A stretch of DNA of 64,000 nt from Bryoerythrophyllum caledonicum (Eukaryota > Streptophyta > Bryopsida > Pottiales > Pottiaceae). The translations under genes and the position numbers were made by a program. This document shows, in pieces, positions 1 through 64,000 of this stretch (its first letter is position 1; each line of letters opens with the position of its first letter). The stretch spans positions 42,941,158 to 43,005,157 of the forward strand of contig OZ020514.1 of NCBI GenBank assembly GCA_963971425.1, given 5' to 3'. A model generated the notes under the pieces. That model saw only the letters and a list, made by a program, of their open reading frames with translations, did not search any database and had not been told where the DNA came from.

Positions 1-1135
1 TCATGGTCGCACAAACATGTTGGCGCGAGAGACGATTCTGTATTGTTGGAGGAATTGTTGCCATATCTCTCTGACCTTCATCAATTTTCGCGTGGCCTAG
101 CACAGTACTGGGCCGAACATCTCTCTGGTCGGGAGATGTTTTATAATGATGAGAAGACGTGTGGTCAGTCTGCGAGTACCTAGAACGCAATCCAAGCGTC
201 TCAGAATCTCCGCTCTTAATGCCGTTGGGAACGCTTAGATGCCTTTTACACTTTAGGTCGGATAGAGCTAAACTGTATCGATTGACTGCAACTTCGATTT
301 TGTAAATTTTGTTGGACCGTTTTTTGTGTATATTTTTTTTATAAATGAAATTGAGATGTTTCACCGCTTTGTTGTTGTGGGGATTGGATACCTACTGGTG
401 ATGGAATGTCGTGCTATTTTGAATGATTGGAATTTTCATCTATTGTTCTAAGGTATGTGAGTGTCGCTGTGGTTGAAATTTCTACAGGACTGTGAATGTC
501 GGGCGTCCGTAGATTCCTTGCTAGGCCCAGAGGAGTTCGCCCTTTCTTTTTGGAGTAAAGGGCTTTTGTTGCACTCTGCTGCAACCGCGCAATCAACCAT
601 GGATTATTCGACCATGGCAGTGGACGACGGAGTTGTTGAAAGCCCTATTGCGCGGGAGCCAATTCATGATAGGAACAACTCGCCTTCGCCGCTGTGGCCT
701 CGTTTAGTTCTTGGGTCCCCGCCTTTAAATCCGGATAATTGTACTCCAGCAAAGCGTATTCTCTACGACAGTTTAAGGGATGGTACTTCCCAATGCTCGC
801 TTGCGGTGCGTATTATGATGACCTCCAATTTATTGCACTATTGAGATGTTTTGGCCTAGACAATTTTGGTTTGTTGTTGAGCTTCATTGCACTAATGTAG
901 TTTTGGTTCATTTGAGCTTTTTTTTTGTTGGAGGTTAAATGTGCTCTGTGGATCTTTTCTTCTGCATTTTAGCTCCATTCGACCTAATGTGCGCTAGGAT
1001 GGATCTCAATGATTAAATTTTCATGTGTCTTGTGTAGGAGTATTTGACCTAAAGTGTATTTCTTTGGATTGTGTGTGGGGCCTATTGTGCAGGAACTATC
1101 CAGTAAATGTCTCCGTCCCCGCACTCTCTCAGGAA
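1..1135 (+). pseudogene. 3' part of an L1 gene 2 copy (FCP1/HAD phosphatase-like C-terminal exons), copy E
   Basis: This segment is collinear with 12040-13165 of copy D and clearly homologous by eye. About 1-240 encodes the end of the FCP1-like region (residues like LLPYLSDLHQ, then GREMFYND). About 485-800 encodes a second exon with the stretch MDYSTMAVDDGVVESPI, shared with 12640-12700. Frames are broken: 'ACC TAG AAC' stands where copy D has a tryptophan codon, and a TAA follows soon after. An intron-like stretch at 810-1090 carries an L1 palindrome near 965-1000. The homology to D stops at about 1135, where a different segment begins. The 5' part lies outside the window. It is a decayed remnant of the element's second gene, not a host gene. 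Confidence 0.6.
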
Positions 1136-1323
1136 ATGGGAAAACTCTTCAGCCAATGAATCTGTCTCTTTGTATTCTACAATCCAAATCTTTGCATTAG
1201 CCGTCGAGATACTTGTAGTGATGCTTCAAAATCATAGTAGCAACTGGAACCAGCGCAATAACCCTAAACACTGTCACATCCTAATTGCTAGAGTGCACAG
1301 AGAATGCAAGAAGTATACATTAT
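1136..1323 (+). repeat. 188-bp segment shared with 54705-54895
   Basis: It starts with GGGAAAACTCTTC and ends with AAGTATACATT, and matches 54705-54895 along its whole length in the same orientation with a few scattered substitutions. Here it sits between the gene 2 remnant and the left TIR of element A. At 54.7 kb it follows the palindrome array of element C. It contains no clear ORF. It may be a 3' flank or segment acquired by one sublineage, or host DNA next to both copies. Confidence 0.7.
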
Positions 1324-1324
1324 A

Positions 1325-1349
1325 ACACCATATTCGTTATAATGGGAGA
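1325..1349 (+). repeat. Left TIR of element A
   Basis: The outermost 25 bp read ACACCATATTCGTTATA then ATGGGAGA and are the inverse of 6162-6186 with one mismatch. The same end occurs inverted at 13649-13673 and direct at 50257-50281. Confidence 0.85.
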
Positions 1350-1611
1350 TTTCCATGATTTTGAAGATATATGATCTTTAAAGTATCAATATATATAGAC
1401 AATTGTAGGTGCAAAGCATATCAACAATGCACCAAGAATACTATATTTCATTACATGGATGGACCAAATTAGCCGAATGTCCCAAAAAATGGTAACGGTA
1501 AAAGAATAATGGATAGTTCCAAGCTTTATTTAAAACTTCATGAAAAAAATCACAAACAACACTTATTCACCCCGAGACAAAACACAATCGTCCTATCACT
1601 AATCAAATGGT

Positions 1612-1850
1612 CTACGGAGTTCCACCATAAGCCTCTATGCGCGTCTTCAAAAAAGCCCTCTGACGTTGCCTTGTCCATGTTGCGCCATTCTCTTGCATTA
1701 ATGGACTCTCTAGAAGACGCTGCAAACCCTGCCTACGCACCTCGTCACTCTTTGATTTGGGCAGCAAGTGCCGGCGGGTGGAGGAAGGAGAGCATTTGCC
1801 TCTAGCAGCATTTCCAGTTTCCTGAGAGAGTTCGAGCTTAACTGTATTAC
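1612..1850 (-). pseudogene. Terminal exon of gene 2 retained in element A
   Basis: On the minus strand this encodes a conserved C-terminal peptide with GLQRLLESPLMQENG, then WTRQRQRAFL and the ending IEAYGGTP and stop. The same peptide ends the gene 2 copy at 13200-13380 with few changes, so protein-level conservation supports a real exon. The rest of gene 2 is missing in A, and the exon is fused directly to the intergenic palindrome region. The function of the peptide is unknown. It reads outward toward the left TIR, as gene 2 does elsewhere. Confidence 0.65.
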
Positions 1851-1876
1851 CTAATACAGTTAAGCCGAACTCTCTC
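1824..1876. repeat. 53-bp near-perfect hairpin at the gene 2 deletion junction
   Basis: About 25-bp arms (GAGAGAGTTC, GCTTAACTGTATTA and their complements) flank a CC centre. It contains a degenerate form of the L1 palindrome. It lies exactly where the retained gene 2 exon is joined to the intergenic array, so it could be a product of the deletion or repair event. Confidence 0.75.
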
Positions 1877-1917
1877 AATAAATGGGAACTCTCTCAGGAA
1901 GTGAGATATTAGGTAAT

Positions 1918-2060
1918 ACAGTTAAGCTCGACTCGAGCTAAACTGTCATCGGATATTAGGTAATACAGTTTAGCTCGAGTCGAGCTAAACTGTCATACCT
2001 TATTTTCTATGTTTGTTAACCTCGACTCGAGATAAATTGTCATACCGTCTAATAGTCAAC
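1918..2060. repeat. L1 palindrome array (intergenic/5' of transposase)
   Basis: Two 29-bp inverted repeats lie at 1918-1946 and 1965-1993. The second is perfect: arm ACAGTTTAGCTCGA, a single central base, then the complementary arm. Spacing is 47 bp. Degenerate copies follow near 2013-2043, 2075 and 2175. The same array precedes the transposase of element C at 54424-54672 with the same 46-47 bp period. It lies where the divergent promoters of gene 1 and gene 2 should be. Confidence 0.85.
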
Positions 2061-2371
2061 ATTTCAGGTTGGGTCGGGCTAAAATGTCATTGTCAACGAT
2101 GGGATAATTTCATTTTCGGATTAAAACTAATCACATGAAATTGCATTCTTGTCATATAATACTATATGTGTTTACCTCGAGTCGAGCTAAATTTGCCTGT
2201 ATTACATTGTCATTTCAGTTGATTGGAAGTTCTTTTCAAGCGCCAGACCTTACCTTGATTCGAGCTTAATTTCCCACTTCCTATGCTTCTTTATTGATGT
2301 CTATTCCTACAAGGTATTCACCCATTCTGATTTGGCAGGATTATTTTATATTTATCTCATTGGAATGCAGG

Positions 2372-5203
2372 ATGTCGTCTTTGGAGGGCGACGATGATCA
2401 TGTTGATGCTCCGATGAACCCAGACCTTCCTGAGTTTGATGTTATTCCGCGCCGTCTCTAGGTCGGGATGACTATTTCGCTTCACAATGGTTCGGGTGTT
2501 CGCATTGCAGAGGGGTTGGTTCGCAAAGTCCGGTCTAGTGCAATTCTAGGTTCCTCTGTTTCTCTTGGGGATTCTAATGTTGTAGTACAGGTGTCCAGTA
2601 CTTTTGTTCAGGAGGAAGCTCCTGATGAGTGGAGGTACTCGTTTAAGTCCTGGCCACTTCAACAAGTCTTCTTAAACGGTGTGAGTCTCTTCCATCATTG
2701 CCTTAGGGACGTTTACAATGTCTGGTTGGTAGAGCGTAACAGACCTCTAGGTGGGAGCTCCTGTTCATACGACAATTCCTCAAGGAATACTCGTCCAACA
2801 GTGTCCAAGAATGCTGAATTCCTCATGACCCCTGTTTCCATTAACGCTGTTGCGAGCAATAGTTGTTGCAGTCAAAACTGTGTTCAACACTACCCTAGAG
2901 ATAATATAAGAGTCCTTCGGACTTTCTTGTACAGTGAGACCATCGTGCAGCTCAGAAATCATATCAAACTTGACGTTCATAGACACTTTCATAGAAACAC
3001 TGCGGGTAACAAGGTTGTGACCCTAGAGGGTTTGGACGTTTGTGCCCATGCCTGGATGAAAATCATGGGTGTAAGTTCGAGTACTTTCTATCAGAATGCG
3101 AAGGACGCTGCCGCTGGTCATGCGGCTCAACACCATGGGAATACCGGTTTGCGCAAGCCTAGAGGTCATACGGTTGGGGCTACTGCTGCTCTTGGAGCCA
3201 TCCTCAATAGACATGCGGACCACATGCCTCACAAGTCTCGTGTTCTCCCTTCTGGAGAGAAGGTTGTGGCAAAGGTCCTTCTTGCAAGTTTTAAGTGGAA
3301 GGATCAGATACCGCTTCTTGATGATCATCTCGCTGATTGTGGATTGCCGCCAATCTCAACCTCAAGCTTGAATAAGATTCGGCGAGTGAGCTTCCCTGAG
3401 TACTATGCCAAGAAAGGTGGAGACAACTTTGCCCGTTGTTCTACGTGTGACAAATACCAGGATCAGAAGAAGCTTACTCAACCTGGAACACAAGCATCAC
3501 TGCTATGGCAAAAGAAGATGCATGTTCACATCGATTCTGCTTTCTCACATCGGGACTTGTACTACTTGAACCGATTCCAATCAAAGTCGTCGCCCCAGGA
3601 GGTTCTTACCATCATGCATGATAAGATGGATCACTCAAAGACCGCCTCCTCGGTTTTTTCACATAAAACAAAGCACTTAGATGGGCTTATGAAGTTGCCT
3701 CTTGCAGTCATAGGCATGCTTGCCCATGGTCATGTGGACCAACGTTACGCCCATTACGGCCTTGATTTATACTCCCATGATGCTAATTACACGGTTGGGT
3801 CGTTCGCAAAACTATTGCGTGACCTGGAGGCGCCTCCAAAGTCATCGTCCCGGCAACTCTTTCCTGAATTTAGTTCTCATCCATTGTATGCGGCGGTATT
3901 ACGGGGTGCAGATATGTATTTGGATCCATTAGGGCCAATTCCAGATGTCCTAGTTCCAGGAAGGCCATTGCCTCCAATATTGAACGTGCAAATGGACAAT
4001 GCTGTTGGTGATAACAAAAATAGATTTGTTTTCTGTTTTTGGTCTCTCCTTGTGGCAAAACACATTTTCCGCGAGGTATATGTTAATTTTATGCTAGTTG
4101 GTCATACACATGATGATATAGATGCATTATTTGGACGTTGGAGTATGACATTGAGGAAGGAGAGTTTTCCAACCATTCCTTTGCTCATGAGGTCGTTCAT
4201 GAAAAATGAGAGTGTTCCCACAATCCCGCATGTCATCCAAGAGGTTCCTAATTTTAAGAAGTTCATTTGGGATATGATTGCAGACGGTGATGAAGCTTTG
4301 CAGGGTCATACGAAGGCTCATCAATTCAAGTTTTATGTGGATTCTAGTGGTTGTCCGGTAATGAAGTATAAAATCCTTTGTCATGATGAGGATTGGCTTC
4401 CTAAGGGAGGAGAAGGTAGTGGCATCAAATTGTGGAAGAAGGATTCTGAAGGAAGGTCTTTATGGCCTCGCGGAGAACCTGATGCATTGAAGCCTTCTAT
4501 GATGCGACATCTCCATGAGGTGGTGAAGGGACTTTCAGGATTCATCGATCACTGGGAGCAATCATCGCGGGAGTCTATTGAAGCCAGATCACGTTTTGAG
4601 CCGCTATCGTATTATTTGCGCGATGTTAGAGATGCTTTGATAATTCCAATGGATATGCCAATATCATTGGAAGACAACTTTTGGCCATCGACGCGAATTG
4701 CCCATGCCATTGAAGATGAGTTCTCAGCGGAGGGTGAGGTTTGCGAGGAGTACCGTGAAGATGAGCATTTTGTTGGCCAGAGACGCGATCGTCCACTTCC
4801 TTCTTTTAGAGTTGGTCGTGATCTTTTTGCTGGCTATTTTGTTGCATTGCGGCCTTGTAATGGGGACGAGCGCCCATTTTGGATTGCTCAAGCAGTTTCA
4901 GATCCTAATTATAACCCGGATATGCCAAACACCGTGCATATCCAATTCTTCCGCCCTATATCGCGCGATCGGGATGTTCTGAAGTTCTATAAAGATTGGG
5001 ATACAGATTGCAACCTTCGCTGGACAATTGAAAAGGGGATAGCCAGAACGTGGGAGAGTACCGCTTTAATCTTGACAGCATGGAAACCTAGGTCTTCAAA
5101 GAGGGATGGAGGTCATGTGCAAGATTCAACTACAAAAATTCTGAAGGGGCAAGTAGCGATTATCAAGGCCTTTTTGGAAGCACTTGCTAGGTCCGAGTCG
5201 TAG
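2372..5203 (+). CDS. DUF7869-type transposase-like protein, gene 1 of element A
   Basis: Open from ATG 2468 to the TAG at 5201-5203 (911 codons). By comparison with copy C the ancestral start is ATG 2372, directly after an intron-like acceptor. A TGG-to-TAG change at 2459-2461 cuts off the acidic first 29 codons, and the ATG at 2468 could rescue translation. Numbering from 2468: a Cys pair region (CC..NC, about 133-138), CSTCDKY zinc-knuckle-like (about 323), HDKMDHSK (about 384), QMDNAVGDNKNR (about 507) and GHTHDDIDALFGRW (about 545). The last three match the DUF7869 signature as I know it and could supply DDD/E catalytic residues of an RNase H fold (inference). It reads toward the right TIR. 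It is the most intact copy in the window and presumably acts in the nucleus. Confidence 0.8.
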
Positions 5204-6161
5204 TGGACTTAGATAAATGGACTTTCCTTTTCCTAGATTTTGGATTTTGATGCTTAATACTTCATGTAGTATTGTTAGATCTCTTGGTGCTAAGATTATA
5301 GATAATATTTGTATTTGATTACACTCTGTATGACTATATGTGATGCCTATGATTGCTATGAAATATTCTCTCCATTGTTTTTGCGTATCGGTGATAATTT
5401 GCAGTATGTTTTATTTTCTTTTTAAAATAACAATGTGGTAAATTTCTTCTAATCTTGAAACCAATAATCCCAGTAATTGCCTTCATGGTGAATGATAGAA
5501 AGTAAATGCTGGTTCACACTTTAGCTCCACTAGAGCTAAAGTGTGAGCAAATCTTCTTATTTAGTTCATTGCACTTAGTAATGGTGCGCACTTTAGGTCA
5601 AGTGGAGCTAAAGTGTGTGGAATTGCCTTCTAGAGTTCATTGCACCTCTAAGTGATGGGGACACTTTAGTTCAAAGAGAGCTAATGTGTGTGCATTTGTT
5701 TTTCCACTTCTGAACATCATCATTTGAAACGCGTTATATATTTTTTTAGCCAATGTGTATTCCACAAGTTAAATCGAAATTCTTTTAAATAAAAAAAGGC
5801 TCATGTGAATGTGTTTAGCTAATTCGTTACAAGTGGATATTTTCCCGTCATTTAGTTCACTTCTAGATAACTTGAAGCATGGGGTTAATCCAGGTTAATA
5901 GGATCGAGTGTGAATATTTAGATATTCATATTTAATGAGCACAATGCACAAGTGGTATAAAAGAAGTGTCAACTAATGTGTTCTTCTTTTCAATATTATA
6001 GTTAGATTTGTAATGTTATCCGTAGTACTTATGTTTTTAGGGATTTAAGTAGTGAACATTACCTCCCAATTTAATGGAAACTCATATCCCTCCATATTAT
6101 AGACTTTAGATGTGCACTTTAGCTCTTATGATCTACATGTGTTAATTTGGGAGTCGCTAAA
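5204..6161. other. 3' subterminal region of element A
   Basis: This is an A+T-rich non-coding tail between the transposase stop and the right TIR. It carries the 3' palindrome array at 5514-5690 and closes with the inverted pair GGGAGTCGCTAAATCTCCC next to the TIR. The same tail is found inverted at 50282-51236 in element C. I see no gene in it. Confidence 0.75.
5514..5690. repeat. L1 3' subterminal palindrome array
   Basis: Three inverted repeats lie at 5514-5546, 5587-5617 and 5660-5690, about 73 bp apart, with arms of the type CACACTTTAGCTC and complement around a 5-base centre. The spacer repeats a 'TTCATTGCAC..AAGTGATGG'-like sequence. The array is collinear with 50755-50926 and with the orphan arrays at 56879-57030 and 58621-58721. 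Confidence 0.85.
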
Positions 6162-6186
6162 TCTCCCAATATAACGAATATGGTGT
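6162..6186 (-). repeat. Right TIR of element A
   Basis: It reads TCTCCCAATATAACGAATA then TGGTGT, the inverse of 1325-1349 with one mismatch, and matches the left TIR of element C at 50257-50281. Confidence 0.85.
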
Positions 6187-7996
6187 TTTTATCGTCAAGT
6201 AATCAAATCTGGTATCTCAACTCATGTCTACTTCTCGTGCAGCTTCCTAAATCTTGTATGAGCTTCAATGCCATTCCAACCACTTGAGAACCTTAAAGCG
6301 TGAGGTTCGTGAGTGATTGGATCGGTTTGTAAGCTTTTTTGAGGTTTGGGGAGTTGCACGACAAGTAGACAAGAGTTGTTAAATAGGGTCTAGGGAAGTT
6401 TTCCAAATGACTATATAATATTGCAAAGTTTTACTGACATACTTTGTATTTGGGTACACTTCAGCTTGAGTCGAGCTAAAAGGTAAGCTCTTCAACTTAT
6501 TTGAATTATCAATTCAAAGATCTAATGTTTGTGCTCAATTTTGTATGCGTGCAGAAATGAGAAGGACTGGATGGTGACTCACCTACAGCACTTCTTCCAG
6601 CAAAAGCCCGTCAACCTTAATGATGACGATGGAGACGACAACAACCACTTAGATTGTTTGGAGCTCAAGGACCCAACAATGACATCGAAGTAGATGCTTC
6701 ACTAGGCCCTCTATACGGATAATCTAGTGCTTGGTCAGACCTTTGCTGGTGATGTTGTTGAACCCCAGCACATCGACTACACAACCAAAATTAGTGATGT
6801 AGTATACGAAGATAACGAGCATGTTAATTTGTCATGTGTGACAACAACACTGTCCGTAGAGCCATATATGTTTACTATTGTAGTGAAAAATGTTGTATCT
6901 CCCTTCTCTATCGACGATTGTGTCGATTCACTTAGGGCGTCCAAATTTGAAGAAGTAGTAGCTCAGGTTGACCACGAAATCTCAGTTAAGACACTGGAGA
7001 CTAGTAGTGGTCAGCCGGTTAAAGGTTGTAGCCAATAAACTCCACGTCATTCTATCCAGAATGAATACCTTTGCCACTCTAGAGAAGGCAAAGACAATTG
7101 CCAATAGGCGCCCTTAATCGATTTTAATAGTGTCAGGGGCCGGGACCAGTAGCCAGGAGTTGAGCCAAGCTTTGGTACCGGTTAGAACACCAAGCACAAG
7201 AACAAGCAGAAGCACCCTGTGTAACACACTATCTGCTTCCCCTGTCAAGAAGCGCTCAACTGCCAAGAAGCCACAGAGCTCTTCTAGGAAGAAAACAAAG
7301 TTCCTTTCAGAGGAGGAGTTGGCCAATTCAATGGCCTCTGCACTCTTGGAGCCCCCTCATGGGCTCGGGTATGGAGAGACAATTGACTATAGCAACGTCC
7401 AAAAAATATTCCAAAAAATCTGGACGGAGTCTCAGGGCTGCTTCTTCTTTGGAGACAAGGAGAAGAAATTCAAGCTTGATGTTCTGATGCTGATTAATGC
7501 ACCGCCGGAGTGGACGATCCGTGCATTCGAGCCTCGGGGCATGGAGGAGTTGATGCATTATTACATCGAAATGCTCGACAAGTTGCAATAGCAGACTCTC
7601 TGTGTCATGCCCAAGCTTGATGTTATGCCAACGAAGGTTGAGGACATCAGCAACTGCGACTTCTTTATCATCAACGGCGAGCATAGCGTTGCAGCATGAA
7701 AGGCGATGATGAACGGCAACATCCCAGAGCAAATTAGGAAGCACTTCCGAACCTCGTAGTGTTTCGTTCTCTGGACGCAAGATCCGAGGAAGCTAAGGAA
7801 GATTTCCGCGTATTATAATCGAGTAAATCACTTGGTCCAGTTCAAATCGACGAGGGCAACCAATATCCTTGGCTCTCAAGTTTTGTGGATCCATACTGGG
7901 AGACTAATGTCGAAGCACTCCACCGCGAGCATTCGCGGGTGTTATACGTCAAGGCAAAGAACGGCAGTGGAGAATGCGAATGACAAGAAATTTGAG

Positions 7997-8224
7997 GTAA
8001 GAAATTCAAACCAAGCTCAAGCACGTTAGCTCGAGTCGAGCTAACGTGCAAGTATGCACCATATCTGTATAGTGATGTTATTTGATTCAAATAGATTACA
8101 TTGTATATTTTCTGGTTGCAAGTTAGCTTGACTCGAGCTGACTTGCAATTATTGGGTTCTGCTTGACTTGATAATCTTCTACTCTAGTAATAAACTTATT
8201 CAAATCGATTTCTTTCATATGCAG
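7997..8224 (+). repeat. Intron of gene 2 (D) with two embedded L1 palindromes
   Basis: This is a GTAAG...GCAG intron between coding exons. It contains GCACGTTAGCTCGA and its complement at 8021-8049 (one-base centre) and a weaker GCAAGTTAGCTTGA pair at 8117-8145. The arms match the intergenic L1 palindrome except for their outer bases. Confidence 0.75.
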
Positions 8225-9601
8225 CCATTTCTAAACGCGGTTCGTGAGCGCTTCGCAATGATCAACGTTGCGAAGAGCCAGGCAGAGTAGAAGAAAGCCG
8301 AGAAGGCGAAGAGGCTCTCAATTACAAACGAGGTGAAGAGGCTCTCGATCACAACCGCGTCCGATGATACCTTCAAGCTCTATTCGGATGTCATCTCTTT
8401 GGCGGCCCACGGCGACCTCATCAACGTCGATTCGAATTCGACGCCCTTGGCAAAGTTCAAAGACGCCACGTCTTGGGTCCCGGAGAAGGACGGGATACTG
8501 TCGCAAGAGTTCTTCAAGTTTCTTGGCAATATGACCGAGGCTGATCACGCAAAAATGTATTAGCACATTCTCAATTGATTAGGGCCATCGCGGAAGCTGC
8601 CTTACCCTAAGGTGGTTGTAAAACAACCGACATCCGTTCTTGTGGATTGCTACACCGCCCGAGACTGGGTCCATCGGAGGATGAGGAAGGTGGTTGCTTG
8701 AATAGAGCTTCAAGTGATCAAGCCGGAGTTGGGGCTCTTCAACAGCGCTGGAGCGTACAATTAGGCCAACTAGCAGAAGTTCAAGAAGGACTACAACATC
8801 AGCAAGGCTTCAAAGCGTGTCCTCTTGGATTGGGATCCACTGAATTTGAACTACGCCAATACAAGGCAGACGCAGTTTTGCAAGTGCAAATGTGAAGATC
8901 TCTCTCCGTATGTAAAGGAGTTCTTCAAAGTCTTCCTCAATGTGTAATCGCAGTACGTTTCACCACAGGGGGCCTTGCAATTTTGTTCGTACAAGGCGCT
9001 GACAAATTTGCTCGGGAGGTGGCCCTCGGATTCCGGGGGCAATCTAGGCTGCAACGTGAAGCTCGGAATCATTGACTTCCTGAACATCCTTGGTTTCACT
9101 GGGAAGGCAAGGTTGTTGTTAGAGAAGCCGTTCTTTGACAAGTTCATGACAATATTTGCATTAAAAGGGCAGCCCCCCCTCACTGACCTTCCAGCCTAGC
9201 TATTCATTTGCGATGACGCGCAATCCCATCTTCAAGTGAAGGCGTTTGTAGCGGGTGCGTCGTTGTACCATGCGTACAATGTGCTGCAGTCAACGTACGT
9301 TTCCTCCAAGAACGAGCGCTTGGGGGGATTCGCCCCGAAGAGCAAGAATGCTCTTGACCCTATTGGCCTCCTCTTCCTCTTCAAGAAAGAGCTCACGCAG
9401 ATCCCAGCCGTGAAAAAGACCTACGCAGCTCCGGAGCATGTGTTGCACATAAAGCTTCGCAAGTACAACGAGCTGGCGTACTCGATGAACATGAACGAGT
9501 TGAAGATGGAGTTCTTTATCAAGGTCCTGGAACTCTTCTGCAAGATGGGAGAGGCAATTGTCGAGCTGTTTGGTGGGACTATATTACTAACGGCGAGCAT
9601 G

Positions 9602-9885
9602 GTAAGTTTACGTGGAGTTTAGCTTGAGTTGAGCTAAACTGTAGATCCCTCGATGACTTGTGCATAAATTATTTCAGAGAGGACCTTTTTCTATTTGTAG
9701 AGTAGCACTTTAGCTCGAGTAGAGCTTAAATGCCGCCTTAGACTTGAATGCTTTTGTATTGCAGTCATCAATTGCATCATATACCTCGAAGTTTAAATTG
9801 CTGACTTTTGGTATTTGTATGCCTTGACATTCACTTTAGCTCCATTTGACCTAAAGTGTGACTTGTCTAATCCGTTGGTGTGCAG
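9602..9885 (+). repeat. Intron of gene 2 (D) with three embedded L1 palindromes
   Basis: The intron is bounded by ATG|GTAAG and TGCAG|ATG. Palindromic TTTAGCT motifs lie near 9617-9641, 9708-9732 and 9832-9860. It interrupts the motif I region of the methylase-like domain at the same place as the L2 intron 36601-36723. Confidence 0.75.
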
Positions 9886-10849
9886 ATGTTGGATCTGGAG
9901 GCATTTTGCATCTTGCACGACACCAATGAGGCGAACCTCGACAAAGCCGCAGAGGTCGCATTGACGTTGGACCGGGCCGATTTTGTCGTTGGTGCATATC
10001 ACGTCAACAAGGAGATCTTCCCCGAGCTTGGCAAGGCCGTTGTCAAGGGGAAGGGAAAAGCAAGTGTTGACCTCGTCGATGAGGAGGAAGACTTGGACTT
10101 GAGCCTCATGAGTGTGTGCTCAAGCTCGAGAACGGCCACTGCGGGCGATAAATCCCCTGACAACTTCGATGACGCCACTCCGCCGGGGTTTCACAGTAAC
10201 TCTCAATCTGAAGAAGAAGACACAATCGGTTCCTTGCGGCAATGACTCGAGTTCCCGGAGTTGGATACGCTAGATATTTTGTAGAGGCCTCATTCAACGC
10301 CCACCTTGGGCGGGTCATCCGCTCGGCCCGCGGTGAAGAGGAGGAAGGTCTCAAGCGTGAGCAACAGGTCTCCGTTGGCTTTGGTGAGCATCGCTCAGGA
10401 CGTCAACAGGTTGATCACCCTCGAGAAGAAGCTCAAAGAGTAGGCGACCTAGCGGGGGTTGATGGAGCAGCGGCCCGCGGAGCGTGACGAGGAGCTGAGG
10501 ACCCTACAGCTGGGGCATGACAAAGAGATGAAGAGGGAATAAGAGCAGAGGCATGCCGACATAATGCTCTTGAGGAAGAGATTCATGGAGGCTAAGTTGC
10601 CTGCTATCGCCACGACACCACCCGCAGTCAATGCTGCGAACTCCGAGCCTCTCCTCTTAGCGGAAGAAGGGATTGGGAGTCAATCCCGCGGTTCTTTGCT
10701 GCCGTCTCCGGCTGGTTCCTCCCCCATCTCCATGGAGGCTGAATTGCTTCCTGTTCCTCCATCCTAGTTAAACCCCCCTTCAAAGTTCCCTTCCAAAGTT
10801 GCCCGCTTGGACCTTATCTCTCGAAGATGTCCCCAGCTCATCGTTAGGT

Positions 10850-11467
10850 AAGTATAATATAGTTCCGATTGTACACAAACACAACATTTTGTAAATATCA
10901 AATTTTGTACTCCCATTTTTTTGTTAATTTTACAGTGCTCAGCGAGCAATTCAGCTTGACTCGAGCTAAACAACTTGACATTTGACGACTCTGCCTTCTA
11001 TCACTGTCCTATGTATTCATCAGCTGATAGTTTGAAATTGTTGAATTTTCCAGATCTAAGTTTCGGTGATGACGCAATCGCTCACCCAGTCATAGAAGAG
11101 GTCGTCCAAAGTACAATCCGAGTCGTAGAAGAGGTCATCCAAGCTTTGGTCGTGTTTGTAGGAAAGATCAATCTTGATTTTGCTCTCTCGAAGCCACCTC
11201 TACTTGTCCCGGAGCAGGGCCCTCAAATGGTTGGAGGGCACTAGAACCCCTTGGCAACATGCAGGGTTCGTTGGGATGAATAGGAGTCCTAGACAAATTC
11301 GAGCAAGTCGATAAAGTTCTCGAGTATTCTTCTAATACTTTCCACACTCCACTCTCCCCATGACGCCCCCCCCCCCCCGTTTGCCTCTTTCTTCTACGTT
11401 TTGTTGACCCGTCGTTGTTAATGAATCTGTAGTAATATTGTTCGTTCTCCTTGCATTATTGAACCAG
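10850..11467 (+). pseudogene. Linker region between methylase-like and phosphatase-like parts of gene 2 (D)
   Basis: An intron-like GTAAG...TTTTACAG stretch (10850-10935) is followed by an L1 palindrome at about 10950-10972. Then comes an open stretch at 10975-11244 of mainly acidic and aliphatic residues (MTFDDSAFYHCP to QGPQMVGGH). This may be a coding exon linking the two parts or the 5' exon of a separate phosphatase gene. A run of about 14 C residues follows at 11363-11377. The product is not recognised. Confidence 0.35.
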
Positions 11468-13380
11468 GTCTTCGAGGCATCAATAAGTGGAGCGAGTAAT
11501 CTAGAATAAATACCTAGAGTCCTATCAGATTTCTAGGGCAGGTGGTTAAATGTTGGGCGGACCTCAATGGGATTCTATGTACGTGTGAGCCTACGTGGCA
11601 CGCCGGGGGATTCAAGACTCTGACTTGTCCACACACTCGGATTTGCTGCCAACTGAAGTAGGCCCTGAACTAGTCCAAGTGTGCCCAGGTTGTGCTGAAT
11701 TCCTCACAAAGTTGTCTAAGTCTGCCATCATCACGATTTGGAGTTCGATGATGACATCTACAACCTCGTAGATATGTAAATATCTTTTTCAGCATTGTCC
11801 TTAGTAACCTCTTAGGATCTTTGGTCAAGAGAATTGCAATACGGTTCGTGAGCGTGGAGTCGGTACCAAAACAATATACCTGAAGGAATTTGGCACTCAG
11901 AAGGACATCTTCTTGAAGACGTTATTGAACCATCTCTTCAATAGGTTGGGTCGTGAGTATACTCTGGTGAATACGCTTGTCATTGACGATAGCCCAATTA
12001 AGCACATGCTCAATTAGCTCGAGAACGTCCTTCTACTTCCATCATGGTCCCACAATCATGATGGCGCAAGAGAGGATTCATTACTGCTAGCGGAATTGCT
12101 GCCATATCTCTCTGACCTTCATCAGTTTCCGGGTGGTCAAGCACGGTACCGGGCCGGACATCCCTCGGGCCGCGAGATGTTCTATAATGATCTAAAGACG
12201 TGTGGTCACTCTGCGGTTATCTGGAATGCAATTTTAAGCGTCTCAAAATCTCCGCTTCTAATGCCGTTGGAAACACTTAGATCCTTATTACACTTTAGAT
12301 CGGAAAGAGCTAAACTGTATTGATTGACTTCAGCTCCATTTTGTAAAGTTTCTTGGATCATTTTTTGAGTATATGTATTTTTTGATAATACATATTGAGA
12401 TGTTTCACCACTTAGTTTGTTGTGCGGATTGGATACCTACTGCTGATGGAATGTCATCATGTTTTGATGTTTGGAATTTTCATTATTGTTCTGAGGTATG
12501 TGAGCGTCACTTTGGTTGAAAATTCTATATAATCGTGATTGTCGGGCGTCCTTGGATTCCTTGCTGGGCTCAGAGGAGTTTGCTCTTTCCCTTCGGAGTA
12601 AAGGGCTTTTGTTGCACTCTGCAGCAACTGCGCAGTCAATCATGGATTATTCGACCATGGCAGTAGACGACGGAGTTGTTGAAAGCCCTATTGCGTGGGA
12701 GCCAGTTCATGATAGAATCGACTCCCCTTCGCCACAATGGCCTCGTTCAGTTCTAGGGTCTCCACGTCTGAATCGTGATAATTGTACTCCTATAAAGCAT
12801 ATTCATTATGACGGTTTAAGGGATGCTCCTTGCGTACGCTCGCTCAGGTGTTATGCTCACCTCCTAGTTATTGCACTATTGAGTTGTTTTTGCCTACGCA
12901 ATCTTGGTTCGTCGTTGAGCTATATTGCACTCATGTAATTTATCTTCATTCGAGCTCATTTTTATTTCGATGGATGGTAAATGTGCTCTGTGAATGTACC
13001 CTTTAGCATTTTAGCTCCATTCGATCTAAAGTACACTTGGATGGATCTTAATGATACAGTTTTGATGTGTGTCGTGTAGGAATATTCGATCTACAGTGTA
13101 TGTGTTTGGATTGTATGTGGCACCTATTGTGCAAGAACCATTTGGGAAACGACTCCGCCCCCGCATTCTCTCAAAAAATACTGTTGGAAACAAATGCTCT
13201 CCTTCAGCTCCCACGTGCCGCCACTCGCTGCCCAAATCAAATACTGACGAGGTGCGTAGGCGGGGTTTGCAGCGTCTTCTAGACAGTCCATTAATGCAAG
13301 AGAATGGTCCAACATGGACTCGGCAACGTCAAAAGGCTTTTTTGAAGAAGCGTATAGAGGCTTATGGAGGAACTCCCTAA
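11468..13380 (+). pseudogene. FCP1/NIF-type HAD phosphatase-like region of gene 2 (D)
   Basis: After an acceptor at 11467 the reading, with one frame change, gives the HAD series in the right order: ADLNGILC (11557-11580, motif I with N in place of the second Asp), CPGCAEFL (the RPG.EFL element), ITIWSSMM (about 11733-11753, motif II), KTIYLKEFG (the motif III lysine region) and TLVIDDSPIKHML (about 11977-12010, motif IV acidic pair), then LLPYLSDLHQ. This is the layout of FCP1/SCP CTD-phosphatase-like domains. Further exons lie at about 12540-12830 (MDYSTMAVDDGVVESP) and 13140-13380 (C-terminus IEAYGGTP). Several TAG/TGA codons and a frameshift make it a pseudogene. With N in the DxDx motif even the ancestor may have had weak activity. 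It could be part of gene 2 or a third gene. Confidence 0.65.
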
Positions 13381-13673
13381 ATTATTTAAATAGTGATAGG
13401 ACGATTGTGTATTGCCTTGGGATAAATGAGTGTTGTGTGTGGCTTTCTTTCATGAAGTTTTAAATAAAACATGGATTAATGGTATATGCTTCTTTTACCG
13501 TTATCAATTTTTTGGACATTCGGCTAATTTGGTCCACCCATGGAATGAAAAATATAGTATTCTCAATACATTGTCTTTATGCTTTGCACCTTGAAATGTC
13601 TATATATATTGATACTTCAAAGATCATATATCTTCAAAGTCATGAAAATCTCCCAATATAACAAATATGGTGT
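13381..13673. other. Terminal non-coding region and TIR of half-element D
   Basis: An A+T-rich tail follows the gene 2 stop, with the TIR TCTCCCAATATAACAAATA then TGGTGT at 13649-13673. The tail is inverted at 1350-1611 in element A, which fixes it as the gene 2-side end of the L1 element. Confidence 0.8.
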
Positions 13674-15406
13674 TTTATCATCGTTCTCTATCTTGCTAGG
13701 AGTCCGAGACCTCCAAAATCATAACCATTTAAGTGCATCAACCCCTCATGCATGCAATTACGTCCAACTACTAACTCTTCTAACGCTGAAAAGGATCAAC
13801 ATCTTCAAGTAAAATTACCCAGTGCGTGCTGAATGCCTCACATAGAGAATCGCAATAGAACCAAAATCAATCAAGATGCGTTAATATGTCACGGACCGGT
13901 GATCTTTTGACCTTATACTACATTTAGAAGTTAGGGGTTATGAGCAATCACAATACACACACATAAATCAATTGTATTAACAAAATAACGCATGAGGGAA
14001 CAAACCGTCTCCATGGTTCTTAAAAGAAGGAAGAAGGTTACTAATGCTAACCATGCAAACTAGTTCATAACACTCTTCTCAACCTTCTTCATCTTTTCAT
14101 ATTGTATTAAGCATTTTGCTTACAATTGATTGAAATACAAATATACTACGGCATAGGTTTTATAATATACCCTCGACAACGTCGTACCCATACATAGCAA
14201 GGTTTTATAACTTTGCAACGCCAAGGTGTCGACCATCTCTATCTACGGCATAGAACTATGAAGTTCCTCGCTTAGGTTTCTTGTGAGTCTCTGTTTATCA
14301 TACTTCAAAGTGTTTATCATGTTCACCTCCTTCCTTTTGTCCAAGATTATTGTCACTTTTCCCTTCTTGCTTTGTCTCCGTCATCAAGCTTCTCCAGTGC
14401 TCCAAATATATTCTCCATATAAAGTTGGTCGCCTCCCTTCCCCTAACTAGATTTTTCATTTGACTAGGTAAGCAAGAACTCAATGACCTCATTCTCTAAG
14501 CTAATGATTCTATCACTTTCCAAAACAAATTGCATACATCAAGTCTACACAAAACTAGAAAAATAGTTCTAGTGTGAGGTATAATGCCTTTAAATATCAA
14601 AACAAATTGCATACATCAAGTCTTCCATATGCCTCCTCCAACACCCTTTGAATCGTCTTCTGGAATCGATCTTTGCCCTTGTTTGCCTCGTCTCTCTCAT
14701 TTGCGGCCCTTTTGCTACAGCGTCCTTATCAAACGCATACTTTCCGCTACTGCGTCCATTTCCTTTGCCCCGGAAACAGATCTTTTGTATTCCGTCCGCA
14801 GCCCTTGCATGCCCATGTCCGCTGGCCACCCCGTCCACGCCCTTGCGCCGCCTTCGTGCCCTCTACTGCATTGTTTGCACAGCCATCCCCACTCGATTGT
14901 ACCCCGTCTGAGCCCCATTTGTCCTTTTTGTGCCCATAACCGCCTATCCATGAATTTGCACAACCTTGTCCAACTTCTACGGTCCCACCTATCCATCTTG
15001 TCCAATATCGTCTGATATTTTCCACTCCCTTCCAAACAACCCTCTTCGACTCCATTTGATCCATTCAACCTCTGTCTACTTCTATTAAATCGTGTCTGAA
15101 TCCCATCTGCTTCTGTTTGCATGCTCCCATTTGCATGCCTTCCCTTGAATTTTAGTATAACTTCATATAATCAGAGGGATCCATTGTTTCTTCTTGCTAA
15201 TGGCTTTTCAAGACCTCGGATTTTTTAAACAAGAGTCCATTGTATGAGACCCTCTTGTAGAAGAAGATTGAAAAGCCCTAACTCGGCTCTATATTTTTTG
15301 ATATACCATGCTGCCAACAAATAGATTATGGGATTTTTGGTTTGAAAACTTGCTAAGAAATCCTGTAAGATCCAAAAAACAAGTCAAATGTTGTTTTTGT
15401 CCTTCA
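13674..15406. other. Unassigned spacer between L1 half-element D and element B
   Basis: A+T-rich DNA without a convincing gene. A 26-bp direct repeat (CAAAACAAATTGCATACATC plus AAGTCT) occurs at 14521-14546 and 14600-14625. At 14640-15120 there is a C/T-rich strand with loosely repeated CCCATTTG and GTCCAACTT phrases that yields overlapping low-complexity frames. I see no domain in them. Confidence 0.5.
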
Positions 15407-15431
15407 ACGCCATATTCATTAGAATGAGACA

Positions 15432-16291
15432 TTTTGGAGTCTCAATTTATCATGGTGTCTAATTTTGGTCAATTTATAATTTCATTAATTTGAGACTATG
15501 TATTGAATTGAAACTCAATCTCGATTGAAAATGCTAAATAATCTAGCCAAATCATGGATTGTTGAATTCGTTTCGTATGAAATTGAATATCATATTTAAT
15601 TGTGTGTATAACGATAATAGGTTATCAAAAATGTACGAAGATATGGAGCATATTACCTAAGAAAAACTAATACATCCAAAAAAATATCATTGCAAGAATA
15701 AAATGACTCCATGAAAATATAAGCAACAGGAAATTAGATAACCCCTCTGTGGGGACAAAATTGGACTAAAATACACATATACACTCATTTAAATTCCACC
15801 TAGAATGCATACCTTTTCATTTGAAAGAGAAATAATTACCTATTTTGGGAGATTACAATATTTCCAAACAACAAAGTTGTTGAAATACCTAGCATTGAAA
15901 AGTTAACATGTATTGTAGCAATCCATTCAATAATTGCTATCAGTAGAAACTATCGATGCATCACGGATAAATGTACAATTAATGACACTCACAATGTGGA
16001 CCGCCATATCTACATCAATACAATAACAAAATTCCCGGCTTCGTTATATAATATTAAAAGCAATACAATACATCACTATATGGAACTACAAACACTAATC
16101 AAATTATATATACAAATAGGCTATGCGCACATTCAAAGTCTACATTTCCATCCTATAGATACAAGTTCAAGACATACATAATAGGATATCCAGTACGGAA
16201 GAACAAAAATTCAAATAAGAACATGCATCCCCACCTATTTTATATTGGTGAAATCACTTTAGTCCCCAAAAACCACAAGTACCGTTGAAAT
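15432..16291. other. 3' subterminal region of element B
   Basis: About 860 bp of A+T-rich non-coding DNA between the TIR and the transposase stop. I see no obvious palindromes of the L3 type and no gene. Confidence 0.5.
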
Positions 16292-18476
16292 CTAATAATC
16301 AGCTGAAGATGACTTGATTATATCCACCTGTGATTTCGGAATTTTTAACCTACAAGAGCTTGTGTTTCCACATAACCTAGGCTTCCAAGCGGTTAAAATA
16401 CAATCTATATACACCCAGATTGGTTTAGATTCAGTTTCTTCAACCCAATTATTTCCATGACTAGAATCCCATCCGTGGTACGTTTCCAAATCCACATGAC
16501 GTTGGAATGCAGGTTTGAAGTATTGCACTTTAATCTCATGAGAATGTTCACGATCCGGATGTGGATTAGTCAATGCCAAGGCAATCCAAAATGGTCGCAA
16601 ACCCCCATCAACAGAACGCACCGCAAGTACATAGTCCTCGTGCACATCTTTACCCACCCGTAACGATGGAGGGGGACAATGACATCGTTGTCTAATGAAT
16701 GGTGGGTCCTCTGTATACTCCTCCCTCAACGACCCATCAATCTCATATTCATCCACCATAGATGGAGCATATCTAGATAGTGGCCAAAATCCCTCTCGTA
16801 GGAGAGGCGATTCTTCCAAAGGCACCTCAAGGGCAGCCTTAACACCTCTCCAATAGTACATAATATGCTTGTTCTTCCTCCTGTATTCACCCGAGAGATC
16901 CTCGTTAGCCATAGATTTCCAAAGACTTAGAAATCCGGAGATACCCTTTAGAACCTCATAATATTTCTCATGACGTCGCACAAGGAGAACAAGCGGTTGT
17001 CCACGAGGCAAAATTGGCCTACCATATGCCGTCACTTTCCACAACTGAATTCCTCCATCTTCCTCGGGCAACCAATCCTTATCTATACAAAGAATTTTGT
17101 ACTGCATCTTTGGCAATCCATCTGAGCCCTTGTAGAACTTGAACTGTTGGCCCTTCGTGTGACTTGTAAGGGCCTCTTTGCCAATGCACAGATATCCTTC
17201 TAAAAAGCCCTTGAAGTCTGGCAGCTCTTCACTGAGGTGTGGAATAACTGGCTTTTTCCCAGCATCCATAAATGATTTCATCAAGAGTGGAATCATTGGA
17301 TAGCTTTTTGACTTGAGTTTGGAACTCCATCTCCCAAACATTGCATCAATATCCTCGTATGTATGACCAACAAGTAAGAAGTTGACATATACTTCACAGA
17401 AAATACCCATATGAACGAGGAGGGAAAAAAAAACAAACACAAATCTGTTTTTATTGTCCCTTGTGGCATTATCCAAGTGTATTAGGAGAATTGGTGGTAA
17501 CTGTTTCGTAGGAACAGGTTCAACCGGTGGAGCAGGAAGGGATCCAAGATACACGTTAGCATCCGCAAGCACAACCTCAAAGAGAAGAGAAGCTCTTCCT
17601 CCCGTAAATAATTCACGAGAAGAATACACCGGTGGACTCTCTAAGTCCTGAAGTAACTTTGCAATGGATCCAACAGTGTGATTCAAGTCGGTGGAGAAGA
17701 TGTCAAGACTGTAATGGGCATAGTGAACATCTCCATGTCCATGCGCAATCATTCCAATTACGGCCACAAGCAGCTTCATGAAGGACTCCGTCGCTTTATT
17801 CTTGTGAGAAAAATGAGGAGATGCGGTTTGCTATGATCCATTTTATCATGGATGACGCATACAACCTCATTAGGTTTTTCTTCTAAGTACTTCCGGTTCC
17901 CATAATATAAAATACGATGAGTCTGTTGAGAGGCCTGAAGTAATTGCAATTTGACTTGCCACATTTTGTACGCGAAGGACCCCCGTGTACAAGCCTTTTT
18001 TAATTGCTTGAGTTGGTCGCATCTTCCGCAGCAAGCAAAGTTGTCACTAGGCTTCTTCGTAGAGTATTGTTCAAACTTAGAGCTCCGAATTCAACTAAGA
18101 CCTGACAAAGATATTGATTGAAGGCCGAACCTCGCATTCACCTCATTAACTTTAGACAACAGAACATTCCATTGGAAAGAGCCAGGAAGGTGTTTGGAGA
18201 CCACCATCTCCCCAGTGCGAAGTGTAGTAGTCTTATTGAGACTGTGATCAGCAGCATCATCAAGTATATCATGCAAAGTAGCAATTGCGTATAGGGTATG
18301 AATCCAAGGCTTCTTTTACCACAATTGTTGTGTGCCCCCGCCCACATCCCATCCTTTGCTTCTTGTTTGTACCGGTAGAATGTCGCTTGGCTAACCCCCA
18401 TGATAGTATACCATGCATCTTGGCATACATTAATTCCATCAAGCAACACCACATGGTTGCCATTGGAATCCATGTA

Positions 18477-19045
18477 CAGTAGGGTCCAAGGCAGAATGGC
18501 GTTTTTGGTTTCCCAGTGGAAAAAAAATTCAAGTTTGCCCACTTTGAAAGCCTCTAGAGAGATCAAAAATTGGTATTTTACCTTGAAATTTTTACCATGA
18601 ACCAAAAATCAAGTTGTTAGTATGCCTACCAAACTTCAAAGCCAAATAATTCACCAAAAAAAAGTTATTCAAAATCTACCAATATAGGTAGCTGTGGGAA
18701 AAATTTCACTCCTACCAACTTCGACAGCCTCCCAAGAATTGAAAAAAAATTCCTTACTTTTATTTTTTTTGGTAGAAACCAATTTGTCTTAGTAATATAT
18801 GGTAAAAATCTCAAGTAAAAAAGATTAGTAAAAAAAAGAAATTCCCAATCTACCAATATGTGTTATTTTGCGATATGCTTGTGGAAATCATTTTCACTAC
18901 AACCAACTTTGACACCCTCCCAATGGCTAAAAAATGGCCCATTTGCCATGAAATTCTTGTCACAAGATAAGCTAAATGTTAATGACAAGTGTGCCAATAT
19001 TCAAGCTCAAAAATTTTACGCAAAAAAATAACTCACAATCTACCG
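18477..19045 (+). repeat. Left long TIR of the Tc1/mariner-like element
   Basis: Inverse of 20343-20910. It contains several TTGGTAGA/TCTACCAA phrases spaced about 200 bp apart, so the arm itself is partly repetitive (about 18675, 18850 and 19036). Confidence 0.85.
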
Positions 19046-19577
19046 GCATGTATAATTGTGAAAAGCAATTTAAGAGCCTGTTGGGAATGTTCATGCTTAG
19101 AAGCATGGATAATTAGCTTATGGTATGAAATTGTCCACATAATACAATACAAAAATAGATATTCTTCTCAAAAAATCAAGAACATCCAAATTTAACTGTG
19201 CGCACTTGTTACATCCCAATGAATACACTTGCTAAGAATTTGAATACCACATACACATGAAGGAGCTTCTGTTCTCTACATCAAAGGCTTGTTTTGAGAG
19301 TTGAATATCACAAGTGACTTGTAGAATGTGTGATGATTTGAGAGGGCTTATTTGAAAGCAAAGGTATGCACATGGTGATGTGGGAGTAAGAGTTATGCAC
19401 ATGAGGGTTCATTTGAGAGGCAAGGTCTACACATACTGCTTTGGGAGTGAAGGTATGCACAAGTTGATTTGGGAGCACATTTTGCACATCAAGGTTGATT
19501 TGGGAGGGGAGCATGTATGGACATGTGGAAGGTAGTTAAAATTTTAGATCAAATTCTCAGATTTAAAGTTGTGATTG

Positions 19578-20348
19578 ATGGCTATTCTAGATGAAATTCG
19601 TGCACGTATTGTGGGTTTGAGTGAGGGAGGGAAGAAAGAAGTTGAAATTGCAGCTATTGTTGGAGTCCCTATTAGAACAATTTAGACGTTGGTGAAGCAA
19701 TTTGGAGAAAATGGAACCTACGAAAGCGAAACGTGTGCCAAAATATATGGAAAAAAACTTAGTGATAGAGATGTTCATGGTATAGAACATGTTTTACAAG
19801 TTGATCGTTGCATCACGCTCTTTGACATTACTAATATGTGTCCTACTAAAGTATGTAGAAATACTATTCGAAAGGCTTTACATGATAGTGGCATTCAGAG
19901 TCAAATTGCAATAAAAAAACCTATTTTGACACCTCGCCACATGTCTCAATGATTGGCTTTTGCTCAAAAGTATTGTTGATGGAGTGCAGAAGAGTGGGAG
20001 CAAGTTGTTTGGACAGATGTGTCCACTTTTGAAGTTGGAAAAACTCTAGACAAATTCATATTTGGAGAACTGTGTATGAGCGCTATGCTTCAAGTTGTAT
20101 AGTTCCAACTTTCAAGAGTGGGAGGACTTCTTTGATGATTTGGGGTGCATTTTCTGGAGGGCATGGAAGATTTTGAAAGATGCAGTTCAACATGGTTCAA
20201 TATGCCCTAAAAATACAAGTGACTTAAGAGTAGTTATTGCAAGAGAGTGGAAGATTATAGTCGTCAAAAGCTCCTTTTGCTATGTCATTCCATGCCTACT
20301 AGGTTACAAGCAGTGATAGAGGTAAGTGGAGGACATACACGTTGGTAG
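19578..20348 (+). pseudogene. Tc1/mariner-type transposase pseudogene
   Basis: Starts at ATG 19578. The N-terminus MAILDEIRARIVGLSEGG has the helix-turn-helix pattern of Tc1-like transposases, continuing with IAAIVGVPIRTI. Further on are VCRNTIRKALHDSG, a catalytic-type WTDVSTFEVG (about 20010), WGAFSGG (about 20140, another frame) and the typical C-terminus MPTRLQAVIEVSGGHT ending at TAG 20346-20348, just inside the right arm. In-frame stops (19684, 19950) and frameshifts are present, and the region between the catalytic motifs looks shortened. The element is non-autonomous now. Confidence 0.75.
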
Positions 20349-20910
20349 ATTGTGAGTTATTTTTTTTGTATAAGCTTTTTCAGCTTGAATTTTGGCACAC
20401 TTGTCATTAACATGTAGCTTATCTTGTGACAAGAATTTCATGGCAAATGGGCCATTTTTAGCCACTGGATGGGTGTCAAAGTTGGTTGTAGTGAAAATGA
20501 TTTCCACAAGCATACTGCAAAATAACACATGTTGGTAGATTGGGAATTTTTTTTTTTTACTAATCTTTTTTACTTGAGATTTTTACCATATATTACTGAC
20601 ACAAATTGGTTTCTACCAAAAAAAATAAAAGGAAGGAATTTTTTTTCAATTCTTGGGAGGCTGTCGAAGTTGGTAGAAGTGAAATTTTTTCCACAGCTAC
20701 CTATATTGGTAGATTTTGAATAACTTTTTTTTGGTGAATTATTTGGCTTTGAAGTTTGGTAGGCATACTAACAACTTGATTTTTGGTTCATGGTAAAAAT
20801 TTCAAGGTAAAATACCAATTTTTGATCTCTCTAGAGGCTTTCAAAGTGGACAGACTTGAATTTTTTTCCACTGGGAAACCAAAAACGCCATTCTGCCTTG
20901 GACCCTACTG
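20343..20910 (-). repeat. Right long TIR of the Tc1/mariner-like element
   Basis: Inverse of 18477-19045, ending in GGACCCTACTG followed by TA. Confidence 0.85.
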
Positions 20911-21642
20911 TACATTTGCCTATGTACATCAACTCAAACATGTTTTTGAAAGAAAACACCTCCAATGACACGGTAAACTTGGGAGCAAAGTACCAAAATT
21001 GAACACCATGGAAATCGTTGAGTACAATTTCTTGGACAACAAACGGTGCTGGCTTTAGAGTTGATCAATTGTGTAGTAGAAAGTACTTCCTTCTTTGGTG
21101 AGGAAGGACCCTCTACCCTCTAATTAGTGGTTTCGTATTGTCGAACGCCAATTCTAGGTCCGCGACGAAATACTTTGAGAGTTGCATTGTAAATGCTAGT
21201 TTGCTCTTGGTCATTCAAACTCACATTACAAAGAAAGACTTGTCGAGTTGGCCACGCTTGAAGGGCAAACATCCAATTCAATGGAATTTCATTTTCCTCT
21301 AAGAATTCAACAATTAGAATAGCAACATGATCATCTCCAAGTAGCCGACCACCACTTTCGGGAACAAATCTAGAATCAACACTCTGGCAAAGTCCAATTG
21401 CAACATCAGCCCCAGATGTGTTTCTAAAGATAACGAGCTCTGAGAATCACAATGCGTGAGGAATTCCCTCACATGCAGCAACACCTCGAGACAAGGTAGG
21501 TGGAGCTCGGACTACACCATGATATGAGCATTCTTCCATCTTCAAGATATCACAATGAGAAGGACAGAGGATTAGTCATCTAGTTAAACGACATATTTGT
21601 AAAGAACGGCTCTGTTGAGAGGAGAAAGAAACAAATAAGATA

Positions 21643-21940
21643 CAATTATCCTCAACACAAGGATAATTATAGATATAGAATACTTCAACACTAAATTAGG
21701 GGAACATTTAATAAAACCACAGCTAGGTATAACAACTCACTGATGATTTAAATGCAAAGAAAACATACCAAATATACACATAAGTTCGAACGAAGACCAA
21801 CATTCATAAAATTATTCATCAATTCATGATCTGTAAAAATATCTCTTTAATTATAAAATTCCAAGGAACCAATCTTTTGTTGTATCTAAAAAATTTACTA
21901 CATGAAGCCTTAGTGAGTTATCCTCGATCCGAGAATAGAA
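21643..21940. repeat. L3 palindromes, left part of the split array
   Basis: Inverted repeats of the type TTATCCTCGA-N-TCGAGGATAA lie at 21643-21670 (ATTATCCTCAACACAAGGAT) and 21916-21940 (GTTATCCTCGATCCGAGAAT). They sit upstream of the element B transposase, where L1 and L2 elements have their own arrays. Confidence 0.65.
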
Positions 21941-22029
21941 CTCCAAAAGATATTTGAAAGATATGAATGCATGAATGACATATGCGATAATCAACTAAAT
22001 CTAGACTTTGAAAAGTTAAGAATGGTCAA

Positions 22030-22465
22030 AGTCTAGATTTATTCATCAAGAGAATGTGCAAAAAATATGGCACAAAGGTGCATTGGAGATCTATCGAAGA
22101 AATCGAAGATGGTGAAATTCTTCTGAAAGGAAGGAGATTTATGGAAGAAGCGTTGGAAACATTAATGGGTGTGAAATGGTACCATGTACCCTTGCAAAAA
22201 CAAATAGGAGGATCTTCCGATGTGACCAACTGTACCTAGAACTTGGAAGTGAATTCCTCGAAAGTATGAGGAAAGAATAATTGATGATAAATAAGGGTGA
22301 ATGGATCCTTTACAAAAAGACTGATGATGTTCTAAAGCCGATTAAGGGGGACATGCTAGTAGTACATGCAAGAATAATGTGGTAGGAAACAAATGTAGCA
22401 TACAATCGGATCGAGTAGACACAACAAGCAATTTAAAAAAAGGCCGAGACATTAAAGATAAATCA
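22030..22465. other. Subterminal L2 segment without a recognised gene
   Basis: Contains a short open stretch of about 60 codons at 22054-22239 with no recognisable motif. I regard it as non-coding or the remnant of an exon. Confidence 0.4.
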
Positions 22466-22880
22466 TGACAACAACAGACAAATCAATAATAGAATAAATT
22501 GAGATGTAAAAATCTAACACATGCAGATATAGGAGGGATAGATAGATCTTCCTATCTCCTGGACTGATTCATTGAAGACAATTCATGACAACAATAGGCA
22601 AATTCATAACCAAATGTATTAAGATACGCAAATCAGACACATGCGGGTATAGGTGCAATCGATAGATCTTCCTATCTTCTACACTCAAGAGCACCCAACA
22701 AATATAACATACAATCGGTTGCAGTAGGCACAAAAAGCTTTTCCAAAGAGAATTGATTCACTACAGATAATTCATCACAACAACAGGCGATTCAATATCG
22801 TATGTATTAGGATGTGAAAATCTTACACATTCAGATAGAGTAGGGATTGATAGATCTTCCAATCTTCTAGACTCAAGGTC
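22466..22880. repeat. L2 3' subterminal array, about 120-bp units with central palindrome
   Basis: Three tandem units share 'AATTCATGACAACAA..GGCAAATTCA' and each contains the palindrome GATAGATCTTCCTATC or a near form (22541-22558, 22661-22678, 22848-22868). The first two units are about 121 bp apart. This is the L2 counterpart of the L1 3' arrays. Confidence 0.75.
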
Positions 22881-23023
22881 GATAGAGGATATCGCATGAG
22901 GATTGATAGGTCGTTTGGTCTTTGAACTCAAGGATCCGCCGCTTTTGTAGCTTCAAGGTTTGTCATTGCTGCTATTTGGTCCCTCCGTGGAATTGCTCGA
23001 GTCTCAGGGTTCAATATACTTGA

Positions 23024-26000
23024 CTAAGAAGAAAATACGACGGAATCAACATGAACGTGCACTTGACGTTGTTTCTCCGGAACCCACGTCGCTGACCAAC
23101 AATCCTTGTACTTCTTCTTGTGGTTCTTGAACGCATCTTTTGGCTCCCAAAAATGGATGATGAACATTCCATATTGCTCATCACCAACTACTCTATTGAC
23201 TGCTGATTGCGCTCTCCTTAACTAGACATGATAAATCTCACGGTCAGATGGACGGAGAAGGACCCAAGATCCGGAAACGACGTCTCGCCATGGATTCACA
23301 GCAACCTTCGGTCTGCTTGAACGTGGGCCACAGAAAGGTTCAGGCTTCACATCTTCACATGTGATATCTCCTCCAGTAATAAGGCTTAAAGGAGCAGAAA
23401 CTGTCACATTCTAATCCTGAATCGGCCAAAACTCTTCTACCAAGGCCAGGGGTGTGGAAGGAAGAGGTTTCTCAAGTTCTTCAAGAATTGCATTACAGTA
23501 TGCAATATACGGTGGAAAATCATGCCAAAAGCCCTCGCATTTTTCCATCCCCTTTTCCCGGAATATGATAAAACCTTGAATTCCAGATTTAATGAAGGAC
23601 CTCTTATCAATTGCTTTGGAAGTTTTTTCTCTTGACTTCTCAATTGCCTTTTCTTGATTGCTTGTTTAAGAAGGAACCTCGTCTCCCCACACTTGCCTGA
23701 AAGGCACTGGCTTTGGGAGGCCGGAAGGTATCTTGGGATTTCCGTCGGCATCCGACTTCCAAAGCCATATACTAGAGCTTATTCTGGGTAGCCAGTGAGC
23801 ATCAACTGCGTTCTCTTTCAAGCTCATGCCGGCCAACCATCGTCATTTACGTAGAATTTGAAGAGGTGTTTATCTCCTAAATCAGTAAGTATATTTTGGC
23901 CGTCACATAGAAAGCCTTCGACAAATGATTTGAAATCCGCAACCTCCTGAATAAACTCGGGCATAAAGCCCATCTCCTGCGATTCCATAAAAGACCTCAT
24001 CAAATCCGCTACCACATAAGTACTCCAATTCTTAAGGGCCTTGGATAAGTGGCTGAAGTAAGCATTGATATCCTCATGAATGTGGCTGACTAATTAGAAT
24101 CCAACTTGGATTTCCTTGAACACCGTATGATAAGTCAACATCGATAAGGACGCCATGAGAAATTGGTTCTTATTGTCCTTTGCAGAGTTGTCTAGCTGCA
24201 AATATAGATTTTTGGAAAGTGGGACAATTGCAGTTGAGTGGTTTGGTACTATCGTAGGTAAAAGGTTCATAAATCTGGACTTTCTTTTCAACATAGCCTC
24301 AAAAAACAAGTTTGCCGGCTCGTGAGGAAAAAATATACCCGTAAAGCAAATGGGAGGTTCTTTAAGACGACGAAGCAATCTCGCAAGGGATGAGATTGTG
24401 TAATTTGAGTCCCTAGGCCACAAGCCGGTAGAACAGTGGATGTACGCATCGTCTCCATGTCCATGCGTCACTATACCGGTGACGTTCATTGGGAGCTGAC
24501 CAAGAGGTCAAGTGAGTTTGGTGGAAACACGCATGCGCGAGATCGCAGTCTTGGCTATATCCATTTTGTTGTGGATAATGCAAAGAATCTCCCCCTTATT
24601 GCGCTTTGACTCATCTCTTCAACTATGGTACACACGCCTACATGACGCTTGAAGATTCAAAGGCTGACTCCGTTGTTTCACGAAGGATACATACTCGGCA
24701 GAGCCCTTCACCGATTTAATGATGAACTATTGAAGAGTGTCGCAGACGATGCACTTGGCAAAGGAACTCCCAACAGGCTTAACCACAACATTGTTGAAGA
24801 ACTCCTTGATTCTACTTACAGTAGACTGCAAAACAATGGGCAACCCCTACTGTAGATTTGTCTACAGACAGAGCCAAACAACATAAATCAGGAAACGTGT
24901 CATTGTGGGCAGTGAAGGGATCGAAAGATCTTCCTATCTACCAGGAGATGGAATCAATGTCATTTACTAGTGAGAAAAGCCAAACAATGACTCATGAGTA
25001 GGATAGGAAGATCTACCTATCCTCTAAAACACTCACATGAATGAGTCAAAGACTGAATTGAGGTGAATTGGGTCGAGTAATACCTCTGTGGCGTCAGCCT
25101 GGATCCTCTTCTAACTATGCTTAGAGGGCAGAAACTTCAATGTGTCCATCCGCCCTGGTACAGCCGTGCCCATCTGATGAGGCATGTGATCAACGTTCTC
25201 ACTTATGATAGCCATAATCGTATCCATGGCTTGCACGGTTCCGAGGCGCGGACGTTTGACGCCTTTGTTCCCGTGAGTTGACGAAATGATGCCCTCCTTG
25301 TACTGGTCGATATAGGTGTGGAACGTTGACTTTGGGATACCATGGATCTGGTACCATGCTGTTGAGCAGACATCTTGTCCAAGGAGAGTCACATACTTTC
25401 TTTTCCTATTATTTCCCAAGTAACGCAATTGCCCACCTACAACTCTACCATACTCTTGTTAGTCATCAAAATCTTTCAGCCAGAACTTTTGCCGCACGAG
25501 AAGCGTATCATGGAGCCGGAATAATCTGACGCATTCGTCAGGACAACATGACAACGAATTGACCGCTTGAATTGCTTCGGAGAGAGTCTTCTTTGCATAA
25601 GAGGTGAATTTCTCCTCGATTCGCGGTTTGCGACGAACAAAGCAATATGCTGCTTTCAAACGACCACCAAGGTGGGCGTTGGGGTCCACAGGAGAAGGAA
25701 ATCGGATGAAGTGGTCCACTGTCACGCAAAGACCATGTCCCCCATCGAATGTACAATCAAGAATGGGCCACCTCTGATGGCTCATGATGTGGTTACGGTC
25801 TCCTATAAATATGTCAAGACAATGACGCCAATGTTCTCCTACCCCAATGTATTGTCCTGGATAGGCTCAGCAGGCAGGGCGCAATTGATGCGACTAGATG
25901 CAATTGGAAGTCCTTTGCAATTATAGCGTATCACCACCATCCCTATTTATTATTCTTGCGGAAGAACAGATGAGAGTCCGCAGATTCGGAACTGCCATCA

Positions 26001-26374
26001 AGTTCTGGGTCAACCGATACTGGCTCATCTGGAAGGACAACGCATGTTGACACCCAAAGAACAGTTCTACCGATTGAATCAGCCAACAAAGTAACATCCT
26101 CATGAATTAGATGAATCAGAAGACATCCAACTGCAGGACAAATTTGCACAAGTCAGAGAAGAGTCATCTGAGGCATGTGAACGTTGATGTCAACGCCAAG
26201 CCAACGCCCTGAGGGGACTGCTTCAATAATAGTGGCTCGTCCCACAACCCCATGGCCAGCATAGCAAAGCAGAACAACCATTCCGGGCTCCAGCTCAGCT
26301 CGGCGGTCTCGCATGCCATTGTCACGGGCACAAGAATAAGTTATCCTATCTGGTCCGATAATGGCCTTGCGCAA
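23024..26374 (-). pseudogene. DUF7869-type transposase pseudogene, gene 1 of the L2 element
   Basis: Reading leftward: GHGVVGRATIIEAVPSGRW (26270-26210), AHLGGRLKAAYCFVRR and CPDECVRLFRLHD (25680-25500), VTLLGQDVCSTAWYQIHG (25390-25330), an intron-like gap with palindromes (about 24860-25100), GIVTHGHGDDAYIH (about 24475), YLQLDNSAKDNKNQF (about 24200-24160), HIHEDINAYFSH (about 24085-24050), and a C-terminal part ending in CWSATWVPEK and the stop at 23024-23026. The motif order equals that of copy A. Multiple stops and frameshifts are present. Copy 43966-46918 is its closest relative by eye (LCY.GHG.VG, AHLGGR.KA). Confidence 0.7.
24862..25090 (-). repeat. Palindromes in an intron-like gap of the L2 transposase
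   Basis: GATCGAAAGATCTTCCTATC lies at about 24909-24928 and AGGATAGGAAGATCTACCTA at about 25000-25019, between coding blocks. The gap has no coding similarity to copy A, where the ORF is uninterrupted, so L2 gene 1 probably has an intron here. Confidence 0.6.
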
Positions 26375-26489
26375 GCATCAAAACGGTTGATCAAGAACCG
26401 GACAAGAACACCATCACGCATAGAAGAGAGATGGATAGATCAACATATCCCGCAAAGTTCACACTCACCGTGAGAGACAAGTCGACCAC

Positions 26490-27035
26490 AAGAAAGATTG
26501 AAATACCTTCCTATCTAGTGGGTCCTTCCAAGGGACTCAAAGATCATCTAGCCTACAAGGTTACTCAGTAGCCATAGTAAACCATAAGACAAATTGAAAG
26601 ATCTTCCTATCTATAGAGTCTCCCTAGAGACTAACCAGAACATTAAGCGAATCGATAATCTCCAAGATCCCTGACAAATCAAAGTTAACCATGAGAGTGA
26701 TCGAAAGATCTTCCGATCTTTAGGTCTCAAACACACCAAAATTGTCTATGAGGAAGTTTGAAAGATACTCCAATCCACGAGGTCTTGCAAAAACCTTAGA
26801 CGAACCAAGTGAGATCAAAAGATCTTCCTATCAAGAGGGCCAACGAGAGGTCCTCTGCTGGGCATAGGATTATTAAATGGATCAAAAGATCTTCCCATCT
26901 CACTCTTACCAAATATTTAGGAGCAATTTGACTATTAAATAGTTGTAGAGGATCAAAAGATCTTCCTATTTTTAAGGTCCCCCTCTCCTAGAAGTTGTTG
27001 ATGAAGAGATCGATAGATCTTTTGATCAACGAAAG
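26490..27035. repeat. L2 intergenic palindrome array upstream of gene 1
   Basis: Eight copies of a motif close to GATCGAAAGATCTTCCTATC lie at about 26504, 26601, 26698, 26760, 26812, 26877, 26950 and 27005, spaced 50-100 bp apart. The consensus of all L2 copies approaches the perfect 20-bp palindrome GATAGGAAGATCTTCCTATC. It occupies the position of the L1 array next to the transposase 5' end. Confidence 0.8.
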
Positions 27036-27096
27036 CAACGAGAGGGTCTGGTGGTTGTTTATAAACCTCAATTATGTGTGTTCTATCGGAATGGAA

Positions 27097-27315
27097 AACA
27101 ACATTGACACTGGAACAAAGCCAATAGACTTGTGCGATGTATGAATCCATACCACAAGCTTGATTCCATTCACAAATAAATCGACACTGGAACGGAATCA
27201 TGTGCCTAGTCAATGAAGTCAATGTTGTAGGACAACATTGAAACTGGAACGAAACCGATAGAATTGTGCGAAGTATGAATCCATACCAAAAGCTTAATTA
27301 CATTCACATACAAAT
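27097..27315. repeat. Imperfect 84-bp direct repeat
   Basis: 27097-27180 and 27231-27315 share 'GTATGAATCCATACC', 'AACATTG.AACTGGAAC' and 'AAGCTT.ATT.CATTCACA', 134 bp apart. Confidence 0.7.
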
Positions 27316-28430
27316 TGTGAGAGCCTTGGATTTCGAGGCATACAACAATTCAATTCTACTCGTTTATAAAAAGCACTAGTATGGAAGTGATCGACGTTGA
27401 AGTTCAAGAGACAGTATCAACCTTAACACATCGAATGTATGGCGTCATGGCAATTTCCTAATGTTTGGAATAACAAACGCACTCGCAGAAAAAATGGTGA
27501 AAGAGGAAGGCGACGGTACCGTTGTTTGAGGCAAAACCGAGCAGAGATGGATCACGATCGCCCTCCACATGCTAGCATTTATGAACACGGTCCAACTCCA
27601 CAAACGAACACCCACGACCAAGCTTGCGCTGAAGGAGCCAACATCTACTAACGCTTAAGCGCTCATGCTCCAACACCACATTCGATATATCGCATGCTCA
27701 AGCTTTGTTGCCTTGAATACGAACTCCCTGACCACGTTCTCCCTCTAGCATTCGCTTTAACATTCTGTCAACCTAATTGCGCCTTACTACACACGATGCC
27801 GGCCACTTGTTGTGCTGAAAAATAAAACTTGAAGTTGCTTCAAGTCAGGAATGGAGCATCTCCTTTCAAACTTGAGCGGGAAATTTTACGTTCAATCCAT
27901 GGTGTAAGCCCAAAAATAGACCCCCTAAGAGAATCCATTTTTAAACCTACAAGGTCCTATTGTTACACCACTTAAACCATTCCTTATGCTCAACTCTGGA
28001 TAAATTTAAATAGGCCGAGTAATTATTTAATTAATTGTTATGTGATAATAATAATAATTATTTTTTGTTATTATTTATTGTTATTATTATCATTTATTTT
28101 TTTTGTTTGTTTTAGTTTATTATTTTATTTTATTTTTTATTTTATATATATATATTTTTTTAATTTTTTTGTTTAGGTCGGCTGATCAGGCCTGATCCAG
28201 ATCCTGTTTTGTAGCAGCAACTTCAGCAGCCCTTATCTTTTGATTCGGGACTCCAAATTCAACAAAATTTCCTCTCAAAATGATCAGCAACTCAATTCCA
28301 ACTTGAATAAACCACTTAGAACCAAGATCAGCAGGCCAAGGACATAGAAACGATCATCACAAGCATTTTCCATGCACCAACGATCTCAACACATCATTAT
28401 GAACCAAAAGACGAACTTGTGCATACAAAA
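27316..28430. other. Unassigned part of the L2 interior with AT microsatellite
   Basis: A short basic open stretch at 27439-27651 shows no motif. 28030-28170 is a TAA/TTA-rich simple sequence with long T runs and TATATA. Nothing else recognised; it could belong to an inserted retroelement. Confidence 0.4.
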
Positions 28431-29720
28431 CAAAATCAATGGGCTGTGAACCGGTTCAGTTCCGGTGGAAGCTATGTAGTCCAAGACCTAATTCTGACCA
28501 AAATTTACCAGCGCTTCCGCAGGAGATTCAGCCACCAGAAATTAAAAACCTAGCATCGCATGAATACACGCGGCCTAATATTGCCATCTCGACTAGCATA
28601 CCAATACACGAGGGAGAAATCAAGATTCCAAGGAAGGGTCACTCCCTAATTCGAGCAGTCGCGCAGCGCACGCACCGAATCCTCGCCTCCCACGAAGCAG
28701 CCACCCTCCCACTTCACGCACGAGCTCCCCACAGGTGCCACCCGATCCGCGCACCTCTCGTCCGGATTCAAGAACCCGACCTCGTGATTAAAATCACGGC
28801 CGCAGTCTCGCAACCAACCGCTCCGCCTGCACGCGCAGCGCCTTCACCAAAAAAAACACCCCCCACACGCCGGATTCTCCAGCTCGTGCGAGCTCTCCTC
28901 TCGCGCACTCAGGTGCGAACACACAAAAAAAAAACAAACCAGCTCTCTCGCGCATAGGAGCCCCTCGCGCGCACCGATGCGCCTTCCCCGAATTCGGTGC
29001 AGACACTCCCCAACACCCACACAGCGCACCACTCCTCGCGGCAGCTCTTCCCAGCTCTCAGTACACTTGAGCACAGACTCCTCGCTCCTCGCTCGCACGA
29101 GCCAGCCTCCAACCCAACGACAGAACTCGCGCACTCAGGCGCACACTTCAAAAAAAAACGGGCTCCTCCCCAAAAACAGAGCCCTCCTCTCGCACACCGA
29201 CGCGACCTCCAGCTCCATGAGCGCGTGCTCACAGGCACACACTAAAAAAAAACCGAAGAGCCTCTCCTCGCGCGCAGCAGGTGCGCGTGCTCACAAACAC
29301 AACACAAAAAAAATCCTCCCGAGAGCTCCAGCTCTCCGAATCCTCCACTCGATTCCGGCGCACACACACAAAAAACAGAAGAGCCCACGATCCGCACACT
29401 CACAGGCGCGTCCCTCGCGCACCGATCCCCGGTGCTCACGTGGAAAAAAAAAGAAGAAGCAGACCAAAAACAGAGAGCTCCAGCGCTCTCGCCAGCGACT
29501 CAGCCTGGCTCGTTTCTCTCTTTTTCCCTTTTTTTTTCTTTTTCTTTTGGTCTTTCTCGTTTTTCTTCCTCGACAAGACTGGCTTAGTTTAAATGAGGCA
29601 GCCCATGACCTCTCACAGAAGTGCAGGATTGGCTACTTACAGCCGTTTTTGCATGTTTTTAGTTTATTACTAGCATTAACTCGCCGCTTTGCTCCTGACA
29701 GGCCTCCCTAAAATTAATTC
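28430..29720. other. GC-rich block with regularly spaced A-tracts and small inverted repeats
   Basis: In contrast to its surroundings this block is rich in C and G on both strands and full of CGCAC/GTGCG pairs (CGCACTCAGGTGCG at about 28904, GCGCACCGATGCGC near 28969). A-tracts of 7-10 bases occur near 28850, 28923, 29148, 29245, 29307, 29370 and 29442, and a pyrimidine run follows at 29515-29575. The long open frames across it give only Arg/Ser/Pro/His-rich low-complexity protein, so I do not call them genes. It could be a promoter or CpG-island-like part, or the LTR of an inserted element. Confidence 0.5.
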
Positions 29721-30695
29721 TATGGTGGCAAGAATTGTCATGTGGCATGTGCATGGGGAAGCACACCCAACCACCTTCTTTTCTTTTCTTCCTCTCCTTT
29801 TTTTTTTTTTTCTTTTCCTTTTGATCTTTTAAAGACTATTACACTAGGTCTACTACTATCTACTGATGATTTGCAATTTACTTATAACTTCAAAAACTAA
29901 CCACACAGATGGACTCCTAGCACCCTAATTAGTCTACCTAAATTTTCCTAGCATTTTTGGAGTTCCTTAAGTATTTTTCCCGAGTGGTCAAACCGTCGAT
30001 CAACTAGTCAACCCCTAGAATAAAATAGCAATTCAACTCGGAAAATTCTAGAAATTTTACCACTACTTCTACCTGCTAGGAGACACTCTTCCAATTTTTT
30101 CCCATATTTTTTACCCATTTCTCAATTTTTGGTCATTTTCCAAGGACTTCCTTCCCATTTTTTATCTTTCTCTTCATTTCCATTCCACTTCCACTACACT
30201 TTTAAGTATATTAGTAGGGAGGAGGAAAAAAAAGGGAACTTAGTGTCCCATCATGGCACTAGGCCTATTAATCTAGGACTTTGACTCTAATAGGTGGGTT
30301 GACCACCAATTTAGCTAAAATTTGGTTAATACTATGAAGAAAACTCGAAAAAATGAAGAAAAAAGAGTGAGGGCCCACTTTGGCCACTCAGACATGGCGG
30401 CATAGAATGATTGACCATTTTGGCGGGCATGGAGAGTTGCATTTTGTTGTGATGATTGGCATATGAAATGAAATCTTGAGTGTAACGGTTCTTGACAATT
30501 AAGTGGTCGGAATTTAATGAAGAAGATCCTACGGATCTTTATCAGTTCACATGTGCATCCCACACTGCACCACAAGTGCTCATTGACATCCGACGGTTTG
30601 AATCGATTTTGATTATTGGACGTTAATCGAGGATTCTGGATTGAGGGATTTGAAAAACTCACGATTTGAAAATCATGGCTCAGGTTCTCGGTCAT
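29721..30695. other. Unassigned spacer, possibly LTR-like
   Basis: Contains pyrimidine runs (29770-29825) and unstructured A+T-rich sequence. I find no ORF with a domain and no clear TG...CA boundary with a matching partner, so a solo LTR cannot be established. Confidence 0.3.
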
Positions 30696-30699
30696 TAGA

Positions 30700-31270
30700 A
30701 TAAAGAACTAGAAAAAGAACTAGAATGAAGGATTGAAAATAAATAACTAGAATAAAAAAATAGAATAAAGAATTAGAAAGAAAGATTGAAAGCAAATAAC
30801 TACAATAAAAAGTACAGTAAAGAATTAGAATGAAAGATTGAATAGAAAAAATTAGAATAAAGAATTAGAATAAAGAAATAGAATGAAAGATTGAATAAAA
30901 ATTAATAGAATATAAAATTAGAATATGGAATTAGAATATGGAATTAGAATAAAGAATTAGAATGAAAGCTTGAATAGAAATCATTTGAATTAAAAAATAG
31001 AATAAAGAAATAGAATGAAAGATTGAATAGAAATAATTAGAATAAAAAAGTAGAATAAAGAAATAGAATGAAAGATTGAATAGAAATAATTAGAATTAAA
31101 AAATAGAATAAAGAAATAGAATGAAAGATTGAATAGAAGTAATTAGAATAAAAAAGTAGAATAAAGAAATAGAATGAAAGATTGAATAGAAATAATCAGA
31201 ATAAAAGAATAGAATATAAAATAAGAATAAAAGATTGAATAGAAATAACTAGAATGAAATATTAGATTAA
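30700..31270. repeat. About 53-bp minisatellite
   Basis: Tandem array of a purine-rich unit containing AGAATAAAGAAATAGAATGA followed by AAGATTGAATAGAAATAATT; clean 53-bp copies are seen at 31000-31200. The left part is shorter and more degenerate with a 13-bp sub-unit (TAGAATAAAGAAT). Roughly ten copies. Confidence 0.85.
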
Positions 31271-31282
31271 TAAATTAGAATC

Positions 31283-31450
31283 AAAATTTGTAAACCAATT
31301 GAACAATTTTGTAAACCAATTGAACCAATTTATAAACCAATTGAACGAATTTGAAAACCAATTGAACCAATTTGAAAACCATTTGAACCAATTTGTAAAC
31401 CATATGAACCAATTTGTATACCATATGAACCAATTTGTAAACCAATTATA
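31283..31450. repeat. 21-bp minisatellite
   Basis: Eight tandem copies of AATTTGTAAACCAATTGAAC plus C/A, including variants with CATATG. Because the unit is 21 bp, the minus strand stays open as a seven-residue protein repeat (IGSYGLQ type), which I regard as incidental. Confidence 0.85.
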
Positions 31451-31589
31451 CCTATGTGTAAATTAAATAGTACAAGAAAATTCAAATAATTTGTGAAATT
31501 CCTTTTACTAAGAATATAGGATCTAGGGTCACATGGTTTAAGAGTCCACACTCTGTTAATAGAATCTCTAGGACTTAGGGATATAGGGT

Positions 31590-31710
31590 TTGAAGGATAA
31601 GGATGTAAAATGTAGGGTTAGGGTTAGGACACGGTTTAGGATTTAGGGTTTAAGGTTAGGGTTAGAGTTTTGGGTTGGGGTTTAAGATTAGGGTTTAGTG
31701 TTTTTTTGTT
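31590..31710. repeat. Degenerate plant telomere-type repeats
   Basis: Irregular copies of TTTAGGG/TTAGGG (GGGTTAGGGTTAGG, GGATTTAGGGTTTAAGG) over about 100 bp. It is interstitial, as unrelated sequence continues on both sides. It supports a plant-type telomere sequence for the organism. Confidence 0.8.
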
Positions 31711-31939
31711 GAATTCAATGTTTTTTAATTTAATCCACAAATGCAAAAGTATATACATTGTTTAACACACATTTTTGGATTTTGATGTATTTAGAAAATG
31801 TTATCAAATTAGCAAGACTTACTTCATTCAATTGATATGTTTCAACAAACATCTATCATTTGAAGGTTATTCCAAAGTTTGAACTTTATCATGTTCAAAA
31901 GCACCATAATACATGTAGGATATCGCGGCCGCCACTTTG

Positions 31940-32240
31940 AAAATTAAATTGTAAAAAGTAAGTTTATAAACCAAATGTGAAAAATTAAATTTGCAAATGA
32001 AATGTGTGAAAACAAATTTTGCAACTGAAATGTGAAAAATTAAATTTGGAAATGAGATGTATAAAATTAAATTTGGAAATCAAATATATAAATATAATTT
32101 GCTATTTAAATTTACAATTCAATTTTGAAAATTAAATATATAAATCTTTTATAAATCTAATTATAGAAATTAAATCTAAAAATTAAATTTGTAAAGTAAT
32201 GAAATGAGTTTTAGTAAATTAAGTGTGTAAATTAAAAACC
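31940..32240. repeat. About 27-bp A+T-rich degenerate tandem repeat
   Basis: Repeats of the type GTGAAAAATTAAATTTGCAA then ATGAAAT, progressively degenerate to the right. Confidence 0.6.
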
Positions 32241-32435
32241 AAATCACAAAAAGAAGTTCAATGTGAAGAAAGTAATGAAAATTCACAAAAAGAAAGTAAT
32301 GAAGACTCAAATCACACCAGAAAATATTGAAGACTCAAATCAAACAAGAAAGTAATGAAGAGTCAAATCACACAAGAAAATATTGAAGACTCAAATCACA
32401 CAAGAAAGTAATGAAGAGTCAAATCAGTAAAAGAA
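32240..32435. repeat. About 54-bp tandem repeat with 27-bp half-units
   Basis: Alternating half-units AAGAAAGTAATGAAGAGTCA and AAGAAAATATTGAAGACTCA, each followed by AATCACAC; three to four full units. Adjacent to but distinct from the 53-bp array. Confidence 0.8.
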
Positions 32436-33316
32436 GTTCACGGCTTGAAGAGAAGTTCACTTGAGAGAAATGATGGAGAAATCATCATTAGAAGTGCCAA
32501 ATGTTAACTCAGCCGTCGTGGTCAACGGCTTGGTTCCATCATCATTATTTTTTCCATCGCCTCCTTCCCGCCACCACCAACTCCAGCCCTTCTAGCTCTT
32601 CCAACTCCTCTATTTCTTGCTTTTCAAACGCTACTTGTTTTTTTAGCTTCCCCGCCTTCGTCTCTCTTCTCCCACGTGTTGTTCTCTTCCTGCATTGTGT
32701 ATGGAGTGTAGTACCTTAGTGTGAGCGTGAGTGCGAGGTCTATTTGTGAGTAGCAGCAGCAGCAAGAGTGCAAGGTGTTAGTGTCGGTCAAAGGCGATTT
32801 CGTGAGCGCGATCAAGAGCATTGTGATCAGGAGCAACAAGATTAGGAGCAGCGCGGCCAGGAGCAGCGTCGGAAGGTTTAGGAGGAGCACGAGCAGCACC
32901 GGTGTTTGAAGGTTCATGGCGGGTGTTTGAAGGTTCTAAGGGAGCGAGTTAGCGAGCTAGTGAGTAAATTTTCTGAGCGAGCGACTGCAGCTAACGGGTG
33001 CGCCCAACAACTGCAACCTCAGTGCTAACCGGTTGGTGCATCGACGTGTTGATTCATAAAGACAAAGGTAATTGCAGCTTTCATTCTTATTCCTTAGTTT
33101 TTTTTTGCATGCCTGTAGGTTTTTAGAACCAAAACAAGGTAGTAAACCTAGGTTTTCTCTCAAGTTCGTTTTTTTCACTTTGGAATAGAGTTCCTCAAAT
33201 GAATATCAATCTGCTTATACTAGTTACGTAAATAATCATGTAACTAATCAATAACAACTATTTCCAACATGTTTTCTTATGATTTTCAGCTTGCGCACTG
33301 TTTTGGACGCAGCACG
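32436..33316. promoter_or_regulatory. Probable 5' region of L2 gene 2
   Basis: Non-coding sequence directly before the first gene 2 exon. It contains a purine-rich GAGCA/AGGAGCAGC stretch (32745-32910) and pyrimidine-rich stretches (32560-32700). A promoter or leader is inferred from position only; I see no defined TATA element. Confidence 0.3.
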
Positions 33317-33459
33317 ATGTCCGAAACCGCCTCGGACAATCCCATCAAGTAAGATTCCATGCTTTGAATGATCTCTGCTCTGATACACACAAACCAAGCT
33401 CAATGATAATATCATATGAATGATATGAACTACGCTTAGTCATATTATACATTGCAATC

Positions 33460-34015
33460 CAGGGTGTAGTAGATAGAAATATCTATGTATCCCTCCTTAT
33501 TTAGAGAAAGGTTTCCAAAGGACTTCGTGAATTAGTGGATATAGTGATCTCTCCTTGAGGTTTAGGGTTTTAGATGATAGGAATATATTCTTATCTACTT
33601 ATTCAATGTAGGAATGAGCAAAATTCAGTAGGTCAGAACACATTCCTATCTCTCAAAATCAAGTGATAGGCTCGAGAGAAGCTTTGAGTATCGAAAGATC
33701 TTCTCATCTCTCCTTGTGGGGTCGTAGGATCAGGATTAGTTCAGAGGGAGTTCGTAGATCAGAATATATTCCTATCCCACTTTGCGGTGGGCTTGGGTTG
33801 CTTGAGAGTATGGGGATTGGTAGATCTTCCTATCCCTTCGCAAGGATACTTTGCGATGTCTGGTTTACTTTTGATCGGTAGATTCCCCTATCCCACTCTG
33901 AGGTGGGCTTGGGTTGCTTGAGAGTTTGTGGATCGGTAGATCTCCCTATCCCTTCGCGAGGGTACTTTGCGACGTTTGGTTTAGTTTTGATCGGTAGATC
34001 TCCCTATCCCATCAC
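33460..34015. repeat. L2 palindrome array in intron 1 of gene 2
   Basis: About nine copies, best as GATCGGTAGATCTCCCTATC (33929, 33989) and GATTGGTAGATCTTCCTATC (about 33816), spaced roughly 55-60 bp, all inside the intron 33349-34045. Some units share the flank GGTGGGCTTGGGTTGCTTGA, a short tandem duplication. Confidence 0.85.
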
Positions 34016-35401
34016 GCCGTTTGATCTGACCATTTGTATGAGCAGTAAAAACTTGATTTCGTGGTCAAAGACGAACAAGGACTGGCGTCTTCTAAGCCTC
34101 CGTGATGCGGTGACCTGTCGTGTCAAGGCCGTTGGCCGTACATTCAATGACCCTAAACCAAGCGCCTTCTTCATTGCAAGTAATGTCACCAAATGGGGTC
34201 TTGCTTGAGTACGGGATGAATCGAAGCAGACAATCCAAATTGCGCGAGTTATGTTTGTAGCCAATGTCGCCCAGGGATGTGAAGAAACGATTTCGCTCAC
34301 GATTCAGAACGTGAAGGTGGTGGATGTGGTGGACGTGGCTGGAATTGAAGAGACTGTTGTTCACGTTATTAAAGATTTTGTTGCAAGTGCGAAGTGTTTG
34401 AGGATCTATGGCCTTTTTGTATCAACTAAGGATATGGTCACCTGTCTTTGTGCTTTGGTCAAAGATCACAATTTTTCTATTGCTAGGACAGGACCAGACG
34501 TTAAATGAATTATAGAGAGTTGGATGGAGCTCTGTGCTTGTCATGATGGCGCCAATAGCGAGTTGACCAAGCAAGATCCGCCTACACCTCCTAGAATGAA
34601 TAAGAGGCCGTCACAAGCAGTTGGGGAGACTTCAGGACCTGGGGACACGAAGAAATAGCGGAAGAAGTCAAATCCTAAGATGAAAGAATTCTCATTGGCT
34701 CAGGCGGTGATGTTATCAAGCAATTCTGTTTCGAAGTATTTGGCACAGGACCTGCAGAAAGTGAGGGCGTTGTACGAGAAAGAATTTTTGAGTCGGCATA
34801 TATTCGATAGGTGCCTGGTAAAGAAACTTGACGATGCGAAGACTGACCTCATCGTCGGAATTCAACGTCTACATATGGCCACACCCGGGGTGGTGGTGTA
34901 TCGAAAGCTCGAGAAGAATCGTGTTGGCAAGATCGTTGACCAGAAGCGGACAATGTTGTTTCAAGCTTCGTTCCACCATCAGTACGTAATGCCGATTAAA
35001 AACAAGCTCGCTGCTGACGATTTTGGTGTGGATCCCGTCGATAGTTTATTCCAGTATTTTGTGACAAGGCCGACCAGACGAGACATTACAAATAATACGC
35101 ACTATGTTATCATTGGTGGACAGCATTGCGTCGCTGCACATAAAGTCTTTATTTTTTCGAGAAGTCTCTTAGAAATGATGAACTAGCCGACGCACAAAGC
35201 TTTATAATTACCATCGTTTGGGCAGAACCAGCCAATTTTGGAAAGTTGTGCTATTACTCAAAAGTCCTTAACCAAGATCTGGCTCGAGTTAGGGCGGAGA
35301 GCAACTACCTTACTCAACTGGGACTTGCACGGAAGAGCTCAGCCCATGCAGGGTGTCCCAAGTCGTCTCCAAATGGTTTGGCACACCCACCTCAATTCAA
35401 T

Positions 35402-35793
35402 GTAAGTCTAAAACCATTTGTTAAATTGTATCCTCTTGTCCGCGTTGTTATGTTGTTTACCACGGAATTGATTGAAATATATTCCTATCCCAAGGGTCCT
35501 CTAATCACCGCAATGGTCACAGAGATCAAAATATCCTTCTATCCGCACGGTCTCTTGACGTTTGTTATTGTTGTTGGATGTTGTCGTTCTAAGGATTTTC
35601 CCCTGTACCTTTTGCCCCTGTAGCATTAGCGTATGTTCTAACTTCTCCGCCTCTAGACTTTGGGTCATTCATATAGATCAAAAGATCTTATCGTCAACGT
35701 CTCACTGGATGGGAAGATCTTTCTATCATACCCTCGTGCTTTCTTCGATCCGAGTCTCTAATGATGCTCTTTGTGTCCAATTTTTTTGTGCAG
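35402..35793 (+). repeat. Intron of L2 gene 2 with embedded palindromes
   Basis: GTAAG...GTGCAG intron with four motif copies near 35468, 35524, 35667 and 35710 (e.g. GATGGGAAGATCTTTCTATC). Confidence 0.75.
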
Positions 35794-36600
35794 GCTTGGC
35801 TAGAAAAGGTTTCCATTGTTTTCACAAAGAATGACTTCACAAAAGATGATGCCACTGGACAGCCAAAGCTATCGCTTCTCTTCATCGATGAGCGGATTTA
35901 CTAGACCTAGCTGCGCATCCAGGAGAACTGGATAAGTGGTCTACTACCTGACCCATACGGGGTACAATGCACTTCTCTTGGCGGTGCGGACGGCAACTTT
36001 GCCAACAAGGCCATCATGCGGATGTTGTGGTGAGGAGGGAGAAGGCAAAGTAGAGGCGATACCAAAATACAGCCTTGAGAAAGGCCGATCTTCAGCCACT
36101 ATATGCCATGTGGGAGACCGACATTGACAGGGTTCCTCAGCTGGTCATGGAGAAGAAGCGCTCGATTAAGTCGACAAAGTCCACGAAGAAGGCCCCTGTT
36201 CTTAAGGGACTTGAATTCGATGCAACATCGAGAAGAAGAAGAGACTCATAAAAAATGAGTTTATGCACTACTGTAAGACGAAGCCGCTGAAGTCAAAGAC
36301 TCAGAAGGATGTGTCTTATACGGAGACAAAGTATGCTGATGCGGCCAATGAATTCAAGGTTTTGGAGTTTGTTGTTGAGTCTTGGTATGACAGGTTGATG
36401 AAGGATAAGGGTGGCAATAAGTACTTTGCAAAGCAAGGGTATCTGCATCGGATTTCAAGAATGCGACAACGTAGTGGAATCAACTCAGGTGGGAGAATTT
36501 CAATATTGACGCGGTTGATAATATTATTGGGACACTTGCGGCGCCCAAGAATGTCATTGTCAACATCGGTGGAGGCCCTGCAATAACTTGGCTTGGTTTG

Positions 36601-36723
36601 GTAAGTGGATAGGAATATATTTCGATCTCCCCGCGGTATGCTATGATGTGTGTGATTCTCGTTGTTGCATTGTGATTGTTGGCATTCCAAGTTTTCATTT
36701 GTGTCGCTCGATTTTGCTTGCAG
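36601..36723 (+). repeat. Short intron in the motif I region of L2 gene 2
   Basis: GTAAG...TTGCAG, with one motif copy at its start (GGATAGGAATATATTTCGAT). Its position matches the D intron 9602-9885. Confidence 0.7.
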
Positions 36724-37371
36724 TCAAAGGGCGCGCAAGTCATCGAGGTCGCCTATTCAAAGGACAAACGTCTGGCTACCATAAGGACAACCACATGTAT
36801 CTGGGATTCTTGAAAAGTGGCTGCAGTAACGATTCTTGAACAAGAGAAACAAACCAAGAAGAAGCAGCCTAGGATGAAGGAGCCTAGGATGATAGAGCCC
36901 AAGAAGGAGCCCAAGAAGAGAGAGCAAGCCTCGAAGAGAGGGCATGATTGTTCGAATTTGGTCCTCGACGACGAGTCGAAGGTGATTGAGGCGTCCAGAC
37001 AAACGTAGAGGGAGGAGGCAAATGAGGACGAGGAGGAAGAGCAGGAGAATGACAATGCGGCGGAGAAGGAAGACGAGGAGGAGGACGACGGGGCAGAGAG
37101 GCGGAAGAAACGACAGCATGAGTCATCTGATGAAGAATTGAGCACGGAGCCGAATAGCGATCATAGCAAGCACTCCACCAAGACGAAGGACAAGACGGAG
37201 GACAAGGATGAAGACGAGGAGGAGAACGATGTCAAGGTTTGCCAGCCTCTAAAGAGTAGGATCTCGAAGAAGAAAGCCTCAAAGGTGTCACTATCCCATC
37301 GGCATGACAAGATTCTACCAACTCAAGCTTCTATAGGAGATGTCTCCTCTCGGCACAGTTCTCAAGTATAA

Positions 37372-37662
37372 TGCAACGGCTAACTCCAAACTATATCACC
37401 AGAACAATTAATCTTCTGACAGATTATATAATTTTTTTAGATGCTCAGAAATCTAAGAGAATAATTTTTTTGTTCATTATTTTTTTTTGTTTTAGAAGTT
37501 CCTCGGTTAGTCTTTGTGGATGGAAGGATCCTTCATTCCTTAGTGAGTACTGGAGGATAGGAGGATCTTTCGATCTACATTGGTCTTACGCTTTGCCCGT
37601 TTTTAATACAAAGATCTAATCACCCTAATTCTATCATATTCCAATTCTCTAACCTAAATCTA
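37372..37662. other. Intergenic or intron sequence between gene 2 parts (L2)
   Basis: A+T-rich, with one palindrome copy at about 37556-37577 (GATAGGAGGATCTTTCGATC). It separates the methylase-like tail from the next coding block, matching 10850-11467 in copy D. Confidence 0.5.
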
Positions 37663-39594
37663 TGCCGTCGGGGTTATGTACGAAGGGAGATCCGTCCATT
37701 GGGAAAGCTCGACGGTGGCCTAATATCTAGGACGTGAGTGCAGGCACTCGTGAAGACGTGGTGGTACGTCTTGCTGCTCAGATCGAGGCGATGGATGGAG
37801 TGGCGTCGTTGTACGACATTGAGCATGGAGATGTGAGTGGAACGGCCTATGAAGGCATTGAAGACAATTCTGATGAGGCCCTTGTTGAAAAACTGGCATA
37901 GGACATCGAGGCAGCTGTTGCGCCGTTGCCGAAATTGTCTGTTTTGCAATATAAGAAGACAGTATTTAAATACACGACGAAGTATACCTTAGGAGAATCA
38001 AGCTCTACGACAAGAGTGACATATCTGATTGTACGTTTATCACCACCCAAAGTTTCTTCAGACGATGTTCAGCGTTCTATGTCCGGCCCGATGCCAATGG
38101 AGGTAGATGCATCATCTCAGCCTAGTTTTAGCGCTGCATTGGGGACTATCCCGGATTGTGAGCAACCCTCGGCTGCAAATACACTTGCCAGACTTCTTGC
38201 TACTGATTGGGCCGCCTCTTCTCCAATTCCTCAAGCTCGGACTTCTTCCCTAGATGGCGTGGAGATTGCGGAAGAATTGCAGGCTGGGATATTTGATGAT
38301 GCTAGTAAATCTCTGCAGGCCTTCAGCCCTCCTACGAGGGTGTTGAAGTTTGCGGTCAATGATGCAGATTCAGACTCACTAAAGTTCAGCCAGGATTACA
38401 GGGTCAACTCGGAGTTGCTTCGTGATGAAGCAGCTCTTAGGGAGAAGACTGCACATTGTGCTGCCCATTTTGGTGGTCGACCCTCTACTGAAGATACATC
38501 TCTTGGAGGCTGCTCTACCTTCACTATTCTCTTCTTTTTGCGATGTATCAATAGATAGGAATATTTTTTGATGTCATGGCCTCCTTTTTTTTGTGATCTA
38601 TGTTAGTAGTATAGAAAATGTGCCGATGTTGTAGCCTCCTTCTTTTGATGCTCTATAGATCTAGATGGGAAGATCTTTTGATGTCCTCGCCTCCTTCATT
38701 TGGTGCTTTATAGATCTAGATAGGAAGATCTTTCGATGTCCTTCCCTCTCTACTAACGCTTGGTCTTTGGTTCTCTGCAGCTGAAATACTTCCACCCGCT
38801 CTGACTGTCGCCCTTCGCTCTCCAAAGGTAAAGGATCTGAGGTACACGGTCCTCCTGGACTTGAATGGATTTCTAGTCCACAGGATGAATAGCGGTTGCA
38901 GTTGTATCCCTAGATAGGAATATCTGCCGATCTAACTTCCAGCTCTTATCTTTTGTTATGTTTGCAGCCAGTCTACGACGACTCAAAAAAATCATCATAT
39001 TGTCTGTGAACGGATTGCTTTGTTTTGAGCAATACTATAACTGCACCCCCCGACGCTTCGATCACAACAACATTATTGTTCGACCTGGTCTCATAGAGTT
39101 CTTCAAGATCCGATTGAGGTCCTTCCATGTTGGTATATGGTTGTCTATGGTCCCCGGACGGCTGAAATTTTTTCTTCACGTGCTCTTCCCGATGACATAA
39201 GGTCGAGACTTCTCTTCGTTTATGGACGAAACAAGTGCTCAAGGCCACAATAATATCCTTACTGTGAAAAGATTCTTTGAAGACTATCAATAGACCAAAA
39301 GACAAAGAAAATTTGCCTTCCTGACAAAGTGTTGATGGTTGATGATCAACCAATGTGGCATGTTTTTAACGGAGACATGGCTTGCTACTTTCCGAAGCCT
39401 TGGCGTGGTGAAATGGTCTTGCCCAATGCATCCAATGTCATACCAAATATTACTACAGCATTGATTTCGTTCATCCTTCCGCTGCGATCTTATGCCTCGG
39501 TGAAAAACTATCTACGTCAACATCACATGGATGGAAAGTACAAACGAAGACTGCTTGAATCATGGCACCTTGACCGAGTACTACAAACTTTGTA
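37663..39594 (+). pseudogene. FCP1/NIF-type HAD phosphatase-like region of L2 gene 2
   Basis: A Ser/Asp-rich N-terminal part (37663-38540, in two frames) is followed by intron-like gaps with palindromes (38550-38780 and about 38905-38967). The HAD part shows VLLDLNGFLVHR (38848-38884), LKKIIILSVNGLLC (38976-39017, a second motif I-like strand), IIVRPGLIEFFKI (39073-39110), HVGIWLSMV (39128-39155), then in a shifted frame KVLMVDDQPMWHVFN (39328-39371) and MVLPNASNVIPNIT (39414-39455). These are the ordered landmarks of the FCP1-like plant HAD family, with N for the second Asp of DxDx. A frameshift and stops near 39200-39310 disable it. C-terminal residues end at 39594. Confidence 0.65.
38550..38970 (+). 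repeat. Palindromes in two introns of the L2 phosphatase-like gene
   Basis: Copies at about 38556, 38660, 38717 (GATAGGAAGATCTTTCGATG) and 38914 (GATAGGAATATCTGCCGATC). Tandem 55-60 bp units repeat 'CCTCGCCTCCTTCATTTGGTG'-like text split by the motif. Confidence 0.75.
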
Positions 39595-40017
39595 AAACTA
39601 AACTGCATTACATGGTTGATTTTACCATTTTTGTTTTGCCACAACTTCTCATTCACTTTTGATTTATGAATAAAGTCTTCAATGAGTAAATTACTGTCTT
39701 TCTTCAAGTGCCCTTGAACACCTATTACTTTAATGCTTACTAGATAATCTATTTCATGGATCGCCAGATCTATCAATGTATCTAGAGGAAGATCCCTCTA
39801 TGTAGCTATCGTTTGATCAGTTTCTTATTGTGTATTGGTGACCCATGATAACAATTCAATGGCTATTATTGTCTTTCTTCGCGCTCATTGATTGTAATAT
39901 TTTTCAATACTTTGCTATAATGGTAACATTGGCAGATCTTAAGGTCTAGCATCCCGTACATAATAATGTGCCAGAGTCTAGATTTCATCCTAAAGTCTTA
40001 ATTTACTTAAATGTGGC
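39595..40017. other. Gene 2-side terminal region of the L2 element
   Basis: Non-coding tail after gene 2 ending in the TIR-like stretch AGTCTAGATTTCATC...ATTTACTTAAATGTGGC. The last 40 bp match 47340-47379 closely and the inverse of 21984-22035 loosely. Confidence 0.55.
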
Positions 40018-40106
40018 ATACATAGGCATTTTACCACCTAACATATATCTTATATCTGATAGTCTACATTCAACATGCATCTTAGATGACATCAAACTCG
40101 TAGTCA

Positions 40107-40525
40107 GTTATCCTCGATTCAAGAATAACCATCATAAATTAGGTTATCCAAATATTGAATATCATACTTTTGATATCCTTAACTCGAGGATAACACCCTG
40201 GTAGGATATACCACCCATATTGGGCAAAGTCTGACGTGATTTCAAACCGTGATTTAGCTTATGAACTCACACAATATATCCATTATAATTTCATTAAATT
40301 CCAACAAATTGACATCCGTTATCCTCGACTAGAAGATAATTGTTATTTCATTGTCAATTGCCGTATTTGTACAATACTTTACACTTTGGAATTGGTGATT
40401 ACAAATGCAATATGATTCCTTAGTTTTATATTCGAGTCGAGGATAAAGCTTATACATATTTTCCTTTAAAATGATTCAGCTGTTCCGATTATGTGAGTTT
40501 AGGTTATCCTCGACCCGAGGATAAC
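40107..40525. repeat. L3 palindromes, right part of the split array
   Basis: Inverted repeats at 40107-40129, 40172-40194, 40318-40340, about 40429-40451 and 40503-40525. The best is GTTATCCTCGA, two bases, CGAGGATAAC. Outside the L2 end at 40017 and of the same type as 21643-21940. Confidence 0.75.
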
Positions 40526-42039
40526 AGTGCTACAGGGATTCTGTCATATGCGGAGTGTCACAGATTGAGATTTAGTTTATGTGCGACCAAGAACCGCTGC
40601 AATGCTTAATGGTCAATAACACTTAATAACGTGCGATGGGGAAGTCAACCTGTACTCTTGCACAGAAAGGAGAGGAGAAAATATTGAAATGACATGTGCG
40701 ACACAGGCAAAAAGAAAATGAAAATGATTTCAATCAACGTGCAAGAAATACAACAACATAAGAAATACAGCCACACTTACGCTCCTTCCCCAAAAAACTA
40801 TCCAAGTCATTCGTGTCCCCAAAAAAGACCTAGAACAATATAAACCAGTTCAATATCTTACTGCGCAGAGACAAGAGCTGAAACACAGAAGTGGAAGCGG
40901 AGGCGAGGAACAGAGAGGGAAGAGTTGGAAATGAGAATTTCCAGGAAAAAGTATGAATGTCGTGATGAACTTTGGTGCACAAAAAACGGAGGTGGGCGGG
41001 AAAGACCTTTTCCAATGGCAGCATTTTTGGGCAGGAAAACAATGTATTTTTGTCACAACTTTTAAGCTGACCTTTTTAGGTTCTCGAGTCACTTCAATTT
41101 AGGAATGCAACCAACCCGAAAAGAACAAAATGAGATTTGTTTTGACAAAATTGGATTCTTTAATGAATGAAAAACTGAAAGTCATATTTGGTTTCATATG
41201 TAGAAAAGTAATAAAAATGAACACAAATCTGCTGAATTAGTTTTCAAAAAAAAGGTTTTAAAAAAAAATAAGCCTAGTAAAATCTGAATCGATTTAAAGA
41301 AAATAACTCTTAGAATATAGAAAGTTTTAATCTATATAATTTGTTTTAGTATTGTTTTCAAATAAGAATTGAAGAAAATTTAATTTGGTCTTAAAGAAAA
41401 ATGTATATTCATTAAATCTTTCATCGTTTCATAAATAAAAAATCAATCTTCTATCAAATTTTGATGACTTTTAAGTAAGATGATAAATGTTCTATGTCAC
41501 ACACAACATCCGGTTCGAAAGGCTGGCGTGAATAAAGTGTTTGTTCGTTCCACCACTAAGTCCATGCCCACAGGACGTATGTCACACTCATATTTGTTCT
41601 TCAAAGTTGAGAAAGAAGAGGAAAAAAAATTAATTTTGTTCACAATCTTTATAAATAAATCGAACCTTAAATTAGGTAATAAGGAAAATCAACAAGTGAC
41701 AAAACTTAAGCTTTAGTTCATCCTCGTGATTTTAGCTATTAGAAGGTGCGTCCTAATTGGGAGAGGGACGATACTCAAAACTCTCCTTCCATATACTGTA
41801 GTGGCCAAAGAATCCACTTTTCAATACAACCAAAAATAAACAAAATACAATTGCTATGACAATACATATGTCCTCATTACTGTAGGGAAGGCCACCGGAT
41901 AGCCGGTCACGTTGAAAGTACCTACTAATCCTTCTCAAATACTACAACATCAAATTCCAAAGGATCCCGACCTGGTTACGGTTTATGATCCTATATGTAC
42001 CTCTTCACACCCGATAGCCCTATAAGGATTCCAGCTAGA
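40526..42039. other. Unassigned A+T-rich spacer
   Basis: I see no gene, repeat array or element end here. Short frames at 40830-41090 and 41480-41716 have no motif. Confidence 0.5.
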
Positions 42040-42904
42040 CCTTACGCAAGAAAAAAATACACAAGCAAAACCTCCAACCCATTAAGGGAATCCTTTGAAA
42101 TTTAACGTCATCAACGTCTTCATGTTGCACATCCGTACAAGTCATGTTGGTCTTCCTCCGACTTGTAGGTGGTGTAGTCTCAGACCTCTTGGCATGTTTC
42201 CTCCGTTTAATCGCGCTCCTTATCACCAATTTTGGGTCCTTGTTCGGTTGGTCGAATTCATGTCTTCTTGCAGGCTGTGGTACTTATACAAGCGGTAAAG
42301 AAATGGAGAAATAGGGAAAGGCCTTGTTTATCCAACTCCGGCTACTAACTTTCCCACTACCTCCCAAATTACTTTACCCCATGCTATTGGCCGTTTTCCA
42401 AAATAGAACCTCCAAATTGTATTAGCCAACTTTGTGGTTGTCTTTGCACGTCTTTTTGGATACAAAATTGGCGCAAAAAACTCTATCACTCTCCTAGATC
42501 CCGGATCTATACAATTTGCTACCGTGAATTTGTCTTAAGGGTTGCCCTTGTTTACAAACTTCCTTGCTACAAAAGACTCTCTCTGTGAGCACATACCTTC
42601 ACCTTTGGGTGAGAAGCTTTAGACCTCTCTCCAAAGCTCGACCGTCCACTAATCCGGATTCGCCCATAGCATGTTGTCCCATTTGTTGGAGTGCCCTTCA
42701 ATCAACTCGCGCACCATGACCTTGTACCAAAATCCCAATGGCCAATCTCTCAGCCCAAAGCACCCCATCCGCTTCATGTCCGCATTGAAGGCATTTTTCT
42801 CCTTCTTGTCCTTCAATACTCCTAGAACTACATACCAGAGGTTGATCAAAGTCTCTCAAACCGCCCGGCTGCTCCACGCCTTCACCATCTTCTCCCACCG
42901 CCAC
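42040..42904 (-). pseudogene. Degenerate coding remnant of an unrecognised, possibly element-encoded protein
   Basis: One minus-strand frame keeps a coherent protein texture with few stops: LWYVVLGVLKDKKEKN, then HSNKWDNMLWANPD (42850-42650), CIDPGSRRVIEFFAPIL (about 42515-42465), KLANTIWRFYFGKRPIAWGK (about 42440-42380), VVGKLVAGVG and FPISPFLYRLYKYHS (about 42330-42260), and a basic Lys/Arg stretch (KRRKHAKRS, about 42205-42180). Stops stand where sense codons are expected. I cannot name the family; it resembles repetitive plant proteins I associate with transposable elements. It is on the opposite strand to copy 43966-46918 and upstream of it. Confidence 0.4.
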
Positions 42905-43875
42905 AATGTTGCACCCGCACGAAAAACCTCTACTGTTCTACAACCGGATCTTTACCCTGCTGGAAACCCTAACCTCAATCCTTACATGGTCGCTTACTAC
43001 AATTGCAGGGCCTTATAGTCGCACCTTCTGACACAAACCTTATCTTCTTACAACACATTTCAACAAAAGAAGAACAAGAGAAGGTTTGTCACTTTTCCTC
43101 TCACATGCTATTGTAGTTGCCGAATGACCTTAATTCATCCTCGATTTTGGATAGATCCGTTAGATCCGTGTCCGGTTTTTGATATTCTGAACTATATCCT
43201 GTTTTGACTAAATGTTTAGAAACACACACCTTTCCCGTCCCGTAGGTGGTCTCCAAAACACGTTTTTTTTCTCCTCCATCCGGTTTTTTTTAACCTTTCT
43301 CTAACACTTTTATTGTTTAAAGAAGTGACTATTATGGCAAATTGATAAAACTAATAATAAAATCATGATAACAAGAGCTCTTTAATAAAGAAAACATAAA
43401 AATTATCCCAGTAAAGCACTTAGTACTCTAAATGAGTTCCGAGGCAAAAAGTAGGACCTTCCGACACTAGGCTTGAGCTTCTTTGTCTTTGTCTTCATGT
43501 TTAGTCAAGCTTACATTGCGAGCTTTAGCTACAAGCTCAGCTTCACCTTCATGTTGATCATGAGCTTGGTTGCTGTCGCGTTGTCCATTGTAATTCATCT
43601 CTCTCGCATTCCATCACAATCTACGGAACTATATCCTTCTTCCACTTTGAATGCTTTGGTGATTTAAAATATTTTGGATATGTAAGTGTTGCAGTTGTTT
43701 TCAATGTTGATGCTATTTATAAGTAAGTCATGAGCATATTGTATAAACTAATTTTGATTGCCATAGAGCTATGGTGGTTTATAGAGTTGTTGCCATAGAG
43801 CTTCACGGGTGAGCAGAAAATCATGGTTCATTGTAGAATCTTGCGGACTAGCGATTAACATGGCTGATCTATAGA
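42905..43875. other. Unassigned spacer
   Basis: Mixed-composition non-coding sequence; no motif array and no domain seen. Confidence 0.45.
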
Positions 43876-43965
43876 TTGTAATATCCTATAATCTTTTCTT
43901 CTTCAAAGGAAATGAACAACAGGGCTGATTCAAGGAGTATAGGATCCTACTATCTCTGATAGCCT

Positions 43966-46918
43966 TTGATGTCTTCAAGTTGCGGACCGGACAATGAGTT
44001 CACTAATCCTGCAAGTAGTAACCTTGATAATTACTTTGATGATAAGTGTAAGCAATTTGAACTGCCCATGAGAGCTTTTCTTTGCTACCTTGGTCATGGC
44101 ATTGTTGGACATGCTATTGTCATTGAATTGGTTCCTGTTAGATCTTGGCTTGGCGACAATATTGATCACACATTCGCCGAGTTGGCTCTTCTTAGACTTG
44201 TTGAGATACATGTAGTGGCGCAAAGTCTTCGCATCCATTCAATGCAGAATGGCATCTCCATCTTGGCTGAATTGATTGGTAGAACAATTCTCTGGGGGAC
44301 AACAAGTCTTGTCTAGACTTCGGACATACGCAAAACTCTTGGGTCCACAAACACTCCTCCTCTTGTACCTCAAGCGGAATAGGTGGGTAAGGTGGTGAAA
44401 CGCTTCAACGCTGGCAAGTATCTTAGCACCTCTCGTTGTATCAATTGCGTATGTTCGGATGAATTGTTCGAAAATAATACTTTGGGGGAGGATAATATTG
44501 GCGTTACACTGTTTTATGTTATTCTTAGAGATCCTAGAAACATCATGAGTCATCGGAAATGGCCCATTGTCAAATGTACATTCAAAGAGGACAGTCTTAG
44601 TTATACGCTTGATGACCATTTCGACCGTCTTCTTGACACTGCGGATACAAATGCGCACCTTGGTGGCCGCCCAAAAGCACCATATTGGTTTGTTTGTTGT
44701 AAGAATTGGACTGAGGAGAAGCTAAACGCGCTTGCTAAGAAGACTCTACCGGGAAAAATTCAAGCACTCGATTCGCGGTCATGTTTTTTAATAAATGCGT
44801 TCAATTAATTAGGCCCCAAGATATCCTCTTCATTTAACAGAAGTTCTTGGTGATGGACTTTGACAAACGCCAAGATTATGCAAGGTCTATGGATAAATAA
44901 TTGAAAACAAAAATATGTCACTTTACTAGGTCAAGATATATACCGTATAGCGTGGTATAAAATTCATGCCATATTGAAGTCAACATTTCATGAATATATG
45001 AACGGGTACAAAAAAGGCATTGTTTCCTCTATGTACAGAAACACGTACGTCAAACAACCCCATTTTGGAATCGTGCAAGCACTTGGTACAATTTTGGCTA
45101 TCAACAATGAGACTACGGATCATATACTTAATCGGATGTAGATAACAGTACCACGCCCGATAGAGACTCAAGTTTATGTCCTTTAGAAATAGTTGGAAGA
45201 AAATTCAAGCTCATGCCACAGATGTATTACCTTACATATTACATCAACCACTTTCCTGCATTCACAAACTTTGAGCACCTCATGGTTATGTTTATGTGCT
45301 AAGAGAACCTCAAACTTGCTCTCTACACCTAGTTCACGGTAGGATCTTATGATCCCTAGGGGATGGTTGCTCAGAGTCCTACGATACCTAGAGAGAGGAC
45401 TCTGAGCAGCACAAGGGCAATATTCTTTGTAATATCGAAAATAAAATGGATATAGCCAACATCACTATCCCTCGTATGTGAGTTTCCACCAAACTCACTT
45501 CACCTCTGGGTCAGTTCCTAATGAACGTCACATGTATAATTACGCACAAACATGGAGATGGTGTTTTTTCTCACTACTCTAGTGACTTGTAGCGAGTCCA
45601 CTTTAATAACACTATTTGTTCTCTTGCGAGATTGCTTTGGCATCTTGAGAAACTACCCCTTCATGAATCAGGTAGGATTTTCCCTCACGAGCTGGCTAGT
45701 TCTTTCAAGCTATGCTCAAAGGGAAGTGCTGATGTATTGACCTCTTCTCTCTGGTAATGATTAACTCAGTTGTACTCGTCCTCCATCCACAAAATTATAT
45801 TTGCAGATTGAGAGTTGTGCAAAGGACAATAACAAATGGTTTCTCATGGCGTTCTTATTGATGTTTATTTATCAAAGGGTGTTCAAAGAAATCCAAGTTG
45901 ATTATTTGTTAGTTGGGCACAAGCATGAGGATATTGATGCTTACTTTAGCCACTTGTCCAAGACCCTGAAGAGTCAAAATACTTATTTTGTCGTGGGTTT
46001 GAGGATGTCCTTCATGCAATCATACAATTTCGGTTACATGCCCAAGTTTGTTCAAGAGGTTGCTAATTTTAAATCTTTCGTCTAAAATTATATTCGTAAT
46101 GGTGCTGACAGACTTGTTGGCTTAGGAGAGATGGACCTCTTTAAATTCTACGTAGATGAAGAAGAGTGGCCTGTCATGCATTTTAAGGAACTTGCAGCTC
46201 ATGCGCATTGGCTACTCTGATACACGCGTCTCATTCGACTATGGAAGGAAGATGCCGACGAGAAACTCATGATACCTTCCGACCTTCCAAATCTAATACC
46301 TTTCAGGCGGTAGTGGGACGATAAGGTTCCTTCTTCTAGAGACAAGGCAAGAGAGAAGGTTTCCAAAGCTTTTTATAAAAGGTCGTTCATCTAGTGTGGA
46401 ATTTGAGGTTATATAGAATTTTGAGAATACAAGATGCTTGAAAGTTTGGGCTTCCGAAAGGATTTTCCACCTTAAATTGAATATTGCAATGGAATACTTG
46501 TAGAATTAGAAAAACATCTTCGTCCTACTCTTGCGGCCTTGGTAGAAGGCTTTTGGCAATTCATGATTGGAAGATGAGAGATCTAGCTCCATCCTGCCTC
46601 ATAATCAATAGAGATGTCACACCAGAAGATGACAAAGGCAAGAGAGACCGAAGGACGTCTAGAATTCATGGCGAGATGGTGGAGCGGGCTCATGGATCCT
46701 ACTCTATCCTTGACCCCAAAATATATCCCACTTGGTTCGAGAGAGCATGTTTAGCAGTCAATTGTAGTAGAGGACATGTCGTCTACGGAAAGTTTAATAT
46801 CCAATTCTGGAAGCCAAGAAATCAATTCAAGAACAAGAAATATGAGGATTGTTGGGCACGAACGTGGGTTCCAAAAAAATGTTGTTTGGGTACGCATATA
46901 GTCGGTTTTGCCTCTTGT
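43966..46918 (+). pseudogene. DUF7869-type transposase pseudogene, fourth copy
   Basis: Coding blocks on the plus strand: FLCYLGHGIVGHAIVIEL (44074-44130), CINCVCSDELF (about 44435), GVTLFYVILRDPRN, MSHRKWPIVKCTF and AHLGGRPKAPYWFVC (to 44700), DIYRIAWYKIHAIL (about 44934-44974), an interval with palindromes (45200-45430), MNVTCIITHKHGDGVF (about 45520-45565), IESCAKDNNKWFLMAF (about 45805-45850), LLVGHKHEDIDAYFSHL (45908-45957) and the C-terminal region through CWARTWVPKK to TAG at about 46918. The order matches 23024-26374. Frameshifts and stops disable it. The Asp of the usual L/MDN motif is missing here (ESC), a substitution at a presumed catalytic position. Confidence 0.7.
45330..45410 (+). 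repeat. Palindrome plus 12-bp-arm hairpin in the intron-like gap of the fourth copy
   Basis: GTAGGATCTTATGATCCCTA at about 45339-45358 is followed by GCTCAGAGTCCT (45369-45380) and its perfect complement AGGACTCTGAGC (45396-45407) around a 15-base loop. Confidence 0.75.
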
Positions 46919-47379
46919 AGCTGCCTATATAAGATGCTCACATATTTGGTAACTTTTATACATAAACCTAGGTGTTGTCACAATTTCCATACACTGTATT
47001 AGCCCTATTCAAATACTTTTGTTTGTACTGGAACCATTTGTTTCGCACTGTAGATGCAATATATACATTATTCTTTTCACTTCTATGAATACCAATCAAT
47101 GGAGATGGAAGGATCTTCATATCTCGTAATGCAAGGTCACTTTGCACTTCTACTATAATCCTCCTATCCTTGCAAGGCCTCTTGTGCACTACACATTTCA
47201 ACAATTTATTAATTGTTTCTCTTGTGAATCTTCAAACTTTCAAAATTTATTCACCATCTTTGTTAGATCATAGGGTCTCATAAAGCACCTCTATGTCATA
47301 TTTTGTTGGATTTTCCTTGATTAAAGCTAGACTTTGACCAATCTAGACTTTTAAAAGTCCAAATTTACTTAAATGTGGC

Positions 47380-50256
47380 ATTATTATGTTGCCATTGGCA
47401 TAGATTATTGGTTACATTTTTTGCAATTTTGATTGAGTCAATAAGATTTCTATGTTTATGATCATTGATGAGAATTATGGAATATGTCATGGGACGTGGC
47501 GTCGAGGGCCTCTCCGTATCGTAATATTTTAGGGTAGATTAGTTTTTTACTAATCGACGGGTTTAGAGACGTACAACGGTGCACCGCATTCATCCATGGA
47601 TGATTTCATACGGGGTATGTGTGTGCATATGGCGCCGCACACGTCCTTGACCTAACAGCTTTGTGAGTGAGTTTGAGAGTGTTTAGTGATTACCTTTGTT
47701 TGTAAGTGATTGCATATCATTAGTATAGGCTCTGCATTCTCTTATACTACTTGTACTTGTTGGTTCTCCCTTTGTAGAGTTCGAGACGCTTGATTACTCT
47801 TGTGATTCAATGGTTATTCACTTTACAAAGACCCTCTCTTATTTCTCTCATTTTTCCACAATTTATGCATTTGAAAAGTTTGTAGAAGATGGAAAGAATA
47901 GAAGAAGAGTGGGTTACAATTATTTAGATTACATATGCAACGTTTTCTTGAGTTTAGTTGTTAAGAGTTTGTAGTGAGTGAAGAGGCATCAAAGGAGAGA
48001 CGCAGTTGGAGCGTTTGCTGCGGTTTGGAACATATAGCTCAAAGAGGTGAGAACCCGTTGGAGAACGCTGATGAGGAACGCAAAGAACTAAGGCAGCAAG
48101 GGCAATTTCAGGATAGCCTTGGGCGTTGACCTCAGAAGAAGGGACAACCTGTTAGAAGGACTGCATGCACGAGAGCAACGTGACGAGTGCAAGGGACAAG
48201 TGGCAGCAAACACCTTAAGCCTAAGGTGTTTTACGAGCTGCTGGGCCTATATCTGGGTACTCCAATCTAGCGTGGGCACTAGGCAGACTGCTTAAAAGAG
48301 AAATGAACTCTTCTACGAGTGTAGGAAATCAAAGCGCAGCTGAAGGATGTGGAAACTTGATAGAGGGCCCGCAGCGAGGAGTGCACAATTGGGGCTTAAA
48401 AAGAGCCCATCAAACTCAATGCAAGACAACATGTCCATAGTGCTCAAAGTTGACGGGCTGCAATAAAGGTTTCGACATGGGAGCGGAGGCACGAGCTGTA
48501 GGGCAGTCAACGTTCCCATTTGGCTAAGGGCACGCACGGTAAAAGGCTTCCGCAGGAGCACGGGCTGGGGGCTAGCAGGACGCGTGGCATTTTAATCCGG
48601 GTAACTTGACCGTGTGAGCAGTCAGAGAGCAGCCAACGTGAGCAATGAGCGGTGAGCAGAGAACTACAGGCAAGTATTTAGTTTTATTTTTGAAATTCTA
48701 AACTATAAAAGCCTAAAGCCGTGAAATTTTATCAAGTACAGTAGTTGATTATTTTTCTGTAATCCTATAATAGGGAACATTATTTACATTATTTAGGAAT
48801 TACAAATATTGATAGTGGAGTATACTATCCTATTGTCGTGGAATTAAACGTCATGAAAGATTGATAGTGCAATAAAAAAATCTTTGCAATGATAAGTACA
48901 ATGAGAGAGGGTGATAAAGGATGCTTAAATTCCTTAGGCACTTAGATAGATAAATACATATGGGTGAAGTTGGAAAGGGAGTGCATAACTTACTATGCTT
49001 TGACAAATGATACGGGACATTGACATGTTTAGATATTTTGTGACGAGATGCCACAATAGGATTGCCACTACCAACACCCTGTGGGAGGTGATTTATAAAA
49101 AACAATCACCAACTTGTATTATTTGGGCATTTTTTATTATCCCGCGTTCTTATTTTCATTCACCATTACCTTTTATTGTATGTTGATAAGAATGAAGTAT
49201 ATTTTATGTGTGAGTCTATTTATATTACTTTCTATTTTTCCTTTATCTTATTATTTCTTACAACTTATTTTACCTTATGTGGTCGAAAATGAAATATAAA
49301 AAAATGAAAACTTTATTCCAATCTACTCTATGGGGAACACCTTTTGATTGTTTTAGAGTTTCAAACTCCGAAATGGTAAAGGATTGTCACTTGTCACCCC
49401 TAGGTTGTTAAAATAATTGTGGTTTCTATTATTATTGTTAAAATAATTGTGGTCTCTATTGCTACCACATATACAAATTAATTAACGCCACAGTTGAAAC
49501 CACTACGCTTGTAAACTAACGGTGGAAAATGTGCTGTAGCAAAGCCATAAGCAATAGTCTTGGCATATGTTGGAAGTGTAAAAGACTTTGGATGAGACTT
49601 GGCAGAGGCCATCAATTTGCCAAAGAATAGGTAATATAAGTTAAGATGAATTAAAATGATTCCTGTAGAAAGACGGCAAAATCATTTAAAAAATGTACTT
49701 ACTCAAACGGTTGCGCTTTGCCACATGACAAATTGGAACCTCATCTTCACCAAAGACATTATTTGATCTGGCTGGAATTCATAAATTTGTTGCATCCTCT
49801 TGAAGAGCAAGAGAAGAGCCTAAAAAATGAGTGCATTGGCTTCAAAGCCAGTAACATGTCGATCTAGCCTCTTTTTTGCAGGAATAGAAGCTCTTGAACT
49901 TTAAAAAAAATCAGATTCAGAAACAATTAAACGAAGATTGAGTGCATAAAAAGCCACTTTTAATAAGTTATATGTGGACCTATGGCAGCAATGGCATCCT
50001 CAGGTTGACCAAATCTCCTTTTACAAAACCAAAAAAAATATTAAGTGAGGTACTGGACTCTTTAAATCTAAACCCTTAGTAAATGCTTTTGTGGATAAAA
50101 TGTTGACTTCTGAGTGACGATTTTCCATTGAGAATGAAAACACTCACCTAGTGAGATGTTCTTAAACATAGCACCTTCGATCTCTTTGCTCTGCTTCGAT
50201 GTCATGTCTACAGTCTGAAGCAATGAAACAAAGAGCTACAACATTCAATAGAAGGA
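47380..50256. other. Unassigned spacer between the L2-related fragment and element C
   Basis: No gene recognised. 47480-47830 has an LTR-like texture but no partner or boundary. 48000-48640 is richer in G/C without an ORF of note. 48640-48665 carries a few GGTGAGC-like units also seen at 58930. 49410-49470 holds a direct duplication of GTTAAAATAATTGTGGT. Confidence 0.45.
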
Positions 50257-50754
50257 ACACCATATTCGTTATATTGGGAGATTTAGCAACTCCCAAATTA
50301 ACACATGTAGATCATAATAGCTAAAGTGCACATCTAATTTCTACAATATGGAGGGATATGAGTTTCCATTAAATTGGGAGGTAATGTTTTCTACAAAAAC
50401 CCCTAGAAAAATAAGTACTACGGATAACATTGCAGTACGAATCTAACTATAATATTGAAAAGAAGAACACATTAGTTGACACTTCTTTTATACCACATGT
50501 GTTCATTGAATATGAATAGCTAAATATTCACACTCGATCCTATTAACCCGGATTAACACCATGCTCCAATTTAGCTAAAAGTGAGCTAAATGACGGATAA
50601 ATATCCACTTGTAAGAGAATTAGCTAAATACATTTTGATGAGCCTTTTTTTATTTAAAAGAATTTCAATTCTCCTTGTGGAATACAAATTGGCTAAAAAT
50701 ATATAACGAGTTTCAAATGATGGTGCTCAAAAGTGGAAAAAAAATTGCATACAC

Positions 50755-50926
50755 ACTACCTCTCTTCGAACTAAACTGTCCCCATCACTTAGAGGTGCAA
50801 TGAACTCAAAAAGGCAATTCCACACACTTTAGCTCCACTTGACCTAAAGTGCGCACCATTACTAAGTACAATGAACTAAATAAGAAGATTTGCTCACACT
50901 TTAGCTCCACTAGAGCTAAAGTGCGA
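50755..50926. repeat. L1 3' subterminal palindrome array of element C
   Basis: Inverted repeats at about 50753-50780 (degenerate), 50823-50852 and 50894-50926 with the CACACTTTAGCTC arm, inverse of 5514-5690. Confidence 0.85.
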
Positions 50927-51236
50927 CTCAACATATACTTTCTATCATTCACCATGAAGACAATTACTGGTATTATTGGTTTCAAGATTAGAAGCAATTT
51001 ATCATATTGTTATTTTAAAAAGAAAATAAAACATACTGCAAATTATCACCGATACGCAAAAATAATGGAGAGAATATTTCATAGCAATCATTGGCATCAC
51101 ATATAATAGTCATACAGAGTGTAAACAAATACAAATGTCTACAATCTCAGCACCAATGGATCTAACCATACTACATGAAGTATTACGCATCAGAATCCAA
51201 AATCTTGGAAAAGGAAAGTCCATTGATCTAAGTCCA

Positions 51237-54068
51237 CTACGACTCGGACCTGGCAAGTGCTTCCAAAGAGGCCTTGATAATCGCTACTTGCCCCTTCGGA
51301 ATTTTTGTAGTTGAATCTTGCACATGACCTCCATCCCTCTTTGAAGACCTAGGTTTCCATGCTGTCAAGATTGAATCGGTACTCTCCCACGTTATGGCTA
51401 TCCCCTTTTCAATTGTCCAACGAAGGTTGCTATCAGTATCCCAATCTTTGTAGAACTTCACAACATCCCGATCGCGCGATATAGGGCGGTAGAATTGGAT
51501 ACGCACGGTGTTTGGCATATCCGGATTAGAATTAGGATCTGAAACCGCTTGAGCAATCCAAAATGGGCGCTCGTCCCCATCACAAGGCCGCAATGCAACA
51601 AAATAGCCAGCAAAAAGATCACGGCCAACTCTAAAAGAAGGAGGTGGACGATCGCGTCTCTGGCCAACAAAATGCTCATCTTCACGGTACTCCTCGCGAA
51701 CCTCACCCTCCGCTGAGATTTCATCTTCAATGGCATGGGCAATTCGCGTCGTTGGCCAAAAGCCGTCTTCCAATGAATTCGGTGTATCCATTGGAAGTGT
51801 CAGAGCACCTCTAACATCGCGCCAATAATACGATAGCGGCTCAAAACGCGAATGGGCTTCAACAGACTCCCGCGATGATTGCTCCCAGTGATCGATGAAT
51901 CCTGAAAGTCCCTTCACCACTTCATGGAGATGCCGCATCCTAGAAGGCTTCAATGCATCAGGTTCTCCGCGAGGCCATAAAGACCTCCCTTCAGAATCCT
52001 CCTTCCACAATTTGATGCCACTACCTTCTCCTCCCTTAGGAAGCCAATCCTCATCATGGCAAAGGATTTTATACTTCATTACCGGACAACCACTTGAGTC
52101 CACATAAAACTTGAACTGATGAGCCTTCGTGTGACCCTGCAAAGCTTCATCACCGTCCGCAATCATATCCCCAATGAACTTCTTAAAGTCAGGAACCTCT
52201 TGAATGAGATGCGGGATTGTGGGAACACTCTCATTTTTCATGAACGACCTCATGAGCAAAGGAATGGTTGGAAAACTCTCCTTCCTCAATGTCATACTCC
52301 AACGTCCAAATAATGCATCTATATCATCATGTGTATGACCAACTAGCATAAAATTAACATATACCTCGCGGAAGATGCGTTTTGCAACAAGAAGAGACCA
52401 AAAACAGAAAACAAATCTATTTTTGTTATCACCAACAGCATTGTCCATTTGCACGTTCAATATTCGTGGCAAAGGCCTCCCAAGAACTGGGATATCTCGT
52501 ATCTGTCCTAATGGATCCAAACACATCTCTGCACCCCGTAACACGGCCGCATACAATGGATGAGAGCAAGATTCAGGAAAGAGTTGCCGGGACGATGACT
52601 TCGGAGGCGCCTCCAAGTCATGCAATAGTTTTGCGAACGACCCAACCGTGTAATTGGCATCATGGGAGTATAAATCAAGGCCTTAATGGGCGTAACGTTG
52701 GTCCACATGACCATGGGCAAGCATGCCTGTGATTGCAAGAGGCAACTTCATAAGCCCATCTAAGTGCTTTGTTTTATGTGAAAAAACCGAGGACGCGGTC
52801 TTTGAGTGATCCATCTTATCATGCATGATGGTAAGAACCTCCTGGGGCGACGACTTTGATCGAAATCGGTTCAGGTAGTACAAGTCCCGATGTGAGAAGG
52901 CAGAATCAATGTGAACCTGCATCTTCTTTTGCCATAGCAGCGATGCTTGTGTTCCAGGTTGAGTAAGCTTCTTCTGATCCTGGTATTTGTCACACGTAGA
53001 ACAACGGGCGAAGTTGTCTCCACCTTTCTTGGCATAGTACTCAGGAAAGCTCACTCGCCGAATCTTATTCAAGCTTGAGGTTGAGATTGGCGGCAATCCA
53101 CAATCAGCGAGATGATCATCAAGAAGCGGTATCTGATCCTTCCACTTAAAACTTACAGGAAGGACCTTTGCCACAGCCTTCTCACCAGATGGGAGAAGGC
53201 GGGACTTGTGAGGCATGTGGTCCGCATGTCTATCGAGAATGGCTCCAAGAGCGGCAATAGCCACAACCATATGACCTCTAGGCTTACGCAAACCGGTATT
53301 CCCATGGTGTTGAGCCGCATGACGAGCGGCAGCGTCCTTCGCATTCCGATAGAAAGTACTCGCACTTACACCCATGATTTTCATCCAAGCATGGGTACAA
53401 ACGTCCACACCCTCTAGGGTCACAACCTTCCTACCCGAAGAGTTTCTATGAAACTGTCTATGAACGTCGAGTTTGATATGATTTCTAAACTGCACAATGG
53501 TCTCACAGTACAAGCGCATCCGAAGGACTTTTATTTTATCTCTAGGATAGTGTTGTACACAGTTCTCACTGCAACAACTATTGCTCGCAACTGCGTTAAT
53601 GGAAAGAGGGGTCATGAGAAATTCAGCATTCCTGGACACTGTTGGACGTGTATTCCTTGAGGAATTGTCGTAAGAACGGGAGCTCCCACCTAGAGGTCTG
53701 TTACGCTCAACCAACCAGACATTGTAAACGTCCCTAAGGCAATGATGGAAGAGACTCACACCGTTTAAGAAGACTTGTTGAATAGGCCAGGACTTAAACG
53801 AGTACCTCCACTCATCAGGAGCTTCCTCCAGAACAAAAGTACTGGACACCTGTACTACAACATTCGAATCCCCAAGAGGACTAGAGGAACCTAGAATTGC
53901 ACTGGACCGGACATTGCGAACCAACCCCTCTGCAACGCGAACACCCGAACCATTGTGAAGCGAAACAGTCATCCCGATCCAGAGACGGCGAGGAATAACA
54001 TCAAACTCAGGAAGGTCAGGGTTCACGGGAGCGTCAACATGAACATCGTCGTCCTCCGAAGACGACAT
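51237..54068 (-). pseudogene. DUF7869-type transposase of element C, single nonsense codon
   Basis: From ATG 54066-54068 (after an intron-like AG acceptor) to the stop at 51237 the frame is about 943 codons with one break: a TAC-to-TAA change at 52683-52685 (Tyr in copy A). The N-terminal acidic segment MSSSEDDDVHVDAPVNPD is intact and shows the codon lost in copy A (Trp, ...RRLWIGMT). CCSENCVQHYP, CSTCDKYQD, HDKMDHSK, QMDNAVGDNKNR and GHTHDDIDALFGRW are all kept. Amino acid identity to A is about 95% by eye. The frame remains open upstream to 54335, but that part lies in the intron or leader and looks non-coding. Without the nonsense codon this would be a full-length gene, so its loss is recent. 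Confidence 0.8.
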
Positions 54069-54219
54069 TCTGCATTCAAATGAGGTAAATATTAAATAAC
54101 CCTGCCAAATAAGAATAGGTGAATACCTTGTAGGAATAGACATCAATGAAGAAGCATATGAAGAGGTAAAGTCTGGCGCTTGAAAATACATTTGATTCAA
54201 GTGAATTGACATTAAAGAA

Positions 54220-54690
54220 CATGCAAATTTAGCTCGACTCGAGGTAAACTGATGCGGTATTATATGACATGTAGAAAATTTAATGCGATTAGTTTTAATC
54301 CGAATATGAAATAATCTCACCCTCGACAGTGACAATTTGGCCCGATCCGACCTGATTTAATGACTATAAGACGCAATGTAATTTTATCCCGAGTCGAGTT
54401 AAAAAGACATAGAAAATAAGGTAAATTAGTTTAGTTCGAGTCGAGATAAACTGTCCTTCGAGAGAAGGTAAGACAGTTTAGCTCGAGTCGAGCTAAACTG
54501 TCGAAACATTATAGTAGGACAGTTTAGCTACATACGAGCTGCACTGTCCTACAATATTGAATCGGCAGTTTAGCTCGACTCGAGCTAAATTGTCTTACCT
54601 TCTATCGAAGGACAGTTTAGCTCGACTCGAGCTAAACTGACAATAATGATATTGAGTCGAGCTAAACTGTCCTTCCGCGATTCTCGGCGC
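54220..54690. repeat. L1 intergenic palindrome array of element C
   Basis: At least six copies: about 54231, 54424, 54473 (perfect 29 bp), 54520, 54566 and 54612, plus a half copy at 54652; the last full ones are spaced 46-47 bp. Arms ACAGTTTAGCTCGA around one central base. The densest array in the window. Confidence 0.9.
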
Positions 54691-54704
54691 CTTTGTCGGG
54701 ATTC

Positions 54705-55200
54705 GTATGGGAAAACTCTTCCGCCTATGAATCTGACTCTCTGTATACTACAACCCAAATCTTTCCGTTAGTCGTCAAGAAACTCTCACTGATGCTTCAA
54801 AATCACAGTAGCAGCTGGAACTAGCGCAATAACCCTACACACTGTCACATCCTAATTGCTAGAGACTGTGCACGGAGAATGCAAGAAGTATACATTGTGT
54901 ACTTTATGAAGAAGACAACCGGTACGTTGTTGCCTCACCTGCTCAACCGTGCGCAACCTATAGGTGTTGCCCTCTTCAAGCTCCGACAGTCGTACTACCT
55001 CCAAGCCTCTCCACAACAACCTTGCACAACAACCAAAGCGAGAAGGAAACAAATGAAGAAAGTTTTCGAGTATCGGCGAGGTCACTCACGAACACACGAA
55101 CGTTTCAGAATTGGCCGGAGGAAACTTCAAAATTGGCGGGGGGGGGACTTTTTCACAGCCCCTAAAAAGTGCAAATTTGAAATCTTAGCGGGAAACTGAA
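54705..55200. repeat. Segment shared with 1136-1323 plus adjacent open stretch
   Basis: 54705-54895 matches 1136-1323. Beyond it the minus strand has a 77-codon open frame (55085-54852) starting MTSPILENFLHLFPSR, with LSELEEGNTYRLRTVEQ followed by a donor-like CAG/GTGAGG. The pattern L.EL....LRT faintly resembles 6255-6310 before copy D, so it might be a 5' exon. A G-run lies at 55138-55147. Product unknown. Confidence 0.4.
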
Positions 55201-55282
55201 TCAACTATTTCCCGGTTGACTAAAATAAGGAAAGGTCAATACCTCGAATATACTCGCACATGCGAGTTATATACACGGTTTT

Positions 55283-55440
55283 AGGGTAACGCTCAGGGTT
55301 TTGGATAGGTTTAGGTTTAGGGTTTAGGGTTAGGGTTTAAGGTTTGGAGTTTCGGGTTTAGGATTTGGAGTTTCGGGTTGAGGGTTTGGAATTTAGGTTC
55401 AGGTTTAGGGTTCACGGTTTAGGATCCTTGGTTTAGGTGA
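55283..55440. repeat. Degenerate plant telomere-type repeats
   Basis: Irregular TTTAGGG copies (GGTTTAGGGTTTAGGGTTAG) decaying into GTTTCGGGTTTAGG-type variants. Interstitial. Confidence 0.8.
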
Positions 55441-56878
55441 TATCTTCTGATGTCAATTCATTTCAATATAATAATACTTTGAAGATTCATGATATTGAGA
55501 ATTCAACTAAGGTATAGGGAAATGTAGAGAAGATATTGAGATGATTAGAAATAGTTTTTATTACAATCCAAATAGGACTTATCTATTATGTTGAAATCAA
55601 AGACCTTAAGAGACGAGTTGCATTTAAAAAAACAAAAAAACATATTATATGTGCACGTGTATTTTTAGCCAAAACAAATGTATTCAAACATGCTTTGGAC
55701 ATCATTTCTTTGGGGTTTTAAAAATGTGCATCATGTAACTATTTCATCATCAATTTAGAATGTGCATTCTTTGGCAAGAATCCCAATGTCCCCATGGTCT
55801 GGATTTGCAATTGAAATTGGTTACTTTCCACTTAGAGGTATTCAAAGACTTGAAATGTGCGCAAACTAATATTTCAATTAAAATATCTTATTCTTGAGTT
55901 CACATTGTATTTTCATGACTTTAGGGTGTGGCAATCTAAGCATGACATAAAAGATGGAAGATTTCTTGACCATATACAATTTATTTCATGTTTAGACGTG
56001 AAATTGAAGACTTTGTCATTTGTATAACATAGAGAGTGGAACAATATTAAAAGATTTAAATAAGAAACGGAGAGACCTCCTCACGACAAAAAAAGGATAA
56101 TCAAAATATAAAATATAACTAATACAAAGTGTATCACTTAGTGCATCAGGCATAATTTAATGTTCGTAATGTAAGTAATTTTGAATTTATTTATACATGC
56201 AAAAATGGAATAATTAGTTTTTGAGCACGTTCTAGTGGTCGCAAATTATATTTTAAATTCTCAAAATTTTGTAGAAGGATGATAAAAGTAATGAGGCATA
56301 TTTATAAGTAATGTATTTTCTCAATGAGAGGCATATTTATAAGTAATTTATTTTCTCAATGAACGTCTTCATTAAAAGTTATGCGAGCCAAAAGAGAAAC
56401 TTCTCGATTGCCGGCACATCGAGCAACCTAAAAACCCTTTTGCTATGACACAGTATGGAATGTGGTATTTTCAATACATAGAAGTAATATTAGAACAAAT
56501 GATATTGTGAAAAAATATGTTATTTTTCTAGTGAAAAATAAGATTACATATTCATTCATCTATTTTTCACATTGTCACATATTATTGATTTAGGGTACCA
56601 AGAATACTTAGACTTCATATCCACTAAAAATTAGGGGATCGTCATATTTTTTTGTTTTTTAATATTACTATTAGAGATTTAGATCCACATATTATGAAAA
56701 TCCTTTTAAAATTCAAAAGATTACTATTCCACTTGTGAAATATTTATCCATAAAGAGAAGTACGGAGTTCAAAATGATTGATTGTAGAAGTGGAAATACA
56801 CATTGCACATACATCAGATCGGTTTTTAGCAGAGGTGTGGACCATCACTACATGTAGTGAACTAAAAGGAGTGTGTGC
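55441..56878. other. A+T-rich spacer without recognised features
   Basis: No gene. A short direct duplication 'GAGGCATATTTATAAGTAAT' occurs near 56291 and 56329. Confidence 0.5.
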
Positions 56879-57030
56879 ACACACTTTAGCTCCACTCGTG
56901 CTAACGTGTGCCTCATCACTAGGTGCAGTGAACTAAAAAGATAATATGCACAGATTAGCTCTTCTAGAGCTAAATTGTGCACCATCACTAAATGGAGTGG
57001 ATTAGAAAGCAAAAATGCACTATGTAGCTC
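56879..57030. repeat. Orphan L1 3' palindrome array
   Basis: Inverted repeats at 56879-56910 and 56949-56980, with a half copy at about 57016-57032, about 70 bp apart. The spacer 'CCATCACTA..TG.AGTGAACTA' is the same as in elements A and C. No transposase or TIR nearby. Confidence 0.8.
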
Positions 57031-58173
57031 CAGTATACAGAAGATGGCTTCTAGAGAAGTGGAAACTAAATAGGAATGCACACAGTAATTGTAAAATTTA
57101 CAATAAGTGTAGTGACAAAACTATATTACACTAAATGCCAACTACTATACTAAATGTCAATCCTAGTAAATAGTAGAACATAAAGTTTTTTACTTGTGGA
57201 CAATTACTGTAGGGAACCTTAATCATGATTTGATTACATCTTGAGCATCATAGTAAAGAAGGGTTGAGTGCATGTAGAAAAGGAAGAATTTGCAAGAAAG
57301 AGCTTGGGAATAAGCGGACGTAGGTATGGAGCAAAAGGAAAATATAAAAAATTGGACAAAGTAGAATGTAAAATATGGAGGGAAAATGAAACTACAAGTA
57401 GAAGACTGGAAATATAAGAACATTCTTCTGGAAACGAAAATGAGAAAAAAAAGGAATATTGGAAAAGGAAAAAACTTAAACATATAATAAATATAGGAAT
57501 ACAAGTAAAATATTCATTAGATATCCATCACATAATACGCATTCAATGTGCATTACATATTCAGTAAATATTAATTAAATACTCATTAAATATTCAAATA
57601 CACATTAATTTTACATTAGAAATTTATGCACTATTCATTAACTATTCATTAACAGTGCATTTAATACTCTATAAATAATCATTAAATATATAAATATTAA
57701 TAAACTATCATAAATATACTTTTAAAACTTCCAACATTCAATAAATAAAATTCCAATATTCTTTAATTGTGCATAAAAGTTACAAATATACCAATATACA
57801 TGAATTATCCTCTAAAAAATCATTACAAAGTCATTAGTTATTGGCTAAATATTTGATTACACATTAAATATTCATTAGATAATATTAAATAATGTAAAGA
57901 AAATGCAAGAGATGGGAATGAGAATAGTTGTGGATAAGAGGATATGAAATTGAGGTTGAAGATGAGACGAAGAATAAATGCATGGCGACCGGTAGGCTGA
58001 AGACTTTGAGCTTATACTATTTATCAAGTATCAAAATTGTGTGCTAGGGAAGAGTTTTGATAGAGGGCTATTACGAAATGAACTGTAGTAGGTGAACGAA
58101 TGAGGGATAATATTCAGGACAATGGTGGCTAAAACTAGTTGCCAACTTGTTGACAAATAGTGTACTAGAAAAA
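57031..58173. other. A+T-rich spacer with simple-sequence tendency
   Basis: 57500-57900 is rich in ATTCATTAAATA-like phrases (CATTAAATATTCATTA); no gene recognised. Confidence 0.5.
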
Positions 58174-58558
58174 GATAATCTCCACCGGGGCCGAGTGACC
58201 GGAATGCAAGAATAAACACGGTAAAGCCGACTCCGTGAGGCCTAGGCCGGTGTCCCAGCCCACTGGAGTGGCGGCGCCGGTTCCTCTAAATAGTAAATTT
58301 ACAAAAAGTACAGGGGACACCAAAAGTCCCCGAGAGCATGTGTTCAAGCATGAAATTACACGAGGGAATTAAAAGAAATCGATAAAAACCTTCCAAAAAA
58401 TTAGCCTACTATGGCGTTAGTGCTGGGCGCTGGCGTTCCCTCACAGTGGCCAATTCGGGGACGGTGCGGGGGGAAAAGGGTGACCCCCCTCACTTCATCT
58501 CAAACTTGGGCACCTTCCCGCTGGCGTGGAAAATTCTCCGACAGGGGTGGAGATGCTC
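58174..58558. mobile_element. Possible small MITE-like insertion
   Basis: GATAATCTCCACCGGGG at 58174-58190 and its imperfect inverse CAGGGGTGGAGATGCTC at 58542-58558 bound about 385 bp that is much richer in G/C than the flanks. No clear target duplication. Ends of the form GAGCATCTCCAC are common in small plant transposons, but this is a weak call. Confidence 0.4.
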
Positions 58559-58620
58559 TAACAACTGTATTTGTACCGTTACAGTAAAAGCAAAATGAAG
58601 TGAAACGTACAGAAAAAATT

Positions 58621-58721
58621 CACAATTTAGCTCTATTAGAGCTAAAGTGTACACCATCAGTAAATGTAGGGAACTATAAAGCAAATACGCACACTTTAGC
58701 TCCATTAGAGCTAAAGTGTGC
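58621..58721. repeat. Second orphan L1 3' palindrome pair
   Basis: 58621-58651 and 58689-58721, 68 bp apart, the second with a perfect CACACTTTAGCTC arm; spacer ACACCATCAGTAAATGTAGG as in the other L1 3' arrays. Confidence 0.8.
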
Positions 58722-60058
58722 ACCGACATTTATTTTTTAATTATACAATTGCAAGATGTGGTCTTAACATACTTATTGTCTGTTTGATTGTCATAGAAAA
58801 CAATATCAAACTCATAAAAAAGCAAAACTTGAATTCAAAGTAATAGAATCTTAAAATCGTAGCTTTAAAACTCTCTTAAGTGTGCTTCACCTAATAATTG
58901 GTGTAGGAGGGACGAAGCTATTTTGCGTGCCTAGAGCGGTGAGCAGTGAGCGGTGAGCGGTGAGCGGTGAGCCTAGAGCATTGAAGTTGGGGATTTTTTG
59001 GGAAAACAAAGTGATAAAGTTGAAAATATAGCAAATAAAAAAGTGAAAATTCTCTCCAAAGTTGACGGTAGAGGGCCTATAGCCGTGGGTTCCAAGAACT
59101 TTTGTGATTTTTTTGGTAATGTATTCCATTCTATCTAGGGAGATATTGTTTGAGAAGAGAACATGTAATGAGCTTGGGAAGGGATGTAGGAACCCTATGG
59201 CGGTGGATTGCGAAAACACTCCTCAGTAAGTGATGTTGCATTATCAATCCTAATTTTCCACATCAAATTTATTTGAAACCAGTATTTTGGTTGATGTATT
59301 CACTATACCAGCGTCCAATGAAATGTTATGCCTAATTATATTGCATGACCTTACAAAATAGTATTTATTATTTAGCATAATACCTAAATTTTGCATAATA
59401 TCTGCGGAACATGCAGTACTTTAGGATATAGATAATAATGATTAAAAATACTTTGTTTACATAGCAGAAAATGCGGAATTGAGAGGTTACTGTGCTCATG
59501 TAAGAAGAAAATGTACCAATGATTTGTACTATTAAATTACAAGTCAAATAATAAGCTATATACACAGTTTTACAATGACATATTCTATACAAAGTAATAA
59601 CTAATTTCCTGAGCAAAATTAATCGTTTATTAGGTCAAGTGCCAAAAGGAAATGTCCTAAAACAAAAGTCTTGTACGCTATGAAAGAGATAGCAAATATG
59701 AGAACCAAATTGCAATCTCATCCGAAGACACGTCTCCATCAGAATTTCAGAGCATAAATCTGTTGTATGTCAATGGAGCCAGTAGAGCATAAGACATGCA
59801 ACACATAGTATTTCAGTGTTATTCAGGGGTAATCATTTGTATTCCTCGGTATTGCATGAGTTTCACAACCATAAATCAGGATATGATTTTACATGCATGT
59901 GTACGTTATGTAAGCGTAAATATGGACTTCAGATTTCTCAAAGGCTTTCTTCATTTATTTCTTTCCGGTAGAGATTAAAGATAACTCAAAAACTTCTTTA
60001 AGACCTCCCAAATAGTGAAGGGATTGTTTTCCTGACAAAGAAAAGTGAGAAAAGGTAC
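58722..60058. other. Spacer with a short (GGTGAGC)n microsatellite
   Basis: 58931-58973 carries about six GGTGAGC/AGTGAGC units. The rest is A+T-rich without a recognised gene. Confidence 0.5.
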
Positions 60059-60062
60059 TTAA

Positions 60063-60991
60063 CCCCTAAAGGACTAAACGTCCCCCCGGGGTCAAATTAG
60101 ATTTTGGGCATGTACCTATAATTTGGAAAAAAATCCTTTTGAATTGAATTTTTATCAAAAGATAGCCTCTGATAAAGATTCCACGAATTCCATTCATGGA
60201 GATTTAATTTTTATTTTTTGGATTTCTGGTTTGAAAGTTAGTACCACTTAAAGCCAAAACTGGGGACTTTGGGCACCTCCAACATTTTTGACAAAAGTTT
60301 CTATTGACATTGAAGTATTTAACACATATAAAGAATATTTTCTTCTTTGGAAATATTCAAAAAAAATCTTCTCTTTAGTGTAAAAAGGCATTATATTCCA
60401 AGTCAAACATTTTCACACATTGTTGGGCAAAGGGGGGAAAAATTCATCTTTTCTACATAAAACCTATAGATCTTCATATTTTTCACTTTTAATTTGTTCA
60501 ACAACAATATGTGGTGAAAACCTTCTTATTGACCATTTGGATTATCATTCGAATACATACGTAGCTAAAAAAAAATTACGTGTAATGGCAATATTTGAAC
60601 CTCTACTCCTTGCACACTTGTTTTGAATATGCTACACCCCATTTTTACCTCTAAAAATTGGTGTTTTGGGAAATAACATCATGCTTAAGACAATGGTAAG
60701 AGATTTAGACCTTGTACACTGCAAAAATTGATACAAAGTGAACTAAGAGTCTGATGATCTACTCAACGGAGGGAAGAAAATAACCATTGTTTTGACTTTG
60801 AACACTAAAATCTATCTATCCGTGCGGTGGATTGCAACCAAAAATTTACGGCATGTTCAAACTGAAGTCTGTTTTAAGATCTTATGGTTGAAAATCCAAA
60901 ATTCACTTTAGGGTGTGATTTTCATGTCTCTTTTTGGCAATCACAGTTTTGGACTGGTTTTAGTGCGAAAGTGGTCGTGGTCCTTTAGGGG
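60063..60991. mobile_element. piggyBac-like non-autonomous element with TTAA duplication
   Basis: Perfect 12-bp inverted ends CCCCTAAAGGAC (60063-60074) and GTCCTTTAGGGG (60980-60991), flanked on both sides by TTAA (60059-60062 and 60992-60995), the exact target duplication of piggyBac elements. The 929-bp interior has no transposase-like ORF. An inner GGACTAAACGTCC pair follows the left end. Confidence 0.75.
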
Positions 60992-61368
60992 TTAAGGGAA
61001 CGCAAGTAAGTATCTGATGGAGAACCCATATTGATGTATGTTGTCGAAGGATGGTACATGAGGTGTAGGGGTGGAAGGCAAAAATTTACTGGGTCCTAGA
61101 GAGGCTATATAGTATTGTGGATTTTAGCTTTGATTGTATGCTTGACAAAAAAATTGGACACTACAGGAAGCATTTTGAAAATGCAATCGATAATCAAGAC
61201 AATGAAGTAAATTGTATCCAGTTCTATTGAGGGTTTAGGATTAGTGGATATGGAAGCTTCAATGTCAATGTACCAAATGCAAACGCTAGCTCGAAAAGGG
61301 GGAACTGAACTTTGACTCAAGTTTCAAGGAGTGGGAGAAAAGTTCATAGAAGAAAACTACAATTGGCC

Positions 61369-64000
61369 TCAACTCTCAGAGGATGAAGAGGTTGTAGGGT
61401 TCTGAACTTCAGCTTCATCGTCAATGTATCTACGCACCCCTCTATTGAAACAAAGTGGAACTCGCGAAGAGGAACTTGGAGACGATGCTGCCGCTTGTTC
61501 GTGTGCTACCTCAGCATCCCATGGAGCCATGGTAAAGTCCTTCTTCGGCGAGAGAACCGCTGCCATCAGTCTAGCAAAGCCACACACAGATGAGTGAAAT
61601 GATCAAGTAAGGATGCCATTGGAGTAGAATTCAGAGTTTGAAACTTACTTACTCAATCTTTTTTTTTTCGTCACTTTGCGGATGGGAACGTCGGTGTCGA
61701 CAATCAATGGCGCCTGCGGAACTGAAGGAGAAAGTTGAGGTGTCGGTCGAGCCAAAGAAAAAGGGATGAGCTTCGCATTGAAGACAATAGTGTCCTCCTC
61801 CAAGGCCACAATGTGGCGGCCGGCTGACTTGCAAGCTAGAATGGAGTTTCCTGAAGTTGCATGACAAAAATTAGATCTAGTACTTTGTGAAATACAAGGC
61901 AACAACAAGAGGAAACATACCAATAGAGGCGAATGCATCGAGAACCATAGACTCCGGTTTGGTGAAAGCCTCAATGATCATCTGTAGGAAAATCGCATCC
62001 TTCTCACGAGCGCCCCTCCATTGGGACTGCGTGATTCATTGATTGGGACTGGGCGGTTGTGAAATTGAAGAGCACATCTGATTCTGCAACCCCCCAACCG
62101 ACCTTGGCAAGATCTTCATTTACTGCAATCGAGAAGCGGTCCAGGGACAACTTACTGTGAAGGAAGAGCTGAATTCGAAACCTTCTACTATGTGAAGGTA
62201 GAATCAAAGAACAGTTGATGTTAGGTCATGGTAGAATAAAAGTCGGTTGCAAGCAGAACTGGACAATGAAGGTGAAAAATTGAACATTATACCATAAGTC
62301 CGGGACTGAGAAGGGAGGAAGATGGGAGGTCGTTAATTCCCCACCACTCTCGAAACATGTGAAAACTGTAACCTTCGGCGTATGAGAGGACGTCGCTTTG
62401 GATGCTGAAGATGTCAGGGACAAAAAGAAGCAGCCCACCCTCACTTTGAAGGAAATACTCGGCAAATTCAAATAAACTCTCTGTATCGTGCACTGAGTAT
62501 TCGTTCCAAACTGGAACGTCAGTGGGGCTCATTGAAATGCCAGGAACCATCATGCCATCCTTCAAATCACCTTTTATCAGGTCGAACCCGCTATGGGGGC
62601 AATGAGTCGAGAGTGCGGCACTCCCAGATTCCTTCTTCATCTGAATAATGTAAAAATGACGGAGTACAGTGTTAAAACAAGGGACTTGCAAGCAGGGACT
62701 TACAAGCAGAAGCAGAAATTGAGAGATAATATACCATTAATGCCCAAGAAATGCTTGCCTTGGATCAACAACATTGAGAAATCAGAGGACACTGAATCAA
62801 CACAATTCAATGAGAAGAAACAGCTGATTGAAGGAAAGTACAGAAGAGGAAAAAACGAAGAGAAATAGGGGGAGAGTTTTACTTTAAGGACAAAGTTGTT
62901 GAGGTTCAGCAGAGAAGGATGAATCTCGGGCAGGACTTTCAAAATTTTTAGAAGACTAGTGTTTTCGACGAGAACTGATGCTTCTTAGGACATGTTGGAG
63001 GTAGACAATGATCTTCCAGATGCCACCTTCCCCTTCAGCTTCTGCAAGAGTATGGAGATTGGGCTTGATCCGTCCTCAACTATAGTTACTGAATTGACAT
63101 GGGCCATTGTGGAAGTGATAACAGGAGTTGACTCTGGTATCACCTGAAGGACGTCAATGTCAACATCCATTTCTGCGGCAGCACTGGATCCTGCTTCAAG
63201 AGACCTCTTTGTACTAGCTACAGTGATGGCGGCTTCAGCAAGCTTCTTCATATTCAATTCTGCCTCAGATGCAACAGCCTTCATCGTTAGCGCAGGTTCT
63301 GTCAGTGAGTTGGACTTTGCAGTAGCCACGGCAACGTCCTCTGCCTTCCTCTTTGAGCGTCCTGTCTTTTTCACTGTAGCCTCGGTAGACCGTGGAGCAA
63401 TAACAACCTCTGTGCCAGCCAAATTGGGCTGAATACTATTCCTCAAGTCAATCTCAAAGGACGGTGGCTTGTCCAACGGGCAGTCAATGTACCACCCACA
63501 TTGCATCCAGTGGTCCTTCGACCACTTACTTGCGATCTCGTCAGTGATCATGCAATTAGCAGCTTGCCTGTCGAGATAGCTAGGAAAGAAGGACGGAGTC
63601 TTGGAAACTATTTTCCACGGATAGAGAATGAACTTGAAATACCTATAAAGAATCCTGGAAACCGCCTGTGACAATCCAACCTGGTCCTCCGGGCTTTGGT
63701 TTTTATGAACTCCCTTTCCCTTGAACTCATGCTGAAATGCTAAGTCCCACAACTGAATTCGATTCTGCTCCACGTAGTCTGCCGAAGATTGAATGACATC
63801 TCCATCAAGCGGTTCGTAATCAATTGAGACACCAAGCTCAAACAATGTGGCGTCGAATAGGTCGTGAACCTCGCTTGCAATCTGAGGACATGGATTTTGT
63901 TAGAACCAAGATGAAGTTGGTTAAAATAGAAATACACATTCACTAAATTCTAACCTGAGACCACCAAGTGGCCTTGTGGAGCCATTCGGGGAACGCGCGG
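61369..64000 (-). pseudogene. Class-beta DNA amino-methyltransferase-like gene (gene 2 type, lineage 4), 5' end outside the window
   Basis: Splice-consistent exons: >64000-63955, 63881-62883, 62640-62293, 62168-61921, 61850-61653 and about 61559-61369. Protein: PEWLHKATWWSQ, SKDHWMQCGWYID, a basic NLS-like KKTGRSKRKAED with Ala/Thr-rich linker, then the methylase core: GFDLIKGDLKDG (motif IV position; no DPPY), VPVWNEYSVHD, LQSEGGLLLFVPD, YSFHMFREWWGINDLP, GAREKDAIFLQMI, and motif I VLDAFAS-IG-NSILACKSAGRHI then ALEED. The motif order IV...I fits class beta. Defects: a CAA-to-TAA stop at 62985 and a 22-bp frameshifting insertion near 62030. It is far better preserved than 6555-10767 and lacks DPPY, so it was perhaps non-catalytic already. 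A host gene derived from such an element is the alternative. Confidence 0.6.
62018..62051. other. 22-bp insertion with 10-bp direct repeats disrupting the methyltransferase-like gene
   Basis: The plus strand reads ATTGGGACTG, twelve bases CGTGATTCATTG, then ATTGGGACTG again. Removing one repeat plus the twelve bases restores the frame across ...FTTAQSQ and WRGAREKD. It looks like an excision footprint or a slippage duplication. Confidence 0.7.

Follow-up and report, generated by a model that had tools for sequence, protein, structure and literature searches.

A candidate Sola-like giant transposon with a divergent gene pair and lineage-specific palindrome arrays in the moss Bryoerythrophyllum caledonicum

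The window analyzed here, a 64,000-nucleotide stretch of Bryoerythrophyllum caledonicum contig OZ020514.1, contains an 18,038-bp element (L2, positions 21982-40019) with imperfect inverted termini and a perfect flanking 4-bp TSD, ACAT (Table 1). The limits given in the preliminary description, 21984..40017, are right to within two bases. Both genes lie inside the TIRs and read as that description had stated: gene 1, which encodes a DUF7869 protein (PF25273), reads left on the minus strand, and the coding blocks of gene 2 read right on the plus strand. The copy is degraded, with stops or frame changes breaking both genes and the first HAD domain reduced to a remnant; domain evidence is therefore drawn from better-kept copies such as E1. 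A dispersed repeat that also adjoins the gene 2 of the distant L1 lineage covers parts of 27.9-30.4 kb, and approximately this interval is probably a nested insertion. Rfam returned no match at gathering scores across the whole window.

Table 1. Features of the L2 element and of related elements in the window.
Feature	Position	Strand	Remarks
Left TSD, ACAT	21978..21981	.	Flanks L2
Left TIR of L2, ATGCGATAATCAACTAAATCTAGACTTT	21982..22009	+	Diverged
Palindrome array, left subterminal	22203..22864	.	4 matches
Gene 1, DUF7869 protein, broken copy	coding blocks ~22929..26356	-	Homology to other lineages
Palindrome array upstream of gene 1	26430..27028	.	9 matches
Palindrome array ahead of gene 2 first long exon	33472..34008	.	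8 matches
Gene 2, multi-exon, broken copy	coding blocks ~34020..39674	+	Homology; genome-wide family
Gene 2 exon with conserved block read as ParB-like (…YVIIGGQHCVAAHK…)	34659..35464	+	Frame change ~35144; no database or fold match
Palindromes between gene 2 coding blocks	35470..35728	.	4 matches
Gene 2 middle region read as methylase-like	35761..36728	+	Shorter than in other copies; no database match
Palindromes between gene 2 coding blocks	38554..38738	.	3 matches
Gene 2 C-terminal HAD/NIF (FCP1-like) region	38771..39674	+	HAD1 remnant (…LLDLNGFLVH…), frame-broken HAD2
Right TIR of L2, ATGCCACATTTAAGTAAATTAAGACTTT on minus strand	39992..40019	-
Right TSD, ACAT	40020..40023	.	Flanks L2
L1 copy A: DUF7869 gene (to 5203), gene-1-side terminus at 6187	2462..6187	+
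L1-type gene 2 of another, diverged element	6213..10937	+	77% nucleotide identity to C8 copy
Related neighbor element: gene 1 and TIR ending at 47381	44476..47381	+
L1 copy D: terminus 50256, DUF7869 gene 51237-54356, spacer	50256..58913	-	97% to C8 copy

Genome-wide analysis of the termini bears out the inverted terminal sequences first noticed in L2. With up to three mismatches, the TIR pattern has 482 matches in the genome, and its reversed control has none. Among the 100 of these matches that were listed, an outward-reading gene 1 lies within 4.5 kb inside the TIR in 41 and outside it in none. Seven of the eight L2/E1-branch elements examined, L2 included, carry a 4-bp TSD (the exception is at C1:58.58). 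The termini shared by E1 and L2 are at E1 positions 3243 and 20375. An outer sequence, CCGTGG…, to which these shared termini are internal, was considered as the E1 TIR and rejected; it has eight genome matches, some in small pairs.

Gene 1 is probably a DDE/D transposase. Profile search places PF25273 on the fragment at 24094-24507 (E 1.2e-20), and wherever the L1 and L2-type rows span them, the candidate acidic motifs HDKMD, (L/M)DN(S/A)xxDNKN and GHTx(E/D)DID are conserved. No published account of DUF7869 turned up in the literature searched. The Sola superfamily has 4-bp TSDs and TIRs, includes some elements longer than 15 kb, and occurs in the moss Physcomitrella, according to the parts of the sources consulted (PMC10741241, PMC9033089). 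The L2/E1 branch shares the TSD length, the TIRs and the size; for gene 1, we infer a Sola-type transposase.

The two genes form one unit. Among the matches listed, a divergent gene 1 occurs no more than 25 kb away at 78 of 145 gene 2 loci, with three tandem pairs and no convergent ones; in the L1 lineage, 55 of 89 gene 1 loci have a divergent gene 2 at such a distance and one a tandem gene 2. The partner is absent at 64 of the 145 and 33 of the 89 loci, again among the matches listed. The preliminary description had made this linkage a test of its reading, and the result is in its favor: the genes form a divergent pair in each of two distant lineages, and within the L2/E1 branch the same TIRs enclose both. 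One detail is corrected: the terminus common to L1 copies A and D, earlier assigned to the gene 2 side, lies on the gene 1 side, 3' of the transposase (6187 and 50256). The second, gene-2-side terminus of L1 was sought and not found; the nearest L1-type gene 2 listed for copy D is outside the window (C1:43021560, divergent, 29 kb from gene 1).

FCP1/NIF phosphatases are ordinary host genes, and gene 2 could on that ground be unrelated cargo or a host-derived hitch-hiker. This origin is extremely unlikely, being largely countered by linkage and by dN/dS. A hitch-hiking gene should decay or vary from lineage to lineage, whereas gene 2 stays linked in two lineages whose conserved blocks are 26% identical and is under purifying selection (dN/dS 0.14-0.76 in 24 within-lineage pairs). 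The homology of this block, the putative ParB core, between L1 and L2 is supported by an HHalign E-value of 8e-9 among 1,322 ORFs; a value of 3e-58 was discarded as circular because the L1 row sat in the profile. One piece of the L1-type gene 2 (9200-9622) matched Phage_TAC_19 below the cut-off (E 0.0018), which was taken as chance.

The preliminary description had read gene 2 as ParB-like, methylase-like and FCP1-like, and profile search and structure prediction could demonstrate only the last of these. In E1, gene 2 ends in two PF03031 (NIF/FCP1-like HAD) domains (E 2e-16 and 1.9e-8; 60.5 and 34.6 bits against a curated cut-off of 21.8), the family of the NLI-interacting factor-like phosphatases of FCP1/SCP type. 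The motif of active FCP1-type phosphatases is DxDx(T/V). It is absent from both domains: HAD1 reads DLNG in five of five aligned rows from four lineages, with Asn replacing the second Asp, and HAD2 reads S[VL]NG in four of four, with Ser replacing the nucleophile. Because of these altered catalytic motifs, the domains are probably not active phosphatases. For the ParB-like reading, no DNA-binding or ParB family matched gene 2 in Pfam, NCBIfam or PHROGs (the last searched with the conserved-block exon), and a genome-wide search with PF02195 gave no hit at E≤10. The AlphaFold model of the ParB core is weak (mean pLDDT 50.6), and Foldseek with this model gave 57 matches at E≤10, the best at 0.4 and none at E≤0.001. 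PDB sequence searches gave one insignificant match each, and a search for relatives in viral contigs yielded 25 stretches that fit a pattern, none of which was confirmed.

The methylase-like reading has a precedent. In the Ectocarpus element Sola1-1_Ec32, a 21.5-kb Sola1 member, the parts of the source consulted describe an 1104-aa ParB plus MTase gene opposite the transposase, the strand arrangement that gene 2 shows here (PMC12477816). By analogy with what has been proposed for algal elements, the moss protein might join a ParB-type part to a functional adenine or cytosine DNA methylase that marks the element, and the same genome does hold another repeat gene with a recognizable N6_N4_Mtase domain (PF01555, E 3.7e-7). 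We consider this improbable. No methylase family was recognized in the gene 2 exons scanned against Pfam and NCBIfam. Among the matches listed, none of the 138 genome matches to PF01555 at E≤10 comes as close as 8 kb to any of the 145 L2-type gene 2 loci; at the 135 L1-type loci there is a single case, a match of E 0.56 situated 3.9 kb upstream of one locus. The AlphaFold model of the middle region of a relative is poor (pLDDT ≤40 in blocks past residue 250). HHalign of this region against the recognizable family found nothing, a weak test since its alignments have only two or three sequences. The by-eye resemblance to a methylase was accordingly rejected, and the earlier description of the transposon as a carrier of DNA-modifying and phosphatase-like functions goes too far. 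The Ectocarpus protein combines ParB and MTase, as far as the source was seen (PMC12477816), whereas moss gene 2 contains neither in recognizable form and, in the L2/E1 branch, adds two NIF/FCP1 HAD domains.

What is new here is the density, placement and lineage specificity of the palindromes (18-21 bp). The three elements examined carry 36 (E1), 34 (L2) and 31 (L1) of them, against 2.0, 0.4 and 0.0 in shuffled sequences, the pattern and mismatch limit for the L2 count having been set after the sequence was seen. Nearly all are non-coding: coding blocks contain 3 against 17.6 expected in E1, 1 against 13.4 in L2 and 3 against 11.5 in L1. The arrays that had been noticed between and outside the genes of L2 also occur inside them. 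The word differs between lineages, being ATCGTAGGATCCTACGAT in E1 and lineage c, ACCGGAGGATCCTCCGGT in lineage d and TTAGCTCGACTCGAGCTAA in L1; lineage e gave no clear word. Specificity between E1 and L2 is only partial because their words overlap, the L2 pattern having 26 matches in E1 and the E1 pattern nine in L2.

Some palindromes sit in tandem repeats, as would be expected if the arrays were purely structural, a matter of cruciforms or replication slippage, and were read by no protein. Such an origin is very unlikely, as the palindromes are depleted from coding blocks and differ in sequence between lineages, and slippage does not predict a single palindrome across many separate non-coding stretches. 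A protein reader could be the transposase. Two-protein transposition systems exist, as in TNPA/TNPD of En/Spm, and the palindromes could be transposase binding sites of the subterminal-repeat type, with gene 2 a second transposition protein and not an anti-silencing factor. Some arrays are indeed located toward the ends or in the stretch separating the two genes, and the genes are linked in distant lineages like an obligate pair. However, palindromes also lie deep in gene 2 introns and ahead of both genes, neither of which synapsis needs, and FCP1-like domains would suit transcription more than cleavage; we regard this explanation as somewhat unlikely.

The reading we prefer, at a probability of about 0.5, takes L2 for the decayed copy of a giant, Sola-like transposon that moves by cut and paste and carries a divergent pair of genes, one for a transposase (gene 1) and one for a large accessory protein (gene 2). 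The latter is built from the conserved block that L1 and L2 have in common plus, in the L2/E1 branch, the two terminal FCP1/NIF-type HAD domains. We infer that the gene 2 protein binds the palindromes and thereby counters silencing: it would most likely read the element's own palindromes, which occupy the two promoters, introns and the end regions, and once bound would keep the element transcribed or unsilenced by the host, with the HAD domains serving for binding and not as phosphatases. The preliminary description had suggested that the accessory functions might evade or use host chromatin silencing, and the placement of lineage-specific palindromes outside coding sequence lends this suggestion indirect support. 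A comparable layout is known from Arabidopsis VANDAL21 and VANDAL6, where, in the parts of the source consulted, VANC anti-silencing is associated with short family-specific motifs that recur in introns, between genes and in the non-coding terminal sequence (PMC5735166). In both systems such motif arrays accompany an accessory gene that the element itself carries; the VANDAL motifs, as described there, are 8-9 bp in one orientation, whereas the moss words are 18-21-bp palindromes, and the likeness is one of layout. The consulted parts of the Sola1-1_Ec32 account mention neither palindrome arrays nor a TSD for that element (PMC12477816).

A more specific, and unlikely, version of self-recognition by gene 2 would be parS/ParB-like self-marking. 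The protein would load on the ~30 lineage-specific palindromes and spread or bridge between them, and its inactive FCP1-like domains would retain RNA polymerase II, or the phosphatase machinery that acts on it, at the element. Each family would then unsilence only itself, protein and palindrome would co-diverge, and families would split.

For the question of how transposons distinguish their own copies from the host and from related elements, VANC is, to our knowledge, the single well-worked plant example. The moss element adds another, apparently independent candidate, in which the palindromes are long, several lineage words coexist in one genome and the gene pair is kept in two distant lineages. 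The FCP1-like domains extend the accessory-gene idea of algal transposons. As the layout recurs many times in the genome, the putative self-recognition system is testable there; and because several lineage words and the gene pair are kept in this one genome, coevolution of reader and word can be tested directly.

Gene 1, a DUF7869 gene, and gene 2 are arranged divergently within one DNA transposon, and this two-gene architecture recurs across the genome assembly (437 Mb, 894 contigs). For loci of the type found in L2, the degraded element of the window, the best 150 gene-1 matches listed were compared with 145 gene-2 loci (from 150 matches listed, fragments merged). The nearest gene 1 within 25 kb was divergent at 78/145 of these loci, tandem at 3, convergent at 0 and absent at 64, whereas random placement gave a mean of only 6.1 and a maximum of 15 pairs in any orientation (200 trials). 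The same layout characterizes L1, a distant lineage: among the matches listed (89 gene-1 and 135 gene-2 loci), a divergent L1-type gene 2 lies within 35 kb of 55/89 gene-1 loci (tandem 1, none 33), with the paired genes mostly 10.6-11.5 kb apart. The conserved gene-2 blocks of L1 and L2 are homologous (E 8e-9 among 1,322 ORFs, using a profile without the L1 row). L2-type genes crowd contig C1, which holds 90/145 gene-2 and 83/150 gene-1 loci listed in 65 of the 437 Mb; C1 is possibly a TE-rich or a sex chromosome.

The L2 termini (ATGC(C/G)…) agree with those of E1, a better-kept relative, and with the single seen end of an adjoining element. The TIR pattern has 482 genome matches (≤3 mismatches) vs 0 for a reversed control. 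Among 100 TIR matches listed, 41 have an outward-reading gene 1 within 4.5 kb on the inside and 11 more an outward-reading gene 2 within 12 kb, while 48 have neither gene among the loci listed; on the outside, gene 1 was counted 0 times and gene 2 once. Perfect 4-bp TSDs flank 5/6 further elements with both termini among the matches listed (none in 1/6), or 7/8 when E1 and L2 are included. The layout proposed in the preliminary description, divergent genes between inverted terminal sequences, was right, except that the terminus common to L1 copies A and D had been placed on the gene-2 side and lies on the gene-1 side. A rare 25-mer (8 genome matches) brackets E1 in two inverted copies, perhaps marking a small TIR element that E1 jumped into.

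Coordinates of the elements and other repeats (positions in the window, G000:C1:42941158-43005157, unless a locus or contig is given)
Feature	Position	Length or identity	Remarks
L2 element	21982-40019	18,038 bp	ACAT at the end of the left flank and the start of the right flank
E1	G000:C2 (L039-L041)	17,133 bp	TSD CTTT
25-mer pair flanking E1	L039 2315; L041 ~2551		inverted copies
Common terminus, L1 copies A and D	6187; 50256
Adjoining element, single end	47381
Common dispersed repeat	27903-30393; C8 locus (L047+L060) ~20110-22540	pieces 81-93% identical	within the spacer of L2; adjacent to gene 2 of L1
Inverted pair	18472-19053; 20335-20915	~580 nt, 95% alike	1.3 kb between; foldback-type structure
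Repeat pair	1-1813; 12042-13677		segment 1321-1813 inverted relative to the other copy
L1-like terminus remnants	1324; 13674		in the repeat pair
Interstitial telomere-like GGTTTAG repeats	31633-31703; 55308-55423
Relative of second repeat gene family	62287-63899 (-)		degraded

Gene 1 matches DUF7869 (PF25273) with E 1.9e-41 in L1 copy A and E 1.2e-20 in an L2 fragment. Wherever L1- and L2-type rows extend over them, the motifs HDKMD, (L/M)DN(S/A)xxDNKN and GHTx(E/D)DID are conserved, and from sequence these acidic blocks would form a DDE/D triad. The family is hugely expanded, with 3,613 first-look candidates; the best 150 of these were scored, and 150/150 exceed the cut-off.

Gene 2 is broken in L2. 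In E1 it spans ~7 kb and has introns, and its middle exon is frameshifted at least once. A domain scan of 10 exon-sized E1 translations (7 from gene 2, 3 from gene 1) gave two matches to NIF (PF03031, E 2e-16 and 1.9e-8), so the FCP1-like reading holds. At what we take to be the catalytic positions, HAD1 has Asn in place of the second Asp (DLNG) in 5 rows from 4 lineages, all of which retain the nucleophile Asp along with Ser/Thr, Lys and the Asp pair, and HAD2 has its nucleophile replaced by Ser (S[VL]NG) in 4/4 rows. HAD1 and HAD2 are probably binding modules. No HAD match was found in five exon pieces of L1 gene 2, whose resolved sequence stops at the repeat insertion at ~20.1 kb of the C8 locus; the dispersed repeat itself is probably a nested LTR-type insertion. 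Computed from open frames only, which favours intact copies, dN/dS for gene 2 ranges from 0.14 to 0.76 across 24 pairs within lineages and from 0.22 to 0.26 in 3/4 pairs between lineages (the fourth being saturated); for HAD1 it is 0.27-0.38 (3 pairs). These values indicate purifying selection.

By eye, the gene-2 block with GGQHxVAAHK is ParB-like and the middle region methylase-like. Neither has a ParB or methylase family match in Pfam or NCBIfam, a PHROGs search of the conserved block returned no such family, and PF02195 has 0 genome matches at E≤10. AlphaFold models of the middle region and the conserved block are weak (mean pLDDT 43.7 and 50.6, from 21 and 29 copies, all from this genome), and Foldseek found no match for the latter at E≤0.001. 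PF01555 has 138 genome matches at E≤10, 8 of them above cut-off. The 145 L2-type gene-2 loci listed have no such match within 8 kb; among the 135 L1-type loci listed, one has a weak match 3.9 kb upstream. The two above-cut-off matches examined are both copies of a different repeat gene. On this evidence the GGQHxVAAHK block may be ParB-like, and a working methylase in gene 2 is not accepted; the DNA-modifying function originally proposed was too bold.

A second repeat gene family (L093, L094, L095, L096) has a relative in the window, which matches five L093 pieces by blastp (E 1e-12, 4e-4). Two blocks of L093 and L094, 2.6-2.8 kb long, are 97.6-98.8% alike, and by eye both loci show an IIDQPF motif as well as DGNHR in a ParB-like stretch; L093 matches N6_N4_Mtase (PF01555, E 3.7e-7).

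Palindromes form arrays in E1, L2 and L1. With words and mismatch limits chosen after the sequences had been seen, these elements contain 36, 34 and 31 copies of their respective words, against shuffle counts of 2.0, 0.4 and 0.0. Coding blocks (approximate, from homology matches) hold just 3, 1 and 3 of these, respectively, vs 17.6, 13.4 and 11.5 expected; the sites lie upstream of each gene, in the gaps between coding blocks and close to the element ends, with 0 in the ~0.9 kb of left flank included in the E1 stretch. The L1 pattern is absent from E1 and has a single match in L2; within L1, the L2 pattern gives no match and the E1 pattern gives two (2.8 in shuffles). The E1 and L2 patterns overlap (26 L2-pattern matches in E1, 9 E1-pattern matches in L2). 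A de novo scan recovered ATCGTAGGATCCTACGAT or a near variant in E1 and lineages a and c, ACCGGAGGATCCTCCGGT in lineage d, a variant with an ATATAT centre in lineage b and TTAGCTCGACTCGAGCTAA in L1. It gave no clear word in lineage e, six other window stretches or L2 itself, whose word is an imperfect palindrome.

Membership of the Sola superfamily is likely. Sola elements have a DDD transposase and 4-bp TSDs, at times exceed 15 kb and occur in a moss (PMC10741241), and a Physcomitrella Sola1 is tabulated (PMC9033089). In Ectocarpus, a gene lying opposite the transposase of the 21.5-kb Sola1-1_Ec32 is reported to encode a ParB-like domain together with an N4/N6 MTase domain, and transposons of green and red algae are said to have similar proteins (PMC12477816). 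The present element fits this kind. It differs in having FCP1-like domains and palindrome arrays and in a methylase that is either unrecognisable or lost, differences for which we found no published account within the literature searched. The palindrome pattern is that reported for VANC targets (PMC5735166). Gene 2 may recognise the element's own palindromes and counter silencing.
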